From a virus: a stretch of 64,000 nt of DNA. Shown here one piece after another: positions 1 through 64,000 of this stretch. Below the pieces are notes generated by a model. It was not told where the DNA came from and did no database searches. It saw only the letters and a list, made by a program, of their open reading frames with translations. Every line of letters starts with the position of its first letter. The stretch's first letter is position 1. Where the stretch lies: IMG/VR virus record IMGVR_UViG_3300025401_000023, positions 1 through 64,000 of that record. One strand, written 5' to 3'. Both the position numbers and the translations under genes were made by a program.

Positions 1-933
1 GGTGGCACCAATATATACAAGTCTAGTCAAGTTGAACAAATGGGCAGGCTTTTTTGCTCCGGATCAGTACAGCCTGGCGATCACTTCTTGTTTACCGATG
101 CTTGGCATCCTGGCATCATAAACTTAAAGTACATGAGTGAATTGTTACAAATTCCTGTAACGACACACGGACTATGGCATGCTGGTAGTTATGACCCTCA
201 AGACTTTCTTGGACGTCTTGTTGGAAATAAGCCTTGGGTAAGAAATGCAGAAAAAAGTTTCTTCCACGCATTTGATCACAACTACTTTGCCACAGATTTT
301 CATATCAGAATGTTTGTTACTAATCTGTTAAATGATTATCCTACAGAAAATCCTTGGTTAGAAGAAGACCTAACTGATATACTTGCCGGCAAGGATTCAA
401 GATTTGTACGCACAGGGTGGCCTATGGAGTATATGGAAGATACATTAACAATGTATAAGAATATGCCCAAGCGTGATTTAATTCTTTTTCCGCATCGCAT
501 CGCACCTGAGAAGCAAGTTGAGATTTTCAGAGACTTAGCTACACACTTACCGCAGTATGAATTCGTAGTGTGTCAGGATCAACAACTAACAAAAAATGAA
601 TATCATAACTTGTTAGGCGAAGCGAAGATGGTGTTTAGTGCTAACTTACAAGAAACTTTAGGCATTAGTTGCTATGAGGGTGCGGTGGTTGATGCTATTC
701 CCATGGTCCCGGACAGACTCAGTTACACAGAGATGTATTATGATATGTTCAAATATGACAGTAAATGGACAGAAAGCTATGATGCATATACTGTATATAG
801 ACCAGATTTATGCCGTAAAATAATAGAACACATGGATAACTATTCTACAAGAATACCTTCCATACGCAAACAATCAAAGGACTTGTATGACAATTTCTTC
901 AGTGCCAGTGGATTACTCGCTAACATCAAGTGA
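1..933 (+). CDS. GT-B glycosyltransferase, 5'-truncated (queuosine-mannosyltransferase-like)
   Basis: The reading frame is open from base 1, so the start lies outside the window; the first internal Met codon is at 40. The C-terminal half looks like a GT-B glycosyltransferase: a segment LILFPHRIAPEKQ opens the donor-binding domain, and near the C-terminus come FSANLQETLGISCYEG and then PMVPDRLSYTEMY, the E-x-x-G-I...E pattern that binds nucleotide-sugar. The HR-x-x-x-EK and P-x-RLSYxE elements resemble the tRNA-queuosine alpha-mannosyltransferase (DUF3524/GTDC1) family as I recall it. That is inference; an ordinary GT4 enzyme is the alternative. The sugar acceptor is unknown. The next gene starts 47 bases before this stop. 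Confidence 0.6.
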   Translation, partial: GGTNIYKSSQVEQMGRLFCSGSVQPGDHFLFTDAWHPGIINLKYMSELLQIPVTTHGLWHAGSYDPQDFLGRLVGNKPWVRNAEKSFFHAFDHNYFATDFHIRMFVTNLLNDYPTENPWLEEDLTDILAGKDSRFVRTGWPMEYMEDTLTMYKNMPKRDLILFPHRIAPEKQVEIFRDLATHLPQYEFVVCQDQQLTKNEYHNLLGEAKMVFSANLQETLGISCYEGAVVDAIPMVPDRLSYTEMYYDMFKYDSKWTESYDAYTVYRPDLCRKIIEHMDNYSTRIPSIRKQSKDLYDNFFSASGLLANIK

Positions 934-1282
934 CACTATAACAGTATCACCGTTTACTACTGATCAGATATCTGCATTAGGCAATATAACTATTAGTAAC
1001 AGTACAGGGTCAAGTTATTACTACACAGGTGCAGGCATCGGTGGGTTAAGTGGCAGTACTATCACTGTTGGTAGTGGTATTAGTAGCAGTACTATTAATA
1101 CATCATCATTCAGTTTTAATACTCCTGAAGAATTTATAGATTGCATGCCCGATGTTCATCGAATACAAAAGATGTGTGAAGAATATCCGGGATTAAAAAT
1201 AGCATTTGAAAAATTTAAGACAACATATAAACTAGTAAAAGACCATTATGATACTCCAGAAGATCAAAGACCACGTCCTTAA
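887..1282 (+). CDS. Ser/Thr/Gly-rich phage protein with helical C-terminal domain, paralogue 1
   Basis: 131 residues. AAGGA at 876-880 lies about 6 bases before this ATG, which supports a start inside the preceding glycosyltransferase gene. The protein begins MTISSVPV. Residues about 10-85 are a low-complexity stretch of Ser, Thr, Gly and Ile, as in beta-rich fibre or decoration proteins. The last 50 residues are charged and probably helical (MPDVHRIQKMCEEYP... FEKFKTTYKLVKDHYD). The gene at 1690-2088 has the same plan and a similar start (MTIISLPV), so the two are probably paralogues. A virion role is possible but not shown. I cannot assign a function. Confidence 0.6.
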   Translation: MTISSVPVDYSLTSSDTITVSPFTTDQISALGNITISNSTGSSYYYTGAGIGGLSGSTITVGSGISSSTINTSSFSFNTPEEFIDCMPDVHRIQKMCEEYPGLKIAFEKFKTTYKLVKDHYDTPEDQRPRP

Positions 1283-1727
1283 TTGGTTAGAACAGCACGA
1301 TCGCAAACGTGTCATTATGGATCGGATTGATAACGAACCGTACCTTGAACGCTATTACATTTTTTTAAAAGATCGTAAACGTTTTCCGTTTAATGTATTC
1401 TTGCATAAGTTCTTAAAAGGCGATCCAGATGATGTTCATGATCATCCATGGCCGTATGCCACATTAATTTTGGCAGGTGGGTATTATGAATGGATTCCAC
1501 AATTTACCGAAGATGGTAAATTGAACTGTGAAATACGCAAATGGCGTGGTCCCGGTCACTTTCGCATTTGTAGTCCTAACAGCTATCATCGTATTGAATT
1601 GAAAGAAGGTGTGACTGCTTGGACATTGTTTATGCCAGGGCCTCAACGTCGTGAGTGGGGATTTTGGGTCAACAACGAATGGATACACAATGACAATTAT
1701 CTCGCTTCCCGTAAACAGAATGTCTAG
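1248..1727 (+). CDS. Cupin-fold phage protein
   Basis: 159 residues. The centre has a cupin-like metal-site pattern: DDVHDHPWPYATLIL, then about 40 residues further on a second half with PNSYHRIEL. The HDHPW element is typical of small RmlC-like cupins found in many environmental phages. Possible metal ligands are the two His of HDH and the His of YHR. The substrate is unknown. The gene overlaps its upstream neighbour by 35 bases and its downstream neighbour by 38 bases, so the three were probably translated as a unit. An alternative in-frame ATG lies at 1317; I keep 1248 because residues before 1317 look like ordinary folded sequence. It is flanked by two paralogues. Confidence 0.65.
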   Translation: MILQKIKDHVLNWLEQHDRKRVIMDRIDNEPYLERYYIFLKDRKRFPFNVFLHKFLKGDPDDVHDHPWPYATLILAGGYYEWIPQFTEDGKLNCEIRKWRGPGHFRICSPNSYHRIELKEGVTAWTLFMPGPQRREWGFWVNNEWIHNDNYLASRKQNV

Positions 1728-2088
1728 TACTACAACAGTACCGTCGTATATAACTACTACTTCAGGTACCGCTGGACAGTTCTTAACAAGTGCTGGAAGT
1801 AACGGTATGACTTGGACTACTGGTACTACAAGCGTTCCAAATGAAGCGATTAGGATTAATCAAACCAATCCGCCCACAATAGAAGTCAAGGGTAATATGG
1901 TTATTAACGGTCGTGACTTAGAAGAACGGTTAGAAACAATCGAAAAGGTGTTGCAAATACCCGAACGAGATGTTATACTAGAAAAGAAGCATCCAAAGCT
2001 CAAAGAACTGTACGATGCGTACATAAATGCTTTGGGCAAATATAGAACATTTGAAGCAATTAAAGGAGAAGATGATGGAACTACATGA
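1690..2088 (+). CDS. Ser/Thr/Gly-rich phage protein with helical C-terminal domain, paralogue 2
   Basis: 132 residues from ATG 1690. An upstream GTG (1651) and a later ATG (1720) are also in frame. I prefer 1690 because the product then starts MTIISLPV, matching MTISSVPV of the paralogue at 887. Residues about 10-55 are Thr/Ser/Gly-rich, with QFLTSAGSNGMTWTTG as in fibre-type proteins. The rest is charged and predicted helical (NGRDLEERLETIEKVLQIPERDV, then KKHPKLKELYDAYINALGKY). The C-terminal P-x-L-K-x-L...Y-x-x-x-L-x-K pattern recalls the tail of paralogue 1. The function is unknown; a structural or adaptor role is a guess. Confidence 0.6.
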   Translation: MTIISLPVNRMSSTTTVPSYITTTSGTAGQFLTSAGSNGMTWTTGTTSVPNEAIRINQTNPPTIEVKGNMVINGRDLEERLETIEKVLQIPERDVILEKKHPKLKELYDAYINALGKYRTFEAIKGEDDGTT

Positions 2089-2305
2089 ATCAGTTAGAGA
2101 TACATTTAAAACAATGGTTATCAAAGAGCACGAAGGGTTTCGCTTGACTCTTAACAAACACGAAGTACTTGCCCCTAAAGGCCTGTTTAGTATTGATATG
2201 GTTCAAGAGTCTCTAAAAGACGGTGACGTTATTGACTCACAAACATACAGCTTCTTTATGGACAAAGAAGAATTACAAGCATTGGCATACGGTTTGACTG
2301 CATGA
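2075..2305 (+). CDS. Small conserved hypothetical protein
   Basis: 76 residues from ATG 2075. AGGAG at 2064-2068 sits 6 bases upstream; ATG 2072 directly before it is the alternative. The product (MELHESVRDTFKTMV...) is mixed in charge, with no membrane segment and no motif I recognise. It ends in the ATGA overlap that starts the phosphoribosyltransferase gene, so the two are translationally coupled. Confidence 0.6.
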   Translation: MELHESVRDTFKTMVIKEHEGFRLTLNKHEVLAPKGLFSIDMVQESLKDGDVIDSQTYSFFMDKEELQALAYGLTA

Positions 2306-2823
2306 AGAAAGTCTACTATACTTGGCAACAAGTAGAAGGTGCTTGTTTAGACATTGCTAGGCAAATTAATAATAGCAATTGGAAGCCAGACTACATTGTA
2401 GGCATTACCCGAGGCGGGCTAGTGCCTGCTGTCTTACTAAGTCAGTATTTAGAAGTTCCTATGAAATCGTTAGACGTTAGTCTGCGTGACGGCGGGGATA
2501 CTGTTACCAATTGTGGTATGGCAGAGGATGCCTACGGGTTTAATTCCGCTGAAAAAGATAGCGATCCACTTTGTAAAAATATCTTAGTTGTAGATGATAT
2601 TAACGATCAAGGATCTACTATTGCGTGGATTAAACAAGATTGGCAATCAGCGTGTTTACCTAACGATGCTCGTTGGGAACATGTATGGGGACAAAATGTA
2701 CGCTTTGCTACGCTTACTAACAATCTAGCTAGCAAAGAAGAAGTTGACTATTCAGTATGGGAAGTCAATAAAGCAGAAGAAGATTGTTGGTTAGTTTATC
2801 CTTGGGAGGATTTTTGGTTATGA
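2302..2823 (+). CDS. Phosphoribosyltransferase (type I fold)
   Basis: 173 residues. The PRPP-binding loop is clear at about residues 93-106 (NILVVDDINDQGST, the two acidic residues being D98 and D99). An N-terminal part, YIVGITRGGLVPAVLLSQYL, is typical of purine-type phosphoribosyltransferases of the xanthine-guanine/Gpt-like group. Such enzymes join a purine base to PRPP to give a nucleotide. In this genome it could salvage purines or act in a modified-base pathway with the nearby folE and queE; that link is inference. It starts in an ATGA overlap with the gene before and ends in one with the gene after. Confidence 0.85.
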   Translation: MKKVYYTWQQVEGACLDIARQINNSNWKPDYIVGITRGGLVPAVLLSQYLEVPMKSLDVSLRDGGDTVTNCGMAEDAYGFNSAEKDSDPLCKNILVVDDINDQGSTIAWIKQDWQSACLPNDARWEHVWGQNVRFATLTNNLASKEEVDYSVWEVNKAEEDCWLVYPWEDFWL

Positions 2824-3017
2824 CATCAGCATTAATTAAACTTATTTTTGGCCTGTTTCTAATAGCAGTAGCAGTTATCTTTGGACCATTGCTTGGCATT
2901 TGGTCACTTAATACACTATTTCCAGTATTAGCAATTCCATACACACTAGAAACATGGGCGGCGTTTGGTTTATTGTTCGGCAGCGCAACTGGATTGAGTT
3001 TTGGTAGCAAAAAATGA
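2820..3017 (+). CDS. Small membrane protein
   Basis: 65 residues from ATG 2820, which overlaps the preceding stop as ATGA. A longer TTG start at 2784 is less likely. Two hydrophobic segments are visible: about residues 3-22 (IKLIFGLFLIAVAVIFGPLL) and about 30-58 (FPVLAIPY... AAFGLLFGSATGLSFG), ending with two lysines. This predicts an inner-membrane protein with two helices. Its role is unknown; placement among metabolic genes gives no hint of lysis function. Confidence 0.6.
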   Translation: MTSALIKLIFGLFLIAVAVIFGPLLGIWSLNTLFPVLAIPYTLETWAAFGLLFGSATGLSFGSKK

Positions 3018-3208
3018 GACAAGTAGATCAGTTGAATAACTTACAGTTATCTGCTCAGGAATTAAAAGACAAGATTGCATATGTCGAAGCAGACATTATA
3101 CGATTGCAAGGTGAAGGCAGTAGTGATCGTAAGATCACTGCACTAACTGAGTATAAAGATTATTTAAAAGACGAATTAAAAAATTTAGAAAATGTTAACA
3201 GACCTTGA
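3014..3208 (+). CDS. Small coiled-coil protein
   Basis: 64 residues, started by an ATGA overlap. Nearly all of it is charged heptad-like sequence (LNNLQLSAQELKDKIAYVEA... EYKDYLKDELKNLENV), which suggests a short coiled coil and self-association. No enzymatic motif is seen. The last 17 bases overlap the start of the HIT-like gene. Confidence 0.55.
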   Translation: MRQVDQLNNLQLSAQELKDKIAYVEADIIRLQGEGSSDRKITALTEYKDYLKDELKNLENVNRP

Positions 3209-3566
3209 ACGTGCATTAGATAATAATTCTGCTCCGTGGAAAGAAATTGAGTACCGAACAAAAACTTTTTGGGTGTTTAAAGATGCATATCCAGTTACCG
3301 AAGGGCATTTGTTATTTGTGCCTACCTATGAAAAATCTGAAAACTTATATGACTGCTTCAAAGCCGCATACAAATTTGGATATGATGGAGTCGAAGCAGA
3401 GAAGTGGGAAGGCTTCAACATTGGGCAAAACATCGGGAAGGTTGCTGGTCAAACAGTAATGTATCCACATGTCCATATGATACCTAGGCGCAAGGGAGAT
3501 ATGGAAGATCCACGCGGCGGAGTTCGTCACGTTATTCCAGAAAAGGGTAACTATGCAACAGTCTAA
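3192..3566 (+). CDS. HIT-superfamily protein with altered histidine triad
   Basis: 124 residues, the usual length of HIT (histidine triad) nucleotide hydrolases or transferases. The order of elements fits: an N-terminal strand pair with TFWVFKDAYPVTEGHLLFVP, a helix, GFNIGQNIGKVAGQTV, then YPHVHMIPRRKGDMEDPRGGVR. In the usual motif H-x-H-x-H the three histidines would fall at 91, 93 and 95; here position 91 is Tyr, while H93 and H95 remain. The usual nucleophile is the middle His, so activity is possible. Likely substrates are dinucleoside polyphosphates or AMP conjugates, by family knowledge only. Confidence 0.75.
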   Translation: MLTDLERALDNNSAPWKEIEYRTKTFWVFKDAYPVTEGHLLFVPTYEKSENLYDCFKAAYKFGYDGVEAEKWEGFNIGQNIGKVAGQTVMYPHVHMIPRRKGDMEDPRGGVRHVIPEKGNYATV

Positions 3567-3765
3567 TGTTGTTTGGGAAATTAGATTGAACTGGTACAAC
3601 CAAAACAACAAATGGTGGAGTGAGGCTTGCGCAGACGTAGTAGAAGTATTTGGACTTCCGGGGGATCGATTTACTAGTCATCCGCATGAAGATTGTATGT
3701 TGTTTCGTTTCAAATCAAAAAAGGATTATAACTTATGCAAAATTCTACTGTCAGACAAAATCTAG
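3553..3765 (+). CDS. Hypothetical protein
   Basis: 70 residues, overlapping the HIT-like gene by 14 bases. It has several Trp residues and a YNQNNKWWSEACADVVEVFGLPGDRF segment whose halves look like alternating strands and helix; a DNA- or ligand-binding ferredoxin-like fold is possible but not supported by a motif. The next gene starts 31 bases before this stop. Confidence 0.5.
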   Translation: MQQSNVVWEIRLNWYNQNNKWWSEACADVVEVFGLPGDRFTSHPHEDCMLFRFKSKKDYNLCKILLSDKI

Positions 3766-3953
3766 ATGGAATACTAGTTCTTATACTTGCCTCATGTGCT
3801 ATAGCATTTGCCATTTGGTGGAATTTAGAACATCCGCATTTAGTAGTAAGATATGATTGCTCAATTGCTGAGATTAGTCCAGACTATCCTCCAGCAGTTA
3901 AAGAAGGCTGTCGCAAACTTCGAGCAGAAAATATATTGCAAAAACCTAAATAA
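3735..3953 (+). CDS. Single-pass membrane protein
   Basis: 72 residues. One hydrophobic segment at about residues 12-29 (GILVLILASCAIAFAIWW) follows a short polar N-terminus. The C-terminal 40 residues carry two cysteines (YDCSIAEI and EGCRKL) that could pair if exported. Function unknown. It ends just before the folE promoter. Confidence 0.5.
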   Translation: MQNSTVRQNLDGILVLILASCAIAFAIWWNLEHPHLVVRYDCSIAEISPDYPPAVKEGCRKLRAENILQKPK

Positions 3954-3964
3954 ACCTATATAAT
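3936..3964 (+). promoter_or_regulatory. sigma70-like promoter for folE
   Basis: TTGCAA at 3936-3941, a 17-base spacer, and TATAAT at 3959-3964. It is followed by ataca and CATAGG; the A of CATAG is the probable start. It lies 19 bases before the folE ATG, with AGGAG in between. Confidence 0.65.
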
Positions 3965-3982
3965 ATACACATAGGAGTAATA

Positions 3983-4747
3983 ATGACTGAATCAAGAACA
4001 TACGAAAATATTAAAATAGGCGCAGACATGCAAGACGATGATAACAAAGATTATCAAGAAGCATATCTTGGAGATCATCTTCGATTTAAAATGAAACGCG
4101 AAGGCAAACGCTTTTGGGCCGGCGACAACATTAGCGAATATGTTACAGAAGAATTTAAAGATAAACTAATTGACGAAGCAACAGAAGCATTTGAAACTGT
4201 TCTAGATCGATTGCTTATCGATCGCGAAAACGATCCTAATAGCAAAGGCACGGCACGTCGTCTTGCTAAGATGTATTTTAATGAAGTAATGAGTGGCAGA
4301 TATGACCCAGCACCAGACGCAACAGCATTTCCAAACGACTCGGCGGACCGTTATGAAGGTATGTTGGTTGTTCGTAGCGAGCTTCGCAGTATGTGTAGTC
4401 ATCATCATCAACCCGTTACTGGTGTTGCTTATATTGGCATTATTGCCGCACAGAAACTTATCGGATTATCTAAATACACAAGAATCGCACAGTGGTGTGC
4501 GCGACGTGGAACTCTCCAGGAGGAACTTTGTAATGACATTGCTAGGGAAATAAGTAAAGCCACAGACACAAATGACATAGGTGTTTATATTCAAATGACA
4601 CATGGTTGTTGTGAGAATAGAGGAATTATGGCACACAGTAGTCTTACACAAACTACTGTTCTCAAAGGTGCGTTTAAAGAAGATGCAGGTACAAAGAAAG
4701 AATTCTTTGATAATATTAAAATGCAACAGGAATTTGCACCACGATGA
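3983..4747 (+). CDS. folE: GTP cyclohydrolase I
   Basis: 254 residues. The enzyme converts GTP to 7,8-dihydroneopterin triphosphate, the first step to folate and to preQ0/7-deazaguanine. Visible signatures are RSMCSHHHQPVTG (zinc Cys138 and His141), the helix KLIGLSKYTRIAQWCARRGTLQEEL, and HGCCENRGI with a second zinc cysteine at 209 or 210. The N-terminal 45 residues extend beyond the core seen in bacterial FolE. The gene has its own promoter and an AGGAG site. With queE 0.7 kb downstream it suggests 7-deazapurine synthesis; queD, queC and a DNA transglycosylase are not in this window. Confidence 0.93.
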   Translation: MTESRTYENIKIGADMQDDDNKDYQEAYLGDHLRFKMKREGKRFWAGDNISEYVTEEFKDKLIDEATEAFETVLDRLLIDRENDPNSKGTARRLAKMYFNEVMSGRYDPAPDATAFPNDSADRYEGMLVVRSELRSMCSHHHQPVTGVAYIGIIAAQKLIGLSKYTRIAQWCARRGTLQEELCNDIAREISKATDTNDIGVYIQMTHGCCENRGIMAHSSLTQTTVLKGAFKEDAGTKKEFFDNIKMQQEFAPR

Positions 4748-4917
4748 ACTCAAGACATTTATATACCATTAAATGGTCACAACCCTACTCTACAGACTAT
4801 GAGCGTCCATACTTGCGGCAATTGCACGAAGCTGTAGAACGTGCTATTGAAGCACAAGTAGAGCGTAATGAATGCCCGCAAGCTAAAGAAGTCATAGAAC
4901 GGATAATGAAGTTATGA
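4744..4917 (+). CDS. Small hypothetical protein
   Basis: 57 residues, fitting exactly between folE and the next gene: its ATG overlaps the folE stop (ATGA) and its stop overlaps the next ATG (ATGA). The first half (MNSRHLYTIKW, YERPYLRQL) is followed by a charged helix (HEAVERAIEAQVERNE, then AKEVIERIMKL). The perfect stop-start joints on both sides are the main evidence that it is translated. No function can be given. Confidence 0.6.
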   Translation: MNSRHLYTIKWSQPYSTDYERPYLRQLHEAVERAIEAQVERNECPQAKEVIERIMKL

Positions 4918-5273
4918 AATACCAAGTACCAGCAGAAGGCATTATGCAAACAAACGACTGGGGTAAATCCAAAGTTTATCGAGTTGCTTGCGAGTGTGGT
5001 GCTTCGGAGCATGATCATCATGTATGGGTAGAAGCTGACGATCATGGCGAAGTCAGTCTTACTGTGTATACAACTGTAAGAAGCAATTGGTGGAGTAAGA
5101 CCCGCTGGCATGCTATCTGGACATTGTTGACTAAAGGCTATGTTGATACAGAGTCTACACTAGTTATGCGTAAACAACAAGCATTTAATTATGCTCATAC
5201 ATTATTAAGTGCTGTAGATGATGTAGAAACATTTAGGAAAGAACAAAATGACGAACGCCAAACAAGTATTTGA
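4914..5273 (+). CDS. Hypothetical protein with Cys/His cluster
   Basis: 119 residues. Near residues 23-36 it has VACECGASEHDHHVWVE, a C-x-C plus His cluster that could hold a metal ion. The rest alternates strands and Trp-rich segments, with a final helix. Its position between folE and queE raises the possibility of a link to the 7-deazaguanine pathway, but it does not look like QueD or QueC. It starts in an ATGA overlap. Confidence 0.55.
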   Translation: MKYQVPAEGIMQTNDWGKSKVYRVACECGASEHDHHVWVEADDHGEVSLTVYTTVRSNWWSKTRWHAIWTLLTKGYVDTESTLVMRKQQAFNYAHTLLSAVDDVETFRKEQNDERQTSI

Positions 5274-5484
5274 TGAATTATTTTATCGTATGAAAACTAC
5301 AGATCTAAATAAGTTTGAGATTAAACGCGAAGTTGGTCCAAACTGGTTACCTAATGGCACTATTCCTTTTGACCTCACAGCTAAAAACGGTATTGCTACA
5401 TTTGAAGTATGGGCAGAAAGTATTCAGGATGCAGAAGATCAAGTATCACAATTTTTAGAAAGAGACAACGATGGGCAAGATTAA
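5248..5484 (+). CDS. Hypothetical protein
   Basis: 78 residues, overlapping both neighbours (26 bases upstream, 14 downstream into queE). The sequence has an N-terminal helix (AKQVFDELFYRMKT), then strands and an acidic end (AEDQVSQFLERDNDGQD). No known motif is seen. Tight coupling to queE suggests co-expression only. Confidence 0.55.
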   Translation: MTNAKQVFDELFYRMKTTDLNKFEIKREVGPNWLPNGTIPFDLTAKNGIATFEVWAESIQDAEDQVSQFLERDNDGQD

Positions 5485-6337
5485 AATCGCAGAATTATTT
5501 TATAGTATTCAAGGTGAAGGCCGCTACATGGGTGTACCGTCTGTTTTCTTGCGTACATTCGGTTGCAACTTTAAGTGTGCTGGCTTTGGTATGCCACGTG
5601 GACAAATGAGTACAGAAGCAGAGGATATTGCCACTGTATCCCATATGTTTACAAAATATGAAGAACTTCCTTTGGTTAGTACAGGGTGTGATAGTTATGC
5701 TAGTTGGCATCCCGATTTTAAAGACCTTAGCCCAATGCTTACTAGCGATGCTATTGCAGAACGTATTATGGAAATTATTCCGCACGGCAAATGGCAAGAT
5801 GAGCATCTTGTTATTACAGGTGGTGAGCCACTGCTAGGTTGGCAACGTGCTTATCCAGACTTATTAGATCATCCTAAGATGGCTGGCCTAAAAGAGATTA
5901 CTTTCGAAACAAATGGTACTCAAAAGCTAACTCCAGAATTTAAATCATATCTAGCAAACTGGATTGATGCTGATGCTGATGGGCATTGCAGAGACAGTAA
6001 TAGTCTAACATTTAGTGTTAGTGCTAAATTGCCAGCAAGCGGTGAATCTTGGGAAGATGCTATCAAACCTGAAGTAGTATGTGAGTACGAACAAGTTGGA
6101 ACAGCATATTTAAAATTAGTAGTAGCAACAGAAGAAGATGTTAAAGATGCAGAACGAGCAGTTGAACAATTTAGAGAAGCTGGCTTTAAAGGTCACATAT
6201 ACCTTATGCCTGTCGGCGGTGTTGAGTCTGTGTATACTCTCAACGCTAAATCTGTTGCCCTTGCCGCAATGAAACGTGGCTGGCGCTATAGTGATCGACT
6301 ACAAGTTCCATTATTTAAAAACGAGTGGGGAACCTAA
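5471..6337 (+). CDS. queE: 7-carboxy-7-deazaguanine synthase (radical SAM)
   Basis: 288 residues. QueE turns 6-carboxy-tetrahydropterin into 7-carboxy-7-deazaguanine on the route to preQ0. The N-terminal IAELFYSIQGEGRYMGVPSVFLR is diagnostic. The iron-sulphur cysteines are probably C32, C36 and C73 (GCNFKCAGFG ... TGCDSYASW), so the third lies 36 residues from the second, a long insertion in the cluster loop. The SAM-binding glycine motif is VITGGEPLLGWQR. The C-terminal half (KLVVATEEDV, YLMPVGG) completes the partial barrel. It overlaps the preceding gene by 14 bases, and its stop joins the next ATG. The product may feed base modification of phage DNA or of tRNA. Confidence 0.9.
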   Translation: MGKIKIAELFYSIQGEGRYMGVPSVFLRTFGCNFKCAGFGMPRGQMSTEAEDIATVSHMFTKYEELPLVSTGCDSYASWHPDFKDLSPMLTSDAIAERIMEIIPHGKWQDEHLVITGGEPLLGWQRAYPDLLDHPKMAGLKEITFETNGTQKLTPEFKSYLANWIDADADGHCRDSNSLTFSVSAKLPASGESWEDAIKPEVVCEYEQVGTAYLKLVVATEEDVKDAERAVEQFREAGFKGHIYLMPVGGVESVYTLNAKSVALAAMKRGWRYSDRLQVPLFKNEWGT

Positions 6338-6486
6338 TGATAGCTATGATTGTTGCATTACTGTTAGTAGCAGTTTTAGTAGGAGTGATTATTATTAATA
6401 CTCCTACTAATAATACGGCATGTACTGGTAATTGCCGACAAGGCAGACTTTGTGATTGTAAGGATAAAAATGAAAAACTTAATTAA
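6337..6486 (+). CDS. Small membrane protein with Cys-rich tail
   Basis: 49 residues; ATG 6337 shares its A with the queE stop. Residues about 4-20 form one transmembrane helix (MIVALLLVAVLVGVIII). The C-terminal tail carries CTGNCRQGRLCDC, spacing C-x3-C-x5-C-x-C. I recall very similar CTxxCxQGRxCxC tails on many unrelated short phage proteins, where the function is unknown. It overlaps the next gene by 17 bases. Confidence 0.6.
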   Translation: MIAMIVALLLVAVLVGVIIINTPTNNTACTGNCRQGRLCDCKDKNEKLN

Positions 6487-6922
6487 ACGATTATTTGGCA
6501 TTGATAAAATTGAAGCTCAAAAAGATCAAGCACTAGCCGAAGCCGCAGTTGCTGAGAAACTAGCCAAACAAAAATTAGAAGAAGTAGTTGAAGCTGAAAA
6601 AGCTGTAGAGCTTGCTAAGATGGGGCCGAAGGAACGTGCTACATTGCGTGGCGAGCCTTGGGTAAGCGTATTAGACACTCATGTTAATAAAGACAATATT
6701 AGGAATGGCTTTTTTGAACTTGACTGGAACCCAGAGTTTATAGTACAATTGAAACAAGCAGGTTACGGGTTTGATGGTGATCCTGAGGAACAAATTGTAG
6801 ATCGTTGGTTTAGAGATTTAGCTAGAAACATGTTAGCAGAAGAAGGTGTAGATCCTAATAGATCCACAGCTGGATATATTAATGTAAGTAAAATAGGTGG
6901 CGGAAAGGCTGAAGTTAAATGA
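6470..6922 (+). CDS. Conserved hypothetical with N-terminal coiled coil
   Basis: 150 residues from ATG 6470. AAGGA lies about 5 bases upstream; the GTG at 6452 would place the start before that site, so I choose 6470. Residues about 10-55 are Ala/Glu/Lys-rich coiled coil (AQKDQALAEAAVAEKLAKQK). After it comes GPKERATLRGEPWVSVLDTHVN and a compact C-terminal domain (FFELDWNPEFIVQLKQAGY, VDRWFRDLARNML). I know of similar proteins in T4-like phages of aquatic bacteria, without assigned function. Confidence 0.65.
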   Translation: MKNLIKRLFGIDKIEAQKDQALAEAAVAEKLAKQKLEEVVEAEKAVELAKMGPKERATLRGEPWVSVLDTHVNKDNIRNGFFELDWNPEFIVQLKQAGYGFDGDPEEQIVDRWFRDLARNMLAEEGVDPNRSTAGYINVSKIGGGKAEVK

Positions 6923-7611
6923 GAATTTCTAGATTAAAAAGTCCAGATGCAAAGACTGAGTATGCGCCAACTTGGAATTTTCCAATAGGCATGGATAATT
7001 GGACGGATCATGATAAAATAGACACGATTCGAAACTGGCTCATTTCACAAGAGCAGGTGTTTATAAATCGATATCCAGTACATCATGACGGTGGAACTGG
7101 CCTAGGCGATAATAGTGTTACTGCACGACATGGCAAGTACAATCTATTTCAATTTGCCAATGACTGCCCAGAATTAACCGATATGCTAAATTTTATTAGG
7201 ATTTCATATCTTAAATTTATTGCTAATCAAGATGGTAATTGGAGAGAACTACAATTGTATTCCTGGTTCAATATTGCAAGAGCTGGCGAATCAATACAAG
7301 AACACGGGCACGGTGCTGATCCAGAATCGTATCTAAGTGGAAACATGCACTTAGATACGTATAATACGTTTAACACATATAAATCAGTATACGACCCAAC
7401 ATCTAGCATTAGTGTAGGAAATAACAAAGGCGATATTACTTTATTTCCTAGTTGCGTTCCGCATTGGAGTGATGTGTATACTGGAGAAGTTCCTAGAGTA
7501 AGCATAGCATTTGATCTAAGACCTAAAGTAAACAATTATGTTAGTATAACAAAATCAGTAGCCTTTATGGATCAATCCATTTTTGATAGTATAACAGAAA
7601 ACTTAAAATGA
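6919..7611 (+). CDS. 2-oxoglutarate/Fe(II)-dependent oxygenase-like protein
   Basis: 230 residues. The C-terminal half shows the double-stranded beta-helix pattern of the 2OG-Fe(II) superfamily: IQEHGHGADPESYLSGNMHL with H129/H131, then GDITLFPSCVPHWSDVY with H182, then R193 in EVPRVSIAFDL. One His from the first group and H182 would bind iron, and R193 would bind 2-oxoglutarate. Such proteins are common in cyanophage and pelagiphage genomes and hydroxylate unknown targets. It starts in an ATGA overlap and ends in another one with the exonuclease gene. Confidence 0.75.
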   Translation: MRISRLKSPDAKTEYAPTWNFPIGMDNWTDHDKIDTIRNWLISQEQVFINRYPVHHDGGTGLGDNSVTARHGKYNLFQFANDCPELTDMLNFIRISYLKFIANQDGNWRELQLYSWFNIARAGESIQEHGHGADPESYLSGNMHLDTYNTFNTYKSVYDPTSSISVGNNKGDITLFPSCVPHWSDVYTGEVPRVSIAFDLRPKVNNYVSITKSVAFMDQSIFDSITENLK

Positions 7612-8594
7612 CACATATTATAGTCGATACTGCTAACACGTTCTTTCGTGCTAGACATGTAGTCCAAGGGTCGTCCGATATTAAACTTGGTATGGCGTTT
7701 CATATTACTTTTAACAGTATCAAAAAAGCATGGCAAGACTTTGGTGGTACTCATGTAATCTTCTGTCTTGAAGGTCGTAGCTGGCGTAAGGATTACTACA
7801 AGCCTTACAAAGCTAATCGTAAAGAAACTCGCGATGCAATGACTGTAAAGGAACAAGAAGAAGATAAATTGTTCTGGGAAGCATTTGACGAGTTTAAAAA
7901 CTTTATTACAGAGAAGACCAATGCTACTGTAATGCAACATCCTAATCTAGAAGCAGATGATTTGATTGCTGGCTGGATACAAGCTCATCCAGATGCAAAA
8001 CACGTAATTATTTCAACAGATGGAGATTTTGCACAGTTAGTAAGTCCTACAGTTAGCCAATATAACGGTGTAGGCGACTTGCATATTACACACGAAGGAA
8101 TCTTTGATGCAAAAGGTAAACCCGTTAAAGACAAAAAGACAGACGAACCAAAGCCAGCGCAAGATCCAGAGTGGATGCTGTTCGAGAAATGTATGCGTGG
8201 TGATACCAGTGATAATGTCTTCTCGGCGTATCCAGGTGTGCGTACTAAAGGTTCTAAAAACAAAGTTGGTCTTACTGAAGCGTTCGAAGATCGTAAGAGC
8301 CGCGGATATGCGTGGAACAATCTCATGCTTCAGAGGTGGACCGACCATAATGGACAAGAACATCGTGTCTTAGAAGATTATCAACGTAATGTACAGTTAT
8401 GTGATCTTACAGCACAACCAGATGATATTAAAATTAAAATTAAAGAAACAATTACAGCTAACGCAGTACCTAAAGCAGTAGATCAAGTGGGTATTCGTAT
8501 GCTAAAATTCTGTAATGCATGGGATATGAAAAAGATTGCAGACAATATACAATCTTATGCAGAACCATTTCAAGCAAAATATAAGGAAGAATAA
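7608..8594 (+). CDS. rnh: 5'-3' exonuclease / RNase H (T4 Rnh, FEN family)
   Basis: 328 residues, close to T4 RNase H (305). It removes RNA primers and flaps during lagging-strand synthesis. Acidic metal ligands appear in the family order: HIIVDTANTFFRAR (D7), YYKPYKANRKETR, EADDLIAGW (about 114-122), STDGDFAQL (about 136-144) and GDTSDN (about 198-203), after which the helix-hairpin-helix part is diverged. An insertion KGKPVKDKKTDEPKPAQDPEW separates the last two motifs. It is ATGA-coupled to the oxygenase gene. Confidence 0.88.
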   Translation: MTHIIVDTANTFFRARHVVQGSSDIKLGMAFHITFNSIKKAWQDFGGTHVIFCLEGRSWRKDYYKPYKANRKETRDAMTVKEQEEDKLFWEAFDEFKNFITEKTNATVMQHPNLEADDLIAGWIQAHPDAKHVIISTDGDFAQLVSPTVSQYNGVGDLHITHEGIFDAKGKPVKDKKTDEPKPAQDPEWMLFEKCMRGDTSDNVFSAYPGVRTKGSKNKVGLTEAFEDRKSRGYAWNNLMLQRWTDHNGQEHRVLEDYQRNVQLCDLTAQPDDIKIKIKETITANAVPKAVDQVGIRMLKFCNAWDMKKIADNIQSYAEPFQAKYKEE

Positions 8595-8595
8595 A

Positions 8596-9099
8596 ATGGC
8601 ACAATGGACCGTTAGTACATATTATAAAAAATCTTGTCAAGAAGTTGAAACATATCATCAGCGAAATGGTGACGGTAAAGTTACTGTAGTGAATGGGTTT
8701 CGATATGGTGAATGGACCGTAGAAACTACAGACGATAATCCTCCGGAGTTTGAATTTACAGAAGTTCCCGGAGGCGATGGTAAGAAAGACAGTATCAATA
8801 TGTTAGACTGCGAAGTTAACAATATTGAAAGTGTCGATTTAGTTGAAATGTTCGACGGCGGTTGCTGGTATGATGTTGAATTTGAAGGACTTACAGAAGA
8901 AGAGGAAGAAGAGATTCAAGAATTCCTTGACGAAAATAGTCCTTATGATTTAGAAGAGCGCGAAGACGATCCTTGGATGCAGGGAGATACCGAATGGTGG
9001 ATCTGGGGTCCGATTGAGATTAAAAACGAAGACGGCGAAACTGTACGTATTATTTGCGCAGATGCAGACGGCAATGTAGTAGACTTTAAGGAAGAATAA
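8596..9099 (+). CDS. Acidic conserved hypothetical protein
   Basis: 167 residues from ATG 8596 with AAGGAA about 8 bases upstream; longer in-frame starts are inside the exonuclease gene. The protein is very acidic (LTEEEEEEIQEFLDENS, EEREDDPWMQ) and Trp-rich, and ends in strand-like sequence (VRIICADADGNVVDF). Similar proteins occur beside replication genes in T4-like cyanophages. DNA mimicry is conceivable from the charge but untested. Confidence 0.65.
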   Translation: MAQWTVSTYYKKSCQEVETYHQRNGDGKVTVVNGFRYGEWTVETTDDNPPEFEFTEVPGGDGKKDSINMLDCEVNNIESVDLVEMFDGGCWYDVEFEGLTEEEEEEIQEFLDENSPYDLEEREDDPWMQGDTEWWIWGPIEIKNEDGETVRIICADADGNVVDFKEE

Positions 9100-9578
9100 T
9101 GACAGAGATACACGCAAAACCAATCGTAGATGGCAAGTTTTGGATTGTTGAACAAGGTGGTGCTAAAATTGCCACCCTACACAAAAAAGAAAATAATAAA
9201 TTTATTTTAAGTAGCACCAATGGCGAAGTCATGTTTAATAAGAAACAAGACCTTACAAAACAATTTGGTTCAAACTTTTTCTTAACTAGTACTAAGATTA
9301 AAGTTACACAATTAGAAGAACATGATTGCCACGGTTACCCAACTAGTTGTAAACCATATAATGCAATGTATGATGTAAGACGTAAATTACCTTTGTTTAC
9401 AAAAAGTAATGCTAGTAAGAGTTTATATTGTGCAGGATATTATGTAATTAAATTTGACAAAGGTTGGGTCAAATCATTTTGTCCTAAAGCAATTACAATT
9501 GAACGATATCCAAGTAAAGGTCCATTTAAATCAGAATTAGAAATGAAAACGGTACTAGCAAATGCAAAATCAGATTAA
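9099..9578 (+). CDS. Conserved T4-like phage hypothetical protein
   Basis: 159 residues; its ATG shares a base with the preceding stop. The sequence has a strand-rich N-terminal part (FWIVEQGGAKIATLHKK) and a conserved centre with Cys residues (EEHDCHGYPTSCKPYNAMYDVRRKLPLF, split here by VRR) and SLYCAGYYVIKF. I recognise the pattern HGYPTSCKP...YCAGYY from T4-like cyanophage proteins of unknown function. The cysteines could bind a metal. Confidence 0.65.
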   Translation: MTEIHAKPIVDGKFWIVEQGGAKIATLHKKENNKFILSSTNGEVMFNKKQDLTKQFGSNFFLTSTKIKVTQLEEHDCHGYPTSCKPYNAMYDVRRKLPLFTKSNASKSLYCAGYYVIKFDKGWVKSFCPKAITIERYPSKGPFKSELEMKTVLANAKSD

Positions 9579-9807
9579 TCTAACACCTATTGCACAATTT
9601 GCACATTCGTTAAGAGCCGCTGAATTATCACAGTCTAAAGAAGTTAAACTTACAATTCAGCAGGCTCGATTACTTAATCTAGCGTTAACTGAAATACAAG
9701 ACAAATTATTACAAGATTATGAATCTATGTACAATACTCTTAAAAACAGTACTGCTACTGAAACAATAACTGTAACAATGGATGGTGGTGGTTTTACTGA
9801 CAAGTAA
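9562..9807 (+). CDS. Small helical hypothetical protein
   Basis: 81 residues, overlapping the preceding gene by 17 bases. Mostly helical (IAQFAHSLRAAELSQ, LTIQQARLLNLALTEIQDKL), ending in a Thr/Gly-rich strand. No recognised motif. Confidence 0.5.
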   Translation: MQNQINLTPIAQFAHSLRAAELSQSKEVKLTIQQARLLNLALTEIQDKLLQDYESMYNTLKNSTATETITVTMDGGGFTDK

Positions 9808-9808
9808 A

Positions 9809-9845
9809 GATAAATATATGCGTACATTATTGAAGGTGCGCATAT
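9809..9845 (+). promoter_or_regulatory. Late-type promoter element and RBS hairpin
   Basis: GATAAATA at 9809-9816 matches the ATAAATA element in front of structural genes. Overlapping it, ATATGCG (9816-9822) and CGCATAT (9839-9845) can form a 7-bp stem whose loop holds GAAGG (about 9832-9836), the probable ribosome-binding site of the gene at 9847. Both roles are inferred from sequence only. Confidence 0.35.
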
Positions 9846-9846
9846 T

Positions 9847-10131
9847 ATGTCAAGACCAAAACCATCAGTCTTATTAGAAAATGTTAATAAAAAGACTTAT
9901 AAAGCTGAGCAAATTTTAGAAGCCGAAGCAATTTGGGCTGTGTTCTATAAGAACGAACCTTTTAACTTAAAAAGTTTTAACAGCCTTACGTCTTACCCTG
10001 GACCTAAATATAAAAAAGTGTCTTTCTCAAATCCTGGACATGCACATAATTTGGCAAAGAAATTGAATCTTACTTTTGGCACTGAAGATTTCCAAGTTGT
10101 AAAATTAACCCAAGGCACTATTGTAAAATGA
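9847..10131 (+). CDS. Conserved hypothetical protein
   Basis: 94 residues, preceded by the hairpin and promoter-like element at 9809-9845. Basic, with LLENVNKKTYKAEQILEAEA, then SYPGPKYKKVSFSNPGHAHNLAKKL. The P-G-P-K-Y and N-P-G-H-A-x-N-L-A elements look conserved and are seen in T4-like cyanophage proteins without known function. The next gene starts in an ATGA overlap. Confidence 0.6.
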   Translation: MSRPKPSVLLENVNKKTYKAEQILEAEAIWAVFYKNEPFNLKSFNSLTSYPGPKYKKVSFSNPGHAHNLAKKLNLTFGTEDFQVVKLTQGTIVK

Positions 10132-10538
10132 TAGCCCGTGACACGCTGACTAGAATATTCCTCAAAGAATGGGGCAAAAGTCTAGATGACGCAAATGTCG
10201 AGTTATACAATAGAATGTGGTGGCAATCTAACAGGACCAATAAACCGAACGCTTTTCGACTAAGTGAAAATGGATTTGACTTTTTGGTTAATACTCTAGA
10301 AATCAAAATGTACGAAGTACCATTTACAGAGCCGATCGAACTTAGCCCCCAAACTATTATCTTTTTGGAAAGATACATAGACTGTCCATATTACCTTACA
10401 AACCAAAGTATTAGTGTATTTTCGGAACGCAAAAGTTTTGAACTTTACTTGTTTTCCGACGATATTCGAAAATTTGGACTAGTAAAGGCTATGACAGAAC
10501 GTGAAAAAGATTTAGCCAAAACAGACAATAATCTTTAA
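10128..10538 (+). CDS. Hypothetical protein
   Basis: 136 residues, started by an ATGA overlap. Mixed alpha/beta sequence (TRIFLKEWGKSLDDANVEL, then FRLSENGFDFLVNTLEIKMY) with a charged C-terminal helix. I do not recognise it. It ends just before the promoter of the MoxR gene, so it closes the upstream transcription unit. Confidence 0.55.
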   Translation: MIARDTLTRIFLKEWGKSLDDANVELYNRMWWQSNRTNKPNAFRLSENGFDFLVNTLEIKMYEVPFTEPIELSPQTIIFLERYIDCPYYLTNQSISVFSERKSFELYLFSDDIRKFGLVKAMTEREKDLAKTDNNL

Positions 10539-10545
10539 AAAATAG

Positions 10546-10574
10546 TTGACGTCTAACGCAGACTCCTATATAAT
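10546..10574 (+). promoter_or_regulatory. sigma70-like promoter for the MoxR ATPase gene
   Basis: TTGACG at 10546-10551, exactly 17 bases, then TATAAT at 10569-10574. After 5 more bases comes CATAG, the probable start box shared with the other host-type promoters here. The leader to the ATG at 10631 is about 50 bases. Confidence 0.8.
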
Positions 10575-10630
10575 ACATACATAGACAGCGTTAATTCAAC
10601 AACACTTTTTTAACTAAGATTGGAAATCAA

Positions 10631-11719
10631 ATGGCAGAAATCATTAGCCGTACAGTAGGCCCTAAAGGCGCTAAAAAGTCTTTGCGTAAGGCTTTTAAAA
10701 ATCAGCGTCCAATTTTCCTTTGGGGTCCTCCAGGAATTGGTAAGTCAGATATTATCAAACAACTTGGCACTGAGCTTGATGCTCACGTGATTGATGTTCG
10801 TTTGAGTTTGTGGGAACCTACTGATATTAAAGGTATTCCATATTTTGATAGCAACAACAACACAATGGTTTGGGCACCTCCTAGCGAACTGCCAAATGCT
10901 GAGCTGGCAAAACAACATAAAACTATTATTTTGTTCATGGACGAAATGAATAGTGCGGCACCTGCTGTACAAGCGGCCGCTTATCAGTTGATTTTGAATC
11001 GTCGTGTTGGCACTTACAAGTTGCCAGATAACGTAGTAATGGTTGCCGCTGGTAACCGTGAAACTGACAAGGGTGTTACATTCCGTATGCCTGCTCCGTT
11101 GGCTAATCGTTTTGTTCACTTGGAAATGACTGTTGAATGGGAAGACTACTTTGAGTGGGCTGTTGAAAATAAGATTCATCAGGACGTAGTTGGCTTTTTG
11201 AGCTTCTCTAAAAAGAGCTTGTACGACTTTGATCCAAAGTCTAGCTCACGTGCGTTTGCTACTCCACGTAGCTGGTCATTTGTTTCTGAGTTGCTAGTTG
11301 ATGACGACACAGATGCAGATACATTAACTGACTTGGTATCAGGTTCAGTTGGTGAAGGACTTGCTGTTAGCTTTATGGCTCATCGTAAAATTGCAAGCAA
11401 AATGCCTAATCCTAGCGACATTTTGAGTGGCAAAGTTAAAAAGATGGACTCTAAAGAAATTAGCGCCATGTACTCTTTAACTATTTCGTTGTGCTACGAA
11501 CTTAAAGATGCATGTGACAAAAATGCTAAAAACTGGAATGAGCAAGTTAACAACTTCTTCGAATTTATGATGAATAACTTCGAAACAGAATTGGTTATTA
11601 TGGGTACTAAATTGGCTTTGAGCACTTACAAATTGCCATTGGATCCAGATGAGATCAAATGTTTTGACGAGTTCCACTCTAAGTTTGGCAAGTACATTTC
11701 AGCCGCAACTGAAAAGTAA
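10631..11719 (+). CDS. MoxR-type AAA+ ATPase
   Basis: 362 residues. Walker A is GPPGIGKS at 32-39, Walker B is ILFMDEMNSA with D104/E105, and sensor 1 follows in VAAGNRETD (N142). MAPANRF-like PAPLANRFVHLEM carries the arginine-finger region. MoxR ATPases act with VWA-domain partners as chaperones that mature or insert cofactors into protein complexes, or remodel proteins. The partner is almost certainly the next gene, which has a VWA domain. Each gene has its own promoter. The target in the phage cycle is unknown. Confidence 0.88.
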   Translation: MAEIISRTVGPKGAKKSLRKAFKNQRPIFLWGPPGIGKSDIIKQLGTELDAHVIDVRLSLWEPTDIKGIPYFDSNNNTMVWAPPSELPNAELAKQHKTIILFMDEMNSAAPAVQAAAYQLILNRRVGTYKLPDNVVMVAAGNRETDKGVTFRMPAPLANRFVHLEMTVEWEDYFEWAVENKIHQDVVGFLSFSKKSLYDFDPKSSSRAFATPRSWSFVSELLVDDDTDADTLTDLVSGSVGEGLAVSFMAHRKIASKMPNPSDILSGKVKKMDSKEISAMYSLTISLCYELKDACDKNAKNWNEQVNNFFEFMMNNFETELVIMGTKLALSTYKLPLDPDEIKCFDEFHSKFGKYISAATEK

Positions 11720-11735
11720 TTTGGTTTAGCACTAG

Positions 11736-11764
11736 TTGACACCACCTTCGGGTGGTGTTATACT
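11736..11764 (+). promoter_or_regulatory. sigma70-like promoter with UUCG hairpin in its spacer
   Basis: TTGACA at 11736-11741, 17-base spacer, TATACT at 11759-11764, then atata and CATAG. The spacer plus the end of the -35 box forms an 8-bp inverted repeat, ACACCACC/GGTGGTGT (11739-11746 and 11751-11758), closed by TTCG between C and G. In RNA read through from the MoxR gene this is a cUUCGg-capped hairpin 20 bases after that gene's stop. Confidence 0.75.
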
Positions 11765-11793
11765 ATATACATAGTAAACATTTAGGAGCAGAG

Positions 11794-12969
11794 ATGGCAA
11801 ATTTAGATCCAATTATTGATAAAATTATTGTAGCACGAGTAGGACTTTTGCTTCGTCATCCATTTTTTGGTAATATGGCAACACGCCTTAAAATTGAAGA
11901 GGCAACTGATTGGTGCATGACTGCGGCTACAGATGGTCGCACAATTTATTTTAATCGTGACTTTTTTACGCCAATGACTACTAAACAAGTAGAGTTTGTC
12001 ATTGCACACGAAATCCTACATAATGTGTTTGATCACATGGGTCGTGTCGAAAATCGTGATCGTAAAATTTGGAATGCCGCCGCTGACTATTGTGTGAACG
12101 GACAGTTGACTAGAGACCGTATCGGTGAAGTTCCACCAGCTATTAACATTTATAACGATCCTAAATACTACGGCAAAGGTGCTGAAGAAATCTACGACGA
12201 ACTTTACGATAGTGCTGATAAAATTGATATTGGCCAATTGTTAGACGATCATATTGATTGGACTGGCCCTAAAGGAAAAGACGGACAGCCAAAGTATTCT
12301 AAAGAAGAAATGAAGCAGATTCGTGACGAAGTTCGCGAAGCTACAATGCAGGCAGCTCAAGCGGCGGGTGCAGGAAATACTCCTGCAAGCGTACAGCGTA
12401 TGATTAAAGATCTAACAGAAGCAAAGATGAACTGGCGTGAAATTTTACGTCAGCAAATTCAAAGCACTATTAAGAACGATTATACATTTATGCGTCCTAA
12501 TCGTAAGGGCTGGCATATGAGTGCAATTCTTCCTGGTACTAACTACGAAGAAACAATTGACATTTGTATTGCTATTGACATGTCTGGTTCTATCGGAGAT
12601 GAGCAGGCTAAAGACTTCTTGTCAGAAATCAAAGGCATTATGCAAGAATACAAAGACTTTAAGATTAAAGTTTGGTGCTTTGATACTAAGGTCTATAACG
12701 AAGCCGACTTTGACGGATACTCAATGGACGAGTTTGATGAGTATGAAGTTATGGGCGGTGGCGGTACAGAGTTTGATGCCAACTGGGAATACATGAAAGA
12801 ACATGCTATTCAACCTAAAAAGTTTATCATGTTCACAGACGGCTATCCTTGGGGTAGCTGGGGTGATGAAAACTACTGTGATACAGTATTCATTATCCAC
12901 GGCAATGATAAGATTGTGCCTCCATGGGGAGAGCATGCTTACTACGAAGCATTGGTAGAAACTGCATGA
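11794..12969 (+). CDS. VWA-domain protein with metallopeptidase-like domain
   Basis: 391 residues from ATG 11794 with AGGAG about 8 bases upstream; the GTG at 11752 lies inside the promoter and is rejected. The N-terminal domain has HEILH (H72, E73, H76), the HExxH zinc motif of the putative metallopeptidase family found joined to VWA-like domains (DUF2201 type). The C-terminal VWA domain has the MIDAS motif D262-M-S264-G-S266 and later FIMFTDGYPWG. This matches partners of MoxR ATPases, whose gene lies just upstream. Joint assembly of a remodelling complex is likely; the substrate is unknown. Confidence 0.85.
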   Translation: MANLDPIIDKIIVARVGLLLRHPFFGNMATRLKIEEATDWCMTAATDGRTIYFNRDFFTPMTTKQVEFVIAHEILHNVFDHMGRVENRDRKIWNAAADYCVNGQLTRDRIGEVPPAINIYNDPKYYGKGAEEIYDELYDSADKIDIGQLLDDHIDWTGPKGKDGQPKYSKEEMKQIRDEVREATMQAAQAAGAGNTPASVQRMIKDLTEAKMNWREILRQQIQSTIKNDYTFMRPNRKGWHMSAILPGTNYEETIDICIAIDMSGSIGDEQAKDFLSEIKGIMQEYKDFKIKVWCFDTKVYNEADFDGYSMDEFDEYEVMGGGGTEFDANWEYMKEHAIQPKKFIMFTDGYPWGSWGDENYCDTVFIIHGNDKIVPPWGEHAYYEALVETA

Positions 12970-13253
12970 GTTTAAAAAACGGCAAACCTAACCCTTTAAA
13001 TTATTTTAATCTGAGGAGGGTTGAGTTTGCCTGCCCTCATTTTAAATATACCAATTTAGATCGATACAATCCAACACTAGTTAAAAAAATTGACAGCTGG
13101 ATTAAATCTAATTTAAATAACAGGTATTATGTAGGGCAAGGTATTATGTTAGATAATACAAATACAATAGTGTATAACACCCGTATCGGTTTTGAATCTG
13201 AAAAGGAACTTAGTTTCTTCACAATTGCCTGCCCACATTTACAGCAGAGATAA
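12966..13253 (+). CDS. Hypothetical protein
   Basis: 95 residues from ATG 12966, which forms an ATGA overlap with the VWA gene; a start further upstream would lie inside that gene. It is basic, with FACPHFKYTNLDRYNPTLVKK and a matching end ACPHLQQR, so CPH occurs twice; a metal site is possible. Function unknown. Confidence 0.5.
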   Translation: MSLKNGKPNPLNYFNLRRVEFACPHFKYTNLDRYNPTLVKKIDSWIKSNLNNRYYVGQGIMLDNTNTIVYNTRIGFESEKELSFFTIACPHLQQR

Positions 13254-13281
13254 TTATATACGTACATTCAAAGGAGATATT

Positions 13282-13527
13282 ATGACTGATACCGTACAAG
13301 ATACACAAGAACAATCACAAGCACAAGCTGGTGAAAATTCAAATGAGCTGACTATTAATGATCTTAATGCAATGAAAATCATTATTGATATTGCTAGTTC
13401 ACGTGGTGCATTTAAGCCAAATGAAATGGTAGCTGTTGGCCAAACTTATACTAAGCTAGAATCGTTTTTAGGCACAGTAGCTAAACAAGCAGAAGCACAA
13501 AAAGCAGCCGCACCTGCAGGAGCATAA
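13282..13527 (+). CDS. Conserved small T4-like phage protein
   Basis: 81 residues from ATG 13282 with a strong AAGGAG at 13271-13276. The core LTINDLNAMKIIIDIASSRG, then FKPNEMVAVGQTYTKLESFL, is a pattern I know from a small protein conserved across T4-like cyanophages; no function is assigned there. The N-terminal 20 residues are Gln-rich and the end is Ala-rich. About 30 bases before the gene, GATAATTATATACGTACATT resembles the element at 9809, and may be a promoter. Confidence 0.7.
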   Translation: MTDTVQDTQEQSQAQAGENSNELTINDLNAMKIIIDIASSRGAFKPNEMVAVGQTYTKLESFLGTVAKQAEAQKAAAPAGA

Positions 13528-13528
13528 T

Positions 13529-14170
13529 ATGGCCGAACTCAAACATGTGGGCCGAGTGATATCTACCAAGCAACGTTGTTTAGTAGCATATCGCACATTG
13601 CCCGGAGAGTCTAGTAGTTGTTTAGTTATTCCTACTGATTCTTTAAACGACAGTTATCATAATAGTATTATTAATCTAGTCGAAAGCCAAGCCGGTCAAG
13701 ACTCATATGAATTTGCCGACGTATTAATGCGCACAACATTCACTGATGGCAATAATATGCTAAAGTGGTTGCATACTAATGGTCGTCTTCTTAAGATGGG
13801 AACTAGTTCCATTGAAATGAATCCAAGCCCTGGGGTTACTGTTCAACTAAGCGAGTTAAATCAAATTATTGCAGAGCAACGTGGAGTATCAGTCGATGAC
13901 CTTTCGCTCAAACCTCAATATGATGAACAAAATTCTGCTGAAGCTAAAGCAGTTGCTGCCAAAGCAGAACCAGCACCACAAAATGATGCTTCCAAAACTA
14001 CATCAGCTAGTGTAAATGAATCTGAATCAGCTCAACCTACTCAACCTACTACGTTTGATAGTCCAGAAGCTGAGGCAAAATTTTATCGTTCACAAGCAGA
14101 TAAATTAGCTAAAGAAGCTGCCGCTATGCGTCGTCGTGCTGAAGAGTTGTCGCCGATTAAGAAAAAGTGA
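13529..14170 (+). CDS. Conserved T4-like phage hypothetical protein
   Basis: 213 residues, starting 1 base after the preceding stop. Residues 1-115 form a compact domain (HVGRVISTKQRCLVAYRTLPGE, with IPTDSLNDSYHNSIINLVESQ), followed by a disordered linker rich in Ala, Thr, Gln and Pro and a final coiled-coil helix ending in lysines. The order small protein (13282) - this gene - next gene is one I associate with T4-like cyanophages. Function unknown. Confidence 0.65.
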   Translation: MAELKHVGRVISTKQRCLVAYRTLPGESSSCLVIPTDSLNDSYHNSIINLVESQAGQDSYEFADVLMRTTFTDGNNMLKWLHTNGRLLKMGTSSIEMNPSPGVTVQLSELNQIIAEQRGVSVDDLSLKPQYDEQNSAEAKAVAAKAEPAPQNDASKTTSASVNESESAQPTQPTTFDSPEAEAKFYRSQADKLAKEAAAMRRRAEELSPIKKK

Positions 14171-14487
14171 GCAATCTAGGAAAATCACTTTCCAAAGATG
14201 TTATAAAAAATTGGCCAGAAGTATTTAGTGAGGTAAAACTTAATGTGTTACCTCTCAGGTATCTATATGCAGTTCTGGTCAATTTTAAAGATGGCAAGAC
14301 TTGGGAAATAAGAATAACCACGGAAATCAAACGCAACGGGTGGCCTGCTTTTGAAAAAAATCTTGCCGAACTAGTTATCGGATACGAAGATAATGTCGAC
14401 AACGTAGATTTCAAATTAGATACAATTAAAGTTAGAAGAGATGTCGAGCGTAGTACTCAAAAATTCCTTAAGAAAAAGAAGTTATAA
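14167..14487 (+). CDS. Conserved hypothetical protein, GTG start
   Basis: 106 residues. The GTG start forms a GTGA overlap with the preceding stop. The protein is basic at its C-terminus (VERSTQKFLKKKKL) and mixed alpha/beta in the core (YLYAVLVNFKDGKTWEIRITTEI). Function unknown. thyX starts on the next base. Confidence 0.6.
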   Translation: MSNLGKSLSKDVIKNWPEVFSEVKLNVLPLRYLYAVLVNFKDGKTWEIRITTEIKRNGWPAFEKNLAELVIGYEDNVDNVDFKLDTIKVRRDVERSTQKFLKKKKL

Positions 14488-15174
14488 ATGAATGTTAAAT
14501 TGCTTAGTTACAGCCAGCCAACTGAAGAATTCTCTAGTATGGGAATCAATGATGCACAAGAACTCATTGCCTACTGTGCTAGAGTCAGCAACCCGAGCAA
14601 TCAGCTTAATACAGAAACCAGCGAAAAGCTCATACGATATCTTATTAAGCACCAACATTGGAGTCCTCTCGAAATGGTATCTGCCTGTATCGAGATTACA
14701 ACAACAAGAGATATTGCTAGACAAATCCTTAGACACAGAAGTTTCTCCTTTCAAGAGTTTTCCCAACGTTACGCTGACCCGACAGCAGAGCTTGATGATG
14801 CGTTCGTACTACGAGAGGCACGATTCCAAGACACTAAAAATAGACAAAACAGTGTAGAGTTTGATCAGTCAGATGATGCACAACGTCTATTAGCCATTGA
14901 ATGGGAACGTGCTCAGAAGCGTGTACTATGGGCAGTTAAACAAGAATACTCTTGGGCTATTAAGAATGGTATTGCTAAAGAGCAAGCTCGAGCTGTATTA
15001 CCCGAAGGTCTTACTGTAAGTCGTTTATATATGAATGGTACCCTACGTAGTTGGGTACACTTTATTGAATTGCGTAGTGCAAATGGCACACAGAAAGAAC
15101 ATCAAGAAGTAGCATTAGCTTGCGCTAAGGTCATTTCCGATATCTTTCCGATGACTACTGAATTGATCAGCTAA
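14488..15174 (+). CDS. thyX: Flavin-dependent thymidylate synthase
   Basis: 228 residues. ThyX makes dTMP from dUMP using FAD, NADPH and methylene-tetrahydrofolate. The signature RHR-x-x-S-x-x-E-x-S-x-R is present as RHRSFSFQEFSQR at residues 82-94, with Gln in place of the usual Asn. SWVHFIELRSANGTQKEHQE near the end holds the dUMP-binding serine and arginine region. Presence of folE upstream supports folate-linked nucleotide synthesis. The last 60 bases overlap the 3' end of the convergent glycosyltransferase gene. Confidence 0.94.
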   Translation: MNVKLLSYSQPTEEFSSMGINDAQELIAYCARVSNPSNQLNTETSEKLIRYLIKHQHWSPLEMVSACIEITTTRDIARQILRHRSFSFQEFSQRYADPTAELDDAFVLREARFQDTKNRQNSVEFDQSDDAQRLLAIEWERAQKRVLWAVKQEYSWAIKNGIAKEQARAVLPEGLTVSRLYMNGTLRSWVHFIELRSANGTQKEHQEVALACAKVISDIFPMTTELIS

Positions 15175-15807
15175 CCATTTAAAATCGTTAATTCTACTTA
15201 ATGCTGGTATATTGCCAGCATTTTTTTCACCGTATTTTCTGCCTGCAATGGCACCTGCAATAGCATACATAGCATAGTCACCATTTCCAATATTGCACCA
15301 AGTGTCTAAACGGTTAATAGCTTCAGAATCTCGAATAGATGCTAGTTTTGCGCACTCGCGAAAAGCTGAGCGCCACGTGGTAAATTCATCAGTATTGAAC
15401 GCAGTAATATTGCTAACTTCTTTCATTACTTTAAATTTCTTACTGATACTCGTAGTCATGTCTGGATTATTAACATTCATTTTTAATGTTAGTTTTTTAG
15501 GTAATAGTTTTACGCCACCGTATCCATAACTCAAACTATTAATAGGATTAATACTGTGCCAGACATGTACAGCATCCATTTCCCAGGCTGGTACTTCGTG
15601 ATCAAATTTAAAAGAATTTAGTACGACCGCGTCTGCATCAACTACCCAAAACATTTTAGTAAAGCATTTTTTAGCTGCCGCTATATGCGCTTGATGTATT
15701 CCCTTAACCCCATGCACACGCTTTGCTAGAGGAAACCGTTCTTGTAACCTAGCAAAATTATCATCTGCATCTGGTTCATTATATGAAATAAAAATAATAT
15801 CGTACAT
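15115..15807 (-). CDS. GT-A type glycosyltransferase-like protein A
   Basis: 230 residues. It begins DIIFISYNEPDADDNFARLQE, followed by KRVHGVKG and a D57-A-D59 motif in WVVDADAVV, the D-x-D that binds metal and nucleotide-sugar in GT-A enzymes. It is a shorter paralogue of the next gene: they share YGxGGxKL, W-R-x-x-F-R-E and xxWCNIG elements. The C-terminal end overlaps thyX by 60 bases on the opposite strand. A target on tail fibres or the capsid is suggested by position next to the fibre genes; this is inference. Confidence 0.75.
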   Translation of the reverse strand: MYDIIFISYNEPDADDNFARLQERFPLAKRVHGVKGIHQAHIAAAKKCFTKMFWVVDADAVVLNSFKFDHEVPAWEMDAVHVWHSINPINSLSYGYGGVKLLPKKLTLKMNVNNPDMTTSISKKFKVMKEVSNITAFNTDEFTTWRSAFRECAKLASIRDSEAINRLDTWCNIGNGDYAMYAIAGAIAGRKYGEKNAGNIPALSRINDFKWLADQFSSHRKDIGNDLSAS

Positions 15808-16697
15808 TAGAGTCTTCTTAAATTTCTTGGAACATTACTGTATACTGATTTAAAAAATTTACTGCCGTCAGCAGATAAGTCAGCCATTTCTAAATCGTAC
15901 TCATGTTTTAAAGTTTCACCTATACCCATAATCTCATAAGGCAACATTTCTTCAGTAATTTTGCTATAATGATTTTCCCACTCGTTAGTTAACCAATCAA
16001 AATCACGAACATTGGCATAATCCCAATCAGTACACATAGTACGGTAGCATCCTTCTCTAGCACCGTACATGCTCCATAATCCGTTTTTTACGTCGGATCC
16101 TATGTTGCACCAAATTAATAATCGATGATAATTCTGCCACCAAATATCTTTTAAATGAGATGCTTTGGCTCCTTGTAACAAACACATTTTTACACCTTCG
16201 CGGAATCCTGCTCTCCATGATTGGAATGGTGTAGAGTTAGTAAAACTCTCGCTGTAGTTTTCATTAAACTGAATATATAAATCGTCAAAACAAAACTCAA
16301 CTAATCCTTTAACATCAGTAGGATCGCTATTTTCATGTGTTCGCATATTGTTTACAAACTCACGAGTCCATAGTTTTAAACCACCATTGCCGTACATCAA
16401 TCCGTTAACATGAACTTTTCCGCACCAGCTGAACACATTTTTTTCAGTTAGTTTTAGTTTGTCTAAATCTATTTCAACTTCTAAAAATTTTGGATCAATA
16501 ATGTTGTCAGCATCTACTGTAACAAAATATTCAGTTTCGCTTAGAGCCGCACATGCTTTATGTGCCGCATCACTACCTTTAACTCCGTGTACACGTTTAG
16601 CCCAAGGTGCTTTTGTTAATAAGTCTGCATAATTCTTCTCAGCGTTAGGTTCATCGTAGCTGAGAAATATAATATCTTGTTCTATGATTTTAATCAT
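15807..16697 (-). CDS. GT-A type glycosyltransferase-like protein B
   Basis: 296 residues. Paralogue of the gene at 15115: DIIFLSYDEPNAEKNYADLL at the start, KRVHGVKGSDAAHKACA, then D62-A-D64 in FVTVDADNIID. Later YGNGGLKLWTREF and SWRAGFREGVKM are shared with the paralogue. It shares one base with the start of the neighbour downstream and overlaps the unknown gene upstream by 8 bases. The sugar and acceptor are unknown. Confidence 0.78.
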   Translation of the reverse strand: MIKIIEQDIIFLSYDEPNAEKNYADLLTKAPWAKRVHGVKGSDAAHKACAALSETEYFVTVDADNIIDPKFLEVEIDLDKLKLTEKNVFSWCGKVHVNGLMYGNGGLKLWTREFVNNMRTHENSDPTDVKGLVEFCFDDLYIQFNENYSESFTNSTPFQSWRAGFREGVKMCLLQGAKASHLKDIWWQNYHRLLIWCNIGSDVKNGLWSMYGAREGCYRTMCTDWDYANVRDFDWLTNEWENHYSKITEEMLPYEIMGIGETLKHEYDLEMADLSADGSKFFKSVYSNVPRNLRRL

Positions 16698-17265
16698 TTA
16701 TAGTCAATCCATAAGAATCAAAAACAGCCTTTGAGGCTATTAAGATGTTTTCTATATCACTTTCAAATTTAGTGTCGAATGGTACGTACACTACCGGTTG
16801 TTCTAATAATTGTTTAGAATCTACTATAATTGTTCTAATTAAAAAATTAAAATTATTTTCCTGCATGACAAAGAATACTAAGTTGGCAATAGGCTTGTCA
16901 CCGATAGAGTTTTTGCATTTATCAGATAGATTAAATCCCCAACGATTATTATCCCAAGTTACCGTTAAATCTGTTGACTTTGTTGGAGGGTCTATAATCC
17001 ATTCTAACACACTGTTTCTAGCCACTGTGTTATGGTCAGCTTTTGGAATTATACCAGTGTATACCCGCTTACCAGGAAGTTTTATATTACCAACTACATA
17101 TTCAAAGAATTTCTTTTTTCCAGTTATAAAGTCATTATATTCGTCATACTTTATTTCTAAAAAATTTTCAGTTTGTTGTTCATTTGACGCAGAAATAATC
17201 CTGCCAGTTGCTTTATCATAGTGCAAATAAAATTTAAGTGCAGGTGCTTTGTATTTACGAACCAT
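16690..17265 (-). CDS. Unknown protein of the glycosyltransferase operon
   Basis: 191 residues. The start (RKYKAPALKFYLHYDKATGR) looks like a beta-hairpin; the centre has VARNSVLEWIIDPP and WDNNRWGFNLSDKCKNSIG; the end is helical. No D-x-D motif is present, so it is probably not a glycosyltransferase. Overlaps on both sides (8 and 11 bases) place it firmly in the operon. It could be a scaffold or acceptor protein, but nothing in the sequence shows this. Confidence 0.6.
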   Translation of the reverse strand: MVRKYKAPALKFYLHYDKATGRIISASNEQQTENFLEIKYDEYNDFITGKKKFFEYVVGNIKLPGKRVYTGIIPKADHNTVARNSVLEWIIDPPTKSTDLTVTWDNNRWGFNLSDKCKNSIGDKPIANLVFFVMQENNFNFLIRTIIVDSKQLLEQPVVYVPFDTKFESDIENILIASKAVFDSYGLTIND

Positions 17266-18094
17266 ATACTAACCCCGACAATTTAGACAATATAGATTTA
17301 TCAATAAAATCTTTTTCTACATAATGAAATAATTTATCTTGTTTAATATTGCCAACGATAAGTTCACCGTTATTATTTAAGTAGCAAGTAACAACATCTT
17401 GCCAGCTTTTAGGCACAGGCATTAATCCTTGTAACGGAGTTTTCATATGAGCAAATACTAACGGACTTTGTTTACTAATTACCTGTTCAGATATACCAAT
17501 CATATCAATTGCTATTGCTGAAGCCAAATCCATGCTTAACCAATTCTGGTATTCTTTAGGAGCAAATTTTCCGTAACATAATTCCCAATTGTTTACAACA
17601 AATTCTAGAGTTTTATAAAAGTTTAATGCCAACTCTGTTTTTTTAAAATAATGCAGAGCAAAATATGGACTAGGTAAACTGTTTGCAATAAATGCTTTCC
17701 TATGGAAAGTATCTACTACTGGATCTAATTTGTAATTTGTTATTTTAGAACAAAATTGCAAATCAAAATTGCTACAATATTCCCACCAGTCGCTAATATC
17801 ACCTAACATTAACATGTCAGTATCTAATACAATAGTTTCATTGTAGGGGCTAATATGAAATAGCTTCCATCGATTTTCTGCACGAAATCTTGTGTCAGTA
17901 TTGTCAGTCCACGGAATAGATATTATTTGATCAAATACTTTTGTATATTTTTTAGGAACAGGATCATTAGTTGCAATTGATATGTTTGTAACTTCTAATT
18001 GACTATGTTTAATTGACAATGCCAATGCATATGCTTGTTGAATGTAATCAACAGTATCTGTGTTTTGAGCTAATACTAAAAATCCTTTAGACAC
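17255..18094 (-). CDS. GT8-like glycosyltransferase C
   Basis: 279 residues. GFLVLAQNTDTVDYIQQA starts a Rossmann-like donor domain, and ETIVLDTDMLMLGDIS holds D91-T-D93, as in family 8 transferases. H-Y at the end (KLFHYVEKDF) may give a late metal ligand, as GT8 enzymes use. It is a paralogue of the next gene (both have AQN...DYI...A-x-A/S, ISPYN/LSPYD and a D-x-D at similar positions). It overlaps both neighbours. Confidence 0.75.
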   Translation of the reverse strand: MSKGFLVLAQNTDTVDYIQQAYALALSIKHSQLEVTNISIATNDPVPKKYTKVFDQIISIPWTDNTDTRFRAENRWKLFHISPYNETIVLDTDMLMLGDISDWWEYCSNFDLQFCSKITNYKLDPVVDTFHRKAFIANSLPSPYFALHYFKKTELALNFYKTLEFVVNNWELCYGKFAPKEYQNWLSMDLASAIAIDMIGISEQVISKQSPLVFAHMKTPLQGLMPVPKSWQDVVTCYLNNNGELIVGNIKQDKLFHYVEKDFIDKSILSKLSGLVYGS

Positions 18095-18932
18095 CAGAAC
18101 CCCCGTCGATAAATCTTGTTAGACTTGATTTATTCATAACATGTACATCTAGTCCAGTAGTTTTAACAAGTGTATATTCTCCAAGGTGATTTTTCTTTTC
18201 AACTAAGAATTTCATTTTTATTTTATCTGCACTAACTAGAATATCTTTATCAGAAGCATATATCATTTTTCCAGGAAGTTCAGTTGCAAATGTTCCAGTA
18301 GTACTACCGTTCATAATATGAATGGCAATGCTAAATGCAAAATCATTTCTAAAATTACTAGACTCTATCCCGTACAACATTCTATAATAATTCCAGTTTG
18401 ATTTTATATATGCAACAATATTAAAAAAAGATTCAGTAATCATGTTTTTTTGAAATACAAAAACTGTAGCCCAATAAAAAGGAATACTATATTGCGTTAT
18501 TCTATCAAATTCATTAGTACGTTTCCATCCTGCTAGATCAAAAGAGTTTTTATATAACTGTATATCATGATCATTATTAAATGCAGGTTTTAAAATATCA
18601 GAATTTAAAATGTAATCACTATCAATTACTAGAGTTTTATCATAAGGAGATAAATTGTAAATTTGCCCTCTTGAAAAGTTTTTCCATTCTAGTATAGTTG
18701 ATGCTAGTGTACCATCATTAAACTTTTTTACTTGGGTGCCAGTATCTTTAGGTATCTCAATAATTTGATCGAATGGATTATTAGGATACTGTGCTAACAA
18801 GAATTTTTTATCATCAGTTATAACTGATACTGGTATACTGAGATGCTCTATTATCTTAGAAGCAGAATAAACTGCCATCTTAATATAGTCAATTTTACTG
18901 TTATTCTGAGCAAAAATTACTGCACCGTTCAT
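18087..18932 (-). CDS. GT8-like glycosyltransferase D
   Basis: 281 residues. GAVIFAQNNSKIDYIKMAVY parallels the start of the previous gene, and LVIDSDYILNSD holds the D104-S-D106 motif. The rest (RNDFAFSIAIHIMNG) fits the acceptor-side half of a GT-A fold. It overlaps the upstream gene by 4 bases (ATGA). Two pairs of paralogues in one operon suggest stepwise building of a glycan; the chemistry cannot be told from the sequence. Confidence 0.75.
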   Translation of the reverse strand: MNGAVIFAQNNSKIDYIKMAVYSASKIIEHLSIPVSVITDDKKFLLAQYPNNPFDQIIEIPKDTGTQVKKFNDGTLASTILEWKNFSRGQIYNLSPYDKTLVIDSDYILNSDILKPAFNNDHDIQLYKNSFDLAGWKRTNEFDRITQYSIPFYWATVFVFQKNMITESFFNIVAYIKSNWNYYRMLYGIESSNFRNDFAFSIAIHIMNGSTTGTFATELPGKMIYASDKDILVSADKIKMKFLVEKKNHLGEYTLVKTTGLDVHVMNKSSLTRFIDGGSGV

Positions 18933-19279
18933 AACTCAACGATGTCCGAAACTTTTCTTTTAGATTTAATTTCATTAAATTTAGATGAATAATCATTTAA
19001 CGCTTCAAAATATTGATCAACAATTGTATCAAAAAACTCTTGAACATTGACAATATTAACAGGCAAATTGTTTACATCTAAAAAAGGCACATCACTAGTG
19101 TGTCCAAGATCTATTGCTGTTTTTGTAAAATTGATTAATTCTAATGTAATTAAAAATGTTGCGCCATTGGTATAGTACAATAACTTTTGATTAAATTCTT
19201 CTAAAATAATTTTTCGTTGATTAGACAATGTTGCCATGTAATTGGCAACATTAAAGGCTTTTTCGATTCGTTCATCCAT
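18929..19279 (-). CDS. Conserved small phage protein, first gene of the glycosyltransferase operon
   Basis: 116 residues from the second possible ATG (19279), chosen because GGAG at 19286-19289 stands 6 bases before it; the ATG at 19291 would overlap that site and the promoter start region. The protein is helical (RIEKAFNVANYMATLSNQRK, then FFDTIVDQYFEALNDYSSKF). I recall similar short proteins in T4-like cyanophages, with no function. Confidence 0.6.
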   Translation of the reverse strand: MDERIEKAFNVANYMATLSNQRKIILEEFNQKLLYYTNGATFLITLELINFTKTAIDLGHTSDVPFLDVNNLPVNIVNVQEFFDTIVDQYFEALNDYSSKFNEIKSKRKVSDIVEL

Positions 19280-19288
19280 AGATAACTC

Positions 19289-19325
19289 CATAGTGTATTG
19301 TACACTATGTTAATTATCTTGTCAA
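19289..19325 (-). promoter_or_regulatory. sigma70-like promoter with operator-like dyad
   Basis: Read on the minus strand: TTGACA (19325-19320), 17 bases, TACAAT (19302-19297), then ACACT and ATGG. A perfect 9-bp inverted repeat with a 3-base centre, CATAGTGTA/TACACTATG (19289-19297 and 19301-19309), covers the -10 box and the start site. It drives the operon 19279-15115. The dyad is a candidate repressor site or a 5' hairpin. Confidence 0.75.
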
Positions 19326-19349
19326 GTGAAAGTTTAAGGACGATCCTGA

Positions 19350-20252
19350 TTACGGACCAACGTATGATATAGCAGGCAAAGATACTGCTACATTTGATCC
19401 AGTTGCATAATATGCCTGTACTTGGCTAATTAATGTACCATCGACGTTCTCGTCTGTTCCGTAAGGAGCATTTGGTTGTCCTGATAAATCTGCAAATTGA
19501 ATTGTAAAAGTTATCACTGATCCAGCGGCATTTATTTTAGCGTAGATATCATACTGATTTGGACTATATGTACTATTTTCAGTATTCTTTGTAAAAATCA
19601 ATTGATTTGTTGTAGTCAATTGATAGTATCCAATATTGTTTGCGGCTGTTCCTACTGTTGTTCCTGTATCTACAGTACTGTTGTAGTTAAAGGTTACAGT
19701 CCCCATGTTGGACAACATTTTATTCCATGAATCATTTTTACTACCAATAGAAGTATTGGAGCCGCCACTCTGGCTGCCGGAAAATTGAAAGTTACTTCCA
19801 GTATTAAAAAATGCTCTTGCGGCATCATAGTTAGGGAAAGTTGCAGTTACCACGTGACTAATTGTGCCATTCCACGGAGTTGTTCTACTACTTGTTCCAG
19901 CATCAGCTAGTGTACCTTGTCCGCTTGGGGGAGTGACTAATTGATTAACTGTTACTAGATCTGCCATAGCATTGTATGCGGCTCTGTCAGATTCTTTAAT
20001 AGTTGTAGTGTTAGTAATAACAGTAAGTTGACCGCTTTGATCAGTAGTTGTTTGGTGATTACGTGCTTTTAACAAATCATTACGTAGTGCAGTCCATTGC
20101 GATACTAAAATTGGTGTGCCTTGTGACACTTGGATACTAGTAACCGGTTGCCCGTATCCGCTTGAACCTGATCCTAGCCCTAAAACTGTAGCAATTTTAG
20201 ATTGGATAGTGTTATAATCAGTAGCAAGGATTGGTGAATTTTGACCAGACAT
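19350..20252 (-). CDS. Virion structural protein, tail-fibre region
   Basis: 300 residues, Ser/Thr/Gly/Asn-rich. The start (ATDYNTIQSKIATVLGLGSG, then SGYGQPVTSIQVSQG) matches a family of conserved structural proteins of T4-like cyanophages that I know as lying beside the fibre genes. The middle (TFPNYDAARAFFNTGSNFQF) and end are beta-rich. It is the last of the tail-fibre genes on this strand. Role in the virion is likely but the exact place is unknown. Confidence 0.65.
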   Translation of the reverse strand: MSGQNSPILATDYNTIQSKIATVLGLGSGSSGYGQPVTSIQVSQGTPILVSQWTALRNDLLKARNHQTTTDQSGQLTVITNTTTIKESDRAAYNAMADLVTVNQLVTPPSGQGTLADAGTSSRTTPWNGTISHVVTATFPNYDAARAFFNTGSNFQFSGSQSGGSNTSIGSKNDSWNKMLSNMGTVTFNYNSTVDTGTTVGTAANNIGYYQLTTTNQLIFTKNTENSTYSPNQYDIYAKINAAGSVITFTIQFADLSGQPNAPYGTDENVDGTLISQVQAYYATGSNVAVSLPAISYVGP

Positions 20253-20262
20253 TAGTTATTCC

Positions 20263-21741
20263 TTATAGTACTACAACTTCAATTACGCCTTCTGCACCAA
20301 TATCGCTAGAAAAATCTTCAAGAGCTATTGCAAAAACGTCTCCGCCTGCTTGCTGGGCACTTATTGCTCGACCTTTTCCGTAAGGTAATAGTCGATCACC
20401 TTTAGAAATTGGTCCAATTACTTTACAAGGCACACGTCCTTTAAGTGCAACATATGTGCCACCTACTAATTCGCTGTTCATCATATAAGCAGGATTTGTA
20501 GATATAACACCAATTGCTCGAGATCCAAATGTAGCAGTTGTAACTTCTGCTGAACCGCCAACTGTTACTACAGTACCTGGTTCTAATTCAACATCAGTTA
20601 AATATTTTTCTGCCAAGTCAGCGTAGTTAGCACTTGATGCAATACCTTGGAATATATTAGCGGCAATATTTGAACTGCCATCACGAGCAACAACAGTATT
20701 CGGGCTTGAAGCAATACTAGCTGTTCTATATGTTCCACCTACATTCAGTGCATCTGCCTGTGCGGCTGTACTGTTAACATAACTAGCATAAATTTGATTC
20801 CACTGTAAAGATGGACTTCCCATGTTATTAGTTAATGTTGTACCTGGTAATAAATCAGTACCTACTAATTGTAATGGTGTCTTAGTTACAGCTGATACAG
20901 TAGTCTGGAATACAATAGTATTGTTTGATTGGTTTCTAATAGTTGGTGTTGTTGCTGATGCATTAAAAACTACTAGTCTAGCAACAGGATTACCAACTGT
21001 ATATCCAACGTCTGCAAAGTTAACCTGTGTGCTAAATGCCGCACTTCCTGCTTGTACAAACGCACTAACTGGCAATCCGCCTAATTGATCAGCGTTTGTA
21101 GCAGTTCCGTAGAATCTATGAGCACTGCTAGTAACTCCAGGAGCCGCATTGTTGTTAGTATATACTAATGTAATACCTTGATGGATTGTTGTAAACCCGG
21201 TAATTGCATTTTGAGTATTATCTAATATAAAATCACTGTCTGCACTGATTGTAAATATGACTTGTCCGTTATCAACACCTTGAATAACTGGATGAGATAC
21301 TCCAAAACTATCTTTTAAACTTATAGAACGCATCTGCGTTGTGCCAGCACCCGCTACACCTTGTGGTCCAATAAGGGTAAATGTAGTGCCATTCCATGCA
21401 TATAACTGATTATTAATTGTATCGTACCAGAAATCGCCCTGGGTTAGTCCAGTTGGAGCGGTTCCGCCAATCTCAGCACCACCTGTTGTACGGAATTTTG
21501 TACCGTCATAAAACTTTAATTTGCTGTGGCCAGTGTCAAACCATATTTGCCCAGGCAATGGTTTAGGTGGTTGTGTAGTATTAGCAAAATTTTCTAATAG
21601 ATATACAAAATTTTCATTCTGGATTGATCCGTATCCAGCATAATTTTTGCCGATTAATTTCAGATCAAGAGTGGCATCTATGGTGCCGTCGGCAATAACA
21701 GCAATTTGATTACCGTTATATCTTGTTATTGTATATGACAT
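20263..21741 (-). CDS. Tail fibre protein with shared N-terminal attachment domain (1)
   Basis: 492 residues. Residues 1-130 are the shared domain of three tandem fibre genes: an ADGTID...L-x-LIGKNYAGYG segment, NFVYLLENFANTT, PLPGQIWFDT and a repeat of the W-F/Y-D-T element further on. The shaft is Thr/Ser/Asn-rich. The C-terminal 120 residues (ASSANYADLAEKYLTDVELE, GSRAIGVISTNPAYMMNSE, GRVPCKVIGPISKGDRL) form a compact globular tip seen in other phage fibres. A late-type promoter lies upstream. Confidence 0.8.
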   Translation of the reverse strand: MSYTITRYNGNQIAVIADGTIDATLDLKLIGKNYAGYGSIQNENFVYLLENFANTTQPPKPLPGQIWFDTGHSKLKFYDGTKFRTTGGAEIGGTAPTGLTQGDFWYDTINNQLYAWNGTTFTLIGPQGVAGAGTTQMRSISLKDSFGVSHPVIQGVDNGQVIFTISADSDFILDNTQNAITGFTTIHQGITLVYTNNNAAPGVTSSAHRFYGTATNADQLGGLPVSAFVQAGSAAFSTQVNFADVGYTVGNPVARLVVFNASATTPTIRNQSNNTIVFQTTVSAVTKTPLQLVGTDLLPGTTLTNNMGSPSLQWNQIYASYVNSTAAQADALNVGGTYRTASIASSPNTVVARDGSSNIAANIFQGIASSANYADLAEKYLTDVELEPGTVVTVGGSAEVTTATFGSRAIGVISTNPAYMMNSELVGGTYVALKGRVPCKVIGPISKGDRLLPYGKGRAISAQQAGGDVFAIALEDFSSDIGAEGVIEVVVL

Positions 21742-21763
21742 CTGGCTCGTTCCTTATTCGTAG

Positions 21764-21770
21764 TATTTAT
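21764..21770 (-). promoter_or_regulatory. Late-type promoter element ATAAATA(C)
   Basis: ATAAATAC on the minus strand, 22 bases before the fibre gene ending at 20263, with AAGGA between. Same element as before other structural genes here and close to the T4 late consensus TATAAATA. Confidence 0.5.
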
Positions 21771-21782
21771 GCTAGTTTTGGT

Positions 21783-23597
21783 TTAAGAATATGACTGATA
21801 AGTCCAAGTTCCTAATAGTAGCTGGAACTGGCGTATATACGGATTCGCCGTTCCAGTTCCGGCGCCCGGCCCTGAAGCTATGAATACTGTTCCAATATTG
21901 TTATTTCCGGCTCCGATTGCTGTGAAATTCGTAGTCCCAGCTGTTGCAATTGTATATAATGCGCCTGTAACAAACGATCCTGCATTAACACTCTGCGTAG
22001 AGCCAGTATCTATACACACTGCTCTAATTATAGTACCATATTGATGCTCACCTGCTGGGAAAATCTTTGGTAAAATTCCCGAAGCTATTTGTAAATTAGT
22101 AAATCCTGTAGTAGTCAATGATATTGCAAGAGGGGCGCTTTGTATTGAGGTGTCAACATAGCCCTTGTTTGCACCATCTGTGCTAGCTGTAGGAGTTGCA
22201 ACACTAGTTAATTTAGCACTATTAATGTCAACTGATCCAGTTCCTTTTGGTGCCAATGTTAAATTAGCATTTGATACTGAAGCATTTACATATGAAATTG
22301 TTGACCCGCTTAGGGATATGTATCCAGCCTGGAATGTTGTTTGTGTTCCGATACTAGTCAACCCTGGGGCACTAGTAATTGCAGTACCTAGAGAGTTTGC
22401 AGTTATTACATCTACACCATTAATCTTGTAAGTTTTGCCCGATGCTAAACTAATATTTTCCGAACTAGTCCAAGCAGTATTAGCAGAATACCAAAAGAAT
22501 GTTTTATCAACATCTGTTCCGGCTGCAATCTGTAAGCCGCCGCCGTTTGCAGTAGTATTTGAAGGGCTTACTGTTTTAGCTAAAATAATAGTTTTATCAC
22601 TAACATTAATTGTTGCAGAATTAATAGTAGTAGTTGACCCTTCAATTGTTAAATTTCCACGGATTCGTGCATTGCCGTTTACATCTAAAGTTGCTGTAGG
22701 AGCAGTTGTGTATATACCAACATACTGACCAGATGCGTTAACATATAACGCCGAAGTCTGGCTTGATGAATTTAACATGTTTAATGAAAAATTCTGGTTT
22801 GTAGAGTTTGATTTTATTTCAAATAGTTGATAGTTAACATTAATTTCAGTACTAGATGCTGTGCCTAATACTAATGGTGTGCTATTCTGTATTGTTATTG
22901 ATCCAGTTGTTGATGAATCACCAACCGTAGTTACAAAGTTTGAAGCAAGCAATAATGTTCCGTCATTGGCGATTAAAGCAGTTGCAGAGCTAACTGGTAC
23001 ATTAAATGTTATTCCAGGATTACTACCAACATTAAATCCAGAAGTAATTGATCCAGAAAATCCAGCAATTGCTTCAAGCGGTGTAAAACTATCTTTACTA
23101 AAAATACCAATTAATGTTCTAGCAACATACATGAAACATATAGTATGGCTTACTTTATTAGTGTCTACAATATCTTCAACAATAAAACCAGTTTGTCCCT
23201 GTGCATCTGTATAGATAGGACCTGCTAGTTTAGTCGAATTGCCGTCATTAAAATACATTTGCTGACGGAAACTATCTAACCAAATATCGCCAGTAGTTAA
23301 ACTACTAGGAGCCGAAGGTGATACTGTTGTACCGCCAGTAATTTTAAACTGTACGCCATCGTATATTTTTAATCGATTGTCGTTAGTATCAAACCAAAGT
23401 TGTCCAGTAATAGGATAATTTGGTTGACTAGTGTTGGCAAAATTTTCTAGTAGATGTACAAAATTGTCATTAACAAATACTCCATAGCCGGTAGAATTTT
23501 TTGCTATTAAAGTTAAGTCAGTTGTTGTTTGATCAATTGTACCATCGACTAATTGAGTTAACGTTGTGCCGTCTGTTTTTAATATTGTATAACTCAT
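21783..23597 (-). CDS. Tail fibre protein with shared N-terminal attachment domain (2)
   Basis: 604 residues. The N-terminal domain repeats that of its neighbours (DGTIDQTTTDLTLIAKNSTG, FVHLLENFANTS, PITGQLWFDT). The shaft contains LDVNGNARIRGNLTIEGS, a motif of many fibre proteins, then Thr/Ser-rich beta sequence. Near the C-terminus, GALYTIATAGTTNFTAIGAG and GTVFIASGPGAGTGTA form a beta-repeat widespread in phage fibres. The tip differs from both paralogues. It shares its terminal base with the gene upstream on this strand. Confidence 0.8.
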   Translation of the reverse strand: MSYTILKTDGTTLTQLVDGTIDQTTTDLTLIAKNSTGYGVFVNDNFVHLLENFANTSQPNYPITGQLWFDTNDNRLKIYDGVQFKITGGTTVSPSAPSSLTTGDIWLDSFRQQMYFNDGNSTKLAGPIYTDAQGQTGFIVEDIVDTNKVSHTICFMYVARTLIGIFSKDSFTPLEAIAGFSGSITSGFNVGSNPGITFNVPVSSATALIANDGTLLLASNFVTTVGDSSTTGSITIQNSTPLVLGTASSTEINVNYQLFEIKSNSTNQNFSLNMLNSSSQTSALYVNASGQYVGIYTTAPTATLDVNGNARIRGNLTIEGSTTTINSATINVSDKTIILAKTVSPSNTTANGGGLQIAAGTDVDKTFFWYSANTAWTSSENISLASGKTYKINGVDVITANSLGTAITSAPGLTSIGTQTTFQAGYISLSGSTISYVNASVSNANLTLAPKGTGSVDINSAKLTSVATPTASTDGANKGYVDTSIQSAPLAISLTTTGFTNLQIASGILPKIFPAGEHQYGTIIRAVCIDTGSTQSVNAGSFVTGALYTIATAGTTNFTAIGAGNNNIGTVFIASGPGAGTGTANPYIRQFQLLLGTWTYQSYS

Positions 23598-25702
23598 TAT
23601 AATGCACCAGTGTAAATTATGTAATTGATTGTTGCATATGGATTCATTGTTAAAAATCCTTGCCCTAAGGTGTTTGCAGTAACTGATCCACTACTAGGAA
23701 ATCCTGATCCACTACTTGTAGTTGGTAATCCTAGACCGGGAACAGCATTAGGATCAGGACCTGCACCAGGCAAACCTGCCGCATAGTATTGAGCATTTCC
23801 GCTACTTAGATTATGAAAGTGATCTGGAAGATTATTAATTGTTAGTGTTTGTGTTTGACTACCGCTACCAGTTCCTATAGTATCTGCTGTAATATCAGTT
23901 ACTCTGTTTGCTGAGCCACCACCAGTTTGAATCTGTGTGCCGGACCCGTCTTTACTAGGAACAGTGACACCGTTATCCATATTATCACGACCTAGTGGGA
24001 ATCTTCCACGCATATCAGGTAACGCAAATGTTCCTAACCCTTGTAAAAGTTGAGTTGGCTTATATACATAACCAATAACTTGAAATAATGCAGTATAATC
24101 TGAAACTTTTACTTCACTGCCGTCACATAATAGATATCCAGGCGGAACTGTTGTTCCTGCAAACGGCATCAAAGCGCCTACTGGCATTGTAGCAACATGA
24201 TTAAACAGTGTTTGTTTAGTCATACTTAATAAGCCAGTACCTGCTCTATAAACTAACAACTGATCAGTCGGTGCTGAATCGTCAGCGGCTGCCTTAGATG
24301 TAATAATTCCTGAGCTGATTGTTGTGTTAAACAACGCAACACCGCTAGTTGTCTGTCCATCAAAACTTACATCAGGAGCAGAAACGTCACCAGTTAATCT
24401 AAAGTTTGTCGGGCTTTGTAGCTTTGCGGCAGCTCCGGTGATACTACCTGTAAGTTGCCCTGTGAATACTCCGTTAAAATTGCCAACGAATGATTGTGCG
24501 TAGATATTTCTAAATGTTGCGTTTGCTGACCCAATGTCGTAAATTGCAGTAGTTGATGGTAGTAAGGCAGCACCAGTTATTGGATTTGAACTAGAGTCAA
24601 TCCAATTTAAATATAATTGCCCATTAATAGTAGTATCATCTCCAAGAGATGTTTTCTTAGCAACTTGTAACCCGCCAAGAGTTTGTATACTTGGACCGTT
24701 AGTATCGGTAAGATCTAATGTTCCAGTGTCAGTCAATCCAGCACTAGTTGTTATTGTACCAAGTACATCAAGCGCAGATGCAGGAGTAACATTATTTGGG
24801 CCAATACCAACTTTGCCTAACGGCGATAAATGTACTAGAATTGAACTATTTAAATTAAAGTCAATACTGTTTGAACTACTTTTAGAATAGAATACTGTTG
24901 AATTACCATTAACACCAATATTGAAATTTAAACTTTGCCCTAGACTAATGCCGGCATCAGATTTAATATTAATAGCGTTGTTTGTTAAGCTAACTTGATC
25001 GTTACGTAAGAAACTAGAAGCTGGTATTGCTGTGTTATTAACTAGCAATGCATCTGCAGAGCTTGCAGTTCCCCAAATTCTAGATAACGATGCAGTGTTT
25101 GTAGAATCAGTTGTACTTAAATTAATACCTTGATTGATACTAGAAAATCCAGCAATATATGCTTTAGGTATAAAAGTATCTTTACTAATTATTGCAATTC
25201 TATAATTGTTAGCATATAGAGAAATGACTGGATACGTTATATTATTTGTATCAACAATTTCATCAACGATTGGACCAGTTAATGTGCCTGCGCTAAATTG
25301 AGGACCAACTAAAATCCAATTTGATCCCGAAAACAAATACAATTGATTATTTGCAGTATCAGACCATAAATCTCCAACTGTACTATTAGCAACATCAGGA
25401 GCAGATGCTGATTTTTTTAACGAGCCTGCGGCTCCCCAAGTTGTACCATCGTATACTTTAAGTGTGTTAATACCGCCAGCGGTGTCATACCATAGTTGAC
25501 CTTGAACTGGATTTGCAGGAGCTGTGGCATTAGCAAAATTTTCTAACATGTGTAACATGTCAGTTGCAAGAACTGCACCGTAGCCGGCATAGTTCTTACC
25601 AACAAATGTGATACTAGTTTGTGTGTTAAGCGTTTGATCTGCAACTATGATTGGTGCTTTAGCAGGATTGTTTGGTTCAGAATAAGTTACTTGGTACGTC
25701 AT
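23597..25702 (-). CDS. Tail fibre with T4 gp12-like collar domain
   Basis: 701 residues. N-terminal attachment domain as in the two neighbours (KNYAGYGAVL, MLHMLENFANAT, NPVQGQLWYDT). At about residues 505-560 it has the Tail Collar domain: VGALMPFAGTTVPPGYLLCDG, then GTFALPDMRGRFPLGRDN, as in T4 short tail fibre gp12. A Gly/Ser/Pro-rich stretch follows, and the end (GFLTMNPYATINYIIYTGAL) matches collar proteins. It probably binds the host surface. Confidence 0.85.
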   Translation of the reverse strand: MTYQVTYSEPNNPAKAPIIVADQTLNTQTSITFVGKNYAGYGAVLATDMLHMLENFANATAPANPVQGQLWYDTAGGINTLKVYDGTTWGAAGSLKKSASAPDVANSTVGDLWSDTANNQLYLFSGSNWILVGPQFSAGTLTGPIVDEIVDTNNITYPVISLYANNYRIAIISKDTFIPKAYIAGFSSINQGINLSTTDSTNTASLSRIWGTASSADALLVNNTAIPASSFLRNDQVSLTNNAINIKSDAGISLGQSLNFNIGVNGNSTVFYSKSSSNSIDFNLNSSILVHLSPLGKVGIGPNNVTPASALDVLGTITTSAGLTDTGTLDLTDTNGPSIQTLGGLQVAKKTSLGDDTTINGQLYLNWIDSSSNPITGAALLPSTTAIYDIGSANATFRNIYAQSFVGNFNGVFTGQLTGSITGAAAKLQSPTNFRLTGDVSAPDVSFDGQTTSGVALFNTTISSGIITSKAAADDSAPTDQLLVYRAGTGLLSMTKQTLFNHVATMPVGALMPFAGTTVPPGYLLCDGSEVKVSDYTALFQVIGYVYKPTQLLQGLGTFALPDMRGRFPLGRDNMDNGVTVPSKDGSGTQIQTGGGSANRVTDITADTIGTGSGSQTQTLTINNLPDHFHNLSSGNAQYYAAGLPGAGPDPNAVPGLGLPTTSSGSGFPSSGSVTANTLGQGFLTMNPYATINYIIYTGAL

Positions 25703-25705
25703 TTA

Positions 25706-26314
25706 TTAAACTCCTACCAAACCGGTTAGACTTTGAATACGCACAGTATAGTCAATTTGAATTAATCGATTTAAACTTTTTTGCACAGGGTGAAAAATTA
25801 CATGCGTTAACAATAAACTTTGACCGGTTGAACTATAGCTTTGCAAGCCTAACTCATCGAATACAAAAGAATTATTTGCATTTGTAGTTGTATCAAATGC
25901 ACTTTGTCCGCCGGGCTCGCCGTAATCTAACAAGCAGGTTACAAATAAATCAGTATAATTTGTACCAGTTACATGACGAGTTTCAATAAAATTACGTGTA
26001 GGATCTACATTGTTGCTAGAATTACCATCGACAATTTTAGAATATGTTTGATTATATAAACTAGCATTGCTACCTGAACTGTTTGGGGTTAGATATGTAA
26101 TAATTCCAGTTGGATCAATGGCTGTTCCGCCATTACCAAACGCCATTTGATAAACAAATCCCTGACCACTGTTAGCCATACTTTCTGCTAGGGCAATACT
26201 AATGTTCTCGTAATGAATTGCATTACGTTTATTAACATAAATTTCTTTGGATTCAGGGTCATGAATCTTAATATGCCCTTCTATATGTATTCCAGTTACG
26301 TCTTTACTCTGCAT
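25706..26314 (-). CDS. Conserved virion structural protein, tail region
   Basis: 202 residues. Starts HIEGHIKIHDPESKEIYVNKRN and contains YQMAFGNGGTAIDPTGIITY and FDELGLQS; these elements occur in a structural protein found next to tail-fibre genes in T4-like cyanophages. Beta-rich with a conserved C-terminal strand (RLIQIDYTVRI). It may be a fibre connector. A late-type promoter is 20 bases upstream. Confidence 0.7.
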   Translation of the reverse strand: MQSKDVTGIHIEGHIKIHDPESKEIYVNKRNAIHYENISIALAESMANSGQGFVYQMAFGNGGTAIDPTGIITYLTPNSSGSNASLYNQTYSKIVDGNSSNNVDPTRNFIETRHVTGTNYTDLFVTCLLDYGEPGGQSAFDTTTNANNSFVFDELGLQSYSSTGQSLLLTHVIFHPVQKSLNRLIQIDYTVRIQSLTGLVGV

Positions 26315-26334
26315 AATGGTCTCTCTTTATCTTG

Positions 26335-26341
26335 TATTTAT
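26335..26341 (-). promoter_or_regulatory. Late-type promoter element ATAAATA(C)
   Basis: ATAAATAC on the minus strand, 20 bases before the structural gene that starts at 26314. Confidence 0.5.
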
Positions 26342-26371
26342 CCGTGTTCATAATGTGCTAGTTTAATGTTG

Positions 26372-27238
26372 TTAACTTTCTAATTTAATTAAGTTAAGAG
26401 TAACTGTAATTGCCGCGGCTGAACCGCCGTTATTGTATACTTTTAATTGTATATTGTTATTAGGAACAGTTTCGTCATTGAACCCAAAAATCATTGGGGT
26501 AAATTTTTGTGTACCTGCAGAAGTTGTAATAACTTCAGCAATTACTCCGCTACCGGGTGTTGGATCAGTTGTTTTTGACCTAGATACATCTGCTACCTGT
26601 GTTGCCACAGAAGTATACACGCTTACCCAGGCCGCTGAACTAACAGTTATACTTAAAAGTGCATAACTTTTAAATCCAGTAATTGTAATGATGTCAAATG
26701 CGCTGGCAGCAATTGATTGAGTTGTTCCAGATGCTGTAGTTCTAGCTATAGTAGTTTGTGTGGCTACTAGTTGACTACTGCCGTTTAGAGTTATTGTTGT
26801 TCCATCAACTTTTACTACACCTAATGTACTAGTAGTTGCAGTCGGCACTATTTGGGGAGGAGAACTAATTACTCCGGTTCCACTAATTGTTATACTAGTA
26901 CCGTCTACCTTGACTCCGCCGATAACACTAGTACTAGCTGTTGGCAAGGTGTAAGGCGTTGGCGCTCCATTAATTTTAGCATAACTTAAACTAGTAATCC
27001 AAGAAGGGTCTGCATAAGAGTTAGTTGTTAATACAACATTGTTAATTACTGGAGTTTGCCAAGATAATGTTGTACCATCAGTACTTAAAAATAAACCACT
27101 ATTTCCGGTTTGAGCCGGTATAACAGTACTGCTATAAAGTTCTGTAAAATTAGCATTTATTTTTTGAGCACCAGTTCGGAATGAATCGCCTGTGTGATCA
27201 TTTGCCGCTGATCCTATGTTGATAAGTTGCTGTGCCAT
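26372..27238 (-). CDS. Virion structural protein, fibre/baseplate type
   Basis: 288 residues. The N-terminus (LINIGSAANDHTGDSFRTGA, then QKINANFTELYSS) is a well-known attachment motif of phage fibre and baseplate-linked proteins. Then come two similar segments, VIGGVKVDGTSITISGTGVI and TLGVVKVDGTTITLNGSSQL, an internal repeat. The C-terminal 120 residues form a beta-sandwich-like domain. It follows the giant gene by 2 bases, so it is probably part of the same structure. Confidence 0.72.
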   Translation of the reverse strand: MAQQLINIGSAANDHTGDSFRTGAQKINANFTELYSSTVIPAQTGNSGLFLSTDGTTLSWQTPVINNVVLTTNSYADPSWITSLSYAKINGAPTPYTLPTASTSVIGGVKVDGTSITISGTGVISSPPQIVPTATTSTLGVVKVDGTTITLNGSSQLVATQTTIARTTASGTTQSIAASAFDIITITGFKSYALLSITVSSAAWVSVYTSVATQVADVSRSKTTDPTPGSGVIAEVITTSAGTQKFTPMIFGFNDETVPNNNIQLKVYNNGGSAAAITVTLNLIKLES

Positions 27239-27240
27239 TA

Positions 27241-30200
27241 TTAATTTCCTTGGTCAAATGTTGTAGTAGTTGAATCAAATGTGCCAACACTTGAATCGAA
27301 TGTTGAAATAACTGCTGTCGGTTGTTGCAAATATTTATTGTAATCTGTATACCATATTCCAGGTGTAGCTTTTAAGAATCTAGAAATAGTATTGTTATCA
27401 TCTAATATGTTAAGAGCACCATCCCATGCTGTTCCAGAACGTTTAACAACAGTTACTTGTGTTCCAACAGCTAATTTATTTGTAAGACGTATACTAGACG
27501 ACACTCCGTTAACTGCAAAATCTGCATCTAGTTGTACATCACCTTCTGGACTATAAGGTGCAACATTAACATTATGAACTTTATACGGCGATTTCTTTAA
27601 GCGAATATTACCAATAAAGAACTGCCAGTTACTGCTGTCTGTACTGAATTTATCACTACTAGTATGTGCTGTGATACATCTGTAAGTATAGGTGTTTACA
27701 TTTACTACAACACCTACAGGATATAGTACTCCGCTAGTCCATGTTAAACTAGTGTCATACCCGCCTACAAACACTTCAATGTCGTCTGCTTGCAAATATC
27801 CTGCTGGGATTGAAGATTCATAGCCTGATGCATAGTTCCAATTAGCAGTAGTAGTATATGCTTTTCCAGATGCAATAACTTCAGCCATTGGTGTAATTTG
27901 TAAATTAACTATATTAGTGCCGTCTGATAAAATCTGTTCAACTGTTGTTGTATCAGTGTATGGAATTGTTTCAGATCCGCCGATATCTTGAACAATTGAT
28001 CCAGCAATATGTAACGGTGGGGTGCCAGTTCCTAGTGTACCTCTACGTAGTCTGCTTAATACATTACCGTTAAGGGCAAAATATTCAATTCGTTCACCTC
28101 GTATTTCAATAATGCCTGGTTTATTTTGAGAAGGATTAGGAACATCAAAATTACTTGCATCCTTAACAGTAATAATAGTATCATTCCATAGCAAATCATT
28201 AACTAAGATAGTTTGCTTGTTAAGACTTAGTCGTTTATATATTACGCGATTTAGCATATCTTTAAATTGCATATAAGAGATACTAGCCGTTAACACGTTA
28301 CTACTGAACAGCATTACTGAAATATTATCGTTAGCCGCTGGTGCATGTGCTAACTGAATACTATTTCTATCATCATTAACCTTATAGTCAAAACTTGGGA
28401 TTAACAATGTATTATTTTGTATAACCCAGACATAATTTTCATCAATCACTGGTCTATCTAATACTATTCGACCATTGCTGATTGCATTGTATGTATAGAA
28501 TTCTAAAGTATCTGGAGTTAAACTTAGGTCTGAAGTAACAGTAGTGGTAGTACGTTCAATATCTAAAATATTGTGTTGGTAACTACTAATAATTTCAACC
28601 ACGCTGTTTATTGCTGGAGCTGTATTAAATGTAATTGTATTATTTGATGGAGTGTATGAATAATCTGCGCCTGCATTAACGCTTACAACTAGCTGTGTTC
28701 CTGTGTAAGTTTTGTATGCTGGTTTGCTCAGTTTAATTGTAATTCCACTAATATCAACAATATAATCTTTTCCAAGAATTAGTTCTACGCCATTTGCAAT
28801 AACTTGAATATTTGTAATTGCAAGTACATATGGTCTAAACTTAGTTGGGTCAATTGTATAGTTTAATCTATTATTACCAATAGTAAAATAGCTGTTAGTA
28901 GGAGCTCGAAGTATATTTGATCCTACTCTTACAATAATATTAGATTCGGTTGGAATACTAGTGCCAATTGGATTTGCTAACACAAATGATGTTAAACTAC
29001 CATTTGGGGTTATACGCTCTGTCTTTGTAATTGCAAAAGTTTGTTGATTCCCACTAACAATAACAAAATTTATTAACGCACCAGTTACCGGCGGTTTAAC
29101 AAATCGTATGCCAACTGCATCAACTAACGAATAACTAGAATCTGTTTTAAATAAATCTGCATTTGTAACTACACCATCAACATATACTAGAGTAGTAATA
29201 GAATCAAGCCAAGTTGCTCGAGTAATAAACTCTTGTGTTATGCCATCACCGACAAAATAGTCAATATCTAAAATATTACTGCCATTAAAACCAATGCTGA
29301 ATATTCCAATTTCTTGACCTGCCGCAGGCACAGTATTAAAAATAACTAGTTTATTACGATAATCAATAGTATAATTATCGATCTGAGTTTCGATTACATT
29401 TCCTAATTTTACTATTACTGCTTGCGAACTATTAGGTTGTTGAGAGATTGCGTACGATGATGTTATACCATCGCTAAAATATCTATCCACTTTAAAGTTT
29501 GCGCTACCTGAACTATTTTGATCGTATACTTTAATTGCAAGAGTATCAACAACTTGTCCTGGAACTACTTCTTCAGGCGCTGGACTAGATGTAGGAGTTA
29601 CTAATCCATCACCATCCATAATAATATCGTCAGCCGCAAAGCCAGTTGCTGTAGAATAAGCAAGATCACCGCCTGTAATAGCAGTATCATAATCAACATT
29701 CTGAGGAGTTACTGATCCGTCGCTAGTGCTCTTACGGAAAATAAATCTATCTCCAGAAGACACTACAAATTCTGGAGGTAGTTCAACAACGTTAGTGATA
29801 ACATTATTAATAATTTCTCCGTCAATTGTTGAATCAGATTGTCCATATACTGTCGATGCTTGACCTGCATCATCAACTGTAGGTGATCCTGTAATTGTAG
29901 CACCACCTCCATCTAATGGAGTGATTGTCTGGCCAGGACTACCTGCTATAGGAGTATACATCACAGCGTTAAAATTTGTTTGCTGTGCAGTACCGTATTG
30001 CGGATCGTCAATTCTAACTGGAGATAAAATTCCAGTTATGTTTATAACGCTGCCAGCAGTTACCGCAGTAACTAATATTATTGAACCATTTTTATTAATA
30101 GTAACATCAACCGCTGGTACTAGTGTTCTAGTAAACACTATTGAACTGCCGGTAGGAACATCAACAAAAATAATTTGACTCAGGCTAACTGTAGTTGATG

Positions 30201-33200
30201 ACGGAATTGCTGTAATTGTTGTATTATAACTAAATGATGCTGTTGAATTACATGTAACAACGTCACCTATTTTTAATCCATCTGTACTTGCAATAGTAAG
30301 TGTAGTTAATCCTGCGCTATTTACTGTTAAAGAGTGTGTTGCGCTAACTACTGTACGAACAACTGTTACTACTGGTAACTCAGAAAGAACATTATACGCA
30401 TATGATAATTTAACACCGTCAGACACATACGAATCTACATTACTCTGTAGATGGTACACATTTATCTGTGTTCCAGCTGTAGGAGTATATGGTAATGTAA
30501 ATACACGTTGATTGGTTGATGCTGTTACAATATAATCATCAAATAGAGGGTCAACACTATCCCACTTATCTGAATAATAAGGAAGTGCGTCCCATCCTGA
30601 ACTAATGTCAAACCCTAAACCTGTGACAATTACTCCGCCGTAATCAATACCTGTCATTAACTGAGCAAGATCTTTTCCTAAGTTTCCTGAAGAAGTATTA
30701 TAGTAGTATTGAATACGATCTGCTGAAGTTAGCAAGTCCCAATTTTTAATATAGTTAACTATTATTTCTGCACCAACTGGAGGAGGACTAGTGAATGTTA
30801 TAGATCCTGAATAACTAGTATATCCCTTAGCCGTAGATGTTACTGTAGTAAGTTTGTATAATTCACGGAGCACTGGTGTGCCGTTTACAGTTACACTAGA
30901 TTTTCCAATTCGAATATCAGGTGCCCATTGTAGTTTATATTGCACTTTAGAACCCGAACCGGTAAATGTTTCAGTATTTTCTAATTGATTAATATAGTAT
31001 GTTTGTGTCAGTCTATCAAATTTTACTTTAATCAAAGTTGATCTTACTGGGCTATCCCCAATTATAGCAACCGCTACTGCTGGAGTACCAGTGGCAGTAA
31101 TACCACCTTTAATTGTTACTGTAGGTGCTGACAAGTAACCAGAACCAGGAGTTAACAATATAATTCTGTTTACAACACCGTTAGTATACAAGGCAGTAGC
31201 CGTTGCACCAGAACCACTATCGCTTGTTATAACAACTGTAGGCTGAGTCACATATCCACTGCCGCCTGAAACTATTTTTAATTCAGTTACAACATATCCT
31301 GCGTTATCTAACCAGAATTTCCAAGGATATGTTTGAATTGCTGGATCAGACGCTTGTATTGATCCGTTGGCTACATAGGTATTAATTAAGGAAACTTGAC
31401 CATTTTCATATACTGGTTGTAAATCAAAATCAGTAACAGCTAATTGTCCAGTATCTAAATTTTCATAGTTACTGATATATTCTCTAATTTTTGTTCTATA
31501 TGGTTTAACTTCTGCAATATAATCTTCAAAGTTACTTAAATTTTCTGGTATGTATGTTACAGGTTGGCTTAATGCCCCTACATTGTGTTCAGCTCTTACA
31601 AAACTAGTTTTAAAAATCCAATCAATGTAAGATTGTTCACTATGTGCATATCTTACAGCAGTAAAAAATAAATTTAAATATTCTTGTTTTAGTGTGTTAA
31701 TGAAAATATTATTTTTAATAGCATTTAAAATTACACGCAACTCAACTGCCGCTACTGTATCAAAAGATTCACCGTCAAACGTAGAGCCATCATAACCAAT
31801 ACTAGTATCTACAAACTCATATAATGTAGAATTAAATTGTATAGTTCCGTTTTGTATTCCAACAACACTATATGATAAAGTCCAGTCAACTGATGTTGAG
31901 TTAGCATACTTTGTTAGTAATTCCCAACCTCCAGAATTTGTTGTTCGAACTTTAACAACTTCTCCAACTAGAACAGTTATATTGTTTAATTCTGCAAGAG
32001 TTGCAACAGAATGATCTACTGCGGTAAACTGTGTGTATCCAGTTGCAAACCAATCAGCGTAACTCCAAAAATTTCTAACATCATATGCCTGTGTTATGAT
32101 ACGTGACCATACTTGATTAATTCCGTCATATGAATATATACTCCAATTACCAGTTGCTTGACTATCGCTATGTACTAGTGCCGAGTAATCTCTAATTAAA
32201 CAACTTGTAGAATCACTATATCCAGAACCACTATTAATAACAGTTGCTCCAGTTATTTCTCCTAAGGTGTTAATTGTTGCTTTAACTATTGCACCGCTAC
32301 CCGTTCCAACTATTGAAATATAAGGAGCAATTAAATAGCCTTTACCGGGAGTGGTAATTGTCACACCGACAATTTTTCCATCTACAATCACAGGAACAGC
32401 CGATGCTCTTGAATAAGTTACAACATTTGCAAATCTTAATTCAGCATCTGTATCAAATACAACGTCATACAGACCAGTATTAATATTTGGTTCAGGATCA
32501 AATGATTGCAAGCTACTAATATCACAATTGCTAACAATTTGTTGAGCTATCATGATGTTGTTAGCATATTCAATATACTGTTTAAGAGCTTCAAATCGAT
32601 TAACAAACATGCCCTGGCGTGGTCTGTTTTCAATACCATATTTTAATTTAATTGGTAGTGCAGGATCAGGAACTAATCTGCCAGCAGTATCACGCCCGCA
32701 TAGACTGTCAAACAATTTCTTTTCAATAACACTAGGAATATTAACAGCTGGGTCATTGCTAATCATTTTCCATTGATTATGAATGTTTTGATCAATTTTA
32801 TCAACTAGCCAATACTCTACACTTAATACTACGTTGACATCACTAAGATACTGTTTAGCATTAATCAAACTAAAAGAATTTAGTCCCGTTAATGCTAGGA
32901 ATGTGTAACCTTGGCCTCTTGGATTGCCAATTAATGTAGCAACATTTGATGCAGACATGTTTCTGCCTGAAACATTTGGCGTTATTTTTTTGTTCTTTAC
33001 CCAATAGAAATATGTAATTTTAAATTTTTTACTTACATTATCATATACTTGTCTAGTAGAATAAGAATTATCGCCGTACAACGATTTTCCACTAACTCCG
33101 GCAGCTACTCCAGGTCCGGTATCAGCTATTTTATCCCAAGCTGAAGGTAGGAGAGGAGTTTGTACCCACTCATAAATATCAATTGTTGATCCAACTACTA

Positions 33201-36200
33201 AAGAATTCCATGTAGAATTTCTATAAACTACATCATCTGAATAACTGTCAATAAATTTAGCGGTTCTTAAATCCCACCACAACATGCCTACTTGATCTTT
33301 TGACCAAGCTGAGCTTGTGTCTACGTTGACCGTGGCATCGCCGACAGTATACACTGCTGGATCGTAGAATGTTTTAAATTTGATTTCTTCATCAGCAGGC
33401 CCTGGAATTTTTCCTTGGGCTTGATCGACTACATCTAGGTATGTTATCAGCTGATTAGTGCTTCTATTATACAAGAAAGCCTTTTTAACTTTACTAACAT
33501 CAGGTTTTAAAATTTCTTGTTTATAAGTCTGCCAAGAATACTCATTTGGCATTTTACCGTAATAGTACACTCTACCAGAAACATACGATGTTCCTTGATT
33601 ATCATAATCTAATGCATTAGGTGCGCTAACAAATACATGGTTGTCTCCGACTGCAAATCCAGCACCGTATCCATCTAACGCTTGATTCGTTGTAGTTAAA
33701 CTTTCGCTAAACACCCACTTAGTAGAGTAATTATCATAGATATCAATTCTACCACTGTTAATATTTTTAGTTGAAAACGTTGTTGAATTTTTATCAAACG
33801 TAGTAACACCATTTGTATTAAATGTCATAAACGTTTCAGTGTCGCCATACAGACTATAAACTACTATAGTCTTATAATTATTCATAAATGCAACTTTATT
33901 TCCAAATCGACCATTTGTTTCAGGTTGGTGATCTACTAATGTTTGATACGGAGTTGAACCATAATTTGTTCCATTAAATTTATAAATGTAAACGTTACCA
34001 AGTTGTGGAACTAACGGAGCACTAGCACTGTCGTCTGATATAATTAGATAAGTACCATCATCGGACAGATCAACACTTATTCCAAAGTCTACATTAGAAC
34101 CGCTGATTAGTTGCTGTGTGCCAGCTTGTCCGTTAAGAGAATTGAATAGTACTGTTACTGTTCCAGCAACTGTTCCACCTGCGGCAGCTATTACTAATAC
34201 AGCATTATTATCACTAATGGTAATACTACTTCCAAAGTTACTACCGGCAACTGTGCCAGTTATCGGTAGCACCGGCTGATATCGCCAGCCTATCGAAATA
34301 AAGTTCAATGCGCCACTTGGCTCAGAATTAGGACTACCTGTTAAAACTAATGTTGTTGTATTAAGAACTGCTTCAACTTGTTGATTACCTGTGAAGCCAA
34401 TACCTTGTACATACATTCCAGGTCTGATACCAACGGTTGAACTTACAACAATTGTACTGATGCCACTTCCGACTGGATTATATCCAGTTGTAGCTTCTAA
34501 AAATTCTGTATAGACCAAACCATAAACTGCACCAGTATTGTTATTATTTCCAATTGCACCGATGAACAAATTATTAGTTCCAAAGGTAATTGTTGATCCA
34601 AATTGTTCATTTGCTGAAATCTCTGGGCTAATAATTGTGTCAACTAGTGTGTAGATATTATTTGTATCTTTAGAATATAAAGAAACTACTCCGTGCTGTG
34701 CAGGGCCAACTTGAGGGCTAACTGTAGACCATGATGCTGAACCAGATGATGGAGGAGTTGGTGCTACCTGTGTAGCAGTCATTGTACCTGTAGATGTTGT
34801 TAACAACGCAAAATTATTGCCATTGTAAGTATCTGTAATTGTAAATGTGGTGCTGCCAGATATACGCAAGACATAATATGCCTGTGTTGGAATTATTCCG
34901 CCAAATGTTGTGCCGACTGCAAAGGTTAATCGACGTCCAACTTGTAGGTTAGCTGTAGATGTAGTAGTTAATTCTCCAGTCAATCCGTTGATTGCTGTAA
35001 TTGTTATTGTAGTTTGTCCGTAAGTTTGTTGTATTGCTTGATACAACACATCGTTATAGGTAACTAAAGTGTTTAATGGATAAGAGTCGTATTTGCTCCA
35101 ACTACCTGTTTGAGATACTGGAATATAAGGAATTCTTTCCCAATTAACGCTTCCAATAGGATTATCAGATGTTGTAGAAATTGCTTGATAGTATTGTATA
35201 TTTCCGTCGGACAGCGGATCTATAGAAACAATTAAACCAGTACCATATACTGTACCAGTTGCCCATACTCCGACAAAATTGTGAGAAGCATACCCAGCAA
35301 GCGGACTGCCAGTTGCCATGTATGATCCATCAGGTGAGAACGCAATTACTCTAGCAATATTACTAATTAAATTTAAATTGTTATGAGCAATAAACGGAGG
35401 CTGAATTGCTTGTCGTTGTATCCAAGGAGTTGCAACAGACGCCTTATCATACGTAATAACTTCGCCAATTGCTGTTCCAACCGCAGATATATTACCTGCT
35501 TTATTCATAGCAACAGTTAATCCATATTCTAGATTATTTTGAGGATCGTAGTTATTAATAAAAGACTGCGTATATATAGGATTGTATTTCCAGACAGCCC
35601 ACTTATTATCGGCATTTTTATCAGTCCATATTAGCTCATTGTCGTTAATTACTTTAGGTAATATTGAATCTATTGCATCTATTGAACTTGCACGTTGTGA
35701 CACCAATGCATATACTACTAAGTTAGCTGACTGTGTAAACTGGCCAGGAAACCCAGTAATGGTTGCAGATATTGTAAACGAATTCAATGTAACTGATTGT
35801 ATCTGATAAAAACCTTGTAGTAATGCCACTTGTGCTAATCCTACATATGATCCAGCTTGCAAATTAACTAAATTTTGTGTAGTAATTGTTAGAATTTTTG
35901 TAGTAGCATTATAAGAAACTGATTGAACAACCATATTGATATCAGTATATCTATAAACATTCCAATTATTTTTTTCAAATGTAACCCAGACGTATGCACC
36001 GTTATTAAATTTTGTAATGTCTTGAGAAGTAATATCAGACAACGATTTTAAAGTTAAAAATACATCAGCCGTGTCAACATAACCTGCATCTCGCAAATAA
36101 GGATTATATTTAGATAGTACCGGCCAGGGTTGAGAGTTGTATCCTAATGGTTTTAAATATACATCATTAGGTGTTTGTTGATTGATAAAGACATTTAATG

Positions 36201-39200
36201 TCGAGTCGTGTTGAGGTAATAGCAAATATCCTTGAGGATTATTTCTAAATAATTTTTCATCTAGTACAAATTCTATATTTTCAAAAGAATTACTAGCACC
36301 GTATTGCCCAACTCGTAACGCCCACTCTTCATAGAACACTAAACTTTCTTTATTTTTGGAACTTAATACGTCAAATAATTTATTAAGAACATTTTGTGTT
36401 CCTTTTTCACGAATCATACCTTGATAAAATTTATATTCACTAACATCATCTTGAATAATATTATCTAAGTATTGTCTCTTTTGATAGCCGATTAGATGTT
36501 GAGCTACTTTTTGTTGTGAGGTATCAAAATTATCGTCATCTAAACTATAGAAATCAGTAAACTGAGTTGCTATATTTGTCCAGTTAGGTAATAGTCGAGG
36601 AGTTGGTTTTTCAGTAAGTTTTACCCAATCGCCTGCATTAAAAGTTAATGATCCAGCTACAAAAGATAATGCACTGTAATAAAAACTTTGATGGCTAACT
36701 GTGTCACCTAGTGCATAGTCCTTCCATGGCTCCCATTCTTGTATTATTGCCTGGTCATAGATAAATCCAGGAATATCTAAACCGCCATACCAGCCAGAGG
36801 TGATGTATCCAGAAAGTTTAATTCGTTCTTGTCTGTAACCAGTTTCAGGATTATATATTGTATCATTAAAAATAGTAGTATTATTTAGAATAACTAAATG
36901 TTCTATTTGAACTAGATAAAAGCTAGCACAATATATCCCGTCTGTTGTTTTAGTATTGTAACTTACTAAATTGTTTTCTCTATAACTATCTAAAAATATT
37001 GAACTTAACGGAGTCCCGTCTACTTTAAAAATTTCATAGTTATTAAATTGATCATTAATATCTTGAACTACAGTTAACGGTGCATTAAATGTTAATTTAG
37101 ATGCGGCTGGGCTCAAACTAATTACTGAACTGCCAATGTCACTTAGCCCGTCTAATTTGTTATACAATGTAGTATCAAATATCGAAGAAGCAGGAATATT
37201 AACTACTGCACTATAATAATCACCGTTATATCGAACTATATTACCATATGGCACATTAATATTTGGTGTCCAATCTTGCCACTTAGACGTGCTTGCGCTC
37301 CAGTTTTGTGTGGTCCAGAATAAAAATTCTTTTGAACTAGATTCCCAATTGGTAACTGTTCCTAGGTTCTTATTATAATCGTCAAATATGAACCCTTGAT
37401 CTTTTAACCATTCACCGTAACCTAGTAAGAAATCTACAACATCTTGTACAGATAAAAATAGTGTACCATAAGGAACAACTACTGAAGTTGTACGGTCCCA
37501 CTCGCTTCTCAAGGCAGCGTTGGCACCGCCAATGATTGGAATATCTGGTAATACTTGATAATACGATTGAATAAAAGTATCAGTTGCTGTGTGTGTTGTT
37601 TGAACACGATAATAAGCATTATTATATTTTACAACTGACCCAGCACCGTATTGTTGAAAAGGTGTCCAGCTAACATATGTTTCTGATATTCCGCCAACAT
37701 TAATTTTTGCACCAGTTTTTGTATAGTTGTAGTACTTAAAATAAGGTTGAGTAATACTGTAACCCTTCACTTGATACCCGGTGCTTAATTTTGTAATAAT
37801 TACACCACTATATGTAATCTTGCGAACTGTGCTAGAAGTGTTTAAAACAATATTATAATCTTCAGTTGGCACAAATACACTTCCAGCTGACAGCGGAGTT
37901 TTAGAATCTAGTAATAGATTAAATTGATCTTTGTTAGTGAATGATCCTACACGATATGACAATCGCGGAACCATTGTAGTCAATTCAGTTTGATATGTAT
38001 TATACGATTTGATATTATTACTAAAAGTAAAATGTAAAATATAATCAATTATATAATTTATAATTCCAGCAGTCTGTACTCGAGTACTACTAGAATAAAT
38101 GCTCGGTAACACAACATCAGCAGGACGGATTCTTAAACCTGTGTCTGCGTTTATTAATTGTCCAGCTAGGTTACGAACAATACGGGATCTATCTAGTAAC
38201 ACTCCGAATGTTTGAGATGGTGTTAATAGCATTGATGCAACTAATACACTAAATGGATAATAACTACTGCGGCGCCAAGCGGCTTCTACAGGGCTAACAT
38301 CGCCAAATACAAAATTATTGTCAGTTGATACTGTAAAGATTCCCGATGCTAGTCCAGATATTGCAGGACTAACAATATTTCCAGATTCGTCAACTGGGAT
38401 ATGTTGCATTAAAAATGGTTTAGCATACTGCGGTAGATAAACTGGAGGTACTCCTGGTTCTCTAACCATGCCATCATTAATGTCTTGCCACATAGGCAAG
38501 TTGTCGCTAGTATAAGGTGCTAGGCCATACAATGATGTCCACCAAGTTGGCTCAATACTAAAACCTAACATTTCCCAAGGGCACAAATTAGGTCTATCAG
38601 TATCTAACATCCATCTGTAAATGCCTCTCCAATATCCTGGAACATTACTACCATTAGGGGAGCTATGCCCAGTGTAGTTATATGTAAAAGAATTACTTCG
38701 ATCGTAACTTAACGGCTTAGTAAAATCTACTCCTACTAAACCAGTCCATTTATAAAAATTTGGAGCTAATACTTGATTAAATTCGTCAACACTATACGAA
38801 TTAGTTCTATTGTAGCTAGGAATAATTGTAGCTAAATCAAAAATACTAGTATCATAATTGACTTTAATATTATTAAAAATTCTTTTTTCAAATTCTAAAA
38901 GTATACCATCACGGAAATCAGATGTGCTATTAGCACCGTAAGTACCATATGCTAATATTTGACTGCCGTCATGTCCTTGTATCATCCATCGCGGAGTTAC
39001 AAACGAAGTATCTAAGTATAATTTAGGTTCATATTTAGGCCAGAATCCTAACTTAGTAGGAGTTTCGGGAATGAAACACCCATCAGTACTTTCATATTCA
39101 TATGTTGTAATTACATCACCGTTTGCCAATGTTGCAGACACATTTATAAAATTCTGGTCAACAAATGTATAATCACGTCCATGTATTAGTTGTGTACCGT

Positions 39201-41970
39201 TTAAGTAAACGCCTACTGCTTTAGATGATAGCTCAGTTAGATTGAAACTATTTGTTAATGGATATAATTTTATTCTGTAATCTACTACATTTAAATTTGT
39301 AGCTAAACTTGCGCCGTATGGCACCATATCACTAAAGTAATAAGGATGTGTAGTTGGAGTATCTTTATTGATCTGTTGGATTATAAGATTTACTAATGTT
39401 CTTGAATCTGCTTCAACACCAAGAGATTCAGCAACTGCAATTAAATTTCGTTTATAGTTATTATATTCATCTCTTGCAAGTTCTAATGCGTGAACAATAT
39501 TATTCTGTGGCGAAGTAACATGGTACAACGAAAGACTTGCTGGACCGCTATGTTGAACAAACTTAGTGCCAAATGCTGATAAGTTTCCTAAATCTCGTAA
39601 ATTGCTTTCGCCTGGGAATGATCCAACAAATATTGTTCCTAAATTGTCAACAATAGAATTAACATGATCAATTACTTCACCTAAAGTGAATTCAACTATT
39701 TGATTGTTTAATGGATTATTTTGTAAGTTGATCGGAATCTCATAGTATCCATTAGCATTAATAGATTGATTTGCATAGGCTTTGATTGTCAATACATCAG
39801 TCAGCAGAATATCTGTTGTTAGAACAATCTGTTTAAAACTAGGAGTATCAACAATTGACCAATTTGGCCAGTCTAGTCGCTTGCCGTTAACAAACACTCT
39901 TACTACTAGATCATTTAAATTACTAATATCATCAAATATATCTAAATTAAAATTATTTGTTTTATTAGAATTTTTATATATTCTAATAGCGGCTTGCACT
40001 GTATCAACTACAGATTTTTTCCAGCCATTTTCGTATACAACATTACCAGCATAATCTTGTGTAACAAGATACCCAACATTTATACCTTGATCAATAACCG
40101 CAGTAGTTTTTTTATATTGAAAAATATCTGTAGCTAGATTAAAATTAAAAACAATGTCACCAATGTTGCTTACATTTTTGTATGATAATGCAAATCCTAA
40201 ATTAGAGTCGGCAATGCCAGTTCCAATTTTGTATGAAAAAATTTGTGTTCCTATAAATGTTGAACCATTATATACACTGGTATCACCAAAACTAATTTTA
40301 TTAGAATCAACAATATCAAATAATGGCGGCTGATTTACAGTTGTTTTCTTTTGTGCTAACTTCCATGCTGTTCCATTATACCAGTAACTCTGACCTTGGT
40401 TAGATTTGCCTTGTCTTACTAAGACTACATGATTTAATGACGGTGTTTCAATTTCAACTAAATGAATTTGCTTAAGACCATTGATATGTTGTATGTCAAT
40501 AAATTCTACTTGGTAAATTTTATTCTTAACAAGAATATCAGTGTCGGCAGTAAACAGTATCTTATGTCCTGTTTGTAAAGCTACTGAGTCAATATTATAT
40601 CCAAATGAACCTTCAATTGTTGAGAACACATCAGTTGTAAAGTTATCAATCAGGTCAATGTCATCTATAGCTGTTGTACCATAGTTGAATAATTTTAAAT
40701 CAGCATTGAATTCAATAATTGGACGAATTGCTCTGTATTTTTGATCTAAGCTGGCTATTGAATTGTTAAACAATGCGCTGGCATTTATAACATCTTTATG
40801 GAACCAACGATTATATCGACTCCATGGATTGTAATCTCGAGAAGCTCGGCTGATTACAATATAATCTAAGCTATCTGCAAATCCGCTAGCATTGTCAAAT
40901 GGCTCTGTATCAAACGAATCAGAATCAAATAAAATGTCAGTTACAGTAGTATAAGGACTTGTAATTTCTAAGATTGACTCAGGAATTAGTTTAATAGAAA
41001 TTCCAACACCGTCAACATAAAATTGTCCAGATGCATAAGTTGCAGGAGTAACATTACCACCAAAGGCAATTTTCATTCCGTTACTTAACTCTATGCCATT
41101 AGCTAGTTTATACTGTTTTTTTCCAAGGATTTCATTTTCAACATCAATGAATGTGTCTTCAAGGATGTTGTAGATTTCAATTGCTCCGCCAAGATTTAAA
41201 TCACTTTCACTTTGATAGTACAACAAGCTAGGTGCATCTAATGGGATAGTAAAAGTTATTGTTCCGTTTGTAACAGCACTTCCGCTTAGTGTTGCAGTTT
41301 CGTATCTATCTGCAATGCCTAAACTTCTAGCTGTTTTAAAACTAAAAGGATTACCTGGACTAGTAATTTCAAATGTGTATGTCTGTCCTCTAAATAATCT
41401 TAATACAGGGTTTCGAGTAAATCCGTTAGGCGTGAATAGATATTCGTTATTGTTTAATTCCGACTCAAGTGTTACTGTATATGTACTTTCTATAGCAAGT
41501 TGCTGTCCATAAATTTTAATTAACTCTGGACCGTACGGTAACCAATAGTAATTTTGAAAGTTAACAAACTTGTCCCAATCAATATGTGGATCCCAAGAAT
41601 AGAATTCTTGTGCATTTAGTCTTGCATGATTACTAGTATTAGCGCCAAATACATTTAATTGATTAATATAGTCAATATAATCTTTAAAATAAGTTACGTT
41701 ACCAATAGAATCCGTTACTGTTAAAGAAGGCTCTAATTGATAATTTTGTCTTGCGGCGTCAGATGCCTTGACGAATATGTCAGTGCCTGTTGACGATTTA
41801 GCATTTTCTCGACCGATATACCCGTTAACTTTTTTAATTGCACCAGGTTGATATAATTGATCAAGTGTAGCTTGAAGGAATTTTTTATTAGCTTCTGTTC
41901 TATAAAACTGTGGAAGTAAATTTAAACTAAGACCAGAACTATTACCGTTAGGGTTAACACTATCAACCAT
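27241..41970 (-). CDS. Giant virion/baseplate protein, 4909 residues
   Basis: A single open frame of 14.7 kb, directly after gp6 with an 8-base overlap, in the place of T4 genes 7-10. The N-terminus (LNLLPQFYRTEANKKFLQAT, then LDQLYQPG) and YSWDPHIDWDKFVNFQNYYW are features I associate with large structural proteins of T4-like phages of marine bacteria. Along the chain: carbohydrate-binding-like W-x-x-x-Y-x-x-G-x-x-V-x-Y-x-x-x-x-Y modules near residues 1440, 1570, 1750, 2240, 2290 and 4760; FG-GAP/propeller-like repeats at about 2450-2800; G-S-G-Y-x-x-x-P-x-V-x-I repeats near 3210, 3575 and 3615; a Thr/Asp-rich tail. It probably joins baseplate wedge and periphery, perhaps with glycan binding. 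No stop or frameshift is seen. Confidence 0.8.
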   Translation of the reverse strand: MVDSVNPNGNSSGLSLNLLPQFYRTEANKKFLQATLDQLYQPGAIKKVNGYIGRENAKSSTGTDIFVKASDAARQNYQLEPSLTVTDSIGNVTYFKDYIDYINQLNVFGANTSNHARLNAQEFYSWDPHIDWDKFVNFQNYYWLPYGPELIKIYGQQLAIESTYTVTLESELNNNEYLFTPNGFTRNPVLRLFRGQTYTFEITSPGNPFSFKTARSLGIADRYETATLSGSAVTNGTITFTIPLDAPSLLYYQSESDLNLGGAIEIYNILEDTFIDVENEILGKKQYKLANGIELSNGMKIAFGGNVTPATYASGQFYVDGVGISIKLIPESILEITSPYTTVTDILFDSDSFDTEPFDNASGFADSLDYIVISRASRDYNPWSRYNRWFHKDVINASALFNNSIASLDQKYRAIRPIIEFNADLKLFNYGTTAIDDIDLIDNFTTDVFSTIEGSFGYNIDSVALQTGHKILFTADTDILVKNKIYQVEFIDIQHINGLKQIHLVEIETPSLNHVVLVRQGKSNQGQSYWYNGTAWKLAQKKTTVNQPPLFDIVDSNKISFGDTSVYNGSTFIGTQIFSYKIGTGIADSNLGFALSYKNVSNIGDIVFNFNLATDIFQYKKTTAVIDQGINVGYLVTQDYAGNVVYENGWKKSVVDTVQAAIRIYKNSNKTNNFNLDIFDDISNLNDLVVRVFVNGKRLDWPNWSIVDTPSFKQIVLTTDILLTDVLTIKAYANQSINANGYYEIPINLQNNPLNNQIVEFTLGEVIDHVNSIVDNLGTIFVGSFPGESNLRDLGNLSAFGTKFVQHSGPASLSLYHVTSPQNNIVHALELARDEYNNYKRNLIAVAESLGVEADSRTLVNLIIQQINKDTPTTHPYYFSDMVPYGASLATNLNVVDYRIKLYPLTNSFNLTELSSKAVGVYLNGTQLIHGRDYTFVDQNFINVSATLANGDVITTYEYESTDGCFIPETPTKLGFWPKYEPKLYLDTSFVTPRWMIQGHDGSQILAYGTYGANSTSDFRDGILLEFEKRIFNNIKVNYDTSIFDLATIIPSYNRTNSYSVDEFNQVLAPNFYKWTGLVGVDFTKPLSYDRSNSFTYNYTGHSSPNGSNVPGYWRGIYRWMLDTDRPNLCPWEMLGFSIEPTWWTSLYGLAPYTSDNLPMWQDINDGMVREPGVPPVYLPQYAKPFLMQHIPVDESGNIVSPAISGLASGIFTVSTDNNFVFGDVSPVEAAWRRSSYYPFSVLVASMLLTPSQTFGVLLDRSRIVRNLAGQLINADTGLRIRPADVVLPSIYSSSTRVQTAGIINYIIDYILHFTFSNNIKSYNTYQTELTTMVPRLSYRVGSFTNKDQFNLLLDSKTPLSAGSVFVPTEDYNIVLNTSSTVRKITYSGVIITKLSTGYQVKGYSITQPYFKYYNYTKTGAKINVGGISETYVSWTPFQQYGAGSVVKYNNAYYRVQTTHTATDTFIQSYYQVLPDIPIIGGANAALRSEWDRTTSVVVPYGTLFLSVQDVVDFLLGYGEWLKDQGFIFDDYNKNLGTVTNWESSSKEFLFWTTQNWSASTSKWQDWTPNINVPYGNIVRYNGDYYSAVVNIPASSIFDTTLYNKLDGLSDIGSSVISLSPAASKLTFNAPLTVVQDINDQFNNYEIFKVDGTPLSSIFLDSYRENNLVSYNTKTTDGIYCASFYLVQIEHLVILNNTTIFNDTIYNPETGYRQERIKLSGYITSGWYGGLDIPGFIYDQAIIQEWEPWKDYALGDTVSHQSFYYSALSFVAGSLTFNAGDWVKLTEKPTPRLLPNWTNIATQFTDFYSLDDDNFDTSQQKVAQHLIGYQKRQYLDNIIQDDVSEYKFYQGMIREKGTQNVLNKLFDVLSSKNKESLVFYEEWALRVGQYGASNSFENIEFVLDEKLFRNNPQGYLLLPQHDSTLNVFINQQTPNDVYLKPLGYNSQPWPVLSKYNPYLRDAGYVDTADVFLTLKSLSDITSQDITKFNNGAYVWVTFEKNNWNVYRYTDINMVVQSVSYNATTKILTITTQNLVNLQAGSYVGLAQVALLQGFYQIQSVTLNSFTISATITGFPGQFTQSANLVVYALVSQRASSIDAIDSILPKVINDNELIWTDKNADNKWAVWKYNPIYTQSFINNYDPQNNLEYGLTVAMNKAGNISAVGTAIGEVITYDKASVATPWIQRQAIQPPFIAHNNLNLISNIARVIAFSPDGSYMATGSPLAGYASHNFVGVWATGTVYGTGLIVSIDPLSDGNIQYYQAISTTSDNPIGSVNWERIPYIPVSQTGSWSKYDSYPLNTLVTYNDVLYQAIQQTYGQTTITITAINGLTGELTTTSTANLQVGRRLTFAVGTTFGGIIPTQAYYVLRISGSTTFTITDTYNGNNFALLTTSTGTMTATQVAPTPPSSGSASWSTVSPQVGPAQHGVVSLYSKDTNNIYTLVDTIISPEISANEQFGSTITFGTNNLFIGAIGNNNNTGAVYGLVYTEFLEATTGYNPVGSGISTIVVSSTVGIRPGMYVQGIGFTGNQQVEAVLNTTTLVLTGSPNSEPSGALNFISIGWRYQPVLPITGTVAGSNFGSSITISDNNAVLVIAAAGGTVAGTVTVLFNSLNGQAGTQQLISGSNVDFGISVDLSDDGTYLIISDDSASAPLVPQLGNVYIYKFNGTNYGSTPYQTLVDHQPETNGRFGNKVAFMNNYKTIVVYSLYGDTETFMTFNTNGVTTFDKNSTTFSTKNINSGRIDIYDNYSTKWVFSESLTTTNQALDGYGAGFAVGDNHVFVSAPNALDYDNQGTSYVSGRVYYYGKMPNEYSWQTYKQEILKPDVSKVKKAFLYNRSTNQLITYLDVVDQAQGKIPGPADEEIKFKTFYDPAVYTVGDATVNVDTSSAWSKDQVGMLWWDLRTAKFIDSYSDDVVYRNSTWNSLVVGSTIDIYEWVQTPLLPSAWDKIADTGPGVAAGVSGKSLYGDNSYSTRQVYDNVSKKFKITYFYWVKNKKITPNVSGRNMSASNVATLIGNPRGQGYTFLALTGLNSFSLINAKQYLSDVNVVLSVEYWLVDKIDQNIHNQWKMISNDPAVNIPSVIEKKLFDSLCGRDTAGRLVPDPALPIKLKYGIENRPRQGMFVNRFEALKQYIEYANNIMIAQQIVSNCDISSLQSFDPEPNINTGLYDVVFDTDAELRFANVVTYSRASAVPVIVDGKIVGVTITTPGKGYLIAPYISIVGTGSGAIVKATINTLGEITGATVINSGSGYSDSTSCLIRDYSALVHSDSQATGNWSIYSYDGINQVWSRIITQAYDVRNFWSYADWFATGYTQFTAVDHSVATLAELNNITVLVGEVVKVRTTNSGGWELLTKYANSTSVDWTLSYSVVGIQNGTIQFNSTLYEFVDTSIGYDGSTFDGESFDTVAAVELRVILNAIKNNIFINTLKQEYLNLFFTAVRYAHSEQSYIDWIFKTSFVRAEHNVGALSQPVTYIPENLSNFEDYIAEVKPYRTKIREYISNYENLDTGQLAVTDFDLQPVYENGQVSLINTYVANGSIQASDPAIQTYPWKFWLDNAGYVVTELKIVSGGSGYVTQPTVVITSDSGSGATATALYTNGVVNRIILLTPGSGYLSAPTVTIKGGITATGTPAVAVAIIGDSPVRSTLIKVKFDRLTQTYYINQLENTETFTGSGSKVQYKLQWAPDIRIGKSSVTVNGTPVLRELYKLTTVTSTAKGYTSYSGSITFTSPPPVGAEIIVNYIKNWDLLTSADRIQYYYNTSSGNLGKDLAQLMTGIDYGGVIVTGLGFDISSGWDALPYYSDKWDSVDPLFDDYIVTASTNQRVFTLPYTPTAGTQINVYHLQSNVDSYVSDGVKLSYAYNVLSELPVVTVVRTVVSATHSLTVNSAGLTTLTIASTDGLKIGDVVTCNSTASFSYNTTITAIPSSTTVSLSQIIFVDVPTGSSIVFTRTLVPAVDVTINKNGSIILVTAVTAGSVINITGILSPVRIDDPQYGTAQQTNFNAVMYTPIAGSPGQTITPLDGGGATITGSPTVDDAGQASTVYGQSDSTIDGEIINNVITNVVELPPEFVVSSGDRFIFRKSTSDGSVTPQNVDYDTAITGGDLAYSTATGFAADDIIMDGDGLVTPTSSPAPEEVVPGQVVDTLAIKVYDQNSSGSANFKVDRYFSDGITSSYAISQQPNSSQAVIVKLGNVIETQIDNYTIDYRNKLVIFNTVPAAGQEIGIFSIGFNGSNILDIDYFVGDGITQEFITRATWLDSITTLVYVDGVVTNADLFKTDSSYSLVDAVGIRFVKPPVTGALINFVIVSGNQQTFAITKTERITPNGSLTSFVLANPIGTSIPTESNIIVRVGSNILRAPTNSYFTIGNNRLNYTIDPTKFRPYVLAITNIQVIANGVELILGKDYIVDISGITIKLSKPAYKTYTGTQLVVSVNAGADYSYTPSNNTITFNTAPAINSVVEIISSYQHNILDIERTTTTVTSDLSLTPDTLEFYTYNAISNGRIVLDRPVIDENYVWVIQNNTLLIPSFDYKVNDDRNSIQLAHAPAANDNISVMLFSSNVLTASISYMQFKDMLNRVIYKRLSLNKQTILVNDLLWNDTIITVKDASNFDVPNPSQNKPGIIEIRGERIEYFALNGNVLSRLRRGTLGTGTPPLHIAGSIVQDIGGSETIPYTDTTTVEQILSDGTNIVNLQITPMAEVIASGKAYTTTANWNYASGYESSIPAGYLQADDIEVFVGGYDTSLTWTSGVLYPVGVVVNVNTYTYRCITAHTSSDKFSTDSSNWQFFIGNIRLKKSPYKVHNVNVAPYSPEGDVQLDADFAVNGVSSSIRLTNKLAVGTQVTVVKRSGTAWDGALNILDDNNTISRFLKATPGIWYTDYNKYLQQPTAVISTFDSSVGTFDSTTTTFDQGN

Positions 41971-44900
41971 TTGTTACTCCAAAGTTTGCACTTGTAACAT
42001 TCTGTGATGTTACTAAAGACGTTAGTGCGTTGCCAGATACTGTTTTTAAGTTTGCTGATGTAAACCCAGATACAACTACAATAGTATCTGATGTTGCGCA
42101 ACTTAAGAATATTTGATTGCTAGGACATTTAATTTCAAATAATGCTCCAAAATATAAATCACCTTGTTTTGGAATAATTACAAAATTTGTAATATCAGGT
42201 GCAAGCTGGTTCATTACATATGTTGATAATTCTGTAAAATAGAATGTATCTCCAAAATTCCAGTTATCCAACGCAAAGAATGTATTAATTGCAGATAATA
42301 TTCTTGCTTTAATATCATTATCTGATGCTGTTGAACTGGTGTTTTTAATAACACTAAATGTTGCTTGTAAATTGTTAGGAGCCTGAGGACCAAATAACAA
42401 CTGATAGCTCACTGGATGATATATTATTTCATCTGATATTGCTTTAATAGGATCAAGATTAGAACTTAATAGACTATGTAATTCAGACGAGCTAGGAGGA
42501 AGTGGTTCGCTAATATTTGCACCACTTAGCCATTGTCTATATCTGTTATTATAATCATTAGTTAATACATACACATCCATGATGTTACTAGATCCGGGAT
42601 CAATTCTTGAATCATAGTCTGCACTATGAGTGTATTGGAATTTTAATTTATCTCGACCGATATAAACTTTATAATCTAAACTTATGTTTAAAGTAGAAGT
42701 TGATGCATCTAATTTCTTCACTACATCTGTATCTACAAAATAAAAATATTGTCCGTCAGTGTACTGTGTTAAAAATCCAACTTGATTCTCAGATGGTAAT
42801 ATCAACACAACATTTGCCGTGTTGCTAACGTACTTATAGTCTTCCTGCCCTTGACTGATCAAATAACGTTGTTGAATAATATAATTCAATTTATTAATTG
42901 TAAGAGTTGTATTAACTAGTGTAGCAGTTGTTGGATTGTTTATTGTTAAAGACACTCCAGGGGTAACTGCTGTAATAATTGTATTAGGAGCAATACCTGC
43001 GCCAATAATAGATGCTCCAACCATACTGCTTACGGCTAATAGCGAACTAATTGCTGTTGTGTTAATTGCCGCTGAGCCAGCAATGTTAGATGTTGTAACA
43101 ATGTCAAGGAACAACTGAGGATTATCAACTACTCCATTATTATCACTATCAGTGAAAGTAACTACAATTTTTTTAGGGTCAACATATCCATCTAATCCGC
43201 TAAAAGATGATATTACTTCCCATGGTAAACTACTGGTAAAGGGCAACGATCCAAGCGGTTGAGTGTTAATGTTTAATACATTAATCGAGTCTTTAACAAT
43301 TGAAGTCGATACAATATCATAAATTTTTTGATCAGAGTCAAAATAGAAATTAAGCTGGCTATCACTTTCAAATATGTATCTCAACAACCGTGTTGTAATT
43401 GTATAGAATTCGTTGTTAGTAGTAAACAACATAAACCAACTAGCATCTTGTTGTAGGTTTGATGTACTACCTTGATTTGCTAGACTAAAAATTGTAGTTG
43501 TATTAAGATTTGCTTCAAAAATAATTTGCCATGATTGTGTAGAAGCATCATATCGTAATCCAAATGGTTGGTTGGCGAATATTAAATCAATCATTGTTGT
43601 TATAACTGTTGAATCAATTGTTCGTGTTAGCTTTGGAATTATTTGAGAAATGATCGCTGAACTTGGAACTGGGATATTTAAAGCTATTGGTCCGTTTCCA
43701 GATGATAACACCCCAGTACCTGAAGCGGTGCCGTCTTGTGCAATTGAAACTGCTTCAGCCCAAATATAGTAACTTGAACCATTTGATATTGGTATTCCAG
43801 CAACTAGCGTATTAAGATTATTATTATCAAAATAATATCCAGCCGGTGCTGTGAATTTAATTAAAGATCCTAATGTAACATATTGTAAATCTGTTGCGGT
43901 ATATGATCCAGTTTTATAAATCACACGACCTGTTGAATCTCCAATATAACCAGTTGATGCATTGCTATCAGTTGTTACATTATGCCAAATTAAATTTACA
44001 GCAGTATTAATATTGTTTGTAAAATTTGTATAATAGAAATTTCTTAAATCTGGAGAATTTAATACATCATAAATTGTATTAACAATAACACTTTCAATGT
44101 CCGACTGTGTAGTGTATGAAAAATTAATTAATGATGTGTACGGATTTTGATATATGACACCGTCATCTGCAAACAAGTTAGTACTACTGTATTTTCCAGT
44201 AGGATCTACTAAATCAAAATAGCGGCTAATGCCACTACTAGATCTGTTAACTGATTTTATTTTTGCAATTTTTTGTGTAGCAGATAGCGGACTAATATTA
44301 TAGTCTTCACCAGTAATCATACGATTTTGTGTATAGTATGTTGCTGGAGCATTTGCTTTTATACTAGCATTTGTTTCTGTTTGCGTAGCATTGCTAACAG
44401 TACTAGGAAGTCCTAGAGAAATTGTTAAAGTCTCTGCTTGATTTCTTGCAGATATATAAGGTATATTAATTGTTACATTTAATATATCAGATGGGTTAAT
44501 AGTGTATGATAGATTATTACTGGTTCTGTAATAACTTCTAAAAGTGCCTAACGGTAAATTTCCAAACGTACCATCGCTAAATGATAAACTAACTGCATCG
44601 CCTGCTCTAGTTATTACGCTGTAAATGTTTTTAATTTTATTAGACAAGCTATTGTAAATAATATTGTTGCCAGTTAAATTAGGAACTTTAGTCCATAATT
44701 CTGATTCTAAGCCGGTTGAATCTAACTTGTATAACCATACATCTGTATTATTAATATTTTGTGTATTAATGTTTATAATTTCGTTTGTACTAGGTTGAGT
44801 AATTGAAAATACACCTTGCTGTAATGTACCTTGTGTGAAATTAAAGAAAAATCCAGTATTGCTACTGCCAGCACCATAGCCGTCATCTGTGTATACACAT

Positions 44901-45610
44901 GCTAGATGATTACCAACTTTAGGCGGTTCTTCGTATATAAAGGTTTGTCCGTTAAACGTTGTACTGGTAATTTCAAAAGCCATTGAACGACCAGCAACAG
45001 TTTTGGTAAAACTGTACAATGGAATATCTGTATTAGAAGCGTTGAATCTATACTGCGCAGAATTAATACCATAGATTGTTGCAGAATCGACTGGGTTACC
45101 AAATTGTTGAGTTTGCGGTAAGGCCGCATTGATTATTTTGATAAACTGATCGTACCAGTTAACATTACTTGGATCATTCCAAGTAATTACTTGTCCAGAT
45201 AAATTTCTGCCGTTGCTGTCAATAACATTTTCAGTAGTTTTAATAGTACTAAATTTTAGCAATCCTCTAGCGGCTACGTTTCTACTAGCATTATAGCTAA
45301 TTAATCGTGCTAGGCGTAAGATGCTATCGCGGCGTTCTGCTAGTTCTAAAAAGTTTTCACGTGCATTTAAATCAACACGGAAGGCAATACTTTGTCCAAC
45401 ATATGCAATAAGGTCAATAAGAGCAAGATATTCGCTAGATTCAATATAATCGTTAAAATCTTCAGGAAAATTTGTACGGATATATTCGATCATAGATCTG
45501 CGTAAGTTTTCAAAGTCGTAACTTTGAAAGTCAGCATTTTTAAAGGACTGATAAATCTTTGTCCAGTCTTGGCTTATGAGCAGGTTATTTTGACGATCTG
45601 TTGAACTCAT
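41963..45610 (-). CDS. 6: Baseplate wedge protein gp6
   Basis: 1215 residues, longer than T4 gp6 (660). The N-terminal part is typical of the family: FENLRRSMIEYIRTNFPEDF, then EYLALIDLIAYVGQSIAFRV, DLNARENFLELAERRDSI and RLISYNASRNVAARG. gp6 dimers form the inner ring that joins the wedges around the hub. Extra length sits in the middle and C-terminal half and includes Thr/Ser-rich beta sequence. It lies between gp25 and the giant gene, the order expected for wedge genes, with a late-type promoter in front. Confidence 0.9.
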   Translation of the reverse strand: MSSTDRQNNLLISQDWTKIYQSFKNADFQSYDFENLRRSMIEYIRTNFPEDFNDYIESSEYLALIDLIAYVGQSIAFRVDLNARENFLELAERRDSILRLARLISYNASRNVAARGLLKFSTIKTTENVIDSNGRNLSGQVITWNDPSNVNWYDQFIKIINAALPQTQQFGNPVDSATIYGINSAQYRFNASNTDIPLYSFTKTVAGRSMAFEITSTTFNGQTFIYEEPPKVGNHLACVYTDDGYGAGSSNTGFFFNFTQGTLQQGVFSITQPSTNEIININTQNINNTDVWLYKLDSTGLESELWTKVPNLTGNNIIYNSLSNKIKNIYSVITRAGDAVSLSFSDGTFGNLPLGTFRSYYRTSNNLSYTINPSDILNVTINIPYISARNQAETLTISLGLPSTVSNATQTETNASIKANAPATYYTQNRMITGEDYNISPLSATQKIAKIKSVNRSSSGISRYFDLVDPTGKYSSTNLFADDGVIYQNPYTSLINFSYTTQSDIESVIVNTIYDVLNSPDLRNFYYTNFTNNINTAVNLIWHNVTTDSNASTGYIGDSTGRVIYKTGSYTATDLQYVTLGSLIKFTAPAGYYFDNNNLNTLVAGIPISNGSSYYIWAEAVSIAQDGTASGTGVLSSGNGPIALNIPVPSSAIISQIIPKLTRTIDSTVITTMIDLIFANQPFGLRYDASTQSWQIIFEANLNTTTIFSLANQGSTSNLQQDASWFMLFTTNNEFYTITTRLLRYIFESDSQLNFYFDSDQKIYDIVSTSIVKDSINVLNINTQPLGSLPFTSSLPWEVISSFSGLDGYVDPKKIVVTFTDSDNNGVVDNPQLFLDIVTTSNIAGSAAINTTAISSLLAVSSMVGASIIGAGIAPNTIITAVTPGVSLTINNPTTATLVNTTLTINKLNYIIQQRYLISQGQEDYKYVSNTANVVLILPSENQVGFLTQYTDGQYFYFVDTDVVKKLDASTSTLNISLDYKVYIGRDKLKFQYTHSADYDSRIDPGSSNIMDVYVLTNDYNNRYRQWLSGANISEPLPPSSSELHSLLSSNLDPIKAISDEIIYHPVSYQLLFGPQAPNNLQATFSVIKNTSSTASDNDIKARILSAINTFFALDNWNFGDTFYFTELSTYVMNQLAPDITNFVIIPKQGDLYFGALFEIKCPSNQIFLSCATSDTIVVVSGFTSANLKTVSGNALTSLVTSQNVTSANFGVTNG

Positions 45611-45628
45611 GTTTTATCCTAATAAGTG

Positions 45629-45635
45629 TATTTAT
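45629..45635 (-). promoter_or_regulatory. Late-type promoter element ATAAATA(C)
   Basis: ATAAATAC on the minus strand, 19 bases before the gp6 start, in the only gap (50 bases) of the baseplate cluster, with AGGAT as ribosome site. Confidence 0.5.
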
Positions 45636-45660
45636 TGAATAAAATTATATGCGTAGTTAA

Positions 45661-46098
45661 TCATGCGATTGATAATCCAGAGGCTTGATCAAACTGTAAT
45701 TTTAAATTTTGAGAGATGTTATATGGTAGGTATTTCAGTGTACATTCAATCTGTATACCCTTGTCGTAGCTAGTTACAACAACGTTTTCAGCTTGAATCC
45801 TAGGATCATAATTGACAATTTCATTGACATTTTGTAGTATTAAATCTTTTACTTGCTCTGTCATAGGTTCAAATATTAAGTCCCAGATAATTGTACCAAA
45901 GGTAGGATTCATCAATCGTTCACCCTGGCGAACATAAAAGTGATTTAGTAAATCTTGTTTAATTAATTCAAAGTCGTATAATGTAAAATTTTGTGTAGTC
46001 GTGTTAACTGTGCTAAATCCTCGATACATTTGAGGAGTAGTTGCTGTTATAGTAGTACGAGCTTGTAAATTAATATTTTCGTAAAGATTATTGGCCAT
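45661..46098 (-). CDS. 25: Baseplate wedge protein gp25
   Basis: 145 residues, near T4 gp25 (132). The core NFTLYDFELIKQDLLNHFYV, then RQGERLMNPTFGTIIWDLIF is the gp25/GpW-like signature shared by all contractile tails. It plugs gp6 to the sheath end. The gene overlaps the gp5 gene by 11 bases. Confidence 0.93.
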   Translation of the reverse strand: MANNLYENINLQARTTITATTPQMYRGFSTVNTTTQNFTLYDFELIKQDLLNHFYVRQGERLMNPTFGTIIWDLIFEPMTEQVKDLILQNVNEIVNYDPRIQAENVVVTSYDKGIQIECTLKYLPYNISQNLKLQFDQASGLSIA

Positions 46099-47743
46099 TG
46101 TCTGTTCCTTTTACCTTGTTAAAGGGATCTGTTGATGTTGTATATTTTTTGTAAAAATCAGGTGTTGCAATTGCACTACCGCTTTCTCGATCCGTTTGAT
46201 CAGGTTTAAATTTTGTAGCGTCTAAATTTTCATGATGCGGGTAAGGTTCTGTTGTAGGTACTCGTAGCATAATACTAGTAATAGTAGTGCCATCAGTTTC
46301 TGTTGGATTATCAAAAGTGCTCAGTGCTGTTGGGGCTGTTGCCGCTGATGCTGATCCTGCTGAGGCTGCGGCTGGCCCATTAAGATTAATATTGCCACCG
46401 GAAATATTAGTACTAGACGCTCCTATTTCCATCGTGCCGCCTGATGTTAATTTGTTTGTACCGCTAGTATTAAGGTCAAATCCGCCGCTTACTGTTATAT
46501 TAGTTTGTCCGCCTACTGTAGCATCCCAGGTTGCTCCAAACGACTGTTTATGAGCTCCGCTAATTGTTTCATCTTGTGTACCGCTTACTTGAATAGCGAC
46601 TTTACCATCTACAATAGTAATTTTATCACCACCAACTTCTGTTTGATGTCGTTCTTTAACTTTTAAATTAAAATTACGCCCTGCCTCAAAATTAATGTCA
46701 CGATCAGCATAAAAATTTAAATCGTTGCCAGTATGTACGCTTATGCTGTCTGTAGCAAAGATGTCAATTTTTCCATCACTGGTCATTTCAATCCAGCTTG
46801 TTCCTCGGCTGTTTGTAATGTATATTAGATCTTCACTGTTATGCATTACAATCTGATGTCCAGTTCTAGTACGAATCCTAAATAGTTCGTTATGCGGTAT
46901 TGTTACATCACCATCAGTTTCACCTTGTGATGCGGCAGCATAATCAGGAGGACCATCTTTAGGTTTAGTCTTACGTAAGAATTTATCGTCACCGTCGTCC
47001 ATGACAAATGTAGTTCCGCCTAATCTACTAGCAGGATAGTTAGGCACTGCATTTTGATCAGTACCAACTTTACCAGTAGGTGCACCATCTTGCTTGTCTA
47101 ATGGCCCAGGTGTGCTAATACCAAATACCATGCTAGGAACTTCTCTTCTAGCACTGCTGGTAGTTATACCTCTAATATCATCTTCAATTAGACCTTGGTT
47201 TTGTAACGCAGTAGTTAACGGATGTTGTGGTTTTTTAATTTGAGTTACATCTGCATCAGTATCGTGTACTTTATTGTTGTATTCTGCAACAGGTGCTCTT
47301 AATGGGTCACCTGTTAAGCTAGTTGTTCCGCCTTCTACATTATTTTCAGTAGCGGCGATACCAGGTAACATAAAATCCATATTTTCATCTAATACGCTTC
47401 CCATCCAATAACCACGTTTAGGATCTCCGTCAATAAAAAATATTACAACTGTAGTTCCTACATCAGGTGGAATCATCCACATTCCGTAACTTTTTTGTGT
47501 GTTATTATAGTCGTCAGGATCTTTATTAACAAACTCAGCTTTAGTGACTCCATAAAATGGACTCATATATTTTACTTGGTGCAACTCACCTTCACTGGCT
47601 GTGCCGCCACTAGGTCTTAAAATTTCTACTTGTAATACACCCATGTAGGTAGGATCAAGATGGCTTACTATTCTTGCTAAGAACGGACCTGGACGTGGGT
47701 CACTATCCCCTGACGAAATATGATTTAAATTTTTATTTGCCAT
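46088..47743 (-). CDS. 5: Baseplate hub spike gp5-like (VgrG type) without visible lysozyme domain
   Basis: 551 residues. An OB-fold comes first (FLARIVSHLDPTYMGVLQVE, then GTTVVIFFIDGDPKRGYW). The C-terminal part is the triple beta-helix spike: SWIEMTSDGKIDIFATDSI, DLNFYADRDINFEAGRNFNL and the following repeats. The central lysozyme domain of T4 gp5 is not seen; between OB-fold and helix there are about 130 residues of Pro/Thr/Asp-rich sequence. So the spike probably pierces without cutting, or the cell-wall enzyme is elsewhere. A tail of 80 residues after the helix may carry a tip. Confidence 0.85.
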   Translation of the reverse strand: MANKNLNHISSGDSDPRPGPFLARIVSHLDPTYMGVLQVEILRPSGGTASEGELHQVKYMSPFYGVTKAEFVNKDPDDYNNTQKSYGMWMIPPDVGTTVVIFFIDGDPKRGYWMGSVLDENMDFMLPGIAATENNVEGGTTSLTGDPLRAPVAEYNNKVHDTDADVTQIKKPQHPLTTALQNQGLIEDDIRGITTSSARREVPSMVFGISTPGPLDKQDGAPTGKVGTDQNAVPNYPASRLGGTTFVMDDGDDKFLRKTKPKDGPPDYAAASQGETDGDVTIPHNELFRIRTRTGHQIVMHNSEDLIYITNSRGTSWIEMTSDGKIDIFATDSISVHTGNDLNFYADRDINFEAGRNFNLKVKERHQTEVGGDKITIVDGKVAIQVSGTQDETISGAHKQSFGATWDATVGGQTNITVSGGFDLNTSGTNKLTSGGTMEIGASSTNISGGNINLNGPAAASAGSASAATAPTALSTFDNPTETDGTTITSIMLRVPTTEPYPHHENLDATKFKPDQTDRESGSAIATPDFYKKYTTSTDPFNKVKGTDNGQ

Positions 47744-47744
47744 G

Positions 47745-50003
47745 TTAGTTGTCCTCAGAGTCAGCCGATGGGTCTGGTTGACTTCTACGTGTTGAGAACA
47801 TTTGATCCGGAGTCGCTTCTTCTAGGCCTTCGAAGTATGGTCGTCTAAAACCTTTTAATTGCTGTTTAAAGACGCCACCTTTGAACGTACTAATTACTTG
47901 GTTAACACAGTACAGTCCTGTAAACTGAATAACTGGTGCGCTTTTACTTGACCCACCAAAATTGTATAACCCAGTCGTTTGATTTAAATCTATAGGAGTT
48001 CTAAAGTTAACCTTAATGTCAACTTCCCCGTCTTGATAATTCACTGATCCGTCTGTGTTTAAATTAGTAGTGGCTGCTTCGCTAGTATAATTGCCCTGAC
48101 CGCTTTGCGCAATAAAATAAGGGTCGCCTATAATTTCCATATCAAGGTCAATCATATCAGTACTAGATTGAAGTGCATCCTGGAATAAACGTGCCGCACG
48201 TTGAGCAATACCTTCTTCACCACCGCCACCTTTTCTATCTGAGCCAGTCATTGTTCCTATGTATTTTACAATTGTAGGTAACACTCCTAATTCAGTTGAT
48301 GGCGGATTTCCCGGCGGCATAGGTTGTATTGGTGTTGCTTGCGGTGTAGAGTCTCCGCCTTCAGCATCTGCTTCTACAGCATCTTGTGTTCTTGTTAATC
48401 CATCAGATCCCATAATTTGAGTAAATCCGTTATTAACTTTAATTTCAAATCGAAGAATATCAACATTCTTACCAGTATAGATATAGTTGTAATGTTTAAC
48501 TGCTTGCGCTTCTAATTCTCCGCCTTCGCCTAGACCAGGAGCTTTAGTATTTGGAGGAACTAATCTACTGCTATGTACTTTATATGGAATTACTCGGTAT
48601 ACAATTATTTTAGGTTTAGTTCCAGTAACTGCCATGTTTTCACTAGATGGATTATTATACACCTGTGTATCAATTCTCCACCAACCTCTATACCCTTCAG
48701 GTGTTATTAAGGAACTGTCTAATGCATCTTTAACAAAGTCACTTTGTAACAATACTTGATTTATAGCGTTAGGGATATTTGTATCTTGACTAAACTTCAT
48801 TTCTGTTTGTGTACTATCAATTGTTAAATTGCCCTGAACAAATGTTTTACTTTTAGGATCGTACACTGCATCATTCTTACCAGTTTGTGGATCACCTTTT
48901 CTTTTATCTTCAGCAATTAATGTTGCGGCGCCAAGAGCATTCACATCATCAGAACTTTGAATTAACGTTCCATTAATAGAACTTCTTGATAATCCTAATA
49001 CATCTTCAACACCGCCACTTGACGACGAGCTAGGATCTTCTGTTGCGCCGGCATCCTGGCTACTACTGTTATCTGGAGTAAAAATTGCACTACTTGACGA
49101 TGCAGGATCAGTTGGAAAAATAATAACATATTCGTCAGCAACTGGCACAATTCCTTTTTCTACTAGTAATTGTGCTCTTTGATTAATTACTGCTTGCAAA
49201 CTTTTTTCGCCAGTTTGTAAAATTTCTTGTACAGTTGATCCCACTGTTGAATGATCTGACTGTAAGTTTGCTACAGCATCTCCTAGTGCATATTGGTTGC
49301 AAGGTTGCGCTGTACAGCTATATACTGCACCTTTTTCATTAACTACCATGTTCATATCATTAAAATTAAATGGTATGTGTCTAGTAGTGCCGGAGATATT
49401 TTTTATTTGTCCTGTTTCAGTGTTGCCTCTAAACTCTATAGTAAGCAGAAATGGAGCTTCACGCCAATTATCATGTCCTAATTCTTGTGCAAGCTGTTGA
49501 CAGGCGATTATAAACAGGCCCATACTATACGGTTCAATAATTGTAAAAGTTAATCCAGTAACGTTAGTATTACCCGAACCTTGTTCAAATCCTATTAAAC
49601 TATCTAGTGTTAAATCGTCAATATAAAAATCAAATTTTCCATAGGGTGTATTAACTCTATTGCTAGGATCAGCATTTGCCGATTTACATATTAATGGAAT
49701 ACGCTTTCCAATCATATATGTAGTGTCAGGTTTCATTAGGTCGTCATCTGTTAAACAACCGATACTTAAAACATAAGTGTAGCTGGCATATGCAAACAAC
49801 GGATTTGGCAATGGTAACTTAACTCCGCTAGGTAACCCTTTAAATAAAGAACTTAGACCGCCCAATAGTCCAGACACTGCACTTGATATTGATGACAATG
49901 CTGAAGCTGGACCTGAAGATAATAAGCTCGAGGCACTAGATGCTACACTGCTAACAGCATTAGTTGCAGAGTCAATTGCTCCTGACAAATTATCAAAACT
50001 CAT
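47745..50003 (-). CDS. Baseplate hub subunit (gp27-like position)
   Basis: 752 residues. A Ser/Ala/Gly-rich N-terminus (about 60 residues) precedes PLFAYASYTYVLSIGCLTDD and a beta-rich domain with TFTIIEPYSMGLFIIACQQL, then PFLLTIEFRG, which looks like hub proteins that connect tube to spike. An Asp/Ser linker lies near residues 300-340. The C-terminal part includes VNFRTPIDLNQ and YCVNQVISTFKGGVFKQQLK, typical of hub domains that contact the spike. Position between gp53 and gp5 supports a gp27-type role, but the match to T4 gp27 is by context. Confidence 0.65.
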   Translation of the reverse strand: MSFDNLSGAIDSATNAVSSVASSASSLLSSGPASALSSISSAVSGLLGGLSSLFKGLPSGVKLPLPNPLFAYASYTYVLSIGCLTDDDLMKPDTTYMIGKRIPLICKSANADPSNRVNTPYGKFDFYIDDLTLDSLIGFEQGSGNTNVTGLTFTIIEPYSMGLFIIACQQLAQELGHDNWREAPFLLTIEFRGNTETGQIKNISGTTRHIPFNFNDMNMVVNEKGAVYSCTAQPCNQYALGDAVANLQSDHSTVGSTVQEILQTGEKSLQAVINQRAQLLVEKGIVPVADEYVIIFPTDPASSSSAIFTPDNSSSQDAGATEDPSSSSSGGVEDVLGLSRSSINGTLIQSSDDVNALGAATLIAEDKRKGDPQTGKNDAVYDPKSKTFVQGNLTIDSTQTEMKFSQDTNIPNAINQVLLQSDFVKDALDSSLITPEGYRGWWRIDTQVYNNPSSENMAVTGTKPKIIVYRVIPYKVHSSRLVPPNTKAPGLGEGGELEAQAVKHYNYIYTGKNVDILRFEIKVNNGFTQIMGSDGLTRTQDAVEADAEGGDSTPQATPIQPMPPGNPPSTELGVLPTIVKYIGTMTGSDRKGGGGEEGIAQRAARLFQDALQSSTDMIDLDMEIIGDPYFIAQSGQGNYTSEAATTNLNTDGSVNYQDGEVDIKVNFRTPIDLNQTTGLYNFGGSSKSAPVIQFTGLYCVNQVISTFKGGVFKQQLKGFRRPYFEGLEEATPDQMFSTRRSQPDPSADSEDN

Positions 50004-50004
50004 A

Positions 50005-50307
50005 TTACAATCCTAATACTAATTTTAAACTACTACTTTTTGGAATATAAATTTGTACGCCTGGAACAAAATCTAAAATAGGATCTTGTAAGACATCTAA
50101 ATTACGTTGTATAAAAACCCACCATAGATTAACTTCCCCATATAAGTCAGCCGCTAGTAAATCTGGTCTGTACGTATACTGAGGTTCAATAGTGTATAAA
50201 AAGTCGTCTACTTCAGCAGACACTGGTCGTATTTTTAGAATGTCAAGATGATCTTGTTTAGTCTTTGTGTTATACCACGGGCTTGTATTTGTGTAAGTTG
50301 CTTTCAT
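50005..50307 (-). CDS. 53: Baseplate wedge protein gp53
   Basis: 100 residues from ATG 50307, one base after the preceding stop; a TTG at 50322 is less likely. The pattern TSPWYNTKTKQDHLDILKIR, then YRPDLLAADLYGEVNLWWVF and a LysM-like end (VPGVQIYIP) fits gp53 of T4-like phages, a wedge clamp that holds gp6 and gp25 together. Shorter than T4 gp53 (196). Confidence 0.85.
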   Translation of the reverse strand: MKATYTNTSPWYNTKTKQDHLDILKIRPVSAEVDDFLYTIEPQYTYRPDLLAADLYGEVNLWWVFIQRNLDVLQDPILDFVPGVQIYIPKSSSLKLVLGL

Positions 50308-50308
50308 T

Positions 50309-51313
50309 TTAAATATAACCAAATCCGTTGTTTAGATATCCACCAGTAACAAATCTATCTAGGCTAAAGTTTCTAGCACTATTTCTACTATAGACTGGTT
50401 GTAGTTTAAGTGTAAATGTACTCTTAGTCGGAACATGGGCAACACCACCACTAGTTGTACCGCCGAGACCAAACGTACCAGCAAGCGCGGCAACTTGTCC
50501 TACGCCTCCTGCAATACTACTTACCGTATCAGTAAGACCGCTAAGTCCAGGAATGACTCCGCCTAGTGTATCTGCAAGTCCACCAATACTAGATGCAACA
50601 CCTTCAACTGAACCGGCTGCTGATCCAACTACATCAACACCAATATAATCACATTCGTTAGTTAACGATACGCTCATACTTTTTACTATAACCGGAACAT
50701 TCTTAAACACATAATTTCCATAACCGTTTAAGAAAATAACAGGAGGTGGATTGCCTGCTTTAGGATCGTTGCCTGCAAACATTTTAGTCAAACTACGAAG
50801 ATAATGTACCATTGCAATCCAATATAATCCTTGAGTAGGATCCTCAACATACATAGGCGCACTAATATTAATTTCGCCAGGATCACTATTTTGAAATGCT
50901 TGGAATGTATAATTACTGTGTATTGTATTAACTGGTTGATACTGTGCGCCGCTTGAAATATTGATTGTAGGAGTGTAAGGAAATATCAACCCGCCGGCAT
51001 CTTTAAGAGGTGCTAGCACTGGACTTGTTCTAAAACTAGACCAATTAGCGAGGCTTAATCTGACACGCCAATCATTAGCATTAGCATCACCCCCAAAACT
51101 AGCTACTGCACTAACAATGTCTCCAACTGCTTCTCCAGCGGCTGGTAAATTGATGCTTCGGATTGCGCCTAATACACCACCGGCGTCATATCCAGAAGAC
51201 AGCGCAGATGCCAAGTTTCCAGCAGTGCCGAATGCACGACCGGCGGAACCTATTAAATTAGATGTTGCGCCAATATTTGAAATTATGCTAGAACCACCGT
51301 CAAATAAACCCAT
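50309..51313 (-). CDS. 48: Baseplate tail-tube cap gp48-like
   Basis: 334 residues, near T4 gp48 (364). Gly/Ala/Ser-rich N-terminus, then NDWRVRLSLANWSSFRTSPV, GLIFPYTPTINISSGAQYQP, IHSNYTFQAFQNSDPGEINI and YWIAMVHYLRSLTKMFAG, features of the tube-initiator proteins gp48/gp54. It starts the tube on the baseplate hub. First gene of the minus-strand baseplate cluster; a CTAAATA element (51336-51342, minus strand) may be its late promoter. Confidence 0.85.
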   Translation of the reverse strand: MGLFDGGSSIISNIGATSNLIGSAGRAFGTAGNLASALSSGYDAGGVLGAIRSINLPAAGEAVGDIVSAVASFGGDANANDWRVRLSLANWSSFRTSPVLAPLKDAGGLIFPYTPTINISSGAQYQPVNTIHSNYTFQAFQNSDPGEINISAPMYVEDPTQGLYWIAMVHYLRSLTKMFAGNDPKAGNPPPVIFLNGYGNYVFKNVPVIVKSMSVSLTNECDYIGVDVVGSAAGSVEGVASSIGGLADTLGGVIPGLSGLTDTVSSIAGGVGQVAALAGTFGLGGTTSGGVAHVPTKSTFTLKLQPVYSRNSARNFSLDRFVTGGYLNNGFGYI

Positions 51314-51335
51314 ATGAAACTCCCGTTTGGTATAA

Positions 51336-51342
51336 TATTTAG
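51336..51342 (-). promoter_or_regulatory. Late-type promoter element (CTAAATA variant)
   Basis: CTAAATA on the minus strand, 23 bases before the gp48 start, back-to-back with the gp55 promoter at 51343-51371 on the other strand. Confidence 0.35.
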
Positions 51343-51371
51343 TTGACTTTTTAAAGTGCGTAGTTTATAAT
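51343..51371 (+). promoter_or_regulatory. sigma70-like promoter for gp55
   Basis: TTGACT at 51343-51348, 17 bases, TATAAT at 51366-51371, then aactc and ATTAG. The leader is about 20 bases and holds AGAGGA. It drives gp55-gp47-gp46 and following genes. Confidence 0.8.
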
Positions 51372-51395
51372 AACTCATTAGAGGACTCTTAATCA

Positions 51396-52223
51396 ATGGC
51401 TACAAAAGTAAATTACCTAAACAACAAGGATATGTTGTTAGAAATACATAGGAGCAAAACATCATATTGTAGCTTTACACAGCCAGAATTTCACCAATAT
51501 GATTTAATATTACCTAGTGTTGATAAAATCAACATTCGCACTATTGCAGAAGCCAAACGTGCTCGGGCTAAAAGAATAGGTGATGCAGAATACCAACGGC
51601 GTAAAGCCGAGGGTGAAAAAGTCAAGCAAGCAGACTGCGAAGTAGACTATAAAAAAATAGAAAAAATAGATGTTGTATTCCGTATTATGACATTTGATCA
51701 TATTCCATTGAACGGCATTAGAAAGAAAAATCCAAAGACTCTAGCAGATCACAGAGACAAAGTAAACTTTCCTCCTTTCCAACATTGGAAATTTAACGAT
51801 GCAGATGAACTAATCTGCGTGGGTAAAAGCCACTGGAAGGGTGATTTAGAAAAAGGCCACTTTGATAAAGATGCAGGTCAAATTACTCCAACTCTAGCAC
51901 GTATGATGTTAAAGTTATGCGAACGCTATGCAACACGTGGCAATGTCCGCGGGTACACTTATAATGACGAAATGAAAGGGCAGGCTATTTTACAACTAAC
52001 ACAAATAGGACTACAATTTGATGAATCGAAATCTGATAACCCTTTTGCTTATTTTACTGCCGCTGTTACTAACAGCTTTGTTAGAGTTATTAATATTGAA
52101 AAACGTAATCAAAATATCCGCGATGACATTTTAGAAATGAATGGTATGAATCCTAGTTATAGCCGTACTGGAGCAAGCGATCACGCTAACGCTCAAAAAC
52201 GTTTTGACGAGAGTAGTGAATGA
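51396..52223 (+). CDS. 55: Late-transcription sigma factor gp55
   Basis: 275 residues, T4 gp55 being 185. The conserved part is in the second half: ARMMLKLCERYATRGNVRGY, then YNDEMKGQAILQLTQIGLQF, NPFAYFTAAVTNSFVRVINI and EKRNQNIRDDILEMNG, matching the sigma region 2 of gp55 that binds host RNA polymerase and melts late promoters. The N-terminal 150 residues are an extension relative to T4, with a basic stretch (AKRARAKRIGDAEYQRRKAE). ATAAATA elements in the window fit its expected target. It overlaps gp47 by 4 bases. Confidence 0.88.
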   Translation: MATKVNYLNNKDMLLEIHRSKTSYCSFTQPEFHQYDLILPSVDKINIRTIAEAKRARAKRIGDAEYQRRKAEGEKVKQADCEVDYKKIEKIDVVFRIMTFDHIPLNGIRKKNPKTLADHRDKVNFPPFQHWKFNDADELICVGKSHWKGDLEKGHFDKDAGQITPTLARMMLKLCERYATRGNVRGYTYNDEMKGQAILQLTQIGLQFDESKSDNPFAYFTAAVTNSFVRVINIEKRNQNIRDDILEMNGMNPSYSRTGASDHANAQKRFDESSE

Positions 52224-53233
52224 CAAATTTGTTTAAAAAGGTGGCTTGCTTTACAGACATACACTTTGGTCTTAAAAGCAATAGCTCAACACACAATCAG
52301 GACTGTGAAGATTTTGTAGACTGGTATATTGCTAAAGCAAAGGAGGAAGGCTGTGATACAGGTATCTTTATGGGCGATTGGCATCATAACCGCAATAGCC
52401 TTAATATCACTACAATGGATTATAGCCTTAGGGCTTTGGAAAAGTTGGGTCAGGCGTTTGACAACTTCTATTTCTTTCCTGGTAATCATGATTTGTATTA
52501 CAAAGATAAACGGGACATACACTCTGTGGAGTTTGGAAAGTATATACCTGGTATTACTGTGGTACATGAGCCTACTACTATTGGAGATGTCACTCTTTGT
52601 CCGTGGCTTGTAGGAGAAGAATGGCGAAACATAAGCAAGAAAGGTGGCAAGTATATCTTTGGTCACTTTGAATTGCCTAGCTTCTTTATGAACGCCATGG
52701 TACAGATGCCAGATCATGGAGAGATCCAATTAGATGCTTTCCACAGTTATGAACTAGGATTTAGCGGACACTTTCATAAGCGCCAGCAACAAAAGAACAT
52801 GATCTATATTGGCAATGCATTTCCGCACAATTATGCAGATGCATGGGACGATGAACGTGGAATGATGATTCTAGAATGGGATGGAGAGCCAGTATATCAT
52901 GCTTGGCCTAATCAACCTACGTTCCGTACAGTGACTTTAAGTAGACTAATCGATGAAGCTGATTCAATAATCTTGCCCAAGAGTCATTTACGTGTTACAC
53001 TAGATATAGATATTAGCTATGAAGAAGCTAGCTTTATTAAAGAAAAGTTCATGGCGGACTACGATATCCGAGAACTAACTTTAATTGCAGAAAAGAAAGA
53101 TGCTGAAATTAATACCAACATCGATATTCAAGCATTTGAAAGTGTAGATCAAATTGTCAGCAGTCAAATTATTAGTATCGACTCTGATCAATTTAACAAG
53201 AACACACTTTTAGCAATTTACAATAGCCTATGA
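52220..53233 (+). CDS. 47: Recombination endonuclease subunit gp47 (SbcD/Mre11-like)
   Basis: 337 residues, T4 gp47 being 339. Metallophosphoesterase motifs in order: D13-I-H15 in FTDIHFG, GDWHH at 52-56, GNHD at 88-91 and GHFHKR further on. With gp46 it trims DNA ends for recombination-dependent replication. It is ATGA-coupled to gp55 and to gp46. Confidence 0.93.
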   Translation: MTNLFKKVACFTDIHFGLKSNSSTHNQDCEDFVDWYIAKAKEEGCDTGIFMGDWHHNRNSLNITTMDYSLRALEKLGQAFDNFYFFPGNHDLYYKDKRDIHSVEFGKYIPGITVVHEPTTIGDVTLCPWLVGEEWRNISKKGGKYIFGHFELPSFFMNAMVQMPDHGEIQLDAFHSYELGFSGHFHKRQQQKNMIYIGNAFPHNYADAWDDERGMMILEWDGEPVYHAWPNQPTFRTVTLSRLIDEADSIILPKSHLRVTLDIDISYEEASFIKEKFMADYDIRELTLIAEKKDAEINTNIDIQAFESVDQIVSSQIISIDSDQFNKNTLLAIYNSL

Positions 53234-55011
53234 CCATTAAAATTAAAGAGTTAACCGTTAAAAACTTTATGAGTGTGGGTAATCAAACCCAGGCTGTAAA
53301 CTTTGCGCAGGAAAATTTGACACTTGTACTAGGTGAGAATCTGGATCAAGGTGGGGACGATAGCGGTAGCCGTAACGGTACAGGTAAAACTACTATTGTA
53401 AACGCACTTAGTTTTGCCTTGTTTGGTAACGCACTTACTAACATTAAAAAAGATAATCTTATCAATAAGATTAACAATAAGAATATGTTAGTTACTCTAG
53501 CGTTTGAAAAGGACGGCACTGAATATCGAATTGAGCGGGGGCGCAAACCTGCTATAATGAAATTCTTTGTTAACGATCAAGAACAAGAAGGCGCAGAAAC
53601 TGATGACAGTCAAGGAGATATGCGTGAAACGCAAAAGGACCTAGATGAGTTGTTAGGTATGAGCCACGACATGTTCAAGCATATTGTTGCTCTTAACACT
53701 TATACTGAACCGTTCTTATCAATGCGGGCTAATGACCAACGTGTTATTATCGAACAATTGTTAGGTATTACTCTGCTTTCTGAAAAAGCAGAAACTCTTA
53801 AAGAATTAGTTAAACAAACAAAAGATGCGGTAGTACAAGAAAGTGCTAAAATTGAAGCAACTAAAAAAGCCAACGAAGGCATACAAAAAAGTATTGACGC
53901 TCTAGTGGTTAGACAAAGTGCATGGAATAGTCAGCATCAGCAAGAAATAGAAAAAATTGGTCGCGCTATTATTGAATTAGAAAGCGTAGACATCGATGCC
54001 GAGCTTGCTAAACATGCTGACTTAAAAAGTTACTCTGAGAAATTAGCCAAGCTAAAAAGTTTAGAAAAGGAACGTGCTACGTTAGACAGCGCAACAGCGC
54101 AAGCGGAGCGTAGCGTAAAAAAGTACGCTAGCGAGCTTGCTAAACTGCAAGATCGAAAATGTCATGCTTGCGACCAAGAATTGCATGATCATAAACATGA
54201 AGAAATGACTGCTAACGCAACTCGGCATTTAGAAGAAGCCAATGTTTATCACGATAAAATTGTTGCAGACCTTGTTACCATCGTAGGTGAAATAGCCGCG
54301 GTCGGTGAGCTGACTCAACGTCCTAACACTTACTATGATACTGTTGAGCAAGCACTCAAGCATCAAAATAATCTTAAAACACTTGAAACACAGTTAGAAG
54401 TTAAGATAGGCGAAACTGATCCGTATCAAGATCAAATTGATGAGCTGAAGAATACTGCTATTCAAGAAATCACATGGGATTATGTTAATGATCTTAACAG
54501 TCTTAAAGAACATCAAGAGTTTTTACTCAAGCTATTGACCAGCAAGGATTCGTTTATTCGTAAGAAGATTATAGATCAAAACCTAGCGTATTTAAACAAC
54601 AGACTAACATACTATCTTGACCGTATGGGCTTGCCGCATCAGGTCATGTTCCAGAATGATTTAACTGTCTTAATTACACAGCTAGGGCAAGACTTAGATT
54701 TTGATAATCTAAGCCGAGGCGAACGAAATAGACTAATCCTTAGTTTGTCATGGGCGTTCCGAGATGTATGGGAAAGTCTATATCAAAATATTAACTTGTT
54801 GTTTGTTGATGAACTTATTGACAACGGGTTAGATGCTGCCGGTGTTGAAGGTGCGCTAGCAGTACTTAAGAAGATGGCACGTGAACGCAAGAAAAATATT
54901 TTCTTAATCTCACACAAAGATGAATTAATTGGTCGTGTGAACAACGTATTAAAAGTTGTTAAGGAAAATGGTTACACTAGCTATGCTAATGATTTGGAAA
55001 TAACCGAGTGA
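53230..55011 (+). CDS. 46: Recombination endonuclease subunit gp46 (SbcC/Rad50-like)
   Basis: 593 residues, T4 gp46 being 560. Walker A is NGTGKTT at 49-55, inside a longer loop (DSGSRNG) than usual. Long coiled coils surround the zinc hook C311-H-A-C314. The ABC signature LSRGERNR is near 494 and Walker B LLFVDELIDNG near 523, followed by ISHKDE. It is the ATPase partner of gp47. Confidence 0.94.
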   Translation: MTIKIKELTVKNFMSVGNQTQAVNFAQENLTLVLGENLDQGGDDSGSRNGTGKTTIVNALSFALFGNALTNIKKDNLINKINNKNMLVTLAFEKDGTEYRIERGRKPAIMKFFVNDQEQEGAETDDSQGDMRETQKDLDELLGMSHDMFKHIVALNTYTEPFLSMRANDQRVIIEQLLGITLLSEKAETLKELVKQTKDAVVQESAKIEATKKANEGIQKSIDALVVRQSAWNSQHQQEIEKIGRAIIELESVDIDAELAKHADLKSYSEKLAKLKSLEKERATLDSATAQAERSVKKYASELAKLQDRKCHACDQELHDHKHEEMTANATRHLEEANVYHDKIVADLVTIVGEIAAVGELTQRPNTYYDTVEQALKHQNNLKTLETQLEVKIGETDPYQDQIDELKNTAIQEITWDYVNDLNSLKEHQEFLLKLLTSKDSFIRKKIIDQNLAYLNNRLTYYLDRMGLPHQVMFQNDLTVLITQLGQDLDFDNLSRGERNRLILSLSWAFRDVWESLYQNINLLFVDELIDNGLDAAGVEGALAVLKKMARERKKNIFLISHKDELIGRVNNVLKVVKENGYTSYANDLEITE

Positions 55012-55274
55012 AAGAACAAGACGAAGATCTGCATGCAGAACTGATGAGATTACTTCGAGTGTATTTCGAAGAAAATCAACAGTGGATCAACACTGGCACT
55101 TATGCTAGCAGTATTCGTATTAGGCATTTATTATCAGACATACGTAATGTGTGTTCTGATAGACGTAAAGATATTAGGCTTTGGCAAATAGAAAAAAGAC
55201 AGCAGTTAGATGAACGTAAAGTTCGTCGAGCCGCTCAAAAACAACAGGCTCAGGATCAAGATAACACTAACTAG
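55008..55274 (+). CDS. Small conserved protein after gp46, GTG start
   Basis: 88 residues; the GTG start overlaps the gp46 stop (GTGA). Helical and strongly charged (LLRVYFEENQQWINTGTYAS, RIRHLLSDIRNVCSDRRKDI), ending Gln/Arg-rich. I know similar small proteins next to gp46 in T4-like cyanophages. A nucleic-acid or recombination accessory role is a guess. Confidence 0.6.
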   Translation: MKEQDEDLHAELMRLLRVYFEENQQWINTGTYASSIRIRHLLSDIRNVCSDRRKDIRLWQIEKRQQLDERKVRRAAQKQQAQDQDNTN

Positions 55275-55277
55275 TGT

Positions 55278-55703
55278 ATGTCTTGGTACTACGAAAATCA
55301 ATTAATAGAAGAATTGCCCGAAGATTGTGTTGGATTTGTTTATCTAATTACAAATACAATAAGCGGGCGTATGTACATAGGCAAAAAACTAGCTAAATTT
55401 TCTAAAACTACCTACAAAGTAGTCAAGTTAAAAAACGGCACTAAGAAAAAAAAGAAAATCCGTGGTAAAATTGACAGTGATTGGCGGACCTATTATGGGT
55501 CTTCGGACGAATTACTCAAGGATATTGCGCAGTTAGGTCAAGAAAACTTTCGTAGGGAAATACTATTTTACTGTAAATCCAAGGCAGAAACGTCATACAT
55601 AGAGGCTCGTGAACAGTTTAGTCGTAAAGTATTAGAATCAAAAGACTATTATAACGGGCAGATTTCTGTTCGTGTTCATGGCTCACATATACTTAAATCA
55701 TAA
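55278..55703 (+). CDS. GIY-YIG nuclease (SegE-like)
   Basis: 141 residues. The GIY-YIG core is present as GFVYLITNTISGRMYIG (Y22, Y33-I-G35), followed by a basic loop (VKLKNGTKKKKKIRG) and DWRTYYGSSDELLKDI, then EILFYCKSKAETSYIEAREQ with the catalytic Glu. It resembles T4 Seg-type endonucleases, widespread in T4-like phages. It lacks an obvious DNA-recognition tail, so it could be a freestanding homing enzyme or a domesticated nuclease. It stands between recombination genes and a long non-coding stretch. Confidence 0.8.
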   Translation: MSWYYENQLIEELPEDCVGFVYLITNTISGRMYIGKKLAKFSKTTYKVVKLKNGTKKKKKIRGKIDSDWRTYYGSSDELLKDIAQLGQENFRREILFYCKSKAETSYIEAREQFSRKVLESKDYYNGQISVRVHGSHILKS

Positions 55704-55838
55704 TAAATCAGGCTCTTAAATCACCAAATAAGCCCGCACAGGCGTTGATATTGTGCCCTAAATCCGTTCTGATGTGTGACGGTAAGGTAGTTCTGCTTGG
55801 TGACAGAGTTGTAAATCACTATCCTTTACAGGACGACG

Positions 55839-55889
55839 ATGGAATATACCTATAATCCGTTTGATTTGCAAGGAGAATACAAAGGGTAA
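55839..55889 (+). CDS. Possible 16-residue leader peptide
   Basis: ATG at 55839 with AGGA at 55830-55833, 5 bases upstream, encodes MEYTYNPFDLQGEYKG and stops at 55887-55889. It overlaps the start of the candidate RNA. Good spacing of the ribosome site is the only support; chance is quite possible. Confidence 0.2.
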   Translation: MEYTYNPFDLQGEYKG

Positions 55890-56070
55890 AAGAGGGGTAG
55901 TGGCCCCACGTTTACTAGCATGTTAGCGTATGTTAGTAAGCCGCCGTCATATAAAGACAGCATGAGCAGGTACCGGATGACCGCCTGTGTTCTAGTGCTA
56001 ACGCTAAGTGATGTTGTTCGACTCAGATAATGTCCAAAAATACTTTGCCCTGCCTGGGCAAAGTGTGACT
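55863..56070 (+). ncRNA. Candidate structured non-coding RNA
   Basis: Potential hairpins in order: GGGG/CCCC (55894-55907), a 10-bp stem with one wobble (55912-55921 with 55930-55939, 8-base loop), CAGG+CGG with CCG+CCTG around an ATGA loop (55967-55987), a 5-bp stem with CTAA loop (55993-56006), and a 9-bp terminator-like hairpin at 56042-56064. A TATAAT at 55851-55856 could start it, but the best -35 (TTTACA, 55825-55830) is 20 bases away. I do not recognise the family; it is not a tRNA or tmRNA. Strand and ends are inferred. Confidence 0.4.
56042..56064 (+). terminator. Terminator-like hairpin
   Basis: ACTTTGCCC (56042-56050), loop TGCCT, GGGCAAAGT (56056-56064): a perfect 9-bp stem. No U-run follows at once (gtgact), so it may terminate weakly or mark an RNA 3' end. 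A second small hairpin AACGC-TTC-GCGTT with TTATTATAATT after it lies near 56092-56115. Confidence 0.45.
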
Positions 56071-56158
56071 GAACGATCTAGATAATATCTTAACGCTTCG
56101 CGTTTTATTATAATTAATAAAAAGAAACAATATGTGTTTGAGCTTTAGCGAAAAACAC

Positions 56159-56177
56159 AGTTGAACGTAGTTCAACT
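56159..56177 (+). promoter_or_regulatory. Hairpin AGTTGAAC-GTA-GTTCAACT
   Basis: Perfect 8-bp stem with a 3-base loop, followed by TTTAAATTG, 35 bases before the next gene's start. It could be a terminator for leftward or rightward transcription, or a leader structure. Confidence 0.4.
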
Positions 56178-56183
56178 TTAAAT

Positions 56184-56199
56184 TGTGATAAATATCACA
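56184..56199 (+). promoter_or_regulatory. Late-type promoter within a CRP-like dyad
   Basis: TGTGATA-AA-TATCACA is a perfect dyad; written as TGTGA-TAAATA-TCACA it equals the CRP/FNR-type consensus. The same bases contain GATAAATA, the late-type promoter element, followed by CATAGG. It lies 13 bases before the gene at 56212. Which reading matters is unknown. Confidence 0.4.
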
Positions 56200-56211
56200 T
56201 AGGATCTTAAT

Positions 56212-57366
56212 ATGAAAATCTATGAAATAATCTCTGAACAACAAACACAAGAAGGTCTAGCCGCTGATATATTAGGTGGTATTGGAAGTCTTGGGTTCAA
56301 AGCCGCTAAGGCATTCCACGGAGATGAACCACTGATTAAAAAAGGTGCCCAAGAGCTAGCAGACTTTGCTAAAACTCGAAATACTACAGTTGCCGCTGCC
56401 GCTAAAGATCTAGCTAAAAAAGATGCCGCTGAAATTGCGCATTATGCTGAGAAATATAAAGTTAGTCCCGAAGAAGCTGCCAAGGCTTTAAACAAACGTC
56501 CAGACCTTGCTGACAAAGTACTTGCTCAAGCTAAAACAGACAGTGGACTTAGAACCGTTGGACTAGGTAAACTAGTTGGCATGGGCAAATTGGAAATGAT
56601 CAAAGAAGGTGGTAAGAAGTTAGCCAGCCTTGGATTTGATGCAGCCTATCTTTATGAATTATGGTCTCCAGCACTTGAGTATTATAATCATATGAAAGAT
56701 GCTGAAGAATGGGTCAAAGCAGGAAAAATTCCTCCTGGATATGAACAGTTTAAAGATGTTACTGAATGGTACAATGCTTACCGTCAGCGTGAAATGCAAA
56801 TCCTAATTGGTCGTGAAATATCAAACTTTGCAGTGGCTAAGATTGCTAAAATACCAGGAAATATTCTTGGTGGATTCTTTACTAAGATGGGTGCTGAAAA
56901 ATTAGGAAAAGCAGTTTCAGGCCTAGGAAATCAACTAGTTGGTACAGTTGCATTAAGTATGTTTAACAATAGTGATGTAGCCAAAGGTATTGCAGAAGGT
57001 ATGGCCGGATCGTTCTTTGGTATACAAGATTTTGTTGGTGCAAAAGGTGTACAAGTATTAGATGCATTAACACCTGAGTTTATGAAGAGTGTTAAACAAG
57101 GTCCTGTTACTACACCTGCAACAACTCCAGATAGTACACCTGCCGCAAGCGGAACTACACCTACACCTACTAACGGAACTCCTGCAACAACTCCAGCCGC
57201 TGGACAGGGAGCTACACCTACTGCCGCAGGAGGGCAACCAGAATTACTAAGCGGGTTTAAATTAGCACCAAATGCTAGTCCAATAGCGCAGTGGAAAGAT
57301 ATTGGTACTGGATGGATGCAAGATCCTAAAACTGGACAACGTGCATTGAAAGCACAATTAAATTAA
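56212..57366 (+). CDS. Probable internal or structural virion protein
   Basis: 384 residues. The start MKIYEIISEQQ resembles the N-termini of several structural proteins in T4-like aquatic phages. Residues 10-135 are Ala/Lys/Glu-rich helices (AAAAKDLAKKDAAEIAHYAE, SPEEAAKALNKRPDLADKVL), followed by a Gly-rich membrane-active-looking helix region (about 200-290) and a Pro/Thr/Ala linker (TTPATTPDSTPAASG...) before a small C-terminal domain (SPIAQWKDIGTGWMQDP). It may be packaged in the head or tail. Its stop overlaps the stop of the convergent frameshift frame. Confidence 0.6.
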   Translation: MKIYEIISEQQTQEGLAADILGGIGSLGFKAAKAFHGDEPLIKKGAQELADFAKTRNTTVAAAAKDLAKKDAAEIAHYAEKYKVSPEEAAKALNKRPDLADKVLAQAKTDSGLRTVGLGKLVGMGKLEMIKEGGKKLASLGFDAAYLYELWSPALEYYNHMKDAEEWVKAGKIPPGYEQFKDVTEWYNAYRQREMQILIGREISNFAVAKIAKIPGNILGGFFTKMGAEKLGKAVSGLGNQLVGTVALSMFNNSDVAKGIAEGMAGSFFGIQDFVGAKGVQVLDALTPEFMKSVKQGPVTTPATTPDSTPAASGTTPTPTNGTPATTPAAGQGATPTAAGGQPELLSGFKLAPNASPIAQWKDIGTGWMQDPKTGQRALKAQLN

Positions 57367-57599
57367 AGAAGTGGTAGACCAGTATCTTCAACTGATTTAA
57401 TATTTTCTTTAATTATTTCATAAGCGGCTCGGCGATCGTCGTAGCTGTAGGTGTACATTAAATCATTTACTGTAACACCACCCCGCATGTACCAGCTAAT
57501 TCTAAATAATTCTTCTTTGAATTGTTTTATTTCTGTATCAAGCCTAACTAGACGTTCTTCAATCTCAAAGGGTGTGAGACCAATTAGGCTTATGCGAAA
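57363..57599 (-). CDS. -1 frameshift extension of the gp26-like tail gene (T part)
   Basis: A 78-codon frame on the minus strand entered from the gp26-like gene by a -1 shift; it has no ATG, GTG or TTG start. Its product, after the slip, runs FRISLIGLTPFEIEERLVRL, then helix, then LFRISWYMRGGVTVNDLMYT and YDDRRAAYEIIKENIKSVED, ending TGLPLL. The WYMRGG...ENI...TG-P pattern is known to me from a small protein beside gp26-type genes in T4-like cyanophages. The fused product would be about 349 residues. It is probably the T half of a tail-assembly chaperone that contacts the tape measure, whose gene is adjacent. Confidence 0.75.
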   Translation of the reverse strand, partial: FRISLIGLTPFEIEERLVRLDTEIKQFKEELFRISWYMRGGVTVNDLMYTYSYDDRRAAYEIIKENIKSVEDTGLPLL

Positions 57600-57605
57600 A
57601 AATTT
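57540..57605 (-). promoter_or_regulatory. Programmed -1 ribosomal frameshift signal
   Basis: In the gp26-like frame the codons read TCA AAT TTT TTC GCA TAA. This gives two overlapping slippery heptamers, A AAT TTT and T TTT TTC (57605-57596). Seven bases after the first, AAGCCTAATTGG (57591-57580) can pair with CTAGTTAGGCTT (57551-57540): 12 pairs with two wobbles. The 28-base loop holds a further TCTCA/TGAGA hairpin. Slip site, spacing and stem fit known -1 signals. Confidence 0.75.
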
Positions 57606-58411
57606 GAATTATCTAGCTCAATGCTAACTTCGTTATCACGGTCGCAACTTTTGCATTTAACTTTATAGTTAGGCAACAACCAAGTTTTTTGATTTTCTTC
57701 AATTTGTTTTTTAATTGCATCAAAAACAGTCTTGTCGCAATTTTCTAACCATTCTTTAATATGTCCGCGTTCAGTTACATTAGTAGTTTCGACTTCAACA
57801 CTTTCTACACAATCGGTAATCATGTCGTTTTGTATAATCCCAATAGCAGTAAACAGCTCGTTAACTTTTTTCTGCTGTTCAGTTGCGTCAGTGATAGCTT
57901 CAACTTGACTTAATTGTTGTTGCAATTGGAAATTTTTAATGTTAACATCTGTACTTTGCTTGTAGTTCAATGGTCTAATCTTAATCACTAGATTGTTGAT
58001 AACAACACGATTATCAAATTTACAGTTTGAATAGTGTTCAATAGCTTTACCTAGATCTAAATCATAATCATTTTCAGCACCGCACCCTGGGCAATTATGT
58101 GTAACAGCCATCATGTTACCATAGGTGGCAATTCTAATAGCAGTGAACAACAAGTTAGTGTCAAGCGTACTAACATCCCATCCATTTTTAATACTAGGAC
58201 AGCAACTTTCTAGTACCTTTACTGTGCTTTCTCCACTTAGCAACGCATCAGGAGTGCGTATAATAATTTCGTCCATACCTGTCATACCAAATACAGGCAT
58301 ACTTTCAGTATTACCGGTTAAAGATCCAGATTCGTTGTAAATGCCTTTACTGGCTAGACTAATAAAGATCTTAGGTTGTCTAAAGTATTGTTGCAGAGGA
58401 TTATTGGCCAT
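57590..58411 (-). CDS. gp26/gp51-like baseplate-hub or tail-assembly protein
   Basis: 273 residues, started by AGGAG and ATG 58411. IIIRTPDALLSGESTVKVLE, then CCPSIKNGWDVSTLDTNLLF and TAIRIATYGNMM are typical of the T4 gp26/gp51-type family. Two C-x-x-C pairs, NCPGCGAE and KCKSCDRD, suggest a zinc-ribbon part. In T4 these proteins assist hub assembly. The frameshift into 57363-57599 and the adjacent tape-measure gene suggest that here it works as the G part of a tail-assembly chaperone. That function is inference. Confidence 0.75.
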   Translation of the reverse strand: MANNPLQQYFRQPKIFISLASKGIYNESGSLTGNTESMPVFGMTGMDEIIIRTPDALLSGESTVKVLESCCPSIKNGWDVSTLDTNLLFTAIRIATYGNMMAVTHNCPGCGAENDYDLDLGKAIEHYSNCKFDNRVVINNLVIKIRPLNYKQSTDVNIKNFQLQQQLSQVEAITDATEQQKKVNELFTAIGIIQNDMITDCVESVEVETTNVTERGHIKEWLENCDKTVFDAIKKQIEENQKTWLLPNYKVKCKSCDRDNEVSIELDNSNFFA

Positions 58412-58423
58412 ATTTTACTCCTG

Positions 58424-58447
58424 ATAAATATATGATATAGTATTTAT
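58424..58447. promoter_or_regulatory. Divergent late-type promoter pair
   Basis: GATAAATA on the plus strand (ATAAATA at 58424-58430) points to the tape-measure gene at 58474. ATAAATAC on the minus strand (58447-58441) points to the gp26-like gene at 58411. The elements face each other 10 bases apart, so the two transcripts would start inside each other's promoter. Confidence 0.5.
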
Positions 58448-58473
58448 ATACGCACTTTTTCAGGAAAATTTTT

Positions 58474-60921
58474 ATGGCAGATGTCGATCTCAGTCAAGGT
58501 AGTCTACAGCAACTAGCTACACTAATACGTGGGGGTAATTCTGGCGGTGCAGGTGCCGGCGGCGCAAGCGGTGCAGGAGGTGGCGCTGGATTAGGTGATA
58601 TTATTAAATCATCGGTGGGTGTAGTTGGCGCATTTACTAGTATTACTAATAACGGTAATCATGCGGCAACTGCATTAAGTCGAATGGCTAGTGTTGTTCC
58701 AGGTCTAGGCGGAGCCGCTAGTAAAGCTATCGGTGAGCTAGACGGATTAAGAACAGGCACACTAGTTAATGCACAGCATGGTGTGTCTATGAGTTTCTTA
58801 GACATGCAGAATAAGGCTAACCAAGCCGGTCTAAGTCAAGAACAATATTTGCAGGCTGTACAAAATTCTGGAATTGCACTAGATGCAGTAAGTGGAAACG
58901 CAACTGGTTCAGCTGAAAAATTATTGAAGCTTGGAAATAGTCTACAAGAAGGTGACTTAGGTAAAAATCTTAAAGAAAAAACTAACATGGCGGCAGCTGA
59001 GTTAGGTAACTTAGCAATTGTTAGTCAGTATGGTGCAAAAGCTAACCTTGATAATCCTAAAGCTATGGAAAGGGCTAGTCAATTTGCAGGTGAACTAGCA
59101 ACTAATTTACATCGTACTTCGCAAATTACTGGACAAACTCACGAAGCATTAACTGCGGCTCTTGAAGCAAGATTAAAAGAACCAGGTGTTGTTAAGATGA
59201 TGCTTAGTATGACTGAGCAACAACGCGAAGCATATGTAACAGCTCAAGCAAAATTATTAGGAATGGGACAGAGTGTAGGAGACTTAACTGATACTATTGC
59301 TAAAGGTGGTCGATATAGTAAAGAGAATGTAACAACTTTAATGTCCATGGGCCCGGCCGCTGGAGAATTTCAACGTGCAACCTATGCGTTAACACATGCT
59401 AAAACAGCTGAACAAAAAGCCGCTGCCGAACAAGCATTAGAAAAAGCCAAGTCGCACGTTAATGAATTTCAATCTAGTCAACGTTTTCAAAACATGATTA
59501 ATCGTTCTACGCCTGAAATGGCTGCAGGACTATCAAAGATTGCTGAAGAAAATAGATTGGCAGGACGACAAGTAGGTGGAAAAGCAGAAACCGGACTAAC
59601 TGGGGTAAAGGCAGATCAAGCAACTAGGGATAAAGTTGATCTGCAAGGTCAGGGTTTAGTAAAAGATGCTACAGGTAAAGTGACTCAAGATTCTAGCCGT
59701 GCTTTTGACCAAGCATTGTCAAGAACGGAAGAAAAAGGAAGAGTCGCAAGTACAGCTGGAACACAAGCACTAGCAGATACTTCAGCAAAAATTGGAGCAG
59801 ATACTGCTTCGATTAAAAAGTTTGACGGAGCAATGTCGACGGTATTTGGTGCAGGCGGAACTACTGAAGCAGCCGCAAAGAAACTACAAGCTGACTTTAA
59901 ATTACTAGGCGATGTAACTGGCATAAGCAAGCCTGGTGCCGCATCAGCCGCGCCAGCAACACCTGGTGCATCGGCAGTAGGCAATCGTGAAATAGGTAAA
60001 CCACCAGGAAGAAAAGGTGGATCTAAAGATGCTACCGGTGACTGGTTTGAAAATTTTGGTGCTGAAACTACAGTTAATTTGCACGGTGATGAAGCAGTTG
60101 TTCCTAAAGCTCAAGTTAAAACGTTTATGCAAGATATGCAAGAACGTGCTTCGAAACAAATGGCTAAACCAGCTGTAGATAATAGTAAAAATATGTTATC
60201 TGACATGTTGCCCAAGGGCGGTCTTAAACTTCCTGAAGTTAAACCACCAGAGTTACCTAAGTTAAGTGAAGAACAATTAAAAACTCTTTCAGAAGGTCCC
60301 GGCGAACGTAACCAAGGAAAAGGTAGTCCCTTTTATCAAGAAGCATTAAAACTACAAGAAGATATTAAAGCAAGAGCTACTGCTCCTAAAGTTGAAACAC
60401 CTAAAGCAGAAGTCCCTAAGCTAGACATACCTAAAGTTGAACCAAAAGCAGAAGTCCCTAAGCTAGACATACCTAAAGTTGAACCAAAAGCAGAAGTCCC
60501 TAAGCTAGACATACCTAAAGTTGAACCAAAAGCAGAACCTAGTATATTTGATCGTATAAAAACTCAAATATCAAGTATCGTATCTAAAACTACTGCTCCG
60601 ACAGCTCCTTCTATACCAAAATTAGATAGTATTAGTGCTGACATTGCTAAACCAGTAACTCAAACACCGTTGCCAAAACCAGTTCCTAAAATAGAAACAG
60701 CAGAAAAGCCAGTTGAACAACCGAAAGCGCAAACAGCTACAGCGGCTCAACCAGCGGCAACTGGCACTAGTGCTATATCATTAAAAGATCTCAATGACCA
60801 GCTAACGATGTTAAATAAACAAATGGGACAAATGATAAGTCATGCGGCCACCACCGCCGAAGCTAGCCAGAAGACAGCAAAGTCTACTTCTAGACCAGCA
60901 GGTAGCAGAGCATTAGCCTAA
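58474..60921 (+). CDS. Tape-measure-like tail protein
   Basis: 815 residues, Ala/Gly/Lys-rich and mostly helical, longer than T4 gp29 (590). At about 527-545 it has WFENFGAETTVNLHGDEAVV, the G-x-x-T-x-V-x-L-H-G-x-E-A-V-V element common near the end of tape-measure proteins. The C-terminal third has Pro/Lys/Glu repeats, three perfect copies of a 14-residue unit (AEVPKLDIPKVEPK) at about 645-686. Position next to the tail-chaperone gene supports a tail-length ruler. Confidence 0.75.
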   Translation: MADVDLSQGSLQQLATLIRGGNSGGAGAGGASGAGGGAGLGDIIKSSVGVVGAFTSITNNGNHAATALSRMASVVPGLGGAASKAIGELDGLRTGTLVNAQHGVSMSFLDMQNKANQAGLSQEQYLQAVQNSGIALDAVSGNATGSAEKLLKLGNSLQEGDLGKNLKEKTNMAAAELGNLAIVSQYGAKANLDNPKAMERASQFAGELATNLHRTSQITGQTHEALTAALEARLKEPGVVKMMLSMTEQQREAYVTAQAKLLGMGQSVGDLTDTIAKGGRYSKENVTTLMSMGPAAGEFQRATYALTHAKTAEQKAAAEQALEKAKSHVNEFQSSQRFQNMINRSTPEMAAGLSKIAEENRLAGRQVGGKAETGLTGVKADQATRDKVDLQGQGLVKDATGKVTQDSSRAFDQALSRTEEKGRVASTAGTQALADTSAKIGADTASIKKFDGAMSTVFGAGGTTEAAAKKLQADFKLLGDVTGISKPGAASAAPATPGASAVGNREIGKPPGRKGGSKDATGDWFENFGAETTVNLHGDEAVVPKAQVKTFMQDMQERASKQMAKPAVDNSKNMLSDMLPKGGLKLPEVKPPELPKLSEEQLKTLSEGPGERNQGKGSPFYQEALKLQEDIKARATAPKVETPKAEVPKLDIPKVEPKAEVPKLDIPKVEPKAEVPKLDIPKVEPKAEPSIFDRIKTQISSIVSKTTAPTAPSIPKLDSISADIAKPVTQTPLPKPVPKIETAEKPVEQPKAQTATAAQPAATGTSAISLKDLNDQLTMLNKQMGQMISHAATTAEASQKTAKSTSRPAGSRALA
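60406..60531 (+). repeat. Three identical 42-bp tandem repeats in the tape-measure gene
   Basis: Units at 60406-60447, 60448-60489 and 60490-60531 are identical base for base and in frame (14 codons each). A related partial unit precedes and another follows. Perfect identity suggests recent expansion. Confidence 0.95.
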
Positions 60922-60930
60922 GGATAACAG

Positions 60931-62679
60931 ATGAGTTGGAAAAAATATTTCACACCAGTACCAGTTAATGGCCAGCTATTAGGTCCAATCTCTGGTGCAA
61001 ATAGTAGCGGATCTAGACCTGGCCCTGCACAAACAAACTATTCAAGCTATCTACCTGATATCTATACAGGCAGTCCTAACCGTGTTGAGCGTTATAGTCA
61101 GTATGAAGTTATGGATAGTGATCCAGAAGTTAATGCCGCACTAGATATTCTTGCAGAATTTTGTACACAAAAAGTAAAAGATAGTAAAAGTCCATTCTCA
61201 GTCAAGTGGCGCCACAAGGCTACTAATAGTGAAATTAAGATTTTAGGTGAATACCTACAACAATGGAACAAACTACAACAGTTTGACACACGTATTTTCC
61301 GTATTGTTCGTAACGTTTTCAAATACGGTGATACATTCTTTATTCGAGATCCTGAAAATCAAAAATGGAGTTACGTAGATCCTGCTAACATTGTTAAAGT
61401 TATTGTAAATGAAAGCGAAGGAAAGAAACCTGAACAGTATGTTGTTAAAGATCTTGCTCCTAACTTTGAAAATTTAATCGCTACGATGATTACACCTACG
61501 GTAAGTCCACGTGCTGGCGCTGGTGGAACACAAGGTGCAAGCGGTAACTTAGGACAAGGTAGTTCAGGTAAAGGTAGTTCAGGACCTTATTCTACAAGCA
61601 GTGCTGGCGGACGCTTTGGATTAAACCAAAAAGAAAATGCAGTTGATGCTAAACATGTTATACATCTAAGTTTGTCAGAAGGATTAGATCAAAATTTTCC
61701 GTTTGGTAACAGTTTATTAGAGAATATCTTCAAAGTTTACAAACAAAAAGAACTATTAGAAGATGCTATCCTTATCTATCGTATACAACGTGCTCCAGAA
61801 CGCAGAGTATTTCACATTGACGTAGGTAATATGCCAAGCCATTTAGCTATGGCATTCGTTGAACGTGTTAAGAATGAGATCCATCAACGTAGAATTCCTA
61901 GTCAGTCAGGTGGCGGACAAAACGTTATCGACTCTGCTTATAATCCTTTAAGCATTAACGAAGATTATTTCTTCCCAACAACAGCAGAAGGACGTGGATC
62001 TAAAGTAGAAACATTGCCCGGCGGTACTAACTTAGGTGAAATTGATGACTTAAAGTACTTTACTAACAAGTTATTCCGTGGTTTACGTATTCCAAGTAGC
62101 TATTTGCCTACTGGTGCAGACGATAGTCAAGCAAGTTTTAACGATGGACGAGTGGGAACAGCATACATTCAAGAACTACGCTTTAACAAATACTGTGAAA
62201 GACTACAAAGTCTTATTACAGCAGTGTTTGATACTGAATTTAAGATGTACATGGAGAGTAAAGGACTTAATTTAGATGCTAATCTATTTGAGTTACAGTT
62301 TAATCCTCCAATGAACTTTGCAAGTTCACGTCAAGCGGCTATGGATACTGAACGTATTAACACATTTAATACAGTTCAAGCAGTACCTTATATGTCAAAA
62401 CGTTTTGCATTGAAGCGTTTCTTAGGTTTAACTGACGAAGAAGTTGCAGAAAATGAACGTATGTGGGCTGAAGAAGCTGGTAAAGGTCAACCAAATCACA
62501 CAGATGCCGCAGGTGAATTGCGCAGTGCAGGTTTATCTGCCGCAGGTATTGAAGGAGACTTAGGTGCCGCAGGCGATATGGATGCTCCAGAAGATATGCA
62601 AGATGCAAATGCAAGCGATGCTAGCGCAGTAGGTGGTGCTCCGGCTGCTCCAGGTGCTCCTCCTCCACCGGCTGCATAA
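60931..62679 (+). CDS. 20: Portal vertex protein gp20
   Basis: 582 residues, T4 gp20 being 524. Family features: RVERYSQYEVMDSDPEVNAA, LDILAEFCTQKVKDSKSPFS, IVRNVFKYGDTFFIRDPENQ, then HQRRIPSQSGG, DYFFPTTAEGRGSKVETLPG and LFRGLRIPSSYLPTGADDSQ. It forms the dodecameric portal for DNA entry and head-tail joining. A Gly/Ser-rich loop (about 190-230) and an Ala/Pro-rich C-terminus are additions. Preceded by AAGGA. Confidence 0.95.
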   Translation: MSWKKYFTPVPVNGQLLGPISGANSSGSRPGPAQTNYSSYLPDIYTGSPNRVERYSQYEVMDSDPEVNAALDILAEFCTQKVKDSKSPFSVKWRHKATNSEIKILGEYLQQWNKLQQFDTRIFRIVRNVFKYGDTFFIRDPENQKWSYVDPANIVKVIVNESEGKKPEQYVVKDLAPNFENLIATMITPTVSPRAGAGGTQGASGNLGQGSSGKGSSGPYSTSSAGGRFGLNQKENAVDAKHVIHLSLSEGLDQNFPFGNSLLENIFKVYKQKELLEDAILIYRIQRAPERRVFHIDVGNMPSHLAMAFVERVKNEIHQRRIPSQSGGGQNVIDSAYNPLSINEDYFFPTTAEGRGSKVETLPGGTNLGEIDDLKYFTNKLFRGLRIPSSYLPTGADDSQASFNDGRVGTAYIQELRFNKYCERLQSLITAVFDTEFKMYMESKGLNLDANLFELQFNPPMNFASSRQAAMDTERINTFNTVQAVPYMSKRFALKRFLGLTDEEVAENERMWAEEAGKGQPNHTDAAGELRSAGLSAAGIEGDLGAAGDMDAPEDMQDANASDASAVGGAPAAPGAPPPPAA

Positions 62680-62682
62680 ATA
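62676..62682 (+). promoter_or_regulatory. Late-type promoter element ATAAATA
   Basis: CATAAATA overlaps the portal stop codon and lies 5 bases before the next ATG, which is too close for a leader to that gene; it may serve genes further on, or be chance. Confidence 0.25.
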
Positions 62683-62686
62683 TAGT

Positions 62687-62926
62687 ATGATTCTTAGAGA
62701 ACTATTTTATATTGATCCTGACACACGTAGCGTAGCTAATGATCTACGTTATGATGCTAAACGCGACGATACAGTTATGCATAGAACTGATACTCGCAAG
62801 ACTAGATTAACCCTTGGTCAAATTAACGAATTGCGTAAAAGTAGTGAAGCTCATATATTAGAACAAGAAAACGAATTAGACTTTATACATTCAATGTACG
62901 CTACACCGCCTGCACCAGCGGCGTAA
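62687..62926 (+). CDS. Small protein between portal and prohead core
   Basis: 79 residues from ATG 62687; longer in-frame starts lie inside gp20. MILRELFYIDPDTRSVANDL, then a basic stretch and helix (LGQINELRKSSEAHILEQEN), ending Ala/Pro-rich. The position matches T4 genes 67/68, and proteins with a similar start occur there in T4-like cyanophages. Role in the head is inferred from position. Confidence 0.65.
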   Translation: MILRELFYIDPDTRSVANDLRYDAKRDDTVMHRTDTRKTRLTLGQINELRKSSEAHILEQENELDFIHSMYATPPAPAA

Positions 62927-62936
62927 TTCTAAAAAA

Positions 62937-62997
62937 TTATCTGAAAACGACTGTTTTTCAGGTATATCTATGCACTTTTTTAATATTAGTGTAAATA
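62937..62997 (+). promoter_or_regulatory. Hairpin and late-type promoter before the prohead-core gene
   Basis: CTGAAAA (62941-62947) pairs with TTTTCAG (62955-62961), extended by ATT/GGT-type pairs; a likely terminator. Further on, GTAAATA at 62991-62997 is a variant of the late element, 44 bases before the ATG at 63041. Confidence 0.4.
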
Positions 62998-63040
62998 TAT
63001 TACAGCCTTGTATCAACAATCATACCACAGGAGAACTAAC

Positions 63041-63967
63041 ATGACTGACCGCGCTCAATTTGAAGCTATGCTAGAAGCTTTGATCAACGAAGATCAAGAA
63101 ACAGCACAAGAAATTTTTCATAACATCGTAGTAGGCAAAAGCCGCGAAATCTACGAAGAACTACTAGAATCTGATTTCTCTAAAGACCAAGGTAACCCTT
63201 ACGGTAAAGCGGATGATGGCATGGAAGAAGAAGAAGAAGAAGAAGAAGAAGAAGGTTACGAGCCTAAAGAAGACGACGCTGAAGAAGATGACTCAGAAGA
63301 AGACGGCGAAGAAGATGACTCAGAAGAAGAGCCAGCTTTTGGTGACGAAGAAGAAGGTGAGGAAGACGGCGAAGAAGGTGAAGGCGATATGGAAGATCGC
63401 GTAATGGATCTAGAAGATGCATTAGAAGACCTAAAAGCAGAATTTGAACAGCTATTAGCTGGTGAAGAACACGAAGAAGAACAAGAGCCAGGTATCCATG
63501 GCGCAGGTATGCCAATGCACGATATCGAAGCAGGTATGCACGATGAAGAAGAAGCTGAAGGCATGCCAATGATGGAATATGTTAACAAAGTTCCAAGTCC
63601 AAAGCATGGCGACAACGGTGTTAACAACAAGAGCACATTAGACGGATCAATTACAAACAACATGGGCGGTACATCTGCTAACATCGTTGCTGGACACCGT
63701 GAAGTTAGTGCTGATGTTGGTGCTAAGTCAAAAGTTACAGGTACTGGCGTATTCAAAGGTGAACCTAAATTGCAAAACGGTGGAAACATCAACGTTCCAG
63801 GCGGCAAAGCAGGTAAGACGGCTTTCAAAACCCAAGTTAAGGGCGGCGGAATTGATCGTCAAGCAGGTTTTAACAAGCCAGGTCAGAACATAGGTGCTGG
63901 CACAGGCAAAAACGAAACCACTGGCGAAAAGAATACACAAAGTACTCTACGTCCAATTAAGAAATAA
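63041..63967 (+). CDS. Acidic prohead-core protein (gp67-like)
   Basis: 308 residues from ATG 63041 with AGGAG at 63029-63033; an in-frame start at 63008 is before that site and rejected. The N-terminus (FEAMLEALINEDQETAQEIF, then VGKSREIYEELLESDF) recalls gp67-type prohead-core proteins, which are small and acidic in T4 (80 residues). Residues about 60-170 are almost all Glu and Asp. The C-terminal 110 residues are Gly/Asn/Lys-rich and unlike T4 gp67. It may act as scaffold and be cut by the prohead protease, whose gene is expected after the window. Confidence 0.7.
   Translation: MTDRAQFEAMLEALINEDQETAQEIFHNIVVGKSREIYEELLESDFSKDQGNPYGKADDGMEEEEEEEEEEGYEPKEDDAEEDDSEEDGEEDDSEEEPAFGDEEEGEEDGEEGEGDMEDRVMDLEDALEDLKAEFEQLLAGEEHEEEQEPGIHGAGMPMHDIEAGMHDEEEAEGMPMMEYVNKVPSPKHGDNGVNNKSTLDGSITNNMGGTSANIVAGHREVSADVGAKSKVTGTGVFKGEPKLQNGGNINVPGGKAGKTAFKTQVKGGGIDRQAGFNKPGQNIGAGTGKNETTGEKNTQSTLRPIKK
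63222..63251 (+). repeat. GAA triplet run in the prohead-core gene
   Basis: About ten GAA codons in a row, coding for the poly-Glu stretch; further GAA/GAC-rich sequence follows to about 63480. Such runs can change length by slippage. Confidence 0.8.
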
Positions 63968-63970
63968 GAG

Positions 63971-63987
63971 AACATATAATATATGTT
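63971..63987 (+). repeat. Inverted repeat at the window end
   Basis: AACATAT-AAT-ATATGTT, a perfect 7-bp dyad 4 bases after the prohead-core stop. It could be a terminator or part of a promoter for the next gene (expected gp21 protease). Confidence 0.4.
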
Positions 63988-64000
63988 ATACCTCCGAGAG

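Follow-up and report, generated by a model that had tools for sequence, protein, structure and literature searches.

A −1 programmed ribosomal frameshift at the end of a T4 gp26-family gene very probably yields both a short and a long tail-assembly chaperone in the virus studied here, in the manner of G and GT of phage lambda. The DNA analysed (hereafter the window) is a 64,000-nucleotide stretch that forms part of a 79-kb virus record (IMGVR_UViG_3300025401_000023), the relatives of which are the jumbo phages RaK2, 121Q, PA5oct, Atu_ph07, and Phosso. Frameshifting at this locus is strongly supported by comparison, its actual occurrence and rate being what we infer, and a chaperone role would follow from the T4 proteins gp26 and gp51, from gene order, and from the analogy to lambda. 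Specifically, the majority of ribosomes would read to a TAA codon and produce a 273-aa short protein, and a minority would slip back by one base on the heptamer T TTT TTC, aided by a hairpin 5–6 nt downstream. Slipped ribosomes would read 77 more codons, resulting in a 349-aa long protein that carries an extra C-terminal domain. If lambda is a guide, the short form would wrap around the tape measure protein, to which the long form would recruit tail tube subunits through its extra domain, and both forms would leave before the virion is complete. The initial annotation of this locus had proposed a frameshifted chaperone of the G/GT type, and this proposal draws comparative support from a slip site found in all relatives, a covarying stem in the window's clade, selection on the −1 frame, the single-copy state of the gene in the named jumbo genomes, T4 gp51, and the gene order of KVP40 and P-SSM2.

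The candidate short (G-like, TAC-N) chaperone is encoded on the minus strand at 57590–58411. Its 273-aa product matches the Pfam family T4_baseplate (PF12322) with an E-value of 8.2e-17 and a score of 62.1 bits, which passes the curated cut-off of 24.5, and PHROG 150 (baseplate hub) with an E-value of 2.2e-18. A search of 25 records, either named phages or contigs, exceeded the PF12322 cut-off in every case, and the two CxxC pairs of the protein are invariant in 23 relatives. Beyond PF12322 and PHROG 150, searches of Pfam, PHROG, and NCBIfam with the gene and the −1 domain returned nothing further. Whole-record searches of 10 named jumbo phages found a single PF12322 gene in each, so that no second gene of this family is available to supply the long form.

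With respect to the slip site, the gene ends on the minus strand with GAT AAT TCA AAT TTT TTC GCA TAA, in which the heptamer T TTT TTC (57602–57596, 0-frame AAT TTT TTC) lies just ahead of the stop codon. To place this heptamer in a comparative setting, 42 viral contigs that span the whole end of the gene, retrieved with the gp26-like protein using search patterns that exclude the slip, were combined with 10 named jumbo phages and the window and reduced to 33 non-redundant loci of <90% identity. All 33 carry xxT TTT TTY at the gene end, as T TTT TTC in 32 and as T TTT TTT in one, and conservation of the heptamer extends down to about 22% protein identity. It sits 3–33 nt ahead of the 0-frame stop and is accompanied by a −1 extension in every locus, with RaK2, PBECO4, PA5oct, and Atu_ph07 among the relatives that retain both. 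The second Phe codon of the slip is TTC in 32 of the 33 loci, and elsewhere in the same genes TTC accounts for 75 of 320 Phe codons. Among the other codon triples of these genes, xxT TTT TTY was found only twice in 8,505, and the copy at the gene end is the sole in-frame T TTT TTC within the window's open reading frames of at least 100 aa (23,566 codons). In three loci, the −1 frame has a stop codon directly adjoining the heptamer, which leaves no other place for the shift. The initial annotation had described two overlapping slippery heptamers. One of these is T TTT TTC; the other, A AAT TTT, was rejected as a slip site since it is unconserved, being present in 11 of the 33 loci and missing from each of the 10 named phages.

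Downstream of the heptamer, the window contains a putative stimulatory stem whose 5′ arm (57580–57590, minus strand) begins 5–6 nt past the slip and pairs over 11 bp with a 3′ arm at 57541–57551. An inner hairpin is present within the loop of this stem. The initial annotation had correctly anticipated a stem at this location, but its dimensions (a 12-bp stem after a 7-base spacer) require revision. Among the 22 loci of the window's own clade, 95% of stem cells are paired and 10 cells are altered on both sides. The covariation score was reached by none of 500 shuffles, and slid registers pair at 13–55%. A common stem was not found in the distant jumbo phages, a few of which have no stem at all. 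Thus, when the locus is aligned across relatives, as the initial annotation had suggested, the slip site is kept throughout and the stem is kept within the window's clade. Hairpins of unrelated sequence occupy the same position in the cyanophages P-SSM2 and S-PM2. A stimulatory structure of this sort is frequent at G/GT-type shift sites, though not an absolute requirement.

The −1 frame itself has the features of a coding sequence. In the window it is free of stops from 57608 to 57366 (minus strand) and terminates at 57365–57363, and the portion that begins at the slip (TTT TTT CGC ATA ...; 57363–57602, minus strand) comprises 79 codons and a stop. Its first ATG, GTG, or TTG appears only at codon 38. 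Fusion of the 0-frame residues to this domain gives the predicted 349-aa long form (GT-like, TAC-NC). The frame is open in all relatives, and past the 0-frame stop it has a median dN/dS of 0.22 (183 pairs) and codon-position entropies of 0.83/0.48/1.21. These values indicate purifying selection on the −1 frame. The gene end and the lack of an early start codon are as originally described, and the impression that the −1 frame resembles a real protein has held up.

A different source for the downstream domain would be reinitiation, in which stop–start coupling turns the −1 frame into a separate small gene and releases a free C-terminal protein. This arrangement is implied for KVP40 and P-SSM2 by public annotation, and it draws on TAATG or TGATG overlaps in KVP40, Cr30, and phiM12, on an ATG that coincides with the stop or lies close to it in Atu_ph07, Phosso, PBECO4, and XbC2, and on phage PAU, where a separate ATG is accompanied by a good ribosome site. 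We nonetheless regard it as very unlikely for the locus described here, as 28 of the 33 jumbo-clade loci, among them every member of the window's clade, lack ATG, GTG, and TTG over the 15 codons that open the −1 frame, yet the heptamer is kept in all, and T4 gp51 carries the domain fused in frame.

The slip sequence could also act at the level of the message or of the codons alone. Runs of poly-T or poly-A can cause polymerase slippage, and the run of six T present here might permit transcription of a fused message. Six-base runs are short for such an event, however, and the run is followed nearly always by C and lies in a fixed codon phase. Together with an RNA stem conserved at ribosomal spacing in the window's clade, these features render transcriptional slippage extremely unlikely. 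Alternatively, T TTT TTC might merely reflect conserved Phe-Phe and Arg codons in two overlapping frames, with a long product that has no role. Phe-Phe is indeed encoded in both frames, and the final C is, in the −1 frame, the first base of an Arg codon that is common there. Yet the residue preceding the slip varies among N, S, H, D, R, and Y across the 33 loci and its codon ends in T without exception, the stem covaries, the −1 frame beyond the stop is under purifying selection, and T4 retains a dedicated long gene. We attach almost no credence to codon constraint as the full explanation. Programmed −1 frameshifting remains the reading that we favor.

In terms of structure, an AlphaFold2 model of the 273-aa protein (pLDDT 86) found matches among viral proteins in predicted baseplate hub assembly proteins of the T4-like type, with E-values down to 4.9e-22. 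An AlphaFold2 model of a gp51 homologue (pLDDT 85) displays a helical C-terminal extension. Fold searches of the PDB with both models returned no solved tail chaperone, such as HK97 gp13, and no match at E ≤ 0.001, and a sequence-profile search of the PDB gave no convincing chaperone match. Tail chaperones of the G/GT type are highly diverged. With regard to virions, the proteomics of phAPEC6, a 121Q-like phage, list the portal gp230c and its neighbor gp231c, and gp232–gp237 are absent from that list. From the gene order of 121Q, we infer that gp232 is the gp26 homologue; if so, this absence fits a helper that is not part of the virion. The two T4 proteins gp26 and gp51 are classed as chaperones of hub assembly, and virions contain no gp51 (PMC3004832).

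The gene neighborhood in the window provides additional context. Divergent from the gp26-family gene is an 815-aa gene (58474–60921, plus strand) of a length suitable for a tape measure protein, whose product bears VPKLDIPKVEPKAE repeats and the GDEAVVP motif. The latter occurs as LHGDEAVVP, a motif that we take to be linked to tape measure proteins. A match to a PHROG tape measure family (1.6e-6) was not accepted as proof of identity, as it falls solely on a repetitive, proline-rich stretch. The initial annotation was correct that the neighbor is divergent, and its tape measure identity is probable but weakly indicated by sequence. The corresponding neighbors in RaK2, PBECO4, Munch, XbC2, and XaC1 are homologous to one another, and the BLAST matches listed contain no link between them and the 815-aa protein of the window. 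In most of the jumbo clade, the large neighboring gene is divergent, in contrast to the directly downstream position seen in lambda. It is followed in the window by a T4-like portal gene (gp20; 60931–62679, plus strand; Pfam Portal_T4, 6.2e-109). Elsewhere in the window, amid genes of tail or structural appearance, we observed an open reading frame of 4909 aa (27241–41970, minus strand) that is unusually long for a phage.

The same design extends to other T4-like phages. The gene ends in T TTT TTC followed by a −1 domain in P-SSM2, S-PM2, and KVP40, and in T TTT TTT followed by a −1 domain in HTVC008M, Cr30, and phiM12. It was also observed in all 80 P-SSM2-like (cyanophage-like) viral contigs, two of which end inside the −1 frame. 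T4 contains two PF12322 genes, the short gp26 (208 aa) and the long gp51 (249 aa), and profile comparison relates the T4-like −1 domain to the C-terminal part of gp51 with a probability of 96.7% and an E-value of 3.5e-10. In T4, the long form is present as gp51, encoded in a single frame. The annotators of KVP40 had likened its small open reading frame to the gp51 C-terminus. The jumbo −1 domain gave a weak profile match to the T4-like −1 domain (probability 24%, E-value 8e-4), and direct profile comparison with gp51 revealed no significant match. In KVP40 and P-SSM2, a tail tube gene lies immediately upstream (PHROG 45, 1e-38 and 1e-40), which places the tail tube gene first, then the short gene, the −1 domain, and a large open reading frame, an order like that of lambda.

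Several phages depart from this arrangement. Campylobacter phage CPt10, like T4, pairs a short PF12322 gene with a paralogue to which the C-terminal domain is fused, and this pair is possibly an independent duplication. In Rhodothermus phage RM378, the extension of the PF12322 gene lies in the +1 frame and overlaps a seven-T run (TCC TTT TTT TGG), which suggests that the shift there is +1 or −2 and not −1. In Sphingomonas phage PAU, the domain downstream of the PF12322 gene begins with its own ATG just past the stop, preceded by AAGGAG, and may be made as a separate protein. The −1 extension of Salmonella phage Vi01 resembles the T4-like domain, and the gene end there reads GAA ATT TTC ATT TAA, which lacks a canonical slip heptamer.

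In terms of precedent, Vladimirov, Gautam and Davidson (Virology 566:9-15, 2022) identified the tail chaperone genes of T4-like phages, as described in two papers that cite the work (PMC10885494, PMC12846349). The first of these, on PRFect, cites it for a two-gene solution, short plus fused, in some T4-like phages (PMC10885494), and the second, on phage Adele, for the poly-T signals at which TAC-N genes of T4-like phages slip into the −1 frame (PMC12846349). Based on these accounts, the idea that gp26-family proteins are chaperones, which the initial annotation had not seen stated, was already published in the 2022 study. What is new may be confined to the jumbo clade of RaK2, PA5oct, and Atu_ph07 and the covarying stem found there, a lineage for which no description of a frameshift was found in the literature searched. 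Frameshift annotation is also absent from all database records inspected for this clade. Public records split the locus into a "baseplate hub" and either a short hypothetical protein or nothing, an annotation that the frameshift reading corrects. Evidence at the level of nucleotides thereby carries the known chaperone frameshift into a large set of giant phages. Whether T4-related phages ancestrally made their two tail chaperones by the T TTT TTC −1 frameshift, the jumbo lineage among them, in which it is unreported and misannotated in every record inspected, with gene duplication having replaced it in T4-type and Campylobacter phages, is a proposal that we consider evenly balanced.

Taken together, the locus can be placed among known chaperone systems. 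The chaperone locus of the Vandenendeviridae/Andersonviridae (phage Adele), which was identified by like comparative logic, shares a conserved poly-T motif (GTTTTT) at the short gene end and an uninterrupted −1 frame, and differs in belonging to other phage families (PMC12846349). T4-like TAC-N genes share poly-T slip sites, as reported by the papers citing the 2022 study. T4 itself shares PF12322 and the pairing of a short form (gp26, TAC-N) with a long form that carries an extra C-terminal domain (gp51, TAC-NC), but employs two paralogous genes in place of a frameshift. The RaK2/PA5oct/Atu_ph07 clade further differs from T4 in its very divergent −1 domain and in the divergent transcription of the adjoining probable tape measure gene. 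A 2016 review named T4 as an exception to G/GT frameshifting (PMC5009743), and our comparison is consistent with T4 simply having a different way of encoding both forms. With respect to lambda G/GT, the shared features are a −1 shift, predicted here, close to where the short gene ends, a long form with an extra domain, and, in KVP40 and P-SSM2, the order of tail tube, chaperone, and large open reading frame. The window's locus is distinguished from lambda by its lack of detectable similarity to solved chaperones and by a slip at T TTT TTC that is followed by a stem.
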